From NCBI GenBank assembly GCA_903813345.2, contig CAIIXF020000011.1, positions 30,248,166 through 30,312,165 of the forward strand: a stretch of DNA of 64,000 bases. Reading direction: 5' to 3'. The DNA is from Owenia fusiformis (Eukaryota > Annelida > Polychaeta > Sabellida > Oweniidae). A program made the position numbers and the translations under genes. Under the pieces are notes generated by a model. The model was not told the DNA's origin. It saw nothing but the letters and a program-made list of their open reading frames with translations, and searched no databases. Positions 1-64,000 of this stretch are shown one piece after another (positions within the stretch are counted from its first letter, which is position 1; the number at the start of each line of letters is the position of its first letter).

Positions 1-2523
1 AAAGTCCTGGAAATGTCCTGTTCTGAGTTTGTGATTTCAGTACATTGAAGATTGAATGTATAGTTTTGTTGATGATATTGTCATATCCCATAGCAATATC
101 CCACACCCCTATATCCTTATCAAGAAGAGCAATAGCAAGGGTTTGGGGGTGGGGGGCTCTGAATGGACCAACATATCCAATGTAAAGAATGACCCCCTAC
201 CCCCACCATTTTGAACTTAAAAATCTCTGGCAAGTTGCCAAGAATGATTATCTCTGTTTAATTGCAGGAACAGAAATAAATCCAACGCAGAAGTAACCAT
301 TTCCTTTTTGCCATAATTTCAAGATAGGAATCAGTCATAAAATCATATCATTGCACATCATTAAAACCAAATTTAATATCCAAGCCACACTTCTTGGTTT
401 GATAATCTACACTTTATCAACATAAATTTTCATACAATATGATGGCTTGTCATAGCTCAACACATCTCCTGTAAAACCTCATCTCTTTTTTTATAAAAGA
501 TAAGTTATAATATCTTTATAAATGTATTTCAAGTTAATGTTGTAATGAAGTATTTTTAAGTATGAGAATGGCAAATCAGAATATATTAACAATTGAAATG
601 TCAAAGATGTTTTTAGGTTCTGAAAATTATTTGGCAATATTGTACACATGTGATATCTATCAGGATAAATTTTATTGCTCATCTCGAAAGTGATTAGATG
701 TGATTTGAGATTTCACTTTTGAAGTGCTTTATTTATGCTCTGTTTATGCAAGATCCCTCCCTGCCCCATGTTGTTTTATATCCTGGGCCACACTTTTACA
801 TTTCATGCCCAGATAAACTTAGATTAAGCCTAATCTTTCCAATGGTCTTGGGAGTAGAAACAGCAATGAAAGAAGGAATAACTTGTGTTATTTTATGAAG
901 CATTGACCTTTTATAATTTGACCTTTTGACCTTGAAAATTGACCTGACCTTAACTTTGTTGTCTCATTATCTCAGCTTATCATCTTTGACTCTTGTATTA
1001 CATTTTATACTGTTTTTCAATTTTGGTCAAGTGCATTTCAATAAGTAGCTTATTAAGAATATTGTTTCTGTTTTCATGTTCTTTTTTATTTATTTTTATT
1101 GATTGCTTAAGTTTCTTAAATTCAGTTTTCATTTTCATTTTATTTCTTTGTTAGATCCTAAGAATTAGGTGGTTCAATGAATAACCAAATTCAATCAGAT
1201 TCTGAAAAAGTTTAATTATTGTTGTCATGGCATTGAGGCTATTATGATGTCACAACAAAAATAGCTTAGCCACAATTTCTGCATAATTAATCATAAAAAT
1301 AAGGTAATATGTGTTCGATGATACGTCGTGGGAAGTTTAAAACATATACTTATCTCTGTATTATCTATTACATCACTAGAAGGGAAATGTCACATGGGTC
1401 ACACAGTTGTATTTTTATTGAATCTTAAGTGCTATATATTTATTTGACATGAAACTTCGTTATAAATTAGATTAGAAGACAAACATGATGTGACTGCACT
1501 GCAATCATCTAGTGCAGCCTGATGGATGGGTGGGCCTGGGGGTGGGTGGGATAATACTTGTTTAACATGAAACTCAGTTGTGAAGGAGATTAGATGAAAT
1601 GATTATGTGATGTACATGCAATACAAAAAAAGTTGTCTACTTTAATGGAAGACATACATGTTGCTCTGTTTTAGTATTTAGTGTGGTTTTAAAGGTAGAC
1701 CCAAAATCCAAAAGGGCATATAATCCGATCTCAACTAATGTGTCATGCTTTGACACTTTTGTCAATAAAAGAAACATATAATCCAGTCCCATATACTGAG
1801 TGTGGAAATAAAGTCAGATAAATCCCCCCATCAATTTCTCATGCCCCCCCCCTCTAACAGTTTTGTATCCTCCCTTCACATGTGTTTAGATTCTATTTTT
1901 TCATCCCAACTTTTGAACCAGATGAGCGTTTAGACATATACATATTGAAACCAGTGGTGGATCAGTTGGATGGGCTAATAATACTCTTGTTCAAATTATT
2001 TTCTCACAATTGAAGTAAAAGTTTGAAACATCTTCATTGTTTAGCTGTCAAGCTATATTTTAGTTGTACATGTGTGTGAGAACATGTGTTAAGTGAATCA
2101 CTATTATATTTTTTATTATCTATGGAAGCACTTATTTGTTATATAATATCATGGGCTTTCAATAGTAGAACTTCTACAATTATTTCATAATAAACAATTA
2201 ATTTATAAGATAAATTTGGGCTCACCTTTTGAGCTTAAAACCCAAAATAAAAAAGGATCCTTTAGGCCCTATTGTTCATAAAAGGCCCATTTTCACAAAA
2301 AATGATACTCGGAAAAAGGCCAACTTTTAAGGCAGATCATCCACTTTTGAATGATAATCACATATAATGTCTATTTCTTTAAAAAAAATCAAAAGATTTT
2401 AAAAATAGAAAATTGAGACTTAAAGATTATTGATTATTTAAATGTATTCTGTGCTTTGGATGAGGGGGTGATTGCACTGTCATAGTCTGACTTCAAAATC
2501 TCATGCCCCCTCCCTCCCTATAT
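1..2523. other. Non-coding, AT-rich flank
   Basis: No exon or gene can be supported here; open frames are short and interrupted on both strands. The only structured piece seen is CAGTGGTGGATCAG at 1952-1965. It resembles the terminal repeat of the GGATCCGCCAGTG elements at 13890-14060 and 24279-24475, so 1952 to about 2340, which ends in text rich in 'aaaggcc', may be a decayed copy. Confidence 0.5.
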
Positions 2524-3467
2524 CAGGCCTGTCAACTGTCCCGCAATTTGCGTATTTGTCACGCATTTGCTGAAGAATTTGAAGTCACGCCAGTTATTTT
2601 TGCGTGACAGAAAATGTCACGCAAATACGCATTTTACCTGGTAATTGTCAAGCAAAAATATTTCTGTAGAAAAATTTCTAAAAAAGACCGTCTACACAGC
2701 AAAAATATGAACGCCGGAAAAAAAACGTACGCATTTCGTTCTGACTTTTCATGCGAATTACGTATATGTCACGCATTCCGTTCGAAATTTTTCGTACCTA
2801 CCCCCCCTTTGGATCAAGGTGTTCAGATTTGGACCAAGGTTTCCACATTTTGAGGGGAGGTGTTCAACATTTCCAAGTCACTCATGTTAGGTTATCCCGT
2901 TCCCGGACTATAGTCCTGCACTGATCGCATTCATTTGCCTGTACGATTACAACTTGGGAGAATTATCTACGCCCCTTACACTTAAGATACCTACCTCAAT
3001 GCATTATAGAACTTAAGATGTAACTTCTAATATATTGGAACCGCCGATTGTCTGGGTATATCGGCAGAACGGGAACATTTTCTCTTTTTCATCGAGAGAG
3101 ATTCCATCACTTTTCAAAATGGCGGTTGGATTTAAAAGGGGAATCCCCCGTTTGGCTGTCCCGGATGTAGCCCGGAAGTACCAATATGGAGGAATTTGAC
3201 GGTTGAAATAAGTTAAATGTTACACGCAAATATTGCGATCAAAAACGAAAATGTCTTCATTCTGCCGATAAACCCAGACAATTGTGGATTCAACTACACG
3301 AAAAGAATGCTAAATTACCAAGGAATCTATTGAAGTAGGTATCTGAAGTGTAAGATCAGTAAAAAATTCTCCCATGTTGTAATCGCACAGGCAAAAGATT
3401 GAGATGTTCACAGGACCATAGTCCGGGAACGGGATAAATGTTAGGTGTTCCCAAGTTGACAGGCCTG
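2524..3467. mobile_element. hAT-like non-autonomous DNA transposon (outer element)
   Basis: The left end reads CAGGCCTGTCAACT and the right end is its reverse complement, AGTTGACAGGCCTG. The flanking 8-mers are ccctatat (2516-2523) and ctatatat (3468-3475), matching at 6 of 8 positions. CAG-type ends with an 8-bp duplication are typical of the hAT superfamily; that assignment is inference. No transposase domain is visible. The 79-codon frame at 2614-2853 lies inside the element and has no recognisable motif. The interior is interrupted by a second element at 2892-3437. Confidence 0.7.
2892..3437. mobile_element. Foldback MITE nested inside the hAT-like element
   Basis: The ends read TTATCCCGTTCCCGG and its exact reverse complement. 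They are flanked by a perfect 8-bp direct repeat, atgttagg, at 2884-2891 and 3438-3445. The arms pair imperfectly over about 200 bp each. Matching blocks include 'ttgcctgt.cgattacaac' near 2935 with its complement near 3375, and 'attgtctgggt.tatcggcag' near 3047 with its complement near 3265. The loop is about 150 bp with no coding potential. The 8-bp duplication fits hAT or P superfamilies, but the TIR sequence does not decide between them. The clean duplication shows it is the younger insertion. Confidence 0.85.
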
Positions 3468-4349
3468 CTATATATATTGGGGTAAATGTACTAGAGATAT
3501 GATGTAAGACTTCATTGTGCATTTTGTGCTGAAAAGCTGCCTTTTCCCAAGAGAAAATAACATGTTGTACACCAACACTATAAAATGCATAAGTGCATAA
3601 GTGAATTTGGTAAGTTAACATGGTTTTTCCCACTGAGTTCACACATCATACTATTGTATTCTTGTATGGTCCCATCTTTGATGGTTCATTCTCAAACTTT
3701 CTTCTTCTTTAACTGTCTTTGATAACACAAGGAACAATTGAAATGAGTTTCATTTAATTAATTTAAATGTTCAATTGTTTTTGCTTGAAAAGGAAGCTAT
3801 TATGTGACATTTAAATGTTAATGACCTTGTTGTGACAGTCAATAATTAGGCGTGAAATCCTCTTCCTTTCTCTCTTTAATTTCAGTTCCCTTTGTTTTCA
3901 ACTTCACTGTGATAATCTATGTAGCGACTTCACCATATGGACTGATTATCTTTGATAAACCATGGGCGCTTATCACTTTGTGCTGGACAGATAAAACACA
4001 TGGTTTTGTTTTGAATGGGACATTTAAACTTTGAAAGTGATAGAAAGTTTGTTATCAAAGATAAAAGGTTGTAAAACACTCTAATACAAATATCACAATT
4101 GTATAAATTATCAATAAATAAAATAGTGTGCTTTGTTTCAAGATTGCCATCTGTCTCGTTCCTTATTAGGACTTGACCATAGAGGCCAGGTCAAGTTAAC
4201 TTTTGAGAGAAAGGGGGGAGGGGTTGTTTGGGCCGCTGCCAATAAATAGTGAACCTTGGCAAGTTGCCAATTACTGTTCTTCCTAACTTTCAAGATCTTG
4301 GACCCCCCTCCCCTTATCTACTTCTACAACAGTTGTTGGAGTAGGGGGG
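3468..4349. other. Non-coding spacer
   Basis: No gene is supported. The 60-codon frame at 3852-4034 lacks motifs and splice support. The stretch around 4288-4345 (cccctccccttatctac near 4307) resembles part of the TAGTCTTG foldback family seen intact at 35915-36020, but no clean ends are visible. Confidence 0.4.
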
Positions 4350-4548
4350 CAGGCCCGTACTAGCCAGAAATTTCCAAGGGGGGGTTCATTTTTCCCAAAC
4401 ATTCTAGGCGGGGTTCACTTTGGCAAATTTGGCCAAAAATCACTCAAAAATAGTCAGAATGGTGAAAAACTGCATGATTTTGAAAGAAATTTTGGCCAGG
4501 GGGGGGGGTTCGCCCGAACCCCCCGAACCCCCCCTGGCTACGGGCCTG
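4350..4548 (+). mobile_element. CAGGCCCGTAGCCAG-family MITE, copy 1
   Basis: The element starts with CAGGCCCGTA and ends with CTGGCTACGGGCCTG, a terminal inverted repeat. The core contains the family signature 'agaatggtgaaaaactgcat' (about 4456). G and C homopolymer runs near both ends give it an unusual composition. Both overlapping open frames here (4420-4725 on + and 4440-4664 on -) are translations of this repeat, not genes. The flanks are G-rich, so no duplication can be called. Confidence 0.8.
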
Positions 4549-5754
4549 GGGGGGAGGGGGGTCCTGAAGAAGATTACCTTGTTACATGTGATAGTGATAA
4601 GATTAGGAATTTGCATTTGTTTGTTCAAGTTAAGTGTGTTTATTTGGAATTTGGTAGCTGGCAATAATTGTAATAAAGTAGCCCATTGTCTCCGGAAGAA
4701 GAAGCTGGTTAAATCGATCCATTAGATAAATCAGTTCTTTTTGGAAGCAACATACTGTATGGGTAGTAAGTCACCTCTCCCTCTTATATTCTGTAGCCGT
4801 ACTTTTAATGTAGACAAAATTTTAAAAAATTAAGGAAGGGGAGGGGAGGGGGGTGACTTACTCCCTTTGGCATACTGTAGCAATATTTTCATTTTCTATA
4901 GTTGTAACAAAGTAGTTGTGCTGACATAATGAGTATCTGAGTTTATTGCTTCATCACAATGAATTTTCCGAATTGATTGTACAATCAGGCGTTTTGCTCT
5001 TACAATCCTTGTCATGATATTTTCTAAATTTGGCTGATGCGTACACAGGTAGGTTTATCCTCTTGATTACTGCGGTTGGGGGAGACAGCTGAATGTATGG
5101 ATTATAAAACAAGACGTAGGTGACATGCTTGTAAACTTACAACAAATGACCTGTTTCCACCAGACTCACTTGAAAAAACATCTACCTAATTTAGGCCATT
5201 ATGTTATGACATCTTCCACTTAATGACTCAGCTTGATAAGAAAACAATACATTGTGTCATCCTCGTGTTTGCACTAAGAACTCTCAAGGGTTTGTATCTG
5301 TTCCTGGATGCACTGAAGCTGGAAATAATGAGATTAAAAAATATAACAAAGCGTGGCAGAAGTGTGTCATGTAAAGTTGATTGATTGTACTCAATTTGAG
5401 ATATTCATTATTATTAATTATGTATTGTTTTATTATACAATTTTGCTTTATTGCTGATGTAATGCCATTATATTCAAAAATTGGTACTTAAGATATGATA
5501 TTGAATTAATTTCTATATTTGATCGCCCTTTTGTTGAGAACATCAATTCTTTTATTTGTGTACTAATGTCATTAGACTAAAAATTGGCAATTAAGTAATA
5601 GAATTATATCTCAAGGATTGATTTGAGTTTGAGATTTTGAAAATTGAATTCAGGCAAAAATGTTGCTGCCTCGTTGTAAGAACAGGCCTGATCACATTTT
5701 CCAATGTTGCCCCTCGCCCCCCCCCCTCTTTCTAGCAAGAAATTGATTGACATA

Positions 5755-5897
5755 CATACTTGCAGCAAGGCTATATAGTATTTTATATATTTCATGCATA
5801 AATGAAGTCCCTTGAAGAAGGATGACATCCTTGGTGCAAGGGTATTTCACTTCTTTCTGAATTTGAGGAATAAATGAAGACCTTTGAATGAAGGATG
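5755..5897. mobile_element. Double-unit CATCCTT miniature element
   Basis: Two related units lie 1 bp apart: 5755-5824 (starts CATACTTGCAGCAAGG, ends AAGGATG) and 5826-5897 (starts CATCCTTGGTGCAAGGG, ends AAGGATG). The pair is flanked by a perfect 9-bp direct repeat, attgacata, at 5746-5754 and 5898-5906, so it moved as one 143-bp unit. Each unit has imperfect inverted ends, the right end reading CATCCTTC..TCAAAGG on the other strand. There is no coding capacity. The 9-bp duplication suggests mobilisation by a Mutator-like transposase (inference). Confidence 0.8.
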
Positions 5898-6775
5898 ATT
5901 GACATATTGTCCAAACTATTTCCAAGCCTAGCAGCCAGATGTTAAAAACACTTGGCAGTGTTCCAGTATGTCCACATTGCAGGTCTAGTTTATATCATTT
6001 GGAAGTGTTAATTACAGCTTATCAAGCAATTAAACAGATATCTACCCTGATTGCAACAACAACACAACATGCCTGACTGTATAACTGAATGTAATGAGTG
6101 CTGGAATGTCAACTTTTCCTAAAATGGTTTCTCTAAAGATCTTCATGATCAGGCTTCTTGCTCGTCTCCCCACCAAGGATGGCCCTGAAGCCTACAGCCT
6201 GCCGTTTGCATTTGTTTGGTTTTCCTTCCTAAAAGAGAGTTTCATTGTACCTGAAGCCCCATACTATCTCTAGTAGTAATTACTGCAGAGGAAGGTCTCT
6301 CTTTGACAGAAGTGGAATCAGACTATTGAAATAGATAATTAAGTGGTGAAAATTGTGATTTTATTCCTCCAGAATGTCTATGGTTTTGCCATACAGAGAC
6401 CTTCTTGGTTTTCTTCAAAAAAGACAAATGGTTGAGACCATGGCGTTTCAACTCAGATGCTTTCGATTGGATGACATTTTATGTTTCTTTATTTTATTAA
6501 TCAGTGTCGCATGAATGTACTGTTTCAAACAGTAATCAGTTTGATGTTTCTGGAGTCAGGGCAAGGCCAGTAGATGTAGGAGATTCAGCTAAATCAGACA
6601 TTACTACATCCAAAATCAGTAGATGAGGGATTATCGGCTCAATTCTTATAAATAAATTTGACCTTGGGTTGCATCCCTGTGGATTCACAGTCTTGATCAT
6701 CATTTGATCATCCGTCTTGATGCCCATTACTTTTTCTCAAAGTTTCATTTCATTTCTTGAAACAGTGAAAGATAG

Positions 6776-6889
6776 TAGTCTAGTTACAAGCCCTTGTGAA
6801 TCCCCCCTCCCAATACACTCCTCCTGTAGGTGTGAGAATGTTTGTAGTCTAGAAGTGGGAGGGGGTCACAGGGGCGTGTAGCTAGACTA
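6776..6889. mobile_element. TAGTCTTG-family foldback MITE, copy 1
   Basis: The left arm starts TAGTCTAGTTACAAGCCC, and the right arm reads TAGTCTAGCTACACGCCC on the other strand. Both continue into C-rich tracts. An 8-bp direct repeat, aaagatag, flanks it exactly (6768-6775 and 6890-6897). At 114 bp with almost no loop it is a hairpin MITE with no coding sequence. Confidence 0.85.
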
Positions 6890-6904
6890 AAAGATAGCTT
6901 CATC

Positions 6905-7150
6905 TACAGTTATAGTAATTAAAACACTCTTAATCTAATCAGAAGGTTATGGGTTCAATTCTCACCAAGGTAGAGTTGCTTTTTCACACCAGCCCCTGGC
7001 ATAGGATTTGATCCTGTTTCTAATCAACTGTTATAGTAAATAGGCTCTGCCCCTCAGGGTAGCTGTCCGTTAGGTATATTTTTTTCTTTATGTTTGGGAA
7101 AATTTCCCCCTCGTTGGTAGAGTTGGATGAACTGGATAAATAAAGGAAAA
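6905..7150 (+). mobile_element. tRNA-derived SINE (probable)
   Basis: GGTTCAATTC at 6952-6961 matches the polymerase III B box (GGTTCRANNCC). It follows a tRNA-like stem region (aaaacactcttaatctaatcagaagg), so the head looks like a decayed tRNA. A unique body with a 'cctggcataggatttgatcc' segment follows. The 3' end, near 7138, is an AT-rich tail (ggataaataaagg). The A box is degenerate and no flanking duplication was found, so this is a call by resemblance. Confidence 0.5.
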
Positions 7151-7521
7151 TACTTCCTGTATCTATTTAATAGCAAAGAGGATGTTGATTTTATTTTGTT
7201 ATGGTTGTTAGGGTGTGGAGTAGGGGGACAGGATGTTGACTTCAGACCTTCTAATATTGTTGTTTTTATATTGTTTTCATAGTGTATTTCCTTATTAAGG
7301 TGTCATGAGATAACATACATGTTAATAAAGGTCATCAGTAAACAAGACAGCTCATATTTTAATTACACTGATTAGGTAATAATTCACCTGGCATGATAAC
7401 TAATGACTGATAAAGATACATTTCTGTCTGACATGGGGTCATCTTGCACTTTCCTTACTGTTTACTCTTCAACTTGTCTTGACCCTCTATTCTGACTCCC
7501 AGCATATATGGTCTGCAATGA

Positions 7522-7697
7522 CAGGCTGTAGTAAGCTTTTGCCAAGGGGGTTCAGAAATTTTCAGAAAATTCCAGGTGGGCTCACATTTGACAATTTTGA
7601 CCCAGCGTCACTTGAAAAGTGCTTGGAATGGTGAAAAGCTGCATGATTTTGAAAGAATTTTTGGCCAAGCTCAAGCTCCCTTACCCCCCCCCCCCCT
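7522..7697 (+). mobile_element. CAGGCCCGTAGCCAG-family MITE, copy 2 (right end degraded)
   Basis: It starts CAGGCTGTAGTAAG and carries the family core (ggaatggtgaaaagctgcat near 7626, then gattttgaaagaatttttgg). It runs into a long C tract and lacks a clean CTGGCTACGGGCCTG end. Confidence 0.65.
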
Positions 7698-7703
7698 TAT
7701 GTC

Positions 7704-7786
7704 TAGCCCAGAGCCCTTATGTACTTTTACTCCTCGTTGCTGTATAAATATGTAGATAGATGGGGGGGGGGGTTAATACAAGACTA
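7704..7786. mobile_element. TAGTCTTG-family foldback MITE, copy 2 (diverged)
   Basis: The right end reads ...GGGGGGTTAATACAAGACTA, matching the family end as seen at 57620. The left end (TAGCCCAGAGCCC) is a poorer match and no duplication is seen. It abuts the previous element. Confidence 0.4.
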
Positions 7787-8210
7787 CTTGATGTTGGCAG
7801 GCTTATAATATAGAATCATAGAGATCATCTTTTGTATCTATTTGTCACCATGGCATTTATCCTATCACATATTAATATTATTTCCAAATAGATTCAATAC
7901 AGGATATATCCATAGTCTTAATTTACTAATCACCACATAATCTGAATTAATTCATTAAATCGAAAATTAAGAAATTATAAAATATTTGCATCTATGTTAT
8001 AGTGAAAAATAAAGTGTGAAGCTGTTGCTTATGATTAATTAGAGCTAATAATCCTTAATCTTGGAGTAGACACTATTTATTTAAGAAGGTGGTGGTCAAC
8101 AAATAAACATTGGGTGGAAATCTTGCAGATTAAGGTAACAAGTCTACTGTAACTGGATTATTGGTTATAATGATGGGATTATTGTCTGTGTGAAGAGGGT
8201 GTTGTTTGAG

Positions 8211-8937
8211 ATAAGTGTCTGTGTTGAGGTTAATCTTCATCATTGGCCTGGATGTGATGGGGAGGGGGATATGGGGAGGGGGCATAAAGATAACATGTAT
8301 GTAAGAGACCTAGCACATCATCATCTTGGATTTCCAAGGTATTGGTGATGTTTTCTAATTTTGAAAATACTAATAAGTGTCTGTGTTGTGGTTAATCTTC
8401 ATCATTGGCCTGGATGTGATGGGGAGGGGGATATGGGGAGGGGGCATAAAGATAACATGTATGTAAGAGACCTAGCACATCATCATCTTGGATTTCCAAG
8501 GTATTGGTGATGTTTTCTAATTTTGAAAATACTAATAAGTGTCTGTGTTGTGGTTAATCTTCATCATTGGCCTGGATGTGATGGGGAGGGGGATATGGGG
8601 AGGGGGCATAAAGATAACATGTATGTAAGAGACCTAGCACATCATCATCTTGGATTTCCAAGGTATTGGTGATGTTTTCTAATTTTGAAAATACTAATAA
8701 GTGTCTGTGTTGTGGTTAATCTTCATCATTGGCCTGGATGTGATGGGGAGGGGGATATAGGGAGGGGGCATAAAGATAACATGTATGTAAGAGACCTAGC
8801 ACATCATCATCTTGGATTTCCAAGGTATTGGTGATGTTTTCTAATTTTGAAAATACTAATAAGTGTCTGTGTTGTGGTTAATCGTCATCATTGGCCTGGA
8901 TGTGATGGGGAGGGGGATGTGGGGAGGGGGCATAAAG
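8211..8937. repeat. 162-bp tandem repeat, about 4.5 copies
   Basis: 'ataagtgtctgtgttg' recurs at 8211, 8373, 8535, 8697 and 8859, an exact 162-bp period. The copies differ by only a few substitutions (for example gatatggg, gatataggg and gatgtggg). The last copy stops at cataaag (8937). Near-identity means recent expansion. Each unit includes a G-rich stretch. The unit length is divisible by three, but no frame stays open across units, so it is not coding. Confidence 0.95.
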
Positions 8938-10156
8938 GATATTATGCTAAACCATGGCATCTCCTTCCTTCTCAAGTCAAGGATGTGATGATTGTTATAT
9001 TGGATGATTGGTCCCTGTTATCTCATACATCAGGGTTAAATTGGCAAAAATTGTCAAACTGAAGATGTGTAGCCCTGGCCATTTAGCGACCCACAGCCTC
9101 TCCACTCTTGAAGAAAGTAGTTGTTTGTTCATGAAGCACAAGTCTATTGTTATTTTTTTTGTTATTCACTTCCTTCCATGAATTTAAGCATAAATGAAGT
9201 CCTTTGAAGAAGGATGAATGGTGATACTATGAGCATTTTCTCCTGTGGAGAATGAGTTTGTGGGAATTGGACGAATGTTTACTTGTGAATTAAGACTGTT
9301 ATGAATGCTCTTGAGTCAGGGTGTGAATGTATGATACTCCATGATGAAGGTGATGTACAAAGCTCAACCTCATCATCCAGGCTTCAAGTGTGTGGTGTTA
9401 GGCTCAAACACTATTGCTGAGAAAAGAAGGGATTTGTTTAAAGCCTACAATCCCATCTTCGTGCACTCATCTTCCATCGCAGTTAAGACCGAGCGTGCGA
9501 TTGCCACAATCCAGCTATCTACCCAGAATATATATAATTAGTAATAGAGTTTTGAATCATTTAAAAAGGTCTAAATATTTCACAGTTTACCTCGCGACAG
9601 TGTTTATCTTTACGTTTTTGGCTCCAAACCTATGAATCCCTTGTTCCAAAAAACATGATAAGATAAAGGAGCAGTGCGTCACTACTTCATATGTCTATAC
9701 CCAGTATGTCATTTTGACTAGTTTTTAGGGTCTTCTGTAAGGCCTAGATGAATAGAGATACTTATGTTTGTCAAAATGGCCTTAAGGAGAGTGCTGTTCT
9801 GACAATGAAACTCCATGAACTGCGATTGAATATGTATTTTGGTATATAACAATAGTACATACACTTACGAAATAAATTGTTTATATTCTAATGTTATAAG
9901 TGTTGTGACACCTTTATAAGTACCTGCACACAATAAATGATATAAATGACATATTTAAGTTGATTTAAATGATTTCTTTTTGCAAATCTGTCGAACTAAT
10001 GTAGCTGTTCAAAATGGTTCTATGGGACAAGCTGCAACAATAAGGCATGATGTGTCAGTCATATTTGTTCCTCGCAAATAAATCTCAATCTTGACATGAC
10101 GTATCTGCACCATTTGTACTATTTTACAGTCTTTACCAACTTCTTTGCAAATTTGA
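8938..10156. other. Non-coding spacer with a CATCCTT-element fragment
   Basis: No gene is supported. A fragment of the CATCCTT family (taaatgaagtcctttgaaga, ending aaggatg at 9216) is recognisable near 9191-9216. The open frame at 9341-9541 gives a complex-looking 66-residue peptide but has no recognised domain, splice signals or neighbours. Confidence 0.4.
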
Positions 10157-10275
10157 GTGTTAGCTCAGTGGATATAGCATAGAGGTTATACCTAGGGAGG
10201 GGTTGTATATTAGGTTTATCAATAGGGAAGATATCATATCATCCTGAAGGATAAACCCAATATACAATCCCGACA
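10157..10275 (+). repeat. tRNA-like head followed by a long hairpin
   Basis: TAGCTCAGTGG at 10161-10171 matches a tRNA A box (TRGCNNAGYNGG). Downstream are 21-22 bp arms: GGGTTGTATATTAGGTTTAT from 10200, and its near-complement GATAAACCCAATATACAATC from 10250. They differ at about two positions and enclose a loop of about 29 bp. No B box is obvious, so this may be a SINE head joined to a foldback element. Its function is unknown. Confidence 0.5.
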
Positions 10276-10587
10276 GGGGGATGACCTTTTCATACCATAA
10301 TAAAAATTCTAATGAAGACTTGATAAAAGATTTGTAATCGTCCAATTTATTGTTGTTGTTGAATTTCTATTTTCTTTTTTTTCAATTATGAATTGACAGA
10401 CAGACATTACACTGGATGAAATAACAAGAGATGAAATACAATAAAAGTTCAAAAAATCACTGGTGGGAAGTGATAAGTTTTGAGATTTGACCTTCAATGA
10501 CCTTAAGGTAAAAAAAGGTCTGTTTTCAACTTGCTTCAAATTGATAATTTTTTTCCAAAATCATTTACAAGTTCTCAGGAAGACACA

Positions 10588-10765
10588 CCATTGGTCTGAA
10601 TCCCATTTGTTTGAATCACAATGGTTCTGACTTATGTAATCATGTTATGATACTATTATGTCAATAAAAGTTATAAAAAATGGTCCAAATCCCATTTGTC
10701 CGCATCCCAATCATTCAAATCCTAATCGTCTGAATCCCATTGGTCCGAATCCCATTCTACCCATC
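10588..10765. repeat. Degenerate 14-16 bp minisatellite, interrupted
   Basis: Variants of 'tccgaatcccattggt' repeat through the segment. The array is split at 10626-10679 by an unrelated 54-bp insertion, after which the same unit resumes. Confidence 0.75.
10626..10679 (+). mobile_element. 54-bp retrotransposon 3'-tail insertion
   Basis: It starts tctgacttatgtaatcatgt and ends in an A-rich tail (caataaaagttataaaaa). It interrupts the minisatellite with a 5-bp direct repeat, atggt, at 10621-10625 and 10680-10684. An almost identical segment sits at 21566-21626. Shared 3' ends, an A-rich tail and insertion into a defined array suggest extreme 5' truncation of a LINE or a SINE remnant (inference). 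Confidence 0.65.
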
Positions 10766-11063
10766 GCACCCCCTGGCTATACCCATGTATATACTAAACA
10801 TGTATATAAAATGTTGTATTGCGTCAAAACATGACACATACATCTATTGTCTTTTATATGACATCTAAAGAGTCAATAAAAAAAAAAAAAAAAGATATAT
10901 GGTTAATTTTTCACTGTTTTGCATTTTACAAAATGACCACTGGAATTTATTACAGTTGCACTTACAAATTGTTGCGTATGGCCTTTGGAGGATGTGTCAA
11001 CATCCCATTGTGTTGTGAATTACCAAATATGCTCACAATTTAGACACTTAACAGCTCCCTAGC

Positions 11064-11422
11064 TACCCTTTGCATTCGTTTGACTTCACTTCTTAAAAGA
11101 GAGCTTCGTCTTCACTCTTTCAATCTAAAATAAACCTGTGAACTCACCGCGCCAATCAGTGTTCGTCGGCCAAATTTGACCGACGTTCTTTATATGGTCA
11201 TTCCTTCTAACGTCATCGTTGAGCCCGGAATTGACCAATGGCATGCGCATATTTAATTAGAACGCATTTGGCGTATGTTTCTTCAAGCTCGCTGATTGGC
11301 GCGTAGGTCAAAAGTGATTTACCCAAACTGTCACCGGTACCGTCGTGGGGGCGGGGCTACTAAACTGTAATATGGTCTCTACTAGGCAGAGTGTAGTTTA
11401 ACTAGACTCTGCACGCAGGGTA
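11064..11422. mobile_element. Mutator-like MITE with CpG-rich, promoter-like interior
   Basis: The ends are TACCCTTTGCATTC and, on the other strand, TACCCTGCGTGCAGAGTC. A perfect 9-bp direct repeat, ctccctagc, flanks it at 11055-11063 and 11423-11431; this length is characteristic of Mutator-like elements. The interior is unusually rich in CpG for this window. It contains gcgccaatcag (about 11150) and its inverse ctgattggcgc (about 11291), so two CCAAT boxes face each other, plus a GC box (gggggcggggc near 11347). No open frame is present. A shorter relative is at 27047-27131. Confidence 0.8.
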
Positions 11423-11431
11423 CTCCCTAGC

Positions 11432-12399
11432 AATTTTAGCACATTATTCTCTGAGTTAAGGGCAATAGGGGTCAGGTCAAGGCATGTCTGACAAAAATAC
11501 ATTTGAATATAATTTTGGGAGGGGGTAAAATTCCATTTATATTTTTGGTGTCAGCAATATTTTTGATACTTGGCAAGTTGTTTGTCAACATTTGTGGTTT
11601 TGTTTTGATGGGGGGGGGGGTGATTAATGCAAACACTGATGTTTTGAGCTAACCCCTGTAATTCCAAATGAACCCTGACTTTTTAAAATTGTTTATCAAA
11701 TTGAGGAATTTTGTAACTGTTTGATTCAATGTCAAATTTTACCTGGTTTCAAAATTTTGCCTGTATTCAGTAATTATGATACCCTGGGATGATATAGGAT
11801 ACATAAGCATTCCTTTGTTACAGAAGTAGTTTTACAATACTGTAAACAGAAAACTGCAAAAGACCTATGAACATGACCCGCAACCACAACAAGCGACCAT
11901 GTAGGTGCATTGTAGGTGTATGTGATCATCTACACGTTCTGGATCATGAGAGCGTCAACTTTTATGTCTGGATGTTTTACACAAAGATCCTACTGAAACA
12001 GTCTTTGGATTATTGCCCCAGGGCTGTTTCTTCATTTTTGATACTGAGTTTTACAAATTGTTAACCAATACTTTTCTATTGATATCTAAAATAACAAAAA
12101 TGCACTTGAGATTCTTGATGCGAATAATGCGGATATATGTCTGTAATATCCGAATTGATGATAATACAGTATTGTTATCGCAGTTGAAATAAGAAAGAGA
12201 AGGCTCATGATCAAAATATTTTTCTTAAGATATTCAACATCTGTTAAAATATAGGTTGCTAAAGATCTTTGAACATTCAATGCTATATTTTACTGGTTTT
12301 TCAAAAACTGTTATCTTTTCATCAAGTTATCATGTACTGTATTAATCCTATATATCTTAATCAAATTGTGCATTTGACATCATTTTTCTGAATGGATTA
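11432..12399. other. Non-coding spacer
   Basis: No gene or clean repeat boundary is visible. A G run lies near 11610. The open frames at 11867-12064 and 12086-12280 lack motifs and splice support. Confidence 0.4.
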
Positions 12400-12553
12400 C
12401 AGTCCCGTAGCCCAGGCGGGGGAAGATGTCGGAGCAGAAGCTTCACCCCCTGGACAGAAATTCTTTCAGGATCTTGCAGTTTTTCACCATTCTGATCACT
12501 TTTCACATTTTTAGCCCCACCCCTCTTGTCTAAAGCTTCCCACCTGTGAAAAG
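12400..12553 (-). mobile_element. CAGGCCCGTAGCCAG-family MITE, copy 3
   Basis: It begins CAGTCCCGTAGCCCAGG and contains the family core in reverse orientation (gcagtttttcaccattctga near 12476). The distal end is diverged (cacctgtg), so the right boundary is approximate. Confidence 0.6.
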
Positions 12554-13889
12554 CATGCTATTGGCAATGATTGTCTAGTTATTTGTCTAAGGGAATATAA
12601 GTTCAGTGTCCTGTAACTAATCTCTTGTTCTTTCCCATACGTATTACGTGTATATTATTTATCATACCTGATTTTCTGACAAACTTGAGAGATTTTATTC
12701 ATGGGTAGACTCACGTTTCAAGGCCCTTGAATTCAAGACCACTTTTGCTTGTAATATCTTCTTGAATGACGTATGCATGCATTGTTGGTATGTTTGAAGA
12801 ATTGTTAGTTCGTACCAATTGTAGTATTTGAACAGAATATGTTTTTTTTCGAGAACTCCTGAACTAGACAAAATTGTTTGGATTTCACTCAGGGATGGCA
12901 TTGTATTAATGTCACTTAGATTTGCCTTGAAAAAGTGCAAATGAACCTAAATTGTGGTCTAAATCCAATCATTTTGTAATGTTAAATTTATTAGTATTTT
13001 AAAATTAGAATAAGTATTGATTAATAAAAAATTATATTTCATATCCCAGTCTTTAGCTATGGTACAGTAAGTTGAGACATTCATGTTTTACATTTCCATT
13101 AAAGAGAGAATCAGATCTAGCGAGCAGGCCAACAAAAAATTGTTTCAATTTTAGAATATTTCTGGCTCATGTCATTCCTTGTCATGTCTATTTTCTAAAA
13201 ATCCCCAAATTGCACACTTTACTTCCGGAAAACAAAAGATTTTTTACAATAATGTATTATTTTTTGTATAAGAATGGTTACCATTCTTATTATTTGGGAG
13301 AATTTAAATATTTTTCACCCATTTTTGCAATTTGAATCAAGGATAACTTCATCAATTTATAACGTATCGTGAATCCTTTTGGAGATATTGTATTTGAGAT
13401 TGTAATGAATAGATTGGTAGGTCAATTGTACATGTTGCTTGTAATTTTTTCACCCCTTTAAGAAAGGTTTAACAGAGAGGGGAATACCCATCCATCTCAA
13501 TATCCTCCATGATATTTTGTGGCTATATTGTCAAATCATGTATTTCTTCAGTCGTATAATGTAATGTAATACCTTGATGGATGAAGATGAGGGAAGGGCC
13601 TGATATCTAAATTTATCCTATAACTATAATGAGGTTCCAGGTACCTAACTCAAGAATTAGATATCTCACCATAGAATCTCTGGACCTCTGTAAGAGATAT
13701 ACATATCCCTCAGGATATACCACATATTCAAAACTTCAGGCAGATATATTATGTTTGTCTGGGGATAATACCAATATCCTGAACCTTATATAGGACAATC
13801 TCTATATCCCTTAGGGATATTTCACATATCCAAAACCTCTCATATCATGATTCGGTGAGTTACTTTTTGGAGGAAGTTTTTCTTATCAG
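12554..13889. other. Non-coding spacer with a weak tandem repeat
   Basis: No gene is supported. 'catatccctcaggatatacc' near 13700 and 'atatcccttagggatatttc' near 13804 are diverged copies about 105 bp apart, a decayed tandem duplication. The 87-codon frame at 13072-13335 is AT-rich and lacks motifs. Confidence 0.4.
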
Positions 13890-14060
13890 ATTTCTTACAA
13901 TTTTAGGCTCCTAAATCCAAAAATTGGGCCCATATATTGAGAATTTGAGGCCCATTTTTTGATAATTTGGCCTAAGGCTCAAAAAAGGCCAAGCAATGCC
14001 TAAGAAGCCCCACGATTGCAGCCATACAAAATTTATGGGCCCCTCTTGGATCCGCCAGTG
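13890..14060. mobile_element. GGATCCGCCAGTG-family element, one clear end
   Basis: The right end is GGATCCGCCAGTG (14048-14060). The body is rich in 'ggccca' and 'aaaaaggcc' strings shared with 24279-24475 and with 2220-2330. The left boundary is not clear. The CACTGGCGGATCC end is of hAT type (inference). Confidence 0.5.
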
Positions 14061-15374
14061 GTGTCAAGGCTATCATATGTAAGGATCATTCTTAAGATAC
14101 CTGTCAACAATGTATATGTGTACTCAATGTAGATATCGATATTCTAAGAATGCTAAGAGGATAACTTTAATAGTTCTGACTTTGAGAGCACTTTTTGACT
14201 TTGACATGGTTCATTTCGTCCAAACACCTAAATACTTTGTAGTGATAGCATCTGTCAGAGTTTAAATGATATGTGTGTTAAGATCTAGACTTGCTATTGT
14301 CTTTTAAGTGAGTGTTTCAGAAATGTCAGAGGGATCTGCGTTCTTGTAATTCACTTCAGGTTCTAAGGGTTTATCTTATTGGGGGTTGAGTGTTCCATTA
14401 TTTGGAGGTTAAATTTTGACAGAAATCCTCGAAGTCGTAACGTCATTCGATGTTGTCATTTGCATTCCGTCTGTCACTGTCCTAGGTATTATAACTTTGC
14501 AACTTTTTTTTAGAATTATTCCTGAACTGAAATGAGTTAAAATTTCCGAAAAAGTTCAGAAATCAGTGAAGGACATATTCTATCATTTCGAGTTGAGCAT
14601 GCACAGTGAGCAACAAGAACTTGTCTGAGAGAGAGAAGTATGTCTCAGTTTAATTTTGCATTGTGTCGAGCATGACACAATGTATAACTGATACCTGAAA
14701 TGTACCCCAAGTCACCCATGGGACCTATCTAGCTATTTGACTTTCTTTTCATTAGCGGGACATTTACTTACCCAAGTTAGTAAAGATAGAAAATAGTTTG
14801 TGCAATGTCTGTTATTTTTCAATGCCGTTTGTAAACATAACTCTGGTATTGTAATACCTAAGTATGTTAAGATTCACAAATAGTCTATTATTATAAGATC
14901 AAAATGTGTGGGCAAAATGTTTTTTATATGTTGACAAAGGATAAGACAAACACAGGTATTCTGAATAGTGTCTGAAAAAAGCCTTCATTTTTATAGATGT
15001 TATGTTTATAGTTTGTTTTGTGTCACATGACTATTTTCTTCCAATCAGTGATAAGGTTTTTTTTGGAGATGATTACTTTTTATTGGGATTGCCGTAATGT
15101 CTCTCTTGATGTTTCCCGATCCTGATTTTCATGTCTTGGCAAGTGATGGGGAAACACTGTTTTGGTACAATTTTCTTTCAAATAGCTGGCAGATCTCTTT
15201 TGTGGATGTATTTTTTTGTATATAAGTAACTTGCAGCAATATCCAATATAGTCACAGACTATCAAGCAAAAATATACATGCAACAAACAATAGTTCAATT
15301 GCTTAGGAAGTTTTGACCCCTTGGGTGGCACCTTTGTATCTGGTTCTTGTAGTCTGTTTTTTATTCTCAAAACA
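14061..15374. other. Non-coding spacer
   Basis: No gene, RNA or repeat boundary could be supported. The 96-codon minus-strand frame at 15080-15370 has no recognised domain. Confidence 0.4.
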
Positions 15375-15540
15375 TTTACTATTTCTCAAATGATACCATT
15401 TCTCGAATGTAATATTTTATTTCTGAAATGTGATATATTATTTATCAAATGTGATATATTGGTTCTCAAAAGTAATATTATTTATCAAATATGATATATT
15501 ATTTAACTAATATCTTTTATTTTCCAAATGTGATATACAG
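15375..15540. repeat. Degenerate AT-rich tandem repeat, unit about 20-30 bp
   Basis: Variants of 'tttctcaaatgtgatatatt' occur about six times with irregular spacing. Short cores (caaatgtgatata) remain while spacers differ, so the array is old. Confidence 0.65.
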
Positions 15541-16224
15541 TGCTATATCTCAAATTGATTATTCCTAAAACCCTGAGTTGTTCTATACCACCTTGACCTG
15601 AACTCAATTTCAGGGGTATAAGCCACAATAATATTTTGTCGCCATTTGACATCAGTCACAAACAACAAACTGCAAACATTATGATGTTTTACAATTTACT
15701 TATCTCAGTGTAGCTTGAGATTTTCCCAGGCTTTTGAATAAGTACTTGTTATATATATTCAACAAGTATACATATTTGTTTTCACGAAGTGAACTACATC
15801 ACTATTGTTGCATTGCACATGAGTGAAACATTTCAACCTTTTTTGTGCAGTAACCCCTTACTTATCAGCATAAAAAACACAAACAAATCAGTTATATATC
15901 GGAACATTCTTTAATCCTGACTTACCAAGTCAACAACACTTAAATGCGTATCAATATAAAACCCTGGAGATTTAACAATGCCCCTTACATCTTTAACAAA
16001 GGGCACATCTCATGTCTGGGCAATCAAAAAAACAACTTTTTCCCTCCAAAACATGAACAATAGGTAAGTAAAAGTAGCTTGGTAAGTGAAGGTGGAGTTC
16101 TCATCTCACTTACCAGTCTAATGTCAAAGGGCAGTTATAACCGCGAAAATCTGAATACTGTATAGAAAAAAAGTCAGTTCAAGTCAATAGATAGCCTGAT
16201 ATTAAGTAACTATTATATTTATTT

Positions 16225-16445
16225 ATTGTCGTCCTTACCACCCGGGCTGGTAAGTCCCTGGTAAGTGAGTCCCTGGTAAGGTTCATGATAGTCTAGGAAT
16301 CTGTTTGTTCTACCTGTAAAAAAATCCTTTGATATCTGAATTAGATATAAGAAATTACAGAATGCTGAATAAATGGATAAACACATGGAGCTCACACGTC
16401 TCGAACTCACGACCTCATGGTTATGACGTCAGTGCGTAGCTAAGT
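16225..16445 (-). mobile_element. tRNA-derived SINE, minus strand
   Basis: On the minus strand, 'catgaggtcgtgagttcgag' (about 16403-16422) contains a B-box match (GAGTTCGAGAC). It is preceded by tRNA-like text (gcactgacgtcataac). It aligns with the + strand segment at 26195-26320 through 'cgagacg.gtg.gctcc' and then 'gtttattcat'-like sequence, so both belong to one SINE family. The head lacks a clear A box and the 5' boundary is approximate. Confidence 0.6.
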
Positions 16446-16649
16446 TTGTTCTGCACTGCAGATCCAAATATGCAATTATGGAATATTGAAATTGTGTTTT
16501 GAAATTTTGTGAATTGGACGCTTCATCTAATGTTCGAATGAAAATAATGAATTAATTATGATTGTTTGTATGTATTTTGCACTGGTTGATATGTCATTCA
16601 GGGATATAATGCTAACTTGGTAAATGTAACCCCCTCTTCTTCATGATGT

Positions 16650-16775
16650 CACCACTAGAAGTGGAAACATATTGTTACAGTCTCAATTTTTTGGGTGGTT
16701 TTTAGGGGTTGTGGTTTGTGTTTGCTGTGTGTAACAAATGGTAGGTGGTGACATTTTGCATGTTAGTGCCTTGTC
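16650..16775 (+). repeat. Dispersed repeat shared with 57641-58200
   Basis: 'aacatattgttacagtctc' followed by 'gtaacaaatggtaggtggtg' and 'acattttgcatgtta' matches, on the opposite strand, the block at 57641-57735. It matches 58085-58200 on the same strand. ATGTCACCAC at the left and GTGGTGACAT at the right suggest short inverted ends. No coding function is assigned. Confidence 0.65.
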
Positions 16776-18483
16776 AATTTACCTAATTTCGAAAAACATG
16801 TTAACCTTTTTGGTTGATGTACTTTTTCATTTGTCATTTTCTCAGATGAGAAAGGAGTTCCAAGTGACCATTTGATTGTTCAGTAAGGAAAAAGGACCTT
16901 TCATCATGGATACCCCTTGGCCTATCTTATAAGGAATGACGTGAATTTCTTATATTGGTGTGAGAAGAGCAGTGTCTTGTATCCAGTCTAATACAAAGTG
17001 TCAAGAAAAACACATTCATACACATGGTTTAGTACCCTAACTGGTCAGTTTTTGGTGGATGTGCATGAGACTGACCATATAGCATGTGGAGGACATGTTA
17101 AGAGTACTGCAATCAATTTATAAAAACAATTTAGTTTGAAGATAGCATTGCATGTCAGACATATTGATGGAATAATACATAATATTTACTAATATTTACA
17201 ACCTAACCTTAATCAAGACTGACTCTAGTGTTTGATCAACATTTGCTAGTTTGCATGATTAAAAAATTTCTAACTCAATTAGACCAATCAGCTGCCATGT
17301 TCTATTAAGCGTCCCGTGGAAAAATACTTTGATTATTGCCGTAGCTAAGCAAAATTATCATAATTCTTGTATTTATAATTATGGAAAATGCACTTTCTTA
17401 AAATGGTTTTAAATGTCTTGTAAGTTCACATTGATTACATATTGTACATGTTATAAGATTATTTCACGAGAACCGATTGAGCCCTGTATTTTGACCCATT
17501 GGTGCCTATATGGTTAACATATCAATAATTTCTTCCAATCGAAATTCCTTTGATATAATATTATATTGGATATCTTTTTTTCCCATTTTCTTAAAAGTAG
17601 AACTTTAAAATAATTAATTAAAGCTGTTTTTGTTAGATATTGCTTTATGTTGTGTTTATATTTATCATTCAATTGCATGCAGTCTTTTTGTTGAATTTTT
17701 TAATTGGATTTGGTTCAATTAGAGTTGAAAGTTTTATGTTTCTATTTCTTAAAGAAACTCAATCCCAAAAAGAATTTTTTAAGCAATAAGATTCATGAAC
17801 TTAAAGGTTGTGATGTCATATTGGATGTCATGACTTCATTTGGTGTCAGATTTTAGAATGACATTATTTTGCATTCGTTACCTTCATCAGTTTTCTACAT
17901 GAGACATTAAATGCTATGTCTGTGATTTTTTAAATGGTATGACGTAAATATGAAAATAATACTTTTATGGTAATAACTTCTCTTTGCACCAAGTTTTAAT
18001 ATATGTCTGGATATCAAAAATGTCCCTATTGTCTTGCATGCATTCATTTTCTAATGTTATAAATATCTAGGGATTGGAATATGACACTGTTTACTACTTA
18101 GCAATTTTCGTGACAAATTATATGCAGAATTGAAATATCTCTTTTTGGTCTAAAGTTGATAAAGAAAAATTAGCGTTACGACCTTCGTTAATTGGTCTGT
18201 TGACATTACCGTTCTCCCATATCAATTGTATTTCTGTCCACCCCTTATTTGGTAGAATACTTATGAAATAGAACTTTTTGTACTGCGATTGATTTATGAC
18301 TTTTTATTAAATGGTGGTTATGTATTTATGGATTCAGTTGCAGCATCAGCTGAGGTAATACAAAGCATTATCATGAAAACATCTGGGTTGAGTTTATCCA
18401 GTTTAGAATGGAAAAATCACAAATTCATCCCTTTCCAAATTACGTTTGTTTAAAAATGTGACTATTGGATGATTTAACAGTAA
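16776..18483. other. Non-coding spacer
   Basis: Very AT-rich. No open frame, RNA gene or repeat boundary can be supported. Confidence 0.4.
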
Positions 18484-18608
18484 CAGGCCTGTTGCCAAAA
18501 ATTCTTTCAAAATCATGCAGTTTTCACCATTCTGAGCACTTTTGAAGTGATTTTGGAAGTTGTCAAACGTGAGCCCCTTGGAATTGGCAAAAGCTGGCTA
18601 TGTTCCTG
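18484..18608 (-). mobile_element. CAGGCCCGTAGCCAG-family MITE, copy 4
   Basis: It starts CAGGCCTGTTGCC and ends GCTGGCTATGTTCCTG, with the core in reverse orientation (catgcagttttcaccattct near 18513). At 125 bp it is shorter than other copies. Confidence 0.7.
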
Positions 18609-19940
18609 TATCTCCATTACAAGTCAGTCCCAACATTCTCCTAACAGTAAACTAGTTAAGAAAACTTAATTTCACACTTTACAAGATAGTCTTTCCCAGT
18701 CCATATAAGACACTTTTATTATGTCAAAATATCTCTTTAAAAATGTAAGAGGGGGGGGGTTAAATTGAGATTTGATGTTAGATGTTGTACAAGTAAAAGG
18801 TTGACATGCGTCCAATTATTCTTAAGTAAATGAGGTATTTCTATATTGAGTTGATCATATTACATTTAGCTATACATCAGAATAAAATATAAAATAACAC
18901 TACATGATATTTTTCATATCACCTCATTAAATTATGAAAAATTAGGGGGTAAGTAAATTTTATATGAATTAATGATGTCTGGTTTAATAAGTGAGAATAA
19001 GTCACGATTTACACTTCATTTTAGGTTCATCTTTCATACATTATATTTGTATCATCTTTCAGGTGTTATTATCAATAAAAGAAAATGATGTTTTTTAAAT
19101 CTGATATGAATCACAGGTCCCTAAATATAAAGTTGGTATGTTTGTATTTGGCCCATATGCTGGACATGATAAGAGGCGAATGGCTCCAGCAAAAGCGTGT
19201 ATTTTGGAGGAGGGCAGGGGTAAGCAGAAATGGGTTAAACACTACTGCTTAGTCTTAGATCCCATTGTCCCCTTTAGGAGAAAATGTCCCTGGTCCTTAT
19301 AATCAGGGTTCATGATTGAAATTGAAAATATACCCTTTCCTTAAGTTTGATTTCACATTTTCACAATATAAATCAGAATGAGTGTACTAGTATACTTTGA
19401 AAAGGGTATCACCCTAGATCTGCACCCACTCATCCCCCTCCTCCCCCTCCCAAAGAATGATTCCCACTTTAACATTTAGCGTAGGTGTTAATCTTATGTT
19501 TACACCTGTCTTAGTCTTATTGTATTTAGAAATGATAGCACATATCAAAGATAATATAAATGGATTAATATTAGGTTGCATAAAATATGTTCATATATGA
19601 TATAAACATAAAGATAATATAAATGTTCAAAATAAACATTAATTTTTAAGGAGGATATAGAGCAGTGTCAAATTTTTAAAGATCTACATTGTATGTATGG
19701 TGCATTTTAAGCATTTGAAAGACTAATTTTGTAAGTTTTTTCAACATGTTTTACAAAATAGATTTTTTCTTTTTTGGAGGTGTGGGAGGTGCGATCCATC
19801 GCATTGCACCCATCGGATATGTTCATGGTGTGACATTAATTTTAATTCTGTTTATGCACTGTGCATGTCCTTGTGCAGAATGCCCACATTAATACAAGTC
19901 ATTCATCTTCATCTACCAGTCTTAAGCCAACAAGTCCTGT
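18609..19940. other. Non-coding spacer
   Basis: No gene is supported. A short G run near 18750 is the only compositional feature. Confidence 0.4.
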
Positions 19941-20182
19941 CCCCCTCCCACTACTTGGCTCCGCACCTTCTCACACACAAGTAGGTAAAGATAACATGAG
20001 GGTTCAGAACTTCAGAGTCTTGGAGCGAGATTACCTGTCTAGCTATAATCCTTTATGACCCCCCCCTCCCACTACTTGACTCCGCACCATCTCACACACA
20101 AGTGGCTAAAGATAACGTGAGGGTTCAGAACTTCAGAGTCTTGGAGCTAGACTTAGCCTGTCTACCTTATTACCCCCCTCCC
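19941..20182. repeat. 121-bp tandem duplication
   Basis: 'ctcccactacttg.ctccgc' starts at 19945 and again at 20066, a 121-bp offset. The match continues through 'gagggttcagaacttcagag'. The two copies differ at scattered positions. The small frame at 19861-20058 translates the first copy and is not a supported gene. Confidence 0.85.
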
Positions 20183-20327
20183 TGGCCAAAATTTCTTTAA
20201 AAATCATGCAGTTTTTTATCATTCTGACTATTTTTTGAGTGATTTTTGGCCAAATTTGCAAAAGTGAACCCCCCTAGAATTTTTTGGAAAAGTGAACCCC
20301 CCTTGGAAAATTCTGGCTACGGGCCTG
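20155..20327 (-). mobile_element. CAGGCCCGTAGCCAG-family MITE, copy 5
   Basis: It ends CTGGCTACGGGCCTG at 20327 and contains the reverse-orientation core (atcatgcagttttttatcat near 20202) and two 'aaagtgaaccccccc' blocks. The left end is diverged and overlaps the 121-bp duplication, so the start is approximate. Confidence 0.7.
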
Positions 20328-23300
20328 ATAGTATATTACATATGAAATCAAAAACTTAAATGTATCATTTAGTTTGAATATGTTGCTTTTCAAAAATCTT
20401 TGGCTTCTTAAACAATTTAGTTAGAATTTAAACAGCAGTGGGGGTTACTTTCACTCCCCTCTCTATAACCCCCCCCCCCCCCCTATCACTCCCCCATCCT
20501 TTCTCAAGGGCTCAAAGCAAGACTATACCTTGGATAGAAATATTTTGGAGTTACATTTGCAATCATAGGGAAGTACTTTATATGTTTTCTAAAACTCGCT
20601 TAATCACGTTTTTAGTAAGAAATAGAGAGGAATCGTGATTTTCGAGGAAATATGTTATTATCTGGCAAAGTGGACCCACGATTACGCTGACCCTGTTCAC
20701 CAATTGACACTTCTGTGACATCTTTGTACTAAGGTCATTGAAATGAATTCATGGTAATCATTGTTATATCATGCTTTTTCTTAGAAATTATGAATGGAAA
20801 TGATAATTTCGTTGTACTTTTCGAGTAGAGAATCTGATCTACTGTGTTTATTTTGTATGTTTCTTGCTTATTCCATTATCTTCCTTTTTATTTTTCATAA
20901 TATATCATGATTGGAACTGAAATTTATTTGAGGGATGCCCATGTACAATTGTCTAAATATTTAAAGCAATTTGCTCATTTTTTCTCAAGATCTGTAAAAA
21001 GTGAAAGGGATTTTTTCATATTAGGACAACAAATGTTGACATTAAATAAATTCAACGCTGGTTGTATCTGATTTCACGTTTTTTCTCAATCTGAGATTAC
21101 CAGAATGATTCAAAGTGAATTTATTTGCGGGTAATAACATTGTCACCTAAGAGTGGTATGTTCTCTTTAATTGCATTTCATTTCTACTAGGTGCAACGGA
21201 CATTTGGAATATTAAAACTTCATAATTTTGGAAGATTATCTCTAAATATTATTAGTTTATCGGGACCCTTGAAAGGATGGTTGAAAAATGTTTGATAGTT
21301 AAGTGATTTTAAACAAACTGAACTATCAATGTGAAATTAAGAAATGAACTCGGCTTAACAATATCTCAGTTAATTAAATTGATATAATAAATTGGTACAG
21401 ATATAACTAAAATTATAAACGAACAAATGATAAACTAAAAGCAACAAATATTTATTTATCAATTTCCAAACAACTTGATCCCTGAACTTTTAAATAAGTT
21501 AAAGGATGTTCAAACATTAAAAAATAACTGGCAACTCGTAGTTTAGATATGCAGTTTACCATAGTTCTGACTAATGTAATCATGTTATGATACTATATGT
21601 CAATAAAAGTTATAATAAAAAATAAACCTTGAAGAACCTCTACATTTTAAGTGATTACATTTCATTACATTTTCCTTGGTACATGAAGACTTTATTGAAA
21701 ATAGAAGTAGATGTGTGACGTATCTAAGTTGGACATTTAAACGAACAGTATATAAATCTGAGATAACAAGCCTGAATTAGTTGACTTATCCCATGTTTAC
21801 ATAACAATAGCACTAAAATAAGTCCAGTTCTCAAATATTGGCTCTGTTAAATCATAAAATAAACTTATCACTATCTTCAGTTAGTCTCAGACTGTCTTAG
21901 TCCAAATTCTGGTGGTTCTTGCAATCATGTCTTTTCTTTAATACTATAATGAGCTTATTAGATAGGTAAAAGTTTCAAAATTGGCTCAAGTTTATGTAAG
22001 GCTCTATAAGAGATTTTGACAATCAGTGTAAGAATGATTTAGTAAGCTGGGCAATTTATATTAAATATTCAGACATTTTCTGTGAGATAAATGCAAGAAT
22101 TTACTTTGGTTTAGTTCATGAGAAAAAGCGCTAAGAGCAAAGTTGAAAAACAAAATTACAGGACTCGATTAAAATCTATATGTTTTTACCATCAAGTATG
22201 ACAATCTTAATCAAAAATATGCATGGCCAATATGAAAATACAGTTTTATATAGTTATTTTCAAACTTTTCAAAAGTTGATATTCCTCTGAAACATTAAGA
22301 ATGTGACATCTTACGTAAAATGAAGGCTCTACTTGATAGTCTAGACGCAAAGTTTCACTCTAGTCTGAACTAAACTCAAGTTTACTTAACATCTTTTGTT
22401 TCTAACCCCAGTTTTAATTTCTTTCCTCGATCATGTGGGTTTGGGATTCATAATTGTGTCAAAAAATTATAGTTTTAATTGTTGTTAGGCAAACAAATCA
22501 TTAAGCTGTGTGGATAATTACTTTGTGTCAGTATGCAATCGGAATTATCTCATTTGTATGAAGTTAAACTTGATGTGTTAATTTAGCTGCAATTTTATGT
22601 AAAACTATCCGTAATTGTGTTTTGGTGCTAGTTTAACAAATCATTACGCTTCATTTATGTGGTTAAATTTTCCCACATTTACATATGTTGTTTATTTTTA
22701 AAAGTTAGAAAATGATAAAAAATATTTAGGACTACGTGTGGAGCATGGGGTCTGAAATGTAGTAGAATGCACTCAATGACATAATGTACTGAGAAATTGA
22801 AATTTGCTTTTTTTGTCTCATGTAATACTTGAGACAAGCTATAAGCCCCCAACCAGGATTTTACAGGAGGGTTTACGAAAAAAGATATGCAAGTTTGTAC
22901 CTGAAAAATGTAGAACGTTTTGGACTTTTTAAAAATCTAAGGCTCAAAATGCCAACTATTAGGGTGAAACTGAAAAAGATTTTTTTATTTGACATGATGG
23001 GCAGGAATTCAAATGAATCCTTTGACCCCTTGGCTATAGCCTTTGTGTATAAATGTATATCAACAATATCTACTAAATGTGTAACATACATAAAAGCTAC
23101 ACCAAAAGACTTCAAAAAAGTAAAAATGTATTTTTCCATTTTTTCCTCTTAGTCAATGAAAACGGAAACAGAAACACGACATAACATTTGAACATGATAT
23201 AATTTCTTATGACATATCATAGCAACAAAAACATGGATGTATTTCCATATATAAACATAAGCATATAACTGAAAAGTGCAATAAGATTAGCACAAGATAT

Positions 23301-24278
23301 CAAAATACTTAAGCTTGTGGAAAATGTCATGATTATTAGCACTCTAAAAGTTCTATTAAACCATTGCATTGAACATAGTGAGAGTGCATTGTAATTTGAA
23401 ATGTTTCTTTAAAAATCTCATTTCTTGGAAAAATAATTTTGCCCATTCATGTATCCAAATAGGGAATTTTGACAAGAATTTTGAGATTTATTTTGATTTT
23501 TACTCAGTATGTAAGGTTCAAAACCATTGAAATAAATCCTATGTCCAAATATACCCTTTCTGTAGTTAAACATTTTCATCATTTTTTATGACAATTTGGA
23601 GAAGCAGCGTAAATCTTGATGTTCTTAAACAATGTTTTAAGCTCTTTCTGCAATATCATTCCCTTTGACACGTTTAAATTTTTTACTTAAATCGAATTAG
23701 CTTTTTTCTTAAGGAAATCTATTCAAACATATAGAGTATTGGTACGGTATCGCATATCTAAGATCATATCAAGCGCAAGATTATACACTCTGTATCCTGA
23801 GCCTGTATTGTGTTCCTTACTCTCTTAAACACAAATTGATCACCCCATTCCTTGTTTTTCCTTGCTATTTCTCTCCAAAAAATAGTCAAGATGCCCAATT
23901 TTTGTATTTGTCACATCATTGAACTCTGAACTGATTGTAGATTACGTTATACCTTGTCGTTTCCACTCTGTCAGTTCATTTCAGATTTCCAAACTTGACT
24001 AACATGAATTTTTACTTACAGGAACTTTGAAATCTTGCTTAATATTGTTTTTATGCTAGGATTTGGGAGAATTCATGTGGACACCAAAAAGCATTCTTGT
24101 AGAGTTTTATTTGATGATTTTCTCTGAACTCGTGAACTTATTTTCATAATGTAACGATTCAGTATGCCATTACAATTATTGACCCCACTGAAATTTTAAT
24201 TTTCTTTATTACATAATTTGAATTATAACTGAGTTTTGATAGAGAAATAAATAGAAAATGGGAAGGAGGAGGGGGTTA
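20328..24278. other. Long non-coding, AT-rich stretch
   Basis: Nothing coding could be supported in nearly 4 kb. The longest frame, 22829-23152 on +, has no recognised domain, splice signals or motif, and an 88-codon minus frame overlaps most of it. The only repeat recognised is the short tail insertion at 21566-21626. C and G runs at 20470-20485 may mark another decayed G-rich MITE. Confidence 0.45.
21566..21626 (+). mobile_element. Retrotransposon 3'-tail insertion, second copy
   Basis: 'tctgactaatgtaatcatgt' continuing to 'caataaaagttataataaaa' is nearly identical to 10626-10679, including the A-rich 3' tail. A clear flanking duplication was not found. Confidence 0.6.
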
Positions 24279-24475
24279 CAGGGGCAGATCTGAGAACCAA
24301 CAAGGGGGAGGCCCAAAATTAAAAAATAAGGCCTTAGAAGGCCTAGTAATGTCCAAAAAGGTCCACTTCTTGGGGCTTTAAGGTCTTTTTTGGCCCAAAA
24401 TCTTTTTTCACTTTTTTTTCTGGGTCAACCCAAGGGGGGGGGGGGCGGGCCCCCAGGCCGCCAGATCGGCCAGTG
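24279..24475. mobile_element. GGATCCGCCAGTG-family element, near complete
   Basis: It starts CAGGGGCAGATCTG and ends CCAGATCGGCCAGTG, imperfect inverted ends. The body is rich in 'aaggcc' and 'ggccc' strings. Both junctions carry 'ggtta' (24274-24278 and 24476-24480). A G run lies near 24437-24445. No coding sequence. Confidence 0.65.
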
Positions 24476-24598
24476 GGTTATCAGTGACTTGACACAGGAC
24501 TAATGAACAACATGTCCCTGTCATCTTCTTCCTATGCAAGTTGTAATAAAAAGACTTTATGAACATCAGAATAAATGAATGACAGTTTTAACATTGCA

Positions 24599-24661
24599 TG
24601 GCTGTAGCCAGGATTTGCCAAGGGGGGGGGGGCACTCGAACCCCCTCTGGCTATGGGCCTG
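24599..24661. mobile_element. CAGGCCCGTAGCCAG-family MITE, deleted copy 6
   Basis: A 63-bp version keeps only the two ends (GGCTGTAGCCAGG and CTGGCTATGGGCCTG) and G/C runs; the core is gone. 'cattg' occurs at both flanks (24593 and 24662), consistent with a short duplication. Internal deletion leaving ends is the usual route to such forms. Confidence 0.65.
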
Positions 24662-24710
24662 CATTGTAACTTTTTGTAAACATGAACTTGGGTTGAAAGT
24701 ATTGGAAAGA

Positions 24711-24782
24711 TGGTGAAATTGAAGATAATGAAATTGAAGATGAGGGAATTGAAGATGAGGGAATTGGGTTTGGAGATGAGAA
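24711..24782 (+). repeat. Purine-rich 15-bp minisatellite
   Basis: Variants of 'gaaattgaagatgag' occur about four times. On the + strand one frame reads an acidic repeat peptide (EIEDEG-like). It has an upstream stop, no early ATG and no splice support, so the array is treated as non-coding. Confidence 0.7.
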
Positions 24783-25547
24783 AGATCAAGAGTTGGAAAA
24801 GAAAGAGCTTGAAGTTGGAGTTAAAGACATGGAGTCAGAATAGAGTTGACAGTTGAGATAATGTTCTACATCCTAGATTAGGTACACCCTTTGATTGAAA
24901 GTACGTCATTCCTCTTTATATCCTTGTATTGAACTAACCTATTTTAAAAATGGTCTATTGAGTTAAAGTTAAACTGAACTGATTTGGTGCAAATGTCCTT
25001 TTCTGCCTAAGAGCACGTCACAAGATTTAGGTTCAAAGTACATCCACAGTCGTAATAACCCTACCTGTCGATCACAACTTTTTACTAATATTTCCAGAAA
25101 GAGCGAGAATGAATCGAACCTATTGTGATTTAACTGAAACAATCCCGTTATATCTTACTTAAATCTATAAACTTGTTTGCATTAAAGTATTTAGTTTTTC
25201 TATTCAGATTTTCCTTTCAGAATCAGCTGATTGAAGGAGAAAGTTTTCGTGAAATAAAGTAGTGAATCAGTTTAGCTCTGGAGGATAAGACCATATTTCT
25301 TAAGTAGGGTTAATATTAAAAGTTGAAGGTCATCTTTACCCTGCTGAATGGCTGAATGGACAAATCCAGAAAGTATTTTTTATTTATTGTAAAACTGGTA
25401 ATTGAAACTCAAGGTCACTTTGGGTTAAAGTGTGAAATACTACAAAAGGTCAAATCTCAAATTTGACACTTGTCACCCATTTCTGTGCCAATGATATCTC
25501 ATGAGAAGAGACTGACATTGTCAAAGGGCCTGGTAACAGTACCCCTG

Positions 25548-25628
25548 CATCCTTGGTCCAAGGGTATTTCACTTCTTTCCACTTTTCTTTGAATTGAGTA
25601 ATAAATGAAGTCCTTTGAATGAAGGACG
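25548..25628. mobile_element. Single-unit CATCCTT miniature element, 81 bp
   Basis: It starts CATCCTTGGTCCAAGGGT and ends GAATGAAGGACG, the same unit as 5826-5897. The flanks are gtacccctg (25539-25547) and gtaccccta (25629-25637), a 9-bp duplication with one mismatch. No coding sequence. Confidence 0.8.
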
Positions 25629-25698
25629 GTACCCCTAAACCAGGACTCTGAACTGGCAATATATACACTTAGTAGGCTCAAGTAGGTGTCAAATACAT

Positions 25699-25965
25699 AG
25701 GCAAACAGTGCAAACTTATTTAGAAATTGTATAATCATTTTCTTAAATTCCATGAGTTTTGATGGTATTAAATATTTATTCAAATGTAGGCAAACATTAC
25801 AAATTTATTTAGAAATTGTATGATAATTTTCTTAAATTCCATGAGTTTTGATGGTATTAAATATTTATTCAAATGTAGGCATACAGTGTAAATTTATTTA
25901 GAAATTGTATGATAATTTTCATAAATTCCACGAGTTTTGATGGTATTAAATATTTATTTTTTCAT
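25699..25965. repeat. 89-bp tandem repeat, three copies
   Basis: 'aggcaaac' or 'aggcatac' starts units at 25699, 25788 and 25877, an exact 89-bp period. Each unit ends with 'gatggtattaaatatttatt'. Divergence is low to moderate. Overlapping short frames are translations of the repeat. Confidence 0.9.
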
Positions 25966-26194
25966 ATTATACTTAAAAAGTGTTTCCATGCTTGTCGAAG
26001 TAGATTTGACATCATCTTTGTAATATATTTATATTTTAGTATTTTTTAGTATTTAAATGTTTTCATATATACATGTACATTATCTATCTCAAACAATATT
26101 TAACTATTTAACTATAAGGGAAAGAAAGGGGTAGGCTGCTTCCTCTGGTGTGTCTGCAGCCTCTAGTCAGATCGACTAACAAAACAACCTTTTT

Positions 26195-26320
26195 TGGGGT
26201 TGTCGAGTTGGCCGAGAGGGCTTGAGCGCCAGCACGTTTAGGCTAGGCGATCGGGGCCATAGCCACGAGGTTGCGATATCGAGACGCGTGTGCTCCTTGC
26301 GTTTATTCATTCCTTATGAA
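26195..26320 (+). mobile_element. tRNA-derived SINE (Leu/Ser-type head)
   Basis: TGGCCGAGAGG at 26209-26219 is an A box of the type found in leucine and serine tRNAs. About 65 bp downstream, 'aggttgcgatatcgagacg' occupies the B-box place but is degenerate. It shares its 3' half with the minus-strand copy at 16225-16445. The head is unusually GC-rich for this window. The B box is too degenerate, and the 3' end too unlike a tRNA acceptor stem, to call it a functional tRNA gene. Confidence 0.6.
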
Positions 26321-27046
26321 ATAAATAGATTAATAAATGAAAAGATGTAAATACATGTACAATCAAAACAAAATAAACAAATGCATTTAAGAAGGGTTGA
26401 TTCCCAGAGGAAAAATAAATAAAGAAGTCAAATCACTTAGACACACTTTGATATATTACTCAGTAAGATTCAATTCATAAATTATTGATGTTTTTAACAC
26501 CATTTTTGATTGAAGTTCCTTGTTGAATTATATAAAATCCATTAACATTTCTAGCAAGTAAATACATACAATAATAAAAGTCAAATATCTCTTATTTAAT
26601 CCCATTGAAATTAATAAAATGGGTTACTCAACATTTTGTTTATTGGGCGTTTAAATGGCCATGGCCGTTATATATACTTATGAGTTATTGACTTTTCAGA
26701 CAATGACTCCCGATGTAGGTCATTTTATCAAAGAATATTTAAAATCAATAATATCAATAATTCTCGTATGAGTACCACTTTGTGTTACATAATAGTTATT
26801 GTTAACTAATGGTTTATAACTAGATTTTCAAAACTATAAAAAGTACACTCTCAGACATTGAGAGGTCAGGATTAAGCAATGCAAGCTTATTACAAGATTA
26901 ATAGATTAGCAGATTAGTGTTGCTGGATTATCCAGAATTTAAAGGTATTTTCATTCATCTTTGACATTATTACAATTTAGACCATAACATTCCCGTAATT
27001 AAATATTACATGAAAACACCCTTTGGTTTTAATCATAAATTGTGTA

Positions 27047-27131
27047 CCTTTTGCATTCATTTCATTAGACTTTGCTTCTTACAAGAGAGCTTCATCTTCA
27101 TGTTTTTAACTTGACTCTGTATGCAGGGTGT
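27047..27131. mobile_element. Short relative of the 11064-11422 MITE
   Basis: It begins TACCTTTTGCATTCATTTC and ends GACTCTGTATGCAGGGTG, matching both ends of the Mutator-like element. It shares 'cttac/aaaagagagcttc' just inside, but the whole CpG-rich interior is absent. No convincing 9-bp duplication remains. Confidence 0.6.
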
Positions 27132-29264
27132 TTATTTTGGAGGCTATCTAGATAAATTAAAAGAATATGTAACTTTGGGTTATCTTCAAAAGGATTTAAG
27201 CAGGGGGGGTGGTATGTATCAGACACACTGAGGTATTAACGTTCAAACTTTGGCTAAAATGTCCACACTTCCTCATCAGCAAGTTTGCCATTGTTCACAG
27301 GGGACAGTGACAAAGTTTGCTTTAATGTTATTTTCTGTGTTTGTATAGTTTTTTATATTGTCTAATGGCTGACAGACCAGGGATACTCAACGCTGGAAGA
27401 AATGGGGGGGGGGGGGGGGGCAGGGACCTCATTATCAAATATGCCTCTTTTGATAAAATTGGCATTTTTAGAAAAATGATGACCAGTTTAAGAAAATGGG
27501 CCAAGATTCTCCAAAAAAAATTGTTCGTATATGCAAAGATTATTTTTTGCCCCCCCACCCCCTGCCCCTCTTTCCCAGGTACTCTCCAATGACATATTAA
27601 GGGAGGGGGGCTCTGAAATATGTCTATAGGGGGTCTGAGTAGACAAACCAATGAATCACACATGTATCTAAAAACAGCATTGACATAAATAGTCAAATAG
27701 GATCAAAGGGGCCAGTAGCTTTATTAGATGGATCTATTTGTTTGATCACTGATTGATGCTATTAAGAACCAATTAGGCAGAATCTTGGAAAAGCTGTGGG
27801 GACACTGGGCAAACCATGGGGAGACTTCTTGCATGTCTTACCTTGGGATATTGGGCCAATCTTCAATCACTAAAAGATGCTCATTTATAACTTTTACTTA
27901 TCTTGCTATATAGAATATGCATCATATTATAAGCATGTATTTAGATTTTATCTAGTCTTTCATCAAATCCATGGAACCCTCCCTCCATCCAATCTTTACC
28001 TCTGGAGAGGGCGCTCAGCACTTGTTGAGCTCAGAGCTTGATTCATACATGACTTAATTTTATTTTTCAACTCTTGTCTCATTTTTGGTCTGATTATAAT
28101 TATCTTAAGGGAGTTGCACAATAGTTCAGGATTTATTTAACATTTTTAAAATGATTTTATCTCGAAATTCTTTAACAGCAAAATTTCCTTGTTTTCAATT
28201 TCCAGTTATTCATAGAAGTTTTACCCAACCTAGTCTATAGGCATTGTAAAACAATTATTTTATTGTACTGGCCTGTGTTGGGGCATTTTCTGCTGTGTCC
28301 ATCAGTAAGACCTTGTTTACCCCCCCCCCCCCCATTCCATTCCTTCTCTGTAACGGGCTAGGGACGGAATGGAAGGGAGGGAGGGGGAGGGTATAGGGTG
28401 TTGATATAAGATAAGTAGAGCAGGTGTAGGTGTTGCATCAGTGAAAGCAGTTTTTGGATTATCATTGGGAATAAGTGATCAAAGCTTTGGACAATTCCCC
28501 TGTTGATCATACACAATGTTATGCTAGTGTTGATGGCTATGTTGTTAGGATAGATGAGCTGGGGTGGCCCAAAGGGGAGGTTGATCTCTGTTGTACGTAA
28601 GATAATGTTTCTAGTCATCTTAAGATTATTTTGCAATATTATGATACATAATCATGTAATGTCAAATGAGATAGACATGCTCCTTCTTTGAGAAGGATGC
28701 ATAGGATAGGATAGTGTGCAGCATGCTGTATCATAGTATCAATACCACTTTGAAATATCATTTCACTTTGTACATTTGTGTGTTCTTGCAATGTTGTTCT
28801 GGGAACATTTCAAACTTCTACTCGACTTGTACTAATGCATCATCCTGTATTATGTAAAAAGTAAAGGGGGGGGGGGTGGCTATTCATCCATTCTTTTGAC
28901 CATTACATATTTTGCCTTGATAAAGTTATCCCATTATTTGTAAAGGTTTATAATTATAATTATACCTATTTTGAGATTTTTCATCTCAAAATTGTATTTA
29001 TTATATTTTCTCAGTTAAGTAACCAATTTTCTCTGTATCTTTGGCCTATTGTCCACACTGAGCCCTTGTTAGCCCTGCTTTAAACCATAGGGTGCTATTT
29101 TACGATTTTGCTATATGGATCTATATGAGCTATGTATAGACCTCACAGTCACTTACCAGATACTAAATACTTTGATCATTGTTATTTTCAGAGCTAGAGC
29201 TAAATATTTTGAAATGAAGTATCTTAGTTACCTGCATTTTGATTTTCACTTACCATCTAAACAG
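27132..29264. other. Non-coding spacer with homopolymer runs
   Basis: Long G and C runs occur at 27403-27420, 28320-28333 and 28866-28876. The paired frames at 27328-27696 arise from glycine or proline codons read out of those runs. The segment 28370-28600 has fewer stops but no recognisable protein. No gene is supported. Confidence 0.45.
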
Positions 29265-29462
29265 CAGGCCCGAAACCAGGGGGTTTGATGAGTTCAAGCA
29301 AACTCCCCTGGCCAAATAATTTTTTCAAATCATGCAGTTTTTCACCATTCTTTGCACTTTTTAAGTGATATTGGCCATTTTTGGACCAAAATTATCAAAA
29401 GTGAACCCCCTGAGATTTTTAAAAAGTGAACCCCTCTTTGGCAAAGGCTGGCTTTACGCCTG
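29265..29462 (-). mobile_element. CAGGCCCGTAGCCAG-family MITE, copy 7
   Basis: It starts CAGGCCCGAAACCAGG and ends GGCTGGCTTTACGCCTG, with the reverse-orientation core (catgcagtttttcaccattc near 29332). It is full length at 198 bp, close to copy 1. Confidence 0.75.
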
Positions 29463-29628
29463 CAGGGTGCACAGTATATTTTTGTGATCTAACTCAGGGG
29501 TAGCTAGGCATGAGGCGGGAGAGGCAATTGCCCAACAAGTTTTTACATAGATGTATTTATTCAGACATTTTTCAACTAAAAGTGCTGAAATGAAATTAGT
29601 AAGTATAGTAATATATGTCCTTTAGCCT

Positions 29629-29682
29629 GGTCAACCCCACCTATCTGGTTGACCCCACCTATCTTTTCAACCCCACCTATAC
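29629..29682. repeat. Three-copy short tandem repeat (about 18 bp)
   Basis: 'caaccccacctatc' type units repeat three times. Confidence 0.75.
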
Positions 29683-29892
29683 ATAACTAAAGAGAGACAA
29701 TGAAGGGAATGCATCAGTATACTGTTCATGTAAAATAATTGGGCTCATATCACTCTGGGCTCACTGCAGTCCTCTTGGCCTGCTCTCTGCATGTATGGGT
29801 CACATATATTTTCAGTGTTGGCACTTGTTGATTCTGTGTCATCAATAGAAAGCTATACAACTGGGCTGTACATGGGCAGGGGAAATACATGA

Positions 29893-29955
29893 ACGTGTAT
29901 AGTGCAATTGTGTACGTGTATAGTGCAAGTGTGTATGTGTATAGTGCAAGTGTGA
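29893..29955. repeat. Three-copy 21-bp tandem repeat
   Basis: 'cgtgtatagtgcaattgtgta' type units start at 29893, 29914 and 29935. The minus-strand frame over it gives a repetitive LALYTYT peptide and is not a gene. Confidence 0.85.
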
Positions 29956-30652
29956 ATTTAGGAGTCAATCTCATGTTTTCATCATCATTAACATAACTGA
30001 ACAAATGCTATAGATATGTTTGCATGACTTTATGAAATTCACACATAGGGTGTTGGTGTTTAAAAAATCTTACTTGATACACATGCAATCTTAGGCTCTG
30101 GTTATTTCATGGCTCACTGTTTCTGTGATCATGTTGGTGAATTTCAATTTGAATATGATTATATATATGATCATTTATATATGTGTGGCATGCAATGTAC
30201 ATGTTGGTATTTTTTCATTAGCCAAAATAGCTCTGGAATATTTCATTAAGCATGTAATTTTGCAATGCTGTTTAGACTTGTTGAATTTCCATGTTTTAAT
30301 CATCTCGGAATGTATCATTGAAGCATCTGGTGACTGCTTTTTCTGTGGATCTAAACTTATGATGAAGAAAAGAACTAATAGGAATTCATATCATTTTCCA
30401 TCTTAACATCTTCAGCTTCACATGTTGGAGCAATTGCAACCTTGTGAATCAACATGTCATCTTACTCCATCAGGAGCTAACTAAAGTGAAAGGACAATAT
30501 ATGTTCAGTGTCTGAATTATACAAAAAACAAGTTGTACATGTCAATTTGCTGTTGGGCACTTGTATTTGTTTTTTATATAATTGTTATTTTTCAACATAA
30601 CACATAGACTAACATGACATACATTGTACATGTACTTTACATGAATGTCACC

Positions 30653-30850
30653 CAGGCCTGTAGCCAGGGTTTCCCAAGGGAGAGGGGGGGTTCACTCTTT
30701 GAAAAATTCCAGGGGGGTTCACTTGTGACAATTTTGGTCCAAAAATGGCCAAAATCAGAATGGTGAAAAACTGCATGATTTTGAAAGATTTTTTGACAAA
30801 GGGGGGGTTCACTCAAACCCATCCAACCCCCACCCCTGGCTACGGGCCTG
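30653..30850 (+). mobile_element. CAGGCCCGTAGCCAG-family MITE, copy 8, with TSD
   Basis: It starts CAGGCCTGTAGCCAGG and ends CTGGCTACGGGCCTG, 198 bp. 'tgtcaccc' occurs across both junctions (30646-30653 and 30849-30856), giving a duplication of about 8 bp that overlaps the end bases. This is the best-bounded copy and supports a hAT-type origin (inference). The 73-codon minus frame is a translation of the repeat. Confidence 0.8.
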
Positions 30851-33194
30851 TCACCCATGATTCATCATTGGAATCGTGTTTTGTGGCATGTGCCAAATTA
30901 TCAACAACAACAACAACATGAGTGGGTGTGTTAAGTTTGTTTACTTCAATATTACACACGATTCAAAGACTTCACTTGTACAATGTTTGTCTTCCTAGAA
31001 TGGATTTCAGAATTTGAAACTGTTGGGTCAACCTTCCAAAATGTTGTTGATGCAAGGTTTTGTTGAGGATCACGAACCATTCTGGTACAATGTTTTGGTA
31101 ACTTTAGAAACATTTTAATGTGAAGGGGCTTAGTGCCCAAATCTGATTCTTAAAAGCCCCTTTAAAAATTAAGTAAAACCTATAACTTGCATTATCAGTG
31201 GACACTGATATAAATCTGGTTTCTAACTGTTCTAGTTAACAGTTTTTGTAGTTAGTCTATACAGAGGGTATGTAGGGGGTATTGCAATTCTACAGTTTTT
31301 CAGATTATGTCTACATTGGCTGTCTAAAAGGCCCATGGTGTCTTATAATAATGGTATATCCCTCAGTAAAGGTACAGTAGGCTACCTTGATTGCAAATTG
31401 CAATTAGCAAAATATGTGCTAGCAAATACATACAGTGGCCACCTGGATTGATAATACTGGATTAATTTTAATTGAAGAATTTAAGTAAATGTAAAGAAAC
31501 ATAAAAGTTTACGTCAAAGTTTATGCTGTGAATATTGTTCTGTGCTCTCTTGACTAAAGACTTAGGAAAACTGATTTAGCTAAATGCAAACTAGATTATG
31601 GTAGGATAAATGGGAGAGAGTGGTCTCAACGACGTTCTTAATATGTAGAATATTAAAGGGTACCTTGGTGTAAAAGTCTTAACACATTCAGTACTTGATA
31701 AATAACATTACCCTTGTACATGATGAAATGATTTTAAATTAATTTTACCTAACCCCTCAAAAGCTTTACCAAATCCCCTAAAGTTGTGGGCAATTTGTCA
31801 GACGAGGCCACGCCATTCTGGAATTGGGGATACTGGTTCAGATGGGTACAAGGGGAGATTATTAAGATTTGGCAAATTGGTTCAAAGACATGGGGGACAT
31901 TTGATGTTGTTTGGATTCTTAGATAAAAATGAGGTTTTACTTTAAATTCAACTTCATTTCAAAAAAGCTTGTCATGATTCAGCATGGTTTCATTTCTTTC
32001 AAATAGGCAAGTTCAAAACAATTTTAGCCCCCTCCCCAAATTTTCCAGATCTGCCTCTGTATAAGGACACCTCAATATTAGCTTAAAAGTATTACATCTT
32101 TCTGCAACTCCAGGGTGCAACGTTTTGCAACTCAAGGGTGCAGAAAGAGGGAGGGGATAATTTGAGAAATATTAGATTTCACACCTGGATTAGCATAGAT
32201 ATTCAAGCAAAGCTCTACCTGTGTACTTATCATTAAGTTATCAATCGTTTTAATTCATTCATAAAATCTACATGGATCAACTTTTAAATACCTTTCCCAG
32301 TTGTTATTAACGATAATCTACTTCTTTGGGCATTCCTTGGTTAGTTGATACACAACTATAACTGAGGTTATGGCATTAGTTTGGCTCTCTTATATCATAA
32401 TCCCAGATTTTCCTTTTCCTTATAATAACTGTGTGCTGATACGGGAGATAATCTGTTTTTTGGACGCAATTGTGATCAGCGAATTCATTGTCGTTTAAGC
32501 ACATCAATTCTACATGACTTTGTTTGTTGTTCACTTTAACAGGATTTTCATTATCGGTAAATACTTCAGCGTCATTTTCATTGAAAGTTGCGTGAAGGAA
32601 TGATTGTTATCACCATAATGCAATAAAGGACAGCGGAAATTGTGGCATTTTTAGACATAACTTTTCAGGTCTACATTCAGTACATAACATGATAATATTA
32701 TGCAAAAAGGCATATTGGCTTTCACCTCTTGAGATTTAAGGTAATTTATACATATTCAAATGTTTGTTAATTTCGTATTAGAATTACGCGTATGAGTATA
32801 GGATAAAACTTTGTGAATTGATTTTTATGTAATTTTCTTGTTTTTAAATTTATTATGCAAAAAAATATTGGATATATTGATTAGTAAGTAACCCATACAG
32901 TACTACAGACTTGAAGACTCTCTAAATCTCTCCATGCGCTTTCTTTGTATGGAATCTTATTCTGGCTGTAACATGACTTTATTTCTGGTGGCATCAGACC
33001 ATAATATTACATCCTTCCTTGTCTCAAATACTGATTAAAGGGATTATGCTGTCAATTTTGTTTCATAATGTGAACCTATGACCTTTAAATTTATATTAAT
33101 TAATCAGTTATGGAAACTTATACTTTCTTTTCACAGGCCTATTTTTTTATCATTTTCTTTAAAACTTCTATCTAATGAAATATTCTTTAGTCTT
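30851..33194. other. Non-coding spacer
   Basis: No gene is supported. CCAGATCTGCCTCTG at 32045-32059 looks like one end of the GGATCCGCCAGTG family. A short CAA microsatellite lies near 30901. Confidence 0.4.
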
Positions 33195-33340
33195 TTTAGA
33201 TGGTAGATTACAAATATGTGTATTTTGATATTACATGTATGGATTATATTTTGATATTAAATTACATGAATATCTATTTGGATACTAAACAACATATATT
33301 TTGATATAAGACTACATTTGCTTGTATTTTTATATTCTGA
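33195..33340. repeat. Degenerate tandem repeat, unit about 35 bp
   Basis: 'tattttgatatta' alternating with 'attacatg' recurs about four times with irregular spacing. Confidence 0.6.
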
Positions 33341-34706
33341 AAAATAGATAAACATTTTAATTTTGTATTTCCAGGTGAACCTTAGCTAGACAATAACAAA
33401 CAGCAATATATTTTAAAACAAGGAGCAGCAATTACAAACAAGCAAACAACAAGCAACAGAGAAGCAAACAACAATACAAAGAAATGGAATGATCTGTTGG
33501 ACTCCAAAATAATTTCTTGAAAATGTTTTTAAGTAAAATTATGTATTTTCTTCATGTCTCTTATGAAAATTATTTCCTGTTTTGCTAATTGCTTAATTGC
33601 TTTATCAAATATCCAAACAACAGTGCAAAATCTGTTATTGATATGCAAAAATATTATTACCAAAACAATATTTTTGTAGCTTTATTTTTATATCAAAGTA
33701 CAGATTTGGTTATCAAGGAAAGTGTTATGTTTTTTATACTTATTTTTTAAAAGCTAACACCAAAGTAGAACTTTTTGTGATCAATGTAAAATTATTTGTC
33801 TTGTGTAAATAAAAAATGAAAACAAAAGCAAATATATGTGAAATCAAACTCATTATTAAATAAATATTTATGTAATAGTCCTTATATAGACTAATACTAA
33901 TGATCATAGTTTGATATTTAATCAGTATTTTTCCCAATGAAACAGGAAACTTACTTAAATAAACAAAGTTGTAGTCAACAAATAAACAAAGCTATGGATA
34001 TAGTGCATTACATAAATGGTCATTAAATTGTTATTATAAAGTTTTCAACTTAAACTACATGTTTATGTTAGCTCCTTATATTTCCTTTGATCTTTGAAGC
34101 AGGTATTGATCAGGGATCGAAATGGAAACTGATCCGTTTGATCAAAGGTAAGAAACAAACAAATCAACTGCAAACATGAAAACTTAATTTACAAGTCCTT
34201 GGAATCATGTAGACTTAATCCAAACTCAATAAAAGAATTTGCCTAATCCAAGGTGGACTTACTTATCCACTTTTCCGTGTGCGTAGTTTGCTTAGACTTC
34301 ACAGCCATGCAAATGAAATCAAAGTGAGTAATCTCAATCAGGATGAAGATTTAACCTACTTCTCAAAATCAGCCGATTATTACATTTATACAATATAATG
34401 TATTCCTAACGAGAATGAGATGGTTGATTATATAAGGGTAAGGCTAGTCTAATGCTAAAGCCGTAGTGAGCCCCTTCCCTCCCCACTTCAAAAAGAAAAA
34501 TATATATTTTTGCTACACCTCCCTCTAGTCAACAAGGCCATATACATACTGTTTAACTTATCGATGCAATTAAATGAATGCAAATAAATGAAGTAACACT
34601 GAATATGTTTGCATTACTTTACCATTGTATTTTTGAGATGGGGGGGGGGAGATTGTAGCGAATCTGGGTCTGTATAGAAAAAGAAAAAACAATGTGGCAA
34701 TGCAGT

Positions 34707-34765
34707 CACCCTTGCAGCAAAGGTATATAGCATTTTAGCATCATGAAGTCCTTTGAAAAAGGATG
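34707..34765. mobile_element. 59-bp CATCCTT miniature element
   Basis: It starts CACCCTTGCAGCAAAGG and ends CTTTGAAAAAGGATG. A perfect 9-bp direct repeat, caatgcagt, flanks it at 34698-34706 and 34766-34774. It matches the first unit of 5755-5897. It is remarkably small for an element that carries a full duplication. Confidence 0.8.
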
Positions 34766-35216
34766 CAATGCAGTCAGCACATACATTTCTGTACAAGGCC
34801 TTGTCAACTAACAACAAACAAACAAACCAAAACCAAAATAAATATGAGACTGCTGAGCATGTGAATTGTACTGGTTTGTGGAAGGCCATGCCAAAATGAA
34901 TCAATATTTATCATGTTGTCTTATGTATGAAATGCTATGCTTTGAACTGAGTAATAAAACTTGATTATAGTGATTTTAATTCGGTCTAGAATTCTAGATT
35001 ATATACATATGGTCAAGGCATTGTTTTATTTGTTGGAACTACTCAGTATTTATCAAACGTAAATATGTAAATATTATCTTGGTCATTGAGTGAAATTTTA
35101 TGCTTTACCAAACAGTTATTCATTATTCATTAAATACTATTCCAGAAATGCAAGGAAATAAGGATGAAGTTTTTATTGGTGAAAACATGTGTTTGCCCTT
35201 ATTGTATTTCAAAATA

Positions 35217-35694
35217 CTGTACTCCGGGTATTGTTCGCGTGCGATTTAATTTCGCTTTGTTCGCGAATGTAGTAAAATCGCGAACATTTATCGTCGCGAA
35301 TTTGTCTTTTAAATCCCCGGGGATTTGGCATGGGACTTTTGATATGTCTTATTCGGTGTAAAACGTTTCTTCCAGTGTTGTTGGCCGATAATTCAAAATG
35401 GCCTAAAATGTCTAACATTTTGAATTATTGGGTTATTAGGCCAACAAAGGCAAGAACTGTTGACGACAATGATATCATACAAATTGAAGTTGAAAAAGCC
35501 ATTCAAGAATATTCAAATAAATGCCCTAAACGTGGGAAATACATACATTATTCGGATTCTGAACATGCTAAAATAGCCAGATACGCACTGATTCACGGTT
35601 GAATCAACTCAAATCCGCGAAATTAAATAGCCGCGAAATTGCAAATTTGAAAAATCGCGAAATTTTATGGCGTCAAAATTTACCAGGAGTACAG
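35217..35694 (+). mobile_element. Tc1/mariner- or pogo-like element, internally deleted
   Basis: The ends are CTGTACTCCGGGT and ACCAGGAGTACAG, imperfect inverted repeats flanked by TA on both sides (35215-35216 and 35695-35696). TA target sites are the hallmark of the Tc1/mariner superfamily, pogo included. Just inside each end are repeated 'cgcgaa' blocks: several at 35234-35320 and inverted-sense copies at 35616-35665. These could be subterminal transposase-binding sites (inference). A coding fragment lies at 35408-35602. The 478-bp length leaves no room for a catalytic domain. Confidence 0.75.
35408..35602 (+). pseudogene. N-terminal fragment of a transposon-encoded protein
   Basis: From the ATG at 35408, 64 residues are open, ending in KRGKYIHYSDSEHAKIARYA and four more residues before the stop. 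That segment resembles the helix-turn-helix N-terminus seen in pogo-like proteins of marine invertebrates; this is a resemblance from memory, not a search. The catalytic DDE part is missing, so it cannot be an active transposase. An upstream in-frame ATG at 35330 is also possible. The frame is intact, so deletion may be fairly recent or the short peptide may be tolerated. Confidence 0.5.
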
Positions 35695-35914
35695 TAGCCC
35701 AAAAGGTAGTCTTGCTTTAGGTTTTCCAACATTCTCATATTTTTTAACCTTTTTTATCTTTTGAATAATTGATGCTTTGACCCCCCCCCTCCAAAAATTA
35801 AAGTTTGCTTTTTGAGTAAACTTTTGATTGGATTTTTTTTAGTGGCAGAAACCTAGAATATTGAAAAGATGAATATTATACATTTTAGTTGCAGAACCTC
35901 ACAGGATTTTCTAC

Positions 35915-36020
35915 TAGTCTTGCTTCAAGACCCTGGACTCCCCCCCCCTTCTTATCTAATTTACACCAGGTGTTTTGGTGGAAAGTAGATAAGGGGGTCG
36001 ACAGTCTTGAAGCAAGACTA
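35915..36020. mobile_element. TAGTCTTG-family foldback MITE, copy 3
   Basis: The arms start TAGTCTTGCTTCAAGAC on one strand and TAGTCTTGCTTCAAGACT on the other, then C-rich tracts and 'ttatcta'. The tip (CACCAGGTGTTTTGGTG) can fold as well. The perfect 9-bp direct repeat attttctac is at 35906-35914 and 36021-36029. At 106 bp it is nearly a perfect hairpin. Confidence 0.9.
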
Positions 36021-36851
36021 ATTTTCTACATAATAGTAAAAAGCGCCCAAGTAATTCCCCCTCCCCATCCTTCATCAAAGGGCTTCATTCATTTTTCAGT
36101 TCATGTAAACCCCCCCCCCCCCTGCATACCCACAAGCCAATAAACATAAATCACATATAATTATGATTAAGATTTCCTCAATAATGCTACCACAAATATT
36201 TCACATTATATACAGGTATTTAGGAAAATTAACATAACTATAACCCCACCATTGAAATAATGGATTAGCCCTTATCAGGTTATAAAACAATTTGATGCAA
36301 CTAGTAATCTGAATGCTGCCTGGTGGAGTCAGGCATTAAAATATCTTGGAATCTAATATACATATATTGTTTACCATTTACCTGTAGTTCCCATGCATCT
36401 TCTGATGTTGAAGATATTTAGAGATTTGATGGGGTGTGAATGTACATCCTATTGTAAATAAAGCCAACATCCAATGATGTTTGAAATAAGTTTAATAGAA
36501 TGCAAAGATGTTTAAGATTCATATTTAAATTGGAACATATATACATTGATATATGAAGTGTTTGAGATGGTTCTTCAAGTGGATTTAGCATTATTTACTT
36601 TTTGCAATCATGTTTTTGAAGCAGATCACTTTTTTGCTCAAATGAAATTTTGTTTAATGGGGTCAATGAATAGTTCCTAGTCCCAAATATAAAGAGAAGT
36701 GCTCATTTTGAAATATCGCAAGTAAAACGATAAAAATTCACCAACATAAAATAGATTGCACTGTGAACAGTCTCTAGCTCACCAGCCGGCAAATGTTTGT
36801 TATTTATTTACATCTGCCACGTGTTTTTACCCGGCATATATTTAAATAAGA

Positions 36852-36859
36852 TGACGTCA
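36852..36859. promoter_or_regulatory. Palindromic CRE (TGACGTCA)
   Basis: A perfect TGACGTCA lies in 'agatgacgtcacggtcact', about 1.5 kb upstream of the cyclin D start codon. It is the consensus for CREB/ATF factors, and cyclin D promoters in vertebrates carry a CRE near the start site. The distance here is larger, so use in this gene is unproven. Confidence 0.45.
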
Positions 36860-37393
36860 CGGTCACTCCATTTTTCTTTAAGGGAAATGACCGTAGATAA
36901 ATTATTTGAAAGCAAATAAAAATTTTGACATTGTCGGTTTACACGCATTTTAGATATAAAGATATGGAAAAAAATTATATTTTTATTCTATTACTTAAGT
37001 TTTATAGAATTATTAAAGGATAGAATTCGGATTAATATATTCTCACCCCTTCAAAATAGAATCTTCCAATTAAGCTCCGCCCACTTTCTTGATAGATTTT
37101 GAAACAAATATAATTTTGACAGACAAGGATGAGGATCTGGAGCAATCTTCAGTTAAACTTGATGCTTCTGTGGCAAGCTCAATTAAATAGACCACTGTTA
37201 TTTTTTGTTCTTTCTCAATTATATGTGATAACGTATAAGTTCAACTTGACACGTGGAGTATATTATCACATGTGAACACATAGCGAAGGTTTATTGGTTG
37301 AGCCTATGTACCCAAAAGCCAGACGATGAAAGCTAAAAATAGATTCTCCACCCGGCAACATGCGCTTATTGGTTAGAGTGTAGAATTCGAGGA

Positions 37394-37411
37394 ATTTGCA
37401 TAGATTTGCAT
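37394..37411 (+). promoter_or_regulatory. Tandem octamer motif (ATTTGCAT x2)
   Basis: ATTTGCAT occurs at 37394-37401 and again at 37404-37411, exactly one helical turn apart, about 0.9 kb upstream of the cyclin D ATG. ATTTGCAT is the POU/Oct-factor site. Confidence 0.5.
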
Positions 37412-38087
37412 GTACATGATTATGATAATTGTTTACTTGTTGACGATACATGTGAGAACATACATGTATGATGTCAACATTAGTTTACTTACCAGTAAAT
37501 ACTGACCATAGCGACAGCCATTAAACTAAAAAACTTGGATAAGCTTGGAATCCTTGTTCAGTGAACATTCATTTTTTGTTCAGAAAAACAGAAATTCTTA
37601 AGAAGAATATACCAAATTGCATCCCAGGATGCAATCATAATTAAAATGTCCTAATCATCGTAACCTGCTAGATTATGAATTATTAAGTGAATAAAAACCA
37701 ATGTATACATTCGTACATAAAGATATTTATATACACGTATGCATCTCCATGAAACCAAGAATTGGACCGTGAATTCATGTAGTGATGATAACGATGACTT
37801 TGAGCATGAACAGTAATTACAACTCCATGCGAAGCAAATCGCAGGACTATGTCATGTTTGGTGCATCATTCATTATGTCTATGCATTCCTTCAAAACAAA
37901 GGCAATTTTCTCAAAATCGCAATTGTAGATTTTCTCGATTTTTTCATAGCATGTGCTCTAAAACACATTTATTCATTTCGCAATACATTCTCTTGATTAA
38001 TTAGTCTGATTTCGTAATTAATCTAACTTCTTTCCAGCGAGTGTGTGTTGGTAAACGTAAATGCATGTCAATCATTTTTCTGACCCC

Positions 38088-38180
38088 GCCTCCTCCACGT
38101 TGAACCAATCAGCGAGCAGATTGTGAAAAGTCATTCACAAAACTTTTAGGACAGTGAAATAAATATCAGAGCTAACAGGT
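38088..38180 (+). promoter_or_regulatory. Probable cyclin D core promoter
   Basis: A GC/CACC-type stretch (ccgcctcctccacg, 38087-38100) and a CCAAT box (aaccaatcag, CCAAT at 38105-38109) lie 225-240 bp before the start codon. An AT-rich 'aataaatatc' follows near 38158. The transcription start is probably near 38170-38200, leaving a 5' UTR of about 150 bp. The start site is inferred. Confidence 0.5.
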
Positions 38181-38330
38181 TGTTGGGTTAGGAAGTACTG
38201 CGAAATTTATACCAACTAAAACCATCCTAACAACCGAAAGATAGCTTAGATCTACCTCTAAATTATACAAACTCTTGACAAGGAATCGACTAACAGAAAC
38301 AAGGACATAATATAGGAGTAACACACAGAT

Positions 38331-38525
38331 ATGGATTTGTTCTGCGGTGAAGTAGAGATGGAAATGAAACGGGCATTTGAAGACCCTGTTCTTCTCACAG
38401 ACAAAGTTATGACGAACTTATTAGCTCAAGAAGAGCTCTATTTGCCATCACCTAACTATTTCAAATGCTTACAAACAGACATTGAACCATACATGAGGAA
38501 AATGGTAGCTACATGGATGTTGGAG
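38331..38525 (+). CDS. ccnd: Cyclin D exon 1 (residues 1-65)
   Basis: It runs from the ATG to ...ATWMLE, phase 0, with donor GTATGT at 38526. It carries the LxCxE motif and the start of the cyclin box. Reading on past the donor gives a false extension that stops within the intron at about 38597. Confidence 0.96.
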
Positions 38526-41500
38526 GTATGTAAAGTTTCATGTCAAAGTTTTCTTCATCAAAATATGGCCAACAATGGCGATCAGCCAAAGTGTTGAAAG
38601 TTTACAAAGTTTGGCTTATGTTGATATATATATGTAGATCTAACAGCTAAACTAAACTCCAGAATGTGCAAGTTTAACATTTTTGGGTAATATTTGGCCA
38701 CGGTTGTCGAATATTCGCATGGTTTTCACATTTATGGATAATCAAGCTGAAATCTCAACGATGCATTCAAAAATAAGTACAGGACGTAAAATCAAAACTT
38801 TTAAATGTCACTAAAGCCTGGGAAAGCGAATGTTTTATATGTGATCGTATACCATGGTAACAGAGGGCAAAAGGCTAGACTGGGTGTTTTGTTTGAAATA
38901 TTGCTACTTTCTGACACCACTTGCTAGCAACTAAAGTTGAGTGACAACATTTCTCAGTATTTTATAGTTACCAATAACTATTGGCATACCATATGGTCAA
39001 TTTCTTTTCCTAGTCTTTCACTTTGCAATACCATGCTGAAAAGAAAGATATTGTTGCAAAATTGCAAAAACATGTTTTTTATACTGATGAACTGATGAAT
39101 CTATACTAATGAGATACTGTTTCATGTTTTCCAGGTTTGTGAAGAACAAAAATGTGAAGAGGAAGTGTTTCCATTATCAATGAACTATTTAGACAGATTC
39201 TTAAGTGTAGTGAATATTAAGAAGAGTCAGCTACAAATGCTAGGAGCAGCCTGCATGTTCCTTGCAAGTAAACTAAAAGAGACAATTCCACTTACAGCAG
39301 AAAAATTAGTTATATATACAGACAATTCTATCACTTTAGAGGAACTAATTGTAAGTATCAATTGCACTTTAATTGACTTAAACATGGGTTTAACATTCCT
39401 GTTCTTGGTTTTTGAGTGTTGCCCTTTGTGCTTTAGATGGCACAGGTATAGATAAATGAAGTGTCCCAGCTGAAAATGGTCCTATAAAAGATATAAAACC
39501 AGGCCACAGTGATAAAAAATCAAAATGAAAGACATTTTAGTAGAACATCAAGTGCGTCTAATATAGCATTTATCAACAATTTATTAAATATTAAACCATT
39601 CAGAGGTAGTTTGAACTGACCAAAGGAAATGTTGTTAGACCAAATGACCAGGATTTTGGTTTCCCATGGTTAAAAACATGAATGAACTCTGAACTTTGGG
39701 TTTACAACTTCTGGGATGTAGTAGGCTTGCACTGTGTGGATACAGAAATGTCACACCTATGTGGAAAGTACCATTAATAGGTCCTTGAATGAGATACACA
39801 ATGGGAATGATTATCAGAAGGCAATGAAGATCAAGATAACTGAAGCTGTTAATGCATTCATCTCTTTTATCAGTGAACACACATTAGGGTTATCAAAAAT
39901 CACAAGTGGCAACATTGAAAAACAAATGCTAGTTTTAAATATTTAATTTTCTGGCATTTATGCGAATTTCATGTCATGTTATAAATTATTTCATTGTGTA
40001 ATTCAAAGCATAGTTTTCACATGTTCTATTTCGTCTGGCTTTGGAAAGTCACACCATCGCAGACACAGGAAATAGACTTTCATAGCTTCATATTCAAGTA
40101 ATAATCTATCATTACTACTAAACCATTGTTTTCATTAAATTTATGAGGATATCCTTTTTATTGAGTAATTACCAGTTTCCTGTCAATCAGCAATGCATTT
40201 TGTGAACTCAGTACATTTGTGTTTTAAGTATACTTTTCTTATACAGTTAAAAGGGTTATTTTCTTGGAATCATGCAATAGTAAAGAAAATAAGCCAATTT
40301 ACATTTTCAATATGAAGTTGCTGAATTGTATTATGTAATTGTATAGAGAGTTTAATATTACAATGTTAGGGTGGCTATCATGTATGCTGTTAAACCTTTT
40401 GAGTTAGAACTGAATTGGTGAAGCGCTTTTGCGGAGCTTTTGTTCAGTGAACCATGTACCTCTCAGATTCAATTGATAGAATACTTGATATTCATACAGT
40501 GCTGTATACAACACAATTTTATTTATTTGACCTTTATTCTTCATTTAAGTGACTGTTGAGATTCTTGATACAGAATTTGTAATAATGTACCGTTTTCTTG
40601 TTTTTTCAGGAATTTGAACTTCTAGTACTTCAAAGACTAAAATGGGACTTATCTGCTATCACCCCACACGACTTTTTAGAACAAATCCTTACTCGGTTAC
40701 CATTAAGTAAAGAATACCAACACATGATTAAACGACATGCGCAGACCTTCATTGCATTATGTTGCACAGGTAGGTTACCATAGCAACTATTATTATATAA
40801 TTTTGTCTCTATAACGACAAAACATATCTGATATCTTCATTTCGGGGATAGCTTGCCTTGAAACAAATTCACCTGATCTAATAACGCTAGATTCAGCGAA
40901 GACCTCCCCATCAATAGGCTTAATATAGTGCTGAATTGTATATTTGTATATATAAAATTCACTAGGAGTAGTGCAATAGTTCAAGTTACAAGTAAAGAAA
41001 AAAAGATTGGAAATCTTAGACTGATAGTCAACAGTGGGTTTATTGTTAAATCAGATTGAGAAACGTGCCTTTTACCAGTTTATGTACTTTCTAATTCATA
41101 GGAGGAAGGTGTATTTGATCACGGGGCTTAAATGGTCTCTGATTTGACACTAAATTCCTTCACATGTGAAATGATCAATGTTTTACTGAAAGCTTCAAAC
41201 TTATGTTTGTATCAAAGTAGGATATTCATATGTTTTATGTTTTATAAGCAGTAAGTTCAACGTTCTTTACATGAAGAGCACAGTCACTTAAATTTTACAT
41301 GCTCCAAAAATGTTAGTGAATAAAAAGTCTTTATCAAATACCTTAATATGTACGGTGGGTGAACGTTACGCATAACTTTTAGCTATTGTAATTAAAAACA
41401 ATGGGTGTGAAATAACACCAATAATAGGTGGCATGACTAAATAGTATAACGAGCTGAAAATGAGATGTTTTGCATAAGCAAATGGAGAAAATTCTCGGCT

Positions 41501-44500
41501 TATGATACAGAAAAATATTTGAGTAACTTAGCACTTAGGGATTTTGACAGTATTTTAATTCCAAGCTTACAATTCCATAAATATTGACAAGGAATACAAA
41601 CAGCCTCTTGTAGGGGTGTGCGGGGTTGTTTCTCATGGACTTAACATATGCTTATGATGCCCGAGGAATCTTGCACTCTGAAACCTCAATCTACCTGGTA
41701 CAAAAAATATTGAAGTATCTGTATAGTTGGCTGGGGACTGATAATAGGTGTCACTGCAAAATTTTAATTGTAGATTTAGAATTTAAATATTAATTATAAA
41801 TCCCAAAAGCTAGTGGGTGGGTCAAGAATTTATCTAGGAAGCTCTAGAAATAACACTTGCTGCAAAGTCCGATTTGGTTCACTTCAAGAAACACTGTTAA
41901 TGGTATTACACTGAATGATATCAAGTTAACATTCTTATAAAAGTGACCCATTCTTGACCGGGTGAGATTAGCTAGATCGCATATTTAAACTGAACACAGT
42001 CATGTATGAACCAACCACATTTAGCACAGTTAAAATCAAAAACTTTGACTTGTTTTTGAACCAACAGCTCTGCAGCATATTGGCTCACAAAGACGACACT
42101 GACACTGTTTTTACATCACTACATCGTATCATTTATACACTGATTTACCAATAATATTTTTTGTTCAATGTCCAATTTTGCTATCTGGTGAAACCTATAA
42201 AATCACCAATACTCTCTGCTTATGCCCGCCCCAAAGGCATAATTATTCTCTGTACCATTGGTTATCTCATATTCACTTGTCCGTACTGTTCCTTTTCTTG
42301 TTGGATCATTATATAAGTGTTTGACAATATGGGTAACAGTTGTGTATGTAATATTATCACTGATAACCAAACTTCTCCATTCAGCGTTGAATTCTTGGCT
42401 TCCTATCCAAGATAAAATAATAACACCGCCTAAATGAAAATATTTAACAATATCTACACAATTAGATAACCTTGTTCTTTGACAAAAGGCTTTATTTCCA
42501 GTTCAAAGTGGTCATGTTTGCGATAGAAAATTTTCAATGAATCTAGGCCTTGATTTAATAATATGTACGTCTACTTGGTGAAAATTGTTTTGCATGTTTT
42601 CAATAGGTTCAACTCAATATTGGGACAACCATTGATAGCGATTGTTGGAACCACTTCTCAGCATTTGATCCTGATAATACCAAAGAGCAGAATTTAGCAT
42701 GTACCAACATCACCAAATTCCTTCGATTCATATCGTTATGTAATTCTCTATGTGAAAGTAGATGGGTATAACTCCGCTCTTTGTATTATTGTTAGCAAGC
42801 ACTTTACTTGCCATAATCTCACTTGCTTATAAATCTTTATTAAAATTTTCCAAAATGCAAAATGTTACAGGAATAATTCGACTCACATTCTTGGAGTGAT
42901 CTTAGCGTAATCGAACTCTTTGAGAGATTAAACTATTTAGCTAGGATTACTGCATTGAGAACGTTTATGAATGCAGAGGAAAGAATTTCAGTGAGTGTTA
43001 TCACCGCAGGGCTCAATTCTTATGCTAATAGTTCATAGAATAATGATAACACCCCTTGTGTTCTATATGGACAAGTCAGCTCAAGCATTTTGGGCAAGCT
43101 TATATCATTCTGAAGGGATGGTAAGATGTCTGTTGGGGACCCTGCATTGGGCTAACCCCTAAGGTGACTGAACTGAAATACATCCATGAAATCCTACCTC
43201 CAAACAATTGGAGTAATTCTTGATTTAGCGAACAAAATCCAATGGTCAAAGCATTGACTGACTTGTGTTTTTCTTGTGATCAAAGGGTTTTTAAATTATA
43301 AAGTGTGTTTTGTTTGGGTCATCTGTCTTTCCAGTTGAAACCTAATATGATGTGTAAATATTTTCTACTTGGTCTGGTTTACTTGCCTTGGTCACTGTGT
43401 GTGTGTTTCCAAGGGAGCCTGTATATCTTCAGGCCTTGTATTCAAACAACAAAGTAAATGTCCCTTGATTGAATCGGATTGAGCTTTTGAAAGTTTTTTT
43501 TTATGTTCAGATTTTATGTGTGGTGGTAGCATTGTGCTGAAAACTTTAGAGTTTTGTGGTTCACCACAAATATTATTTAAGTAGAATTTTGTTGCTCATT
43601 AATAGAGCTGTGGACTTAACTTGTTCCAAAATTTATTTTATTTTGATGATTGGCTTACATTTCCTTTTTGTGCGATTTCATTCTGTTTAGATTTGAGCAC
43701 TGTAAGATTCATATACATACATCCACGTATGCATGAATATGGATTGAAATCGATCATGATGACAGTAATTTGTTCGCCAATTTGTATGTTAATCATACTC
43801 AAGCCATTACAATTTGAAGAGAGGGCAAAGGGAAATTGTTCATAAATTAATGGTCATTTTGCCGCAATAGACAATTTTCAAATGCAATAAGATGAATGTA
43901 AAACTTTGCTTCATTGGCATAATTTCATCAAATTGGTTATTTGTTGCTTCGTCCCTGTTTTGTGTCATATTTGCAAGGTATTGGCTGAAAATGATCTCCA
44001 TCTCAGTAAGCTGCCAAAAGTTGAATAAGACCAAAAACGTGAACCTGGTGGTCCAAAATAACGAAAACATGTCACACATTTGACCTCATTTTGTTACAAT
44101 GAGCCAAATTGAATTGCAACGTATCTTCTGTCTATTATTTGGGCACACTCCTTTACTATGGCTGCATTTGGTCACGATGCTTCAACCTTGGATTAATAAT
44201 TTCTAAAATATATTTGATTTATGTGATAACCCTCCAAGTTCAGTGATTATAAGGTTACATTTCGGCAGGTGTTGTCTGGAGGTAACGACTATGTAATGTT
44301 AATTCTCCCGGCACACGACTCGCTCATGCCAAATCCTCTCTTACATTTTCATTAGATTATCCATGATTGATAATCAGGTAATATATGTGCAAACAAAGAC
44401 AGGTGGGATTGGGGATAAGGTAGGTACCTGTACTTATCAAACACACCTGCTGGACTTACATACGTACTTAAACATATACATATTCATGGCCAAAAAAATG

Positions 44501-47500
44501 ATCTTGATAAGTTGGTCTTGAAGCAGGTGAAAAAATGGACATCAAAGTGTGTCTACACCTAAACTTATCCTTATATGGGATATAAAAAATGCATGGTTTG
44601 TGACGGGACACATTGTAACATGTTAACATCAATGTGTCTGTGGTATGTTAATTCATACAAATTTAGCATCATGGAGTTTTTTTTATAATAGGTAAGCACA
44701 CGCAATTTGTAAAGGATAAGCTGTACTTACCCTTTAACAAGACAGCTGTATGCAAATCACACATCACTTACCTGAGATACCTGTGAAGATCGCTCCTCTG
44801 GCGTGTGCCATGCACAATCCTATTATACAGATTCAGGGCCAGATTACATCCCATTGTTAATCATAATGGATTTTTAATAACAACTTCCTGAAAATTAAAT
44901 TTTTGTAATTTTGGGTACATATACATAACTTGGGGCAGTTTGGGATATGTTGAGGCCCCTACTGCTGTATACTTACTTATCTTGTTGTTCAAAGGAACAG
45001 GTGCAATAGCAGTAAAAATTAACCTTGTATTTATTGGTAAGATAAATATCTAAATATGTAAAGAAAATGAATTAATTTTCAAAGGATGAATGAAGCAAAT
45101 GAAGTAGATTTTCAGTAGTTTTTGCGTACTTATTTTTACTTTTCAAATTTAATCAGGAATTTTGGATGATTGATTCAAAAGAGCCATACTTGACAAAAGT
45201 GAAAAAGTGAATGAAACATCGGGATCAGAGGTCAGGATGGTTCAGCCGTTGACTACCCATAAAACAGAAAAATATATTGTTATTCCAACAAAAGAACTGT
45301 TAAAGATACAACCACTTTCAGTACTTAAAATTAGGTGAACTATAAAACCTGTTCTATCAAATGATTTTCAAAGTGATTTTCAAACCCTCACTGTTAGATA
45401 TCTATATATTAAAAATGAACACATTCCATTTAAGATTAGTTTCCACATTTTGTGATTGTCTGGTACGTTTGGCATTGGTAAGTTCAGTCTTTTCAACAGG
45501 TGGTCTTTATTTTAAAAAACTGCCTTTGTTTTTGAGGAGCAGATGTAGTATGTTTTATAGCCTCTGTAATAAGATAAGTATGTAAGGCAGGAATGTGTAC
45601 TATAATATAAGTTAAGAAGCCCCCCTGCTTGAACAGTCAACTTCTTGATTCTTTGGGTTTCACTTTTCATTCATATCCTGAATCGAGTGCATGTTTTCTT
45701 TATGATTTCTTAAATTTAGTATTTTATTCATTGTTGCATGAGGCACCGCACCATGTGGATTATTTGTCCATTTGAAACATTCATCAATAAAAGTAATATA
45801 CCACTTTGGAATTTTATTCTTGAGAGTTGTTGGGTCATTTATGGAGTAGTGCTTGGTGGTCTGCTTCGACAGGAAATGGAGTCTGTTGGCAGAAGGGTTA
45901 CTAGTTCAGGGTTGTGCCATAGCCTACATAATCTTAGAATGATAGAATATTTCTGCCTCTTGTTGAAATTAAGCTGTGTCAGGGACCAAGTATTTTAAGC
46001 TACCTTTTCCAATTAATATTTTCATGTGAATTTGCAATAACAGTAACAATTCTAATTATTTGTTTTTGGTCTTTTGAAATATAAACTCCATTAATCTAAT
46101 GAAAATATGATTAATACTCAATAACTAATACTTGCTGAAAATATTGACATTTTTATATACTGTATGCCTTTAAACCAATATATTTTTAATGGTTTGAAAG
46201 TTGTGCCTGAGAAATTTCAATGTGTGAGAATTTTTTCTATTTTCAATGTTTGACATCTCAAATGAAACCTAAGCCAGCGAAATTGGATGAAAGTTAAGTG
46301 AATGCAAATTTAGTTGAGCATACTTAAAGTGCTTGATAAATGGAGAAAAATCAAGCATATCATAGTTTCAGTGGTTTTATATTTCATTTGAGAAGGGATT
46401 TATCATCAACAAATACTTATAATAAGTCAATGTTAATTTCAGAAAAATTAACCATTTTAGGATTAGCAGGGTTTGAGAGTTTAAAAATAGCATAATCGAT
46501 TTTAACAAAGCATTTGATGCATTGAATAAAATTAAGTCAAATCATAAGTACACAGTTTGATAGTTTTACTAACATGAAATAGTTTTCTCAGATTTAGTTG
46601 GTCAGGTTTAAGTTGATTGAAGCATCTTATCTGGTCTTGTCAAGGACTATAGTCCAACAGATTATTTTGTCCACTCTGTGTGCTCAACCTAAGTACCTGC
46701 AGACGGCAAAATTATGATGTCACGATTCTTGGACATTTCTCAGAAATATTCCAAGGAAGTGTATTATTTTATTCAACATGTTAGCACCCTTGACCTGAGA
46801 TTATATCCAAGAGATAACAATTTCAAGTTTCATCAAGTCGTTTGTATAAATTCGCAATGACAAAATCTCATTTTTGAGAATTGTTTTGAATTCGTAAGGG
46901 CGGGGGTTTGTTGAAGATCACAAACACGCAAGGCCATTACTATGTACTAAAACTCTTCATATCAACTAACCTTCTTGAAAGAATGTAGACAATACATTTC
47001 TGATAGTTTAACATCCTACATATTTTCGACCGAACACTTGGTCGGGATGTTCAAATTGGAGTTTTATAAAGAGAGCATGCTAATTTACAATATCATAAAG
47101 ATAACCAAGTTATTGACTAAAATAAAAGTCAAGCTAGCTATTGAATTTTGAGTTGCATATAACCCAAACTGTGTCTTTTGAAAAGGGTATTGTTGATCTA
47201 GTTCAAAATCATGGTTATCACATGGGTCATCTAGATATCAATGGTACCCCTCTGTTGACTTATTGCATTTTTATCACATTTAAACTTGATCATCTCTGAT
47301 AATGTTAACATATCCCATATCAACGAGATTTCAGGATAGCAATGAAGGGTAGATATTTCTGGAATTTGTTACATACCATCCATTTTCAAAATTGGAATTT
47401 TTGTGTTTTTCAGATTTCAAATTTGCTATGAACCCACCATCAATGATCGCAGCAGGAAGTGTCGGGGCAGCAGTGCATGGCCTTCTGGGACAGGATTGGA

Positions 47501-50500
47501 TAGAGTTGAACGATCTAATGACCCTGTTACATAGGATCACTGAAATAGACACAGTAAGTCCTACATTTCTCTATAGTCTTTCTGAAATATATAAACAAGT
47601 TTGGAGGGGTATAATGTTGATTTTAGCCACATTTTCTTGAATGTCTGGTGATATTGAAGATAATTAAAGAAGACATGTTATGTTTAAAGCTGCTTCAAAT
47701 ATTTAATGTTTTGGTATAGATGTTGACATAGATTGTTGATGTTCACCACCCTTGTCCTATACTCTGTCCAAATACACCTGTCTTGGCCATCTCAAGAAGA
47801 GATAAGTTTAAAACTTTTTTTTCTACTTTTCTTTGTGTTAGAGAACCTGCCATGTGTGGTGAAATCTGAAACATTTACAAATAAAAAAGTCACAGAACTC
47901 TAACATTCCACAGTTGGTGGCTAGGTCAGACAGTTTGCAAAAAAAAACTTTAAAAATGGGCCAATGTTTTTTCACCAGCCCCTAGCTCTTAAGTAGGATA
48001 TAAAAAAAACTTTTATTCAGGAACCAAGATAAACATTTGAAAGCACCTTGATCCTTTGGAAGATACTTTAATTGAATTGCATTTCCTGTCAATTTAATCA
48101 TCAGACCCTTCATAAAGGGAGGATGAGACTTATGAATTTTCATTCAAATTGGACCTTTGTATTGAAAAGTCGAGCACATATATATATATGTACTGTGCAT
48201 ATAAGCCCAACTAATAAATATTATAAATAGTTAAGTTATTTTACCACATGATGTCTAATTTGGGAGACTCCTTCATTTCATTTTCACAGTAACAACCTCA
48301 AAAATAGTTTTTGATTATCTAGATCGCAACAAGTTGTTCACATTTTATTTATAATTTGCTCAAGGTTTAAGTACTTTTTGGGATATACCTGATTATAGGT
48401 GGTCTACCTGGAGTGATTGCCTAACATGTGATAAGTAATGAAATACCTGAAAATACCTGAAAATCATCATACCAACTGACTTAAAGGATCAGTGTATTTG
48501 AAACTATGTGAAAAATCTGAAACTGATGAAAAATTCAGTATTAAGTATACATATATGATAAGTGGGACTGATGCAAAAAATGAAAATCTGTTGCTATGTG
48601 CACTGTTTCTTTTCCCGCTTGTTGCTTGAGATATGGAAACCAGAGTACCATTTGGTAGAAATTATCTCTTACATTATCTCCCTAAATATTTAACTCCTAG
48701 TGGGAGAACGTTCTTACTTACCAGAGAGAGTTCTGCGCACCAGGAGTATCCTCCTGTGTTGTTAAAAAAATATTTAGAAGAAGTGAAGAAGTGTTATTCC
48801 TCACTTGGGAGTGAGGGTTCAGGTGACCTGTTAATACAACTGCACAGGGGTCATCCATTGACATACCATGGTAAACCATTAGAAGTATTCACCCTATGGG
48901 TGGCCAGAAGTGTTTTACTAGAACCAGATATTCTGCCAACTATCCCATGGGAGAAAGTAAAACATTTGGTGACCATGGTGATCAGGCCCTATGTCAAGTT
49001 ATTTGGACTGTAAAACAATCCTGATAACCTTTCACACTTCTCCCACCACCTTGCCCTTCCAATCACTTTGAACACTTCCTGAAGTTTGTCTGTTTTTTCC
49101 AACAAGTGTCCATGAAGATTGAGTAGTCTCCATGGCAACCTTGGATCTACTCTCCATTTGTGGGTATTTAATCACAGGAACAGTTGTTGTATGCACACTT
49201 ACAGAGCATTCCTTGACTGCAAGACATTCACAATTTAGTTCACAATATAAAGTTACAGCAGATAGAAGATAAAGACTACCACTTCCTCTGGTCACTCTCT
49301 GGTTACCATAGCAACATACTTATTAACATCTTGAGCCAGGTTCAATATTGAGACAAGGGTATCATACTTTAGAAGATAATTAGTTTTAATCTGTTATTTA
49401 TTTGTCTTGATAGCCACCTTGGGTATCTGGTTGGGTTACCATAGTAACTAGAACAAAGTCCTTGGTTACCATGCATAGAACTTGGTAAATGATCATATAT
49501 TTTGCAAAGTATCATTGACTAGTCAATATATTTTACTTATGGTTGACATTAAAATACCACTGGCTGTGTTGGGAAGGATGGAGCCTTCTTATCTCAGCTA
49601 CATTTTCTGTCATCAAGATACCACCACTGAAACACCATGCTAAACATGTGATCTTATGATGTAATTGTTTATTACACATTTTTTTGTTGTTATCTCAGGC
49701 CAGACTTCCTCTCTATGGATTTGTATTACTGAAAATAAATAATAAATGCAAAGACATCATGAGGTGTATGGGATTGGTACAATTAATTATGCACTATGTT
49801 CACATGATTACAAGTGTAGATTGATAAGCTTGCTTTGTATTATTAGAAAGTGCACATATTTTGAATGAAATATTTGTGCATGCAATTCACTGGGAAAATG
49901 AGTTTAATGGGCAAAGATATGTATTTTGTTGAAAGCTATTGAACAAGTTTTGGCTTAGATTTAGACATACCTTTGGTTCTTAGTGATATAACTACTTTAT
50001 GTGCAACAATTTATTTTTGTGACTCAACTTGAAAGTATTTGATATAAACAGTAGATCTAAGTATATGGTTTTGAGTTCATATTTCTGATAAATTTAGGTA
50101 TAGTGTGACCTTTTCAGTTTGTTCTTTCATCATCTTATATCAACATAATCACCGGAAGTTCACATGGATGGATATGTATCTCAGGGTATTGGCTAGCGTT
50201 GGGAGGGGGTATTATGAGGGGTTGAATATAGAAAAACATAAATCAATCTGTTCTAAACATTCCATGAATTCAAAATATAATTTTTTTGTCCATCAATCTT
50301 TTTTGACAATTTTGCAACGGTGTGGGGCAATATTGTATCCCCTAAATTTAAGCTTTTGAGCACCTGTAACGACCTGTTCATGTGAAATTACCTGTAACGA
50401 GATATGAAAATTAATATTATATAATCTCAAAGGTAAGACAAAATGTCTCCATTTTATGCATGTTTTGAGCTCATTTTATGTAATGGTGCAGTTTGTACTG

Positions 50501-52489
50501 CTATATGCTTAATGGGGTGTTAACAAATATTTGAACATTGTTACCCATTCTCTCTACATCGGTTTGAATTCTATTTCTAAGATTATAAACTTGATTTTGT
50601 AATATTATTCTCTAAAACAAAGTTGAGACATTGACTTACAGATTTGGGTTGAATTTGTTTTAATATTTACCAAATTAAGCCTCAAAAGTTCACACTTGAA
50701 TATGCAGCTCTACTTATTTGGAATTCTTTAAGTAAATTGAACCATACTAGCTGAATTGAAATCAGTAAAAGGTGGTATTTTATCACATCTATAGCTGTTT
50801 GACCACATCCCAACTGCACTTGAATACATACATGCACCTATCCACACTTCGATTATGTTGGTATGTATGCTCAAACATCTAAATAGGTTTTAGTTAACTG
50901 ACATGCGTTTGACCCTCTCTAGTCCCAGTGAGACTTTCTCTATCTAAAAATTCTGGATATTACATATGAATTTGTCTCCTTACCAGAATTTTGATTGCAA
51001 TATAATGGTCACAATTTTGATAACTCCTTTTATGACCTGATAAGTTTCTTTGATATTTGTAACTTTACTAAATTGATTTAACCTCAGCTGTAGTATAAGA
51101 GGAAGCTTTGTGAATTGTACAATAATTAATAGGCTGACAATATTTGGGGAAATTTCAAAACTGTTGGTGGTATGATTTTTATTTATCAACAATGATATAT
51201 TTTAGTAGTTGTTGAAAGGATGTAGTATATTTTCAGTGTTATACAATTCTAGACTAAACCACAAGCACATTTGCAATTAATCAGCAAAACATTACCCTTT
51301 CCCTGACCCTCAAGCCTTAAAATTGGAAAAGGCAATTTCGGAAAATGACTGGTGTTCTGTTTTTTCCTCATAGTCATGAGGTTGTTCATGGGATATGGCC
51401 ACGGAGAAATGAAAATGAGAGTCATAAACGACTGCCATATTATCACCAACATCTGTGTAGTGTCCTCTGATATCAGTCCGCTATCTGTGTTTATCACTAG
51501 TCTGTCATTCACAACAATTTCATTAGTGGTTCTCACAATTTTCCAACATTTTTCCACCATTAACCCCCTGACTACCAATGTCTTTTCAGCATTGTGTATG
51601 TCAAGTAAGTTTGCTGGATCAGATATCAAAGGGTTAAAATTCCTGAGTTGAGGCTCATGAAACCTAAGTTTCTTTGTCTGGTGTTGTCCTGTACAAGATT
51701 TCAAAACTTGCTTCTTGTGTCCCATTTTCTCTGGGACCTGTATAACATAAATGCCCATAACCATAAAAAATGACAACTCCAACCATATTGTACTCGTCAT
51801 GGTAATTCCTCTAGCGTTAACTTTGGGGAAAAGCATGACCATTTTGTATTTTCTACAGGGAAATCCTGTGTTATTACACCATATGAGTGTACCATTAAAT
51901 CTCCCTAAGGCCCATTTCTGTGATTTCACTACCTTATTCTTCCATTCACAAGATTGACTGCCTCTTCTGCAGGGTTTCTAGAGAAAGCAACAGGTTTCAG
52001 TTTTATCTAACATATTACTACTTCCTGAGTTAAATAGTTCATTACAAATTGTGGACTTTTTGCATCTGAACCAGATATCAAGGCTTGATTTTATACTGAG
52101 TTCCATGTTGGAATTCCAGGTTTTGTGGTTCACTTAGTGTTTGTTAAATATGGTGCACCCTAACCAGCTTATAAACAATCAGAAGCAGGTGTACCAATAA
52201 TTAAAGTAGAATATCCCATTTTTCTACAAACAATAAAGTAACTGCTGCAACTTTGTTATTTAGTTCTTGTTTTAAAATGCATGTCATGGACTTCATACAA
52301 TTTTATGTTGCTGATATTAATGTTGCTGCCTTTGTGTATTTTCAGGATTGTCTGAGAGCTTGTCAGGAACAGATAGAACAGGCATTGGCTACCAACCTAC
52401 CTCAAGCTGCCCCTTCTAACATGCAGAAACACTCAGCACAGTCAGAACAACCCACAACTCCTACAGATGTTCGAGATATTCACTATTAG
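38331..52489 (+). CDS. ccnd: G1/S-specific cyclin D (five coding exons)
   Basis: This is the regulatory subunit of CDK4/6, which phosphorylates retinoblastoma protein in the nucleus to allow S-phase entry. The coding exons are 38331-38525, 39135-39350, 40610-40769, 47414-47553 and 52346-52489, 855 nt in total, encoding 284 residues (human paralogs about 289-295). Residues 3-7 are LFCGE, the LxCxE Rb-binding motif. The N-terminal cyclin fold covers roughly residues 20-150, with [20 protein letters not shown] at the expected place and [15 protein letters not shown] holding K111, equivalent to human D1 K112 needed for CDK binding. The second fold covers about 155-237 ([19 protein letters not shown]). 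The tail ends [11 protein letters not shown]275 matches human T286, the GSK3 site that drives export and degradation. All junctions are GT-AG, and the exon layout matches vertebrate D cyclins. The ATG is the first in frame and gives the usual MDL start. Confidence 0.97.
38526..39134 (+). other. Cyclin D intron 1
   Basis: 609 bp with GT...AG borders and no genes. 'accatggtaac' at 38851-38861 is a partial X-box-like palindrome. Confidence 0.85.
39135..39350 (+). CDS. ccnd: Cyclin D exon 2 (residues 66-137)
   Basis: The acceptor is 'gttttccag' before 39135 and the donor GTAAGT is at 39351; both boundaries are phase 0. It encodes [14 protein letters not shown] through [11 protein letters not shown], the heart of the first cyclin fold and the CDK-contact helices. 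It is the most conserved part of the protein. Confidence 0.97.
39351..40609 (+). other. Cyclin D intron 2
   Basis: 1259 bp with GT...AG borders. Short frames at 39635-39946 on both strands have no motifs. No repeats or RNA genes are seen. Confidence 0.8.
40610..40769 (+). CDS. ccnd: Cyclin D exon 3 (residues 138-190 plus one base)
   Basis: The acceptor is 'ttgttttttcag' before 40610 and the donor GTAGGT is at 40770. It encodes [20 protein letters not shown] through TFIALCCT, linking the two cyclin folds. It ends one base into a codon (phase 1), which exon 4 completes as Asp. Confidence 0.96.
40770..47413 (+). other. Cyclin D intron 3
   Basis: 6644 bp with GT...AG borders. The first perfect X-box lies four bases past the donor. 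Short open frames, the longest about 86 codons at 45738-45998, have no recognised domain. Apart from the X-box no clear repeat was recognised, which contrasts with the region upstream of the gene. Confidence 0.75.
40774..40787. promoter_or_regulatory. RFX X-box motif in intron 3
   Basis: GTTACCATAGCAAC fits the RFX consensus GTNRCC-N(0-3)-RGYAAC exactly. It sits four bases inside intron 3, beside the 5' splice site. Confidence 0.6.
47414..47553 (+). CDS. ccnd: Cyclin D exon 4 (residues 191-237)
   Basis: The acceptor is 'gtgtttttcag' before 47414 and the donor GTAAGT is at 47554. It starts by completing a codon (G|AT, Asp) and encodes [17 protein letters not shown] to RITEIDT, helices of the second cyclin fold. 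It ends in phase 0. Confidence 0.96.
48633..49013 (+). CDS. Unrecognised 126-residue coding segment inside cyclin D intron 4
   Basis: I do not recognise this protein. The frame is balanced in amino-acid use and less AT-rich than its surroundings. It starts [20 protein letters not shown] and ends [14 protein letters not shown]. It looks soluble and largely helical, with no signal peptide or membrane segment. Two readings are possible. The ATG has a good context (G at -3, G at +4) with a stop two codons upstream, which would make it a single-exon nested gene. Alternatively, a strong polypyrimidine tract and AG at 48629-48630 make 48631 a splice acceptor that enters in phase 1, the same phase as exon 4, so it could be the last exon of another transcript or an alternative cyclin D 3' exon. 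AATAAA at 49734-49739 could end the transcript. Confidence 0.55.
   Translation: METRVPFGRNYLLHYLPKYLTPSGRTFLLTRESSAHQEYPPVLLKKYLEEVKKCYSSLGSEGSGDLLIQLHRGHPLTYHGKPLEVFTLWVARSVLLEPDILPTIPWEKVKHLVTMVIRPYVKLFGL
49302..49315. promoter_or_regulatory. RFX X-box motif in intron 4
   Basis: GTTACCATAGCAAC is identical to the site at 40774, but the surrounding sequence differs. A right half-site (ccatggcaacc) lies at 49130-49140. Confidence 0.6.
49435..49448. promoter_or_regulatory. RFX X-box motif in intron 4, second
   Basis: GTTACCATAGTAAC differs from the perfect site by one base. A left half-site, GGTTACCATGC, follows at 49464-49474. Confidence 0.5.
49734..49739 (+). terminator. Possible poly(A) signal for the intron-4 coding segment
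   Basis: AATAAA, closely followed by a second AATAAA at 49738-49743, lies about 720 bp after the stop codon at 49013. It is the nearest clear signal I saw downstream, but AATAAA is common by chance in DNA this AT-rich. Confidence 0.3.
51249..51929 (-). other. 226-codon open frame of unknown nature, antisense in intron 4
   Basis: This is the longest open frame in the window. The translation ([14 protein letters not shown]... to ...[12 protein letters not shown]) shows no domain I recognise and no signal peptide. A length of 226 codons is unusual but not impossible by chance in 64 kb of this composition. It could be a decayed gene or transposon fragment, or chance. An ATG-initiated + strand frame (51352-51651) covers part of the same stretch and may be a shadow. 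Confidence 0.25.
52346..52489 (+). CDS. ccnd: Cyclin D exon 5 (residues 238-284 and stop)
   Basis: The acceptor is 'tgtgtattttcag' before 52346. It encodes [14 protein letters not shown], a low-complexity Ser/Gln/Pro linker and the [10 protein letters not shown] degron, then TAG at 52487-52489. Upstream text in the same frame is intron. Confidence 0.97.
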   Translation, partial: DCLRACQEQIEQALATNLPQAAPSNMQKHSAQSEQPTTPTDVRDIHY

Positions 52490-52671
52490 CTTCGCTCGAC
52501 CAATCAGCAGTCAGATAAAGTCTTTCCAATGCCGTAATATCAAACAAATCTAATCACCGCCAGAGATGATGAACTTTTGCGACATTCATCTAATTTACCA
52601 AATTGATATACCTCAGCTTATCTTAGCACTACCAGGGACCAATCAGAATTCAGAATTTCAGCCATTTTGTT

Positions 52672-52685
52672 GTTACCATAGCAAC
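52672..52685. promoter_or_regulatory. RFX X-box motif downstream of the cyclin D stop
   Basis: GTTACCATAGCAAC is the third identical copy, 183 bp after the stop codon. CCAAT (accaatcag) lies about 33 bp upstream of it. Confidence 0.6.
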
Positions 52686-53655
52686 ATGCCGTCTGCTCAC
52701 AAATGATTGACACTTATCCTCATTCTGACGAATGTTTGACTGATTTGTTAGGGGTGCGAAATTATAGTACAACAAGATGCTTATGTAAATAAAAAAGTTG
52801 TGTATGTAAAATTAATAATCTTAATGACCAGCGTATTTCATCATTATATCTCAATAACTTTGGTTTGAGACTTTGAGAAAAATGGTGGATCGTTGAATGT
52901 GTAAATAGATCCAGGCTGAGCATGTCAAAGGTTTGAAGGAGGATCAGCAGCATGAACATAATGAATTGGGAGCAAATCTGAAATCTAGTGTATATAAAAC
53001 TTTATATGACAATTATTAATAATATTATTTACAGTTTTATGTGTTAGACTAGGGCGGTCCCTAGGTGTAATGTATTAATTGTATAGGGCGCTAATGAAAT
53101 CTATGTTTAGAGCATAGTAGTTAAAATCTCATGCATAGTATTCATTATTTAGTTAGGTGTTCACTTAGATGTGTTCAGTCACCTACAGTGTTCTCTCAGT
53201 GCCTCCTTATTGGACAATATCATTTTATGATCTTGAAGAATGTGGGGAACTGAACATGCTTTTAGCTAGTAGTAGAAACTGGTTCATGAAAACACTGGTG
53301 CTGAATCAGTATTAGCTAGATGTCATCTTTATAGCTTACATGTATAATGTAGACATATCTGTGTTGGTGTTGTATTCATTCAACAATAGTGTCTTCATGA
53401 ATCTGGAAAAATGGAGGGAAAGGTGATTATTGTCATAATTGCAGTAGGGGAAGGAGGGAAATAACCTCCCTTGCATGCACTGCCAAATTTTGCTACATGT
53501 AATATATGTAGCAGCATTAACTTGTGTAATTATCCACAATTGATCAATTGAAACATCTCAAGTTTTGAAAGGTACAAATCGCAGTACACCTTCAACTAAC
53601 GAGCTCTCAGTGATAAAGTTTGTAGATGATTCAAGTGTAGTCAGTGTGGACTAAT

Positions 53656-53671
53656 GGTTACCACGGTAACC
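53656..53671. promoter_or_regulatory. Palindromic X-box-like site
   Basis: GGTTACCACGGTAACC is a near-perfect palindrome with X-box half-sites facing each other (GTTACC and GGTAAC). Confidence 0.5.
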
Positions 53672-54641
53672 ACATAAGTAGTCAACCCGCATAAGTATAA
53701 AACCTACTGTAAAAATGACAAAAAAACTATAAAACAAAAATATCTCAATATGAGAAAATAATGCCAGTCAGCGACCAGAGACTTGCTATATGGCATTATT
53801 GTTTATTGCAGTAAAAAAATATGTGCTTGTTTTTTATTATTCTATTTTCTCTTTCCAAAATGGCTACCAGTTTGAGAGTAACTAATAGTAACATTCGAGC
53901 TGAACATTTTTTATATTTTTATGGAGACAGCAGTGTTACTCGTTTAGTTCTTACCGGTGACTTGACCTTTATGAGGGGTGCGAATAATACCCTCATCTGC
54001 CAAATAAAAGAGTTGTAATGCAGTTCAGACTGGTTGCCATTTTGGTATTTAATTGGCACAAACTTTGGTTGTAGATGTGAACCTGGGACTAGGTGTTGTC
54101 TCGAGTGAAAGTCCTGCAGTATATTTAACGAATGTCGTCGTTTTTCTTTACTCAAGTTATCACCTAGTTTCGGGGTGTTTAATACAGCCCCCTTTCAATC
54201 TAAGCGTGATGTTCGCTATTTGAAAAAATTAATTGTGTGTGTTTAAAATGTATTACAAGTACTAGAGATACAATGCTTATTTGTGACAACGTACTAGTTT
54301 TCTGTGACATCATATTTACCACTTGAAATACTCACCTCAAACTGCCTTATGTAATATTTCATATAATAATTTTGTAATTTTAATACATTTTTACTATAGA
54401 GGTCTAAATTTTAATCATATCTGATTTCAAGCAAGATAAGTATATAATTGAATGTACAAATCAAATTTGAGACAATGCAACTTACAAATGTCAAAATAGT
54501 GTATGATTTTGGATGTTTTGCCTTCTTAGACTTGTAGCTCTTTTTGTGTTTTTATAGAAAGCTTAATTTTGCATTTAAGTGTATTTTTGTGGACTATCTC
54601 AAGAAAATGGGTAAGGTAACTATGCAACAAGTAGTTCCAAG

Positions 54642-54655
54642 GTAACCATGGCAAC
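54642..54655. promoter_or_regulatory. RFX X-box motif, most distal
   Basis: GTAACCATGGCAAC fits the consensus. A related GGTAACTATGCAAC lies just upstream at 54615-54628, so two sites sit within 41 bp. Confidence 0.5.
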
Positions 54656-54752
54656 TATACTTAACAATAAGTATTAAAATATGCAACTAAGTATACTTAT
54701 TATAAGTATGAAATATGTTAATGTATTCAACCATGTTTGATATTGTTGTTCG

Positions 54753-54842
54753 TGTTCATAAATGTTCAGCAATGTGTTCAATATGTTAAAGTTCATAAAC
54801 TTGTTCAGTAATGTTCAAAACTGTTCAAAAGTGTTCAAAATT
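54753..54842. repeat. TGTTCA-rich short repeat
   Basis: 'tgttcaaaac', 'gtgttcaaaa' and 'aatgttcag' variants recur about nine times with irregular spacing. Confidence 0.55.
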
Positions 54843-57509
54843 CTGCCAGTGCTTGATATATTAAAAGTATATTCATTTTCGTTACTTGTATGATATATTG
54901 TGATGTGATATTGGTTTACAAAGTTCTTGTTAGATAGTCCACATTGGTCGCTTTTGTTCAGATTTATTAACCCTTTAACTAGCAGTATTATAATTAAAGG
55001 TGCTACACTAGAAACAAAGGGTTAATTAAGTTTGGAACATACCACAGTTTCACTGTGTTTCTTTTCGTCCAACTTTTTTGAAAATTTGATTTTCAGAATT
55101 TGAAAATAATTGTAACCTCACAGTGGAACCTTTTCTGATTTTATAATTTTAATATTTTTTAAGTTAGAATATGCAACAAAAGATCTAAGTGGCTTATTTT
55201 TTCATATGATATATTATGGAATGGGTTGAAAGGAAAAAATAGAAGATGTAATGAGAGAGAGATGTGAAATGGGGAAACCCATATATAATGAACGAGCATT
55301 GTACAAATTTTGAAACAGTTTGCAGTATATTTGTAAGAAAGAATAAACATTTTAAAAACATAAATCCTACAAAGTTTGTTGAATTTGTGTGTTCTATCTA
55401 GGTGAAGGAGAATTGAAAGGCAATTCAACTCGAGGAACCACTTAAAATGTTCAAAATTTCTAGAATGATATATTTATACGTGTACAACCTGATAACAGAT
55501 CCCCCATTTTATGCCCATCCTCATTTATCTAAGCTGTACCCCATGCCCACACAGTAGCTCAGTAAACCTTCCAAATCTCTAAGCACAAGACATAAAAGGG
55601 AAGTATCAAAAACTGTAAAGAAACCTCGCAAGAAATGTAAACCTGTCATAAGAAAATAATGACATGACCAAGAGTGAGTTCACCCCAACCACTAGTCTTG
55701 CACCAAACTTGTACCAATCGTGTGATCATTTTATTCTCAACATGGATGGATGGAAGGCTTCAGTATATCCTCACCTAAATTCTCATAATTTGCCAAATTA
55801 TGAAAAAAACGTTCTAGTTGATCAATAGGAATATAAACATTAATAATGCACAAAAAAGCACATTTCTGAATAAATTGAAATCGTCCAAAAATTAAAGAGA
55901 CAGATATTGTGACGGGGGGGGGGGGCTTTAGAGATAAGGGAAAAGACTCCCAAAACTAAAAGGATTATGAATTATGGTACCTCATATATTGTAAAAGTGC
56001 AGATCTTTTGTATCAACAATTTATTAAAAATACAATGAGGAAATCTTAGAAAACATGAAGAGGTTGAAAAATAAGGTACAAAAATCATAAAGGTCATCTA
56101 GAAAAAAAACTGTATAGTTTGTACAGTATGTGACCTGTATTACAAATGTTTTGATGGCTATCAGCCACATATAAAGTAATGTAGTTCAAGTCAAATTTTC
56201 ATATGTATTATATATCTAAAATAAAGTATATTACTTCTCATTGAAAAGTATTGAAAAAATAATCTTATCTCAAAATCATCACTTCTGAAGTTCTATACTG
56301 AAAATGATAATTTCATTTAAAAATCTATTTATACTTGTTTTTTTACCCTTGACTACATTACCACAGCTTAGGGGATATTAATTTGATAAATTGACCTTGA
56401 ACTCTTTTTATCAAATGGTTTCAAGGATATAGTTCGAATATTTTTTTGCTCAATCACTGCGCTCACTCATGAAAGTATCAGTATCAAATCATGGATATAA
56501 ATGATATCTTTTCAAAACCATAGAATATTCCTATAATACCCTGATTGCCAGAGTCTAGTACTGTAGACCGAGCATTTATTGAAAATGGTGAGCTTTTTCT
56601 CAGAATTGTACCATTCACAAAAGCTGTAAGTTTCCCCTGATGTTATTTGAGAAAACAGATGTAAAACAAGTACACTACCACTATAATGTTTGGAAACAAT
56701 TTTTTTGTGTTTCCAAACTTTTGAAGGGAGTGTAACTCACAAAGGAGAATTGACATTCAACATGTTCAATATAGTCAAAGTATGAAAGTACTAACTTTGA
56801 ACATACATGTATTTAAACATAATTATATGCCGTGGCCTATTGTAAGAAGTAAAACAGAAAACTGGACAGCACAAATATCAAAACAACTTTGAAATAAACA
56901 TGCTCTTTATGAGAAAATAATTCACACAATTAATTTTAAAATTGGACTGCACACATCAGTTCACCAAATATTTGCCAAAACTGTATAGAGTCAAATGAAA
57001 CTGAGAAGATAAGTGAGAGATTACCCTTTAAAAATATTTGTTAATTATAACACCTGGAATACGAAATCATAAAAATCGTTAAAAATGAAATGTAGCATGA
57101 CATCAATATTTATCAACAAAACAAATGTGTATGTTTTTGGGAGTTATTTTACTTCAAATGTAAATATGTTTTTCAAGGGAAGATAGTGTTTGACCAAATG
57201 TATGGTGACCACATTCCATAATGGTGGGAACAATGCAAGCTTTCCCATCCCATCTCTCTTTGCTCCGAACCAGCTCTCCATCTCATCCATCAATGGCTAA
57301 AGGATCAATAAAGGATTCTGGGACTGAACTTTCTTTGGTGTGTGAAACTTAACCTGTGTCCAGTAAATGACTGAAAACATTAGGGTCAGGACCTTAGTGT
57401 TATTGGATAGCAATATAGGAGACCTAATCTGTGAAATTGGACATGCTGATTCCATCTCTTTTCTCTGAGATAATACAATCTTGAACAAGAAGGAGTCGTG
57501 TAGTCACAT
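54843..57509. other. Non-coding, AT-rich stretch
   Basis: No gene is supported. A G run lies near 55915. The 89-codon minus frame at 55159-55428 has no recognised domain. Confidence 0.45.
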
Positions 57510-57620
57510 TAATCTTGCATTGAGCTGTTGGTAAGTTGGTAACCCCCATCCCATTCCTTTTCCCTACAGGTGGTATGTGTATGGAGGGGAGGGTGGTTAC
57601 AAGGGATTAATGCAAGACTA
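57510..57620. mobile_element. TAGTCTTG-family foldback MITE, copy 4
   Basis: The left end reads TAATCTTGCATTGAG, and the right end on the other strand reads TAGTCTTGCATTAATCCC. Both lead into 'gtaacc' and C-rich tracts. It is 111 bp; no flanking duplication remains. Confidence 0.65.
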
Positions 57621-57640
57621 AAATACAACGAGGCATTAAC

Positions 57641-58200
57641 ATGCAAAATGTCACCACCTGCCATTTGTTACAGACTCTGAATGCGGAACACCATCCACAA
57701 AAAATTTAGAGACTGTAACAATATGTCACCACTTGTGAGGCATTACAAGCATCAATGTCACAAGTGCATGAGAGTGTGATTCCTCTTTTATCCTCCACTG
57801 AACATGGGACCCCACAATCTCCTCTCCTCAACCACCACATTCTCCAAATGCATTTCACTCCTGAATCTTCCAGGAGGAGGGTACCATTGAGAAACAAATA
57901 TTTGGAGAATCAAAACAACACTGAGGTCCAGAGACCCATCAAAATCTTTGATATCCTATCAATCAAAAATTATTTCCATCAGCAAACAGTTGATGAGCAA
58001 TGGTTTCCTTACTGCTCACATTTACAGTCTTGTGCATATCACCAGGTATCATCTGTATTCTAAATGGGGCTAGTTTATGTCCCACCACCACTGTAATAGT
58101 CTCTGGATGGTGTTCAGTGGTTGGTGTTTGGTGTTCAGCAGTTGGCTTTTGGGAGTCGGTATCTGTAACAAATGACAGGTAGTGAGTGATGTTTTGCATC
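57641..58200. repeat. Foldback repeat with homologous inverted arms
   Basis: The left arm (57641-57735) and right arm (58085-58200) are inverted, diverged copies of one sequence. Both contain 'tgtaacaaatg.caggt' and 'gatggtgttc', read on opposite strands. A third copy lies at 16650-16775. The 350-bp interior has overlapping frames on both strands. One minus frame (57897-57706) has a cysteine pattern ending in TCDIDACNAS, slightly like the tail of a three-finger domain, but no exon structure supports it. Confidence 0.6.
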
Positions 58201-59733
58201 TCATAAGCAGTGGTAAATGCATTCCATGAACCGAGGAACTAATTCATCTATGACTGTTTTGGTGCAAAGATTTGTCCTCAAGGCCCAATGAGCCCATTTT
58301 CCTAAATTGAAAGTTGACATATATGAAATCCACTTTTCTCATTCAGTCAGTTTCCAAATTATCAGGAATAAAAATAAAATGCAAATTCAGGATTTTAATC
58401 TTCAGTTTCTCATACTTCAACATTCCTGACCAATGGCTCACCTAGTAATAAAATAACACATTCACCATTGTTTTTTCTCACCCTGTAGTATAAAAATGAG
58501 AAAAACAAACAATGGAATGAATCAAACACCCAAAACATTGCAAAACTATACACAATCAATTACAAAAGTCAAACTTATCAGTATTTGCTTAGAAGTAGAT
58601 ATGACACAAGGATGACATTTTCTAGCTGGGTAACAAGGTGAGATGGTGGTCAGCAACTTCCTATATCACTTACCACTAAAGAGAGCAACATAAAAATCTG
58701 GAATATACACTAATGAGACTACATTTATTTTCTACCTGATTTCCTTATTTTCTTTCAGGAAAAAACATTTTAACTATAATTATAAAACTACAATTCAAGA
58801 CCAGGTTTTGAAGTTTACTGCTAAACTGTGAGAATTATCTATCATCAATTTACTTAATTTATATATGTATCATCTTCAGTTTTTATAATTTAAAATATTT
58901 GTGTTACCTTTTTATTGTCAACTGGGGTGATATGAGATTGAAGGATATGGTTTCATTTTGATTGAAGGCTGTGTTATATCAATGTCAAAATGTTCAGATT
59001 GAAATAGATAGTTTGAAACGTTATGATAGTATCCTACATTTAGGAGTAATTAGAAACCATATTGATGATTTTCACATGTTTTTGGCATTTCATTATTTTT
59101 TCTATTGAATTATGACAATAAGTTAACCTCCAAATAAAATTTCAAAGTATCAATCACTTTTTAAAAGTAAAGCATACAATCAATGACAGACAAAAAATCA
59201 TACAGCGAAAAATTTGTAGGAATGAAGTTTATCTCAAATTTGTGCAAAAAGAGAGATTTCCTTAACTAGATTTCAAGAGAAAATAAGCAAATTTTGAATG
59301 ATTGGAGTGAAATAATTTAGCTGAGTGGTAAGTGTATTTGGCTGGGTGGTAAGTAAGAAGTAGATGATGGATTGACTATGTATGTGTTAGTGCCATCAGT
59401 AAAGGTGCTAGATTTCACTCTATCAAAAATAAAGATTGACAATATTTTTTCATATTTGTTGAATCTGTCACCTTCGTTTGTGCCCCCTATTTCCCTCTGC
59501 CCATCTTTGATCCTGAATACAATGAAAATGCAACAGACACATTTAGATCTTATATGCGCTCATCTTCAGAAGATGTGGGTCTTTGGTGAATGTCTCACAT
59601 ATGAAGTTGTTTCAGTGCTATCGTTAATTACAATGAAACCCTTCCTTTCATCATAGGAAATACAATGCAGAGGATCAACTTCCCGAGATCAACTTGGTCC
59701 CAACAGGCACCAAAACCAAAAACCATAGATTTA
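58201..59733. other. Non-coding spacer
   Basis: No gene is supported. The 94-codon frame at 59372-59656 lacks motifs. Confidence 0.4.
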
Positions 59734-59914
59734 CAGGCCCATAGCCAGGATTTGCCAAGGGGGGGGGTTCAGTTTTCAAAAATTTCCAGGGGGGTTCACA
59801 TTTGACAATTTTGGCCCGATTTTGGTCCAATTATGACTAAAATCACTTGAAAAGTGCTCAAAATGGTGAAAAACTGCATGATTTTGAAAGAATTTTTGGC
59901 CGGCTACAGGCCTG
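59734..59914 (+). mobile_element. CAGGCCCGTAGCCAG-family MITE, copy 9
   Basis: It starts CAGGCCCATAGCCAGG and ends CCGGCTACAGGCCTG, with a well-kept core (aaaatggtgaaaaactgcat near 59860). The second G run seen in other copies is missing, so it lost part of its right side. No duplication found. Confidence 0.75.
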
Positions 59915-61528
59915 ATATAAAATGAAAATATAGCGAATGTGAGACTTAGTCTATATCAAGCCTTTACAACTCCTCACCATACATACATGTCTTGCCTCCA
60001 TAAAGAGGGAAGAAGGTAGGATGGGAGGGGGGGGGGGGCGATAAGAAATTAAATACAATGTGAGACCTCCAAAGATATACTATAAATGTAAAATGATGTA
60101 AAGATGATAAGACTGTATCATAGGTTGTTCCAATGAAAATAAATTAAAATATAAATGTGCAGGTTTTGCTGAACTACAGTTATGTTGACTTTTACAATAT
60201 TAAAAAAGGTTTCTGTGATCTTTTACTAACCAAAAGGTCAAATCACACATATTTTTGTTAAGATCTTTAATGTAGGACTTTGAACTGTTTTCATGATTTA
60301 CTATTGTATGATATAACGGAAGTCATATCATACCAAGTGAATGGAGGGAGAATAACCAGCATGAGTAGTTTCTCCTCCTGGAGACAATGGGGTCATGTGA
60401 CATTATGACATCACAAGGCCTCAGCAAACACACAACTATATGATAGTCTCATTAAATCAAAAGCATTATTCTATTGGTAGATTTCAGATTCCAGTCCTTA
60501 TACAAGATAGTTTTCAATTTTTTTCACTGGTCAAATGATAAATATTAGCATAAAAATGGTGTCCACTGGATGAACTTGCAAATGGATCATTTAACCATAG
60601 AAAAAGTCAAATGTATCCTCCAGAAAAACACATATTTTGTAAAAATCCCAATAACTTGTGTCGTAAAAAAATCTTCAAAGGTCATTATGATAATTGAAGA
60701 CTTTTAACATTGACCAGGAGGTTTATTTCAGTTATTTTATTTCCTGGGTTGATCGTGTGTCATGGTCAGCCTTGAACCTGATTGCTTTTATGTTACCCTG
60801 CACAAGCGCTAAATTTCACCTATACTCTTCAATTTGAAATAATTATCTGATGTAGTGAATATCCAATCATAATATGTCAAAAGATCATGCGATTACATTT
60901 TCTGTCAGTAACTAGTTACTTGATTTCACATTCAAACTTGCATGAAAGCCATGAAGCTACATTTGAGATTTGAGCAACATCAAAACTGTCAAACCATTTG
61001 TAATCATCAGAGGAAAGTGTTGTAATCCAATGGTGATTCAGGGTACTTTTATGTTTGTATGCTTCTTATTGTGTGGTCAAGTGATGTCACAATAAGGTAC
61101 CAACATTGTCTCCTGAAGAAGGTTCTTAGTTTGGTCCATCACTGCTTTCAACCCTCCATTAGGTTTCACATGTTGTAGACCTTGAATCTTAATACATGTT
61201 AGATTATTGGCAGGTAGAAGTCAACTCTGGAGAGTTGGAAAAATTCTGGACAATATGAATATGCATGGTTTATAGGGATTTGGGCTACTTCATGAATTTC
61301 TTATGGTTCACTTGGTGATTTCTTGGAAGACTCTTACCCTAACCACTTACCACCAGTACTTATCTATTGTTTGTTTGTTTGTTTATTCATTTAATTTGAC
61401 ATAGGTGTTTAAAACAGGTTGATTTTGCACTGTGAGAAATCTAATTCAATGTTAGATGAACATGCAACAGGAAATGTTTTTCATTCTTTTTGTAAAAAAC
61501 TTTGTCATATGTGGTGAAGTGTTTTCAG
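59915..61528. other. Non-coding spacer
   Basis: No gene is supported. A G run lies near 60027-60038, and a short TTTG microsatellite lies at about 61369-61384. Confidence 0.4.
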
Positions 61529-61677
61529 ATTTAGCAACAAGTGACCCAGATTCAGTACTGCAGCGAGCTAGAGCACAGGGACCTATACAAAATACCTCAC
61601 TATGTAGTCTTTGGAAAGTACTGAAGATATGGGAGAATGGCCTCATTTTTGAAAAATGGTCATCTTTCAGTTCATGA
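61529..61677 (+). CDS. Candidate terminal exon of an unidentified gene
   Basis: A good acceptor (gtgttttcag) precedes 61529. The following frame, entered in phase 1 (AT|TTA), encodes about 48 residues, LATSDPDSVLQRARAQGPIQ through FEKWSSFSS, then TGA at 61675-61677. Composition is less AT-rich than the flanks and amino-acid use is balanced. I do not recognise the protein. No partner exon on the + strand could be identified between the cyclin D gene and here, so its gene may start upstream of or within the cyclin locus, or it may be a chance frame. An ATG-started reading from 61456 is also open. Confidence 0.35.
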
Positions 61678-62186
61678 CTTAACCATTACCCATCTAACCC
61701 TACTCCTGAGGACTCCCTCAATATTTTGGCAAATTGAAAATTTCTGACACAATATTTTACATTTCATTGGCAACATATACATACGAAGTACATGATGCTA
61801 ATGCACATACGCTTAAACAAAAATAGCAGTATATACTGTACATAATATGTCATTTATCGCTATACTAAAAATGCCACACAAAGTATAATATAATGTCATG
61901 GGAATTCACTGTTATTACTTTATTAAATCTGGACAAATTACATGATTTTCTGATAAAACTGAACAATTTGGATTGTGCACTAAATGACCTGCATCTATTT
62001 TTTGCTGATTTAACTTAATATTTCGCTGATCGCCATGGGATTTGATTAATGAGTTGTACAAGTATCTATCTAGACATCGTCCCTCAGGGGAAATTGCTGC
62101 AATATGTTTTACAATAAAGGCTGATGTAGTAAAAAGTGCTTTGTAATCAAATCCCAGTACATATGCTATGTACTTCATGTACTAAC
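61678..62186. other. Non-coding spacer
   Basis: No gene is supported. The 87-codon minus-strand frame at 61915-62178 ends beside the satellite and has no recognised domain. Confidence 0.4.
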
Positions 62187-63670
62187 TTAAAGGTCTAGTC
62201 GACCCCATCTACCCATCAAAGTATGTCATGAGCCAGCTTAAAGGTCCAGTCCCCTTATAAATTAACATATGTCATGTACCAACTTAAAGGTCCAGTCCCC
62301 TTATAAATTAATATATGGCATGTACCAACTTAAAGGTCCAGTTCACTTATAAATTAACATATGTCAGGTACCATTTTAAAGTTCCAGTCCCCTTATAAAT
62401 TAACATATGTCATGTACCAACTTGAAGGTCCAGTCCCTTGTAAATTAACATATGTCATGTTCCATTTTAAAGTTTCAGTCCCCTTATAAATTAACATATG
62501 TCATGTACCAACTTAAAGTTCCAGTCCCCTTATAAATTAACATATGTCATGTACCAACTTAAAGTTCCAGTCCCCTTATAAATTAACATATGTCATGTAC
62601 CATTTTAAAGGTTCAGTCCCCTTATAAATTAAAATATGTCATGTGCCTACTATTATAAAGTAACATATGTCATGTACCATTATAAAGTTCCAGTCCCCTT
62701 ATAAATTAACATATGTCATGTACCAACTTAAAGGTCTAGTCCCCTTATAAATTGACATATGTCAACGTACCAACTTAAAGGTCCAGTCCCCTTATAAATA
62801 AACATATGTGATGTACCAACTTAAAAGTCCAGTCCCCTTATAAATTAACAAATGTCAAGTACCAACTTAAAGTTTCAGTCCCCTTATAAATTAACATATG
62901 TCATGTACCAACTTAAAGTTCCAGTCTCCTTATAAATTAACATATGTCATGTACCAACTTGAAGGTCCAGTCCCCTTCTAAATTAACATATGTCATGTAC
63001 CAACTTGAAAGTCCAGTCCCCTTATAAATTAACATATGTCATGTACCAACTTGAAGGTCCAGTCCCCTTATAAATTAACATATGTCATGTACCAACTTAA
63101 AGTTTCAGTCCCCTTATAAATTAACATATGTCATGTACCAAATTTATCAACAGATGTCATGTACTGAATGTACCAACTTAAAGGTTCAGTTCCCTTATAA
63201 ATTAACATATGTCATGTACCAACTTAAAGGTACAGTGTCCATATAAATGGACGTCATGAAAGAGATGTCATGTACCAACTTGAAGGTCCAGTCCCCTTAT
63301 AAATTAACATATGTCATGTACCAACTTAAAGTTTCAGTTCCCTTATAAATTAACATATGTCATGTACCAACTTAAAGGTACAGTGTCCATATAAATGGAT
63401 GTCATGAAAGAGATGTCATGTTCCAACTTGAAGGTCCAGTCCCCTTATAAATTAACATATGTCATGTACCAACTTAAAGTTTCAGTCCCCGTATAAATTA
63501 ACATATGTCATGTACCAAATTTATCAACAGATGTCATGTACTGAATGTACCAACTTAAAGGTTCAGTTCCCTTATAAATTAACATATGTCATGTACCAAC
63601 TTAAAGGTGCAGTGTCCATATAAATGGACGTCATGAAAGAGATGTCATGTACTGCATGTATAAACTTAAA
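62187..63670. repeat. 46-bp satellite array with higher-order structure
   Basis: The unit is about 46 bp: 'cttaaaggtccagtcccctt' followed by 'ataaattaacatatgtcatg' and 'taccaa'. Starts at 62237, 62283 and 62329 give the period, and roughly 30 units are present. In the distal third, variant units ('aaatttatcaacagatgtc' and 'cagtgtccatataaatgg') recur as a block. The first variant appears at 63140 and 63517, a 377-bp higher-order period. The edges are diverged, and 63671-63780 still shows faded units. Confidence 0.93.
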
Positions 63671-64000
63671 GGTTAAGTCATGTACAGTACTACAATTTCT
63701 AACTTAGATGTCCAGTCCTCTTCTGACTTAACACATGCTATGTATTGCATCTACTAACATAAAGGTCCAATCCCCATTTTCTGCCACTATTCCATCATAT
63801 ATTATACTTTCATGTTTCATAAAATATGATTTGTGAAGTACACAGCCAACTTATATTCAAAAGAGGAGGGTGCTTTTTAAAAACTAATGATTATTTTTAG
63901 AGTAATATATTTAAAGAGCCAAACCAACACATTCAGAAGAAAAAATTATGATTTTCCTGTAATCTCAATCATTTTGAAAAATAACAAATTTCAGGTTTTC
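63671..64000. other. Decayed satellite edge and non-coding end of window
   Basis: Two degraded satellite-like units ('agatgtccagtcctc' and 'aaaggtccaatcccc') run to about 63775. The rest is AT-rich with no supported feature. Confidence 0.5.

What the first reader, a model, noticed from the sequence alone, without database searches (positions are those of the whole stretch)
40774..54655. Cluster of RFX X-box motifs across the 3' half of the cyclin D gene
GTTACCATAGCAAC occurs identically three times (40774, 49302, 52672). Close matches are at 49435, 53656, 54615 and 54642, and half-sites at 38851, 49130 and 49464. The flanks differ, so this is not one spreading repeat. A 14-bp consensus of this stringency is expected well under once in 64 kb. 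The X-box is the known binding site of RFX factors, which control ciliary genes. The pattern suggests RFX control of a G1 cyclin, or a palindromic RNA element in intron or 3' UTR.
Basis: partly seen in the sequence, partly recalled or inferred. Interest (0 to 1): 0.7.

Follow-up and report, generated by a model that had tools for sequence, protein, structure and literature searches.

The report
RFX binding-site cluster in cyclin D
The body and 3' end of an animal cyclin D gene carry a cluster of sites that match the RFX transcription-factor consensus, which fits the published finding that human cyclin D1 and D2 are direct RFX7 targets, but whether the sites are special to this gene could not be tested because no genome of this animal was available.

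Summary
GTTACCATAGCAAC occurs three times (40774, 49302, 52672). A published strict RFX consensus, RTNRCC-N(1-3)-RGYAAC, occurs at six places in the window against 0.6-0.8 expected; all six lie between 40774 and 54655, in or just after the cyclin D gene, with a spacer of exactly 2. Flanks show no long shared repeat. The gene has five coding exons, 38331-52489. Sites lie in intron 3 (from base +5), in intron 4 (four sites or half-sites in about 350 bp), in the 3' UTR, and 1.2-2.2 kb past the stop; no strict site lies upstream of the gene. RNA folding does not support a hairpin; Fox co-motifs typical of ciliary targets are not enriched. Human CCND1 and CCND2 are reported direct RFX7 targets, and the authors propose ancestral control (PMC9981735, passages). 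Best reading: RFX-dimer sites in gene-body and 3' elements of cyclin D, an RFX-to-G1 link rather than a ciliary one; the RFX7-type site itself is not enriched. Binding, function, conservation and genome-wide density are untested; general X-box richness of this animal's genes is the main rival.

The parts
38331..38525 (+). cyclin D coding exon 1 (ATG at 38331)
   Evidence: joined exons give an 855-nt open frame with GT/AG introns; Pfam Cyclin_N and Cyclin_C; best PDB match cyclin D1, E 7.5e-98 (the queries were a hand-typed join with 3 surplus residues at exon 1/2)
39135..39350 (+). cyclin D coding exon 2
40610..40769 (+). cyclin D coding exon 3
47414..47553 (+). cyclin D coding exon 4
52346..52489 (+). 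cyclin D coding exon 5 with stop
40774..40787 (+). X-box GTTACCATAGCAAC, intron 3 bases +5 to +18, directly behind the 5' splice site
49126..49139 (+). near X-box GTCTCCATGGCAAC, intron 4 (one mismatch to GTNRCCNNRGYAAC)
49302..49315 (+). X-box GTTACCATAGCAAC, intron 4
49435..49448 (+). X-box GTTACCATAGTAAC, intron 4
49465..49472 (+). X-box half-site GTTACCAT, intron 4
52672..52685 (+). X-box GTTACCATAGCAAC in the 3' UTR, starting 183 bases after the stop codon
   Evidence: first AATAAA after the stop at 52788
52637..52646 (+). GACCAATCAG, NF-Y-type CCAAT box 25 bases before the 3' UTR X-box; a second copy at 52498-52507
53657..53670 (.). X-box GTTACCACGGTAAC (matches on both strands), long 3' UTR or 3' flank
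54642..54655 (+). X-box GTAACCATGGCAAC, 3' flank; weak partner GGTAACTATGCAAC at 54615
43382..43395 (-). weak X-box GTGACCAAGGCAAG, intron 3 (one mismatch to GTNRCCNNRGYAAC)
38848..38861 (+). partial X-box TATACCATGGTAAC, intron 1 (right half-site intact)

Best explanation
The repeated motif is a set of binding sites for RFX-family transcription factors (X-boxes) in gene-body and 3' regulatory elements of an animal cyclin D gene: a dense module in intron 4 (49126-49472), single sites in intron 3 and in the 3' UTR beside a CCAAT box, and sites 1.2-2.2 kb past the stop. RFX dimers bind the palindromes and, acting as intronic and downstream enhancer elements on the cyclin D promoter, raise or tune cyclin D transcription and so entry into G1/S. 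Shown here: the sites, their excess, their fixed spacing, their restriction to this gene and its 3' flank within the window, and the gene model. Inferred: RFX binding, enhancer action, and the sign of the effect (activation, by analogy with CCND2, reported as bound by RFX7 and lowered on RFX7 loss in human cells). The palindromic form fits the type reported for most RFX proteins better than the RFX5/7 type, whose reported site is CCTAGCAACA.
For: Published strict consensus RTNRCC-N1-3-RGYAAC (PMC2375033, passages): 6 places, all at 40774-54655, expected 0.6-0.8. Human RFX1 consensus GTNRCC-N0-3-RGYAAC (quoted in PMC3414849, passages): searched with spacer 2 and up to one mismatch, 14 strand-matches against 2.9 expected, 0 of 100 shuffles; by start these are 8 places, all inside 40774-54655. 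Spacer control: of spacers 0 to 12 only spacer 2 is filled (6 places), plus one place at spacer 8, as a fixed protein-dimer site predicts. Six uniform points within a 13.9-kb span have P about 0.002. Flanks show no long shared repeat. CCND2 is reported as a direct RFX7 target by ChIP-seq and knock-out in human U2OS cells, CCND1 as one from the same group's earlier work, and the authors suggest that the ancestral gene was already controlled (PMC9981735, passages).
Against: No binding or expression data. No genome of this species, so background density in other genes is unknown. Human functional X-boxes lie mostly within 500 bp of the start site (PMC5838959, passages), and the human RFX7 targets were called within 5 kb of the start (PMC9981735, passages); here the nearest full site is about 2.4 kb after the ATG and no strict site lies in the promoter region. 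The RFX5/7-type site CCTAGCAACA is not enriched (6 one-mismatch places, 3.2 expected, 11 of 100 shuffles reach it), so the link to RFX7 itself is weak. CCAAT lies within 100 bases of only 2 of 10 sites and half-sites, no excess. The looser Drosophila consensus is not enriched. All five orientation-informative strict sites have RGYAAC on the + strand (two-sided sign P 0.06, counted), which a symmetric dimer site does not require. A study of 25 regulatory segments conserved across bilaterians does not mention cyclin or CCND in its main text (PMC10735318, term search). The test was prompted by the motif seen in this same window, so all P values are after the fact.
Confidence: 0.5

Rival explanations
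1. Species background: this animal's transcribed regions in general are rich in X-box-like palindromes, so the cyclin D cluster is ordinary and has no gene-specific role.
For: Only one gene was recognised in the window, so gene versus intergenic cannot be told apart; no genome is held. In Drosophila the loosest consensus hits 50,000 places, and X-box presence upstream of a gene does not by itself predict RFX dependence (PMC2375033, passages). The looser consensus is not enriched here.
Against: The strict consensus has 6 of 6 places in about a quarter of the window and none in the other 47.7 kb.
Confidence: 0.28
2. The sites serve other transcripts: a nested gene (ORF 48633-49013, intron 4), or a promoter in the cyclin D 3' UTR (two GACCAATCAG boxes, a GCCATTTTG YY1-like core and an X-box within 190 bases) that drives an antisense or downstream RNA.
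For: The intron-4 sites lie 113-459 bases after the nested ORF; the 3' UTR element groups 52498, 52637, 52661 and 52672.
Against: The ORF has no Pfam family, no PDB relative (best E 1.2) and no confident fold (mean pLDDT 40, single sequence); its X-boxes lie after, not before it. CCAATCAG (7, 1.3 expected) and GCCATTTTG (6, 0.4 expected) are frequent in the whole window, not only here. No transcript data. The YY1 naming is recalled.
Confidence: 0.12
3. Dispersed repeat: the X-boxes were carried in by a short mobile element whose remaining sequence has decayed.
For: Dispersed and tandem repeats are common in the window. Shared stretches reach somewhat beyond the motif: 25 columns at 92% for 40774 and 49302, 28 columns at 82% for 49126 and 54642 in opposite orientation; a 50-column, 78% match (E 1.4e-4) links sequence 43 bases after the 53657 site with 56873-56921.
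Against: Best identity of 20-base flanks between any two of 10 sites and half-sites is 9 of 20 on the left and 12 of 20 on the right. Spacing is kept while flanks are not.
Confidence: 0.07
4. Sense-strand RNA element in introns and 3' UTR.
For: GTTACCAT is on the + strand at 7 of 8 places in the window; 5 of 5 orientation-informative strict sites are on +.
Against: Six folded stretches have z-scores of -0.76 to 0.09; no Rfam family at gathering threshold in the window; a dyad with no loop is a DNA-type site (inference).
Confidence: 0.03

Closest known systems
RFX X-box, GTNRCC-N0-3-RGYAAC (RFX1-type, palindromic)
   Same: Six sites match fully, all with spacer 2 and five of six with central AT
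   Different: Known functional human sites are mostly close to the transcription start (PMC5838959, passages); here several are spread over introns and the 3' end
RFX7 control of human CCND1 and CCND2 (PMC9981735, passages)
   Same: Same gene family, RFX-type motif
   Different: RFX5/7 are reported to bind CCTAGCAACA, often near CCAAT boxes (PMC11344851, passages); here near-palindromic sites, mostly without CCAAT
RFX1 acting on MYC through an intron 1 X-box (passage and reference title in PMC8106159)
   Same: Intronic X-box in a proliferation gene
   Different: Human MYC, reported as repression; several sites at cyclin D here
Ciliary RFX/FOX target promoters (Drosophila fd3F/Rfx, PMC3414849, passages)
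   Same: X-box
   Different: No Fox motif excess (2 Fox motifs near 1 of 7 sites, 0.6 expected per site); not near a promoter

Membership tests
RFX X-box binding site | Match to GTNRCC-N0-3-RGYAAC / RTNRCC-N1-3-RGYAAC | tested here: met
   6 places
RFX X-box binding site | Fixed short spacer between half-sites | tested here: met
   6 places at spacer 2; 0 at spacers 0, 1, 3-7 and 9-12; 1 at spacer 8
RFX X-box binding site | Bound by an RFX protein | not testable with these tools
   needs EMSA or ChIP
Classical promoter X-box | Within about 500 bp of the transcription start | tested here: not met
   no strict site upstream of the gene; three hits of the loosest consensus in 33331-38525; first full site at 40774. 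Caveat: the start site is not mapped, and an internal start cannot be excluded
Ciliary RFX/FOX module | Fox motif within about 50 bp | tested here: not met
   1 of 7 sites
RFX5/7-type element | CCTAGCAACA half-site type | tested here: not met
   no exact copy; 6 with one mismatch against 3.2 expected; two of these six lie in the 49302 and 52672 sites
RFX5/7-type element | Nearby CCAAT box | tested here: inconclusive
   2 of 10 sites or half-sites have CCAAT within 100 bases, one of them (52672) a full GACCAATCAG
Conserved cyclin D regulatory element | Sites present in cyclin D genes of related species | not testable with these tools
   by their descriptions the searchable collections hold prokaryotes, phages, plasmids and viral contigs, and metagenome scans were capped at 0
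Cyclin D | Cyclin N and C domains, closest to D-type cyclins | tested here: met

The most novel reading that the evidence does not exclude
RFX control of cyclin D is older than the vertebrate D1/D2/D3 duplications, and in this animal it runs through an array of dimeric X-boxes in introns and 3' flank rather than through a promoter site: RFX factors, known mainly for cilia, would be ancestral regulators of G1 entry.
Probability: 0.25. Interest if true: 0.65.

Novelty: new member of a known kind. Interest (0 to 1): 0.42.

Why it matters
RFX7 is a reported p53 effector and tumour suppressor that directly targets CCND1 and CCND2 in human cells, and its authors proposed that the ancestral gene was already under this control (PMC9981735, passages). 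A cluster of RFX sites in the cyclin D gene of another animal makes that proposal testable by comparing cyclin D loci across animals, and would tie a factor family known for cilia to the G1 switch.

Tried and rejected
Palindromic RNA hairpin: rejected on folding z-scores and no Rfam match at gathering threshold. Ciliary RFX/FOX module: Fox motifs not enriched. Spreading repeat within the window: no long shared flank, though short extensions exist. RFX5/7-specific element: CCTAGCAACA not enriched. NF-Y association in general: only 52672 has a full GACCAATCAG partner; the 25-base gap between that box and the X-box resembles the X-to-Y spacing of MHC class II promoters as I recall it; I did not check this and give it no weight. 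Promoter X-box: only three loosest-consensus hits in 33331-38525. Identity of the nested ORF 48633-49013: no family, no relative, poor model; no fold search was run on that model. Ten other long ORFs: no family above its Pfam cut-off; three weak matches below it. The bacterial promoter scan at 52400-52900 has no bearing on an animal gene. Literature: ten searches of an open-access library, with papers listed of papers found: 13 of 13, 5 of 5, 12 of 74, 6 of 10,501, 9 of 9, 12 of 22, 4 of 4, 10 of 21, 8 of 108, 2 of 2. None of the listed titles and abstract starts describes RFX sites in an invertebrate cyclin D gene; papers beyond those lists and supplements were not seen. None of the four papers holding one of six X-box 14-mers concerns cyclin D by title.
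Full report
What is there. GTTACCATAGCAAC is present exactly at 40774, 49302 and 52672. Using consensus sequences taken from papers instead of the motif itself, RTNRCC-N1-3-RGYAAC (the least degenerate of those used for Drosophila targets, PMC2375033, passages) gives six places: 40774, 49302, 49435, 52672, 53657 and 54642. The human RFX1 consensus GTNRCC-N0-3-RGYAAC (quoted in PMC3414849, passages), searched with spacer 2 and one mismatch allowed, adds 49126 and 43382.

Is it more than chance. Expected number of places for the strict consensus is 0.6-0.8 in 64 kb; none of 450 random sequences of Markov order 1, 3 or 5 reached six. Of 3000 patterns made by permuting letters within each half, eight reached six in the window and none reached six in 38331-54655; of 720 mirrored permutations three (the real one included) reached six in the window and only the real one in that interval (the interval ends at the last site). 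Of 630 palindromes with the composition of GTTGCCATGGCAAC, the X-box alone had five places at up to two mismatches and eight at up to three; it has none at up to one. With half-sites held fixed and the spacer varied from 0 to 12, all six places are at spacer 2 and only one other place exists, at spacer 8; this is the most telling internal control. Against this: the looser GYTRYYN1-3RRHRAC is not enriched (8 places, about 6 expected; 42, 36 and 35 of 150 random sequences at orders 1, 3 and 5 reach it), the exact motif with three mismatches allowed is only mildly so (14 strand-matches, 5.8 expected, 1 of 100 shuffles), the count of GTTACCATGGTAAC at three mismatches was reached by 13 of 630 palindromes (itself included), and everything is after the fact because the motif was noticed in this window first.

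Gene context. Joining 38331-38525, 39135-39350, 40610-40769, 47414-47553 and 52346-52489 gives an 855-base frame for a 284-residue protein with GT/AG introns. It matches Cyclin_N and Cyclin_C and is closest to cyclin D1 and D3 in the PDB (these two calls used a hand join with three surplus residues). The window is therefore very likely from an animal (inference); the species is not known, and no genome is held. The first X-box begins at base +5 of intron 3. Intron 4 holds 49126, 49302, 49435 and the half-site 49465 within about 350 bases. 52672 lies in the 3' UTR, before the first AATAAA at 52788; 53657 lies before the next AATAAA at 54003, and 54642 lies beyond it, before an ATTAAA at 54673. 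The likely promoter region, with a CCAATCAG at 38105, has no strict X-box; three loosest-consensus hits lie in 33331-38525.

One repeat or many sites. The best identity of 20-base flanks between any two of ten sites and half-sites is 9 of 20 on the left and 12 of 20 on the right. Shared stretches that include the motif are 16 bases (49302 and 52672), 25 columns at 92% (40774 and 49302) and 28 columns at 82% (49126 and 54642, opposite orientation). Nearby sequence, not the motif, also matches elsewhere: 53713-53762 with 56873-56921 (78%, E 1.4e-4) and a few shorter pieces. So no long repeat carries the sites inside the window; a genome-wide repeat cannot be excluded.

DNA or RNA. Six stretches around the sites fold no better than shuffles (z -0.76 to 0.09), and no Rfam family reaches its gathering threshold in the window. 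The + strand bias (5 of 5 informative strict sites; GTTACCAT at 7 of 8 places) is the only point for an RNA reading and is weak.

Which RFX. RFX5 and RFX7 are reported to bind a non-palindromic CCTAGCAACA, often near CCAAT boxes, whereas most RFX proteins bind the palindrome (PMC11344851, passages). Here CCTAGCAACA has no exact copy and is not enriched with one mismatch. Two of ten sites or half-sites have CCAAT within 100 bases. The 3' UTR site does have a full GACCAATCAG 25 bases upstream, and a second copy follows the stop codon; this small element could also be a promoter for another transcript, though CCAATCAG is frequent in the window as a whole (7 places, 1.3 expected). Fox motifs, the mark of ciliary RFX/FOX targets in Drosophila (PMC3414849, passages), occur near one of seven sites. 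Animals have RFX1/2/3, RFX4/6/8 and RFX5/7 sub-families, inferred to predate animals (PMC10530576, passages), so candidates for each type should exist in this animal (inference).

What is known. CCND2 is a reported direct RFX7 target in human cells (ChIP-seq within 5 kb of the start, and lowered in knock-outs), CCND1 is one from earlier work of the same group, and the authors suggest that the ancestral gene was under RFX7 or its ancestor (PMC9981735, passages). RFX1 is reported to act on MYC through an intron 1 X-box (passage and reference title, PMC8106159). Human functional X-boxes are mostly near start sites, distal ones being the exception (PMC5838959, passages). A study of 25 regulatory segments conserved across bilaterians does not mention cyclin or CCND in its main text (PMC10735318, term search). 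The cluster is thus a new instance of a known site type at a gene already linked to RFX in humans, with an unusual placement. Ten open-access searches, several with capped lists, showed no paper on RFX sites in an invertebrate cyclin D gene (counts in Tried and rejected).

Verdict. The motif is an X-box by sequence and the cluster is real in this window. RFX control of cyclin D is the most likely reading (0.5), with general X-box richness of this genome's genes as the main rival (0.28). Binding, effect, conservation and genomic background are the missing tests.

Noticed in passing
48633-49013 +: A complete 126-aa ORF inside cyclin D intron 4, followed by X-boxes and by AATAAA-containing sequence near 49735; no Pfam family, no PDB relative, single-sequence AlphaFold model of mean pLDDT 40. 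Possibly a nested gene or retrocopy.
   Followed up: partly
51249-51929 -: The longest ORF listed in the window (226 aa) lies antisense in intron 4; no Pfam family.
   Followed up: partly
52490-52690: The start of the cyclin D 3' UTR groups two GACCAATCAG boxes (52498, 52637), a GCCATTTTG (52661) and an X-box (52672), looking like a small promoter or enhancer.
   Followed up: partly
38041-38331: Likely cyclin D promoter and 5' UTR: a CCCGCC stretch and CCAATCAG at 38105; CCTAACAACC at 38226, two changes from the RFX5/7-type half-site.
   Followed up: no
whole window: CCAATCAG (7 against 1.3 expected) and GCCATTTTG (6 against 0.4 expected) are over-represented in the whole window, for reasons not looked into.
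   Followed up: no
62222-63652: Satellite-like array of a 46-base unit with longer periods of 138 and 377 bases.
   Followed up: no
8211-8937: Tandem array of a 162-base unit, 4.5 copies, 99% matches; one frame is open for about 53 codons in each copy with a stop between copies.
   Followed up: no
several places in the window: Dispersed repeat family with a core, joined by eye from overlapping k-mers, of GAATGGTGAAAAACTGCATGATTTTGAAAGAATTTTTGGC; its 14-mers occur 3-6 times. Poly-C/poly-G tracts are also frequent.
   Followed up: no
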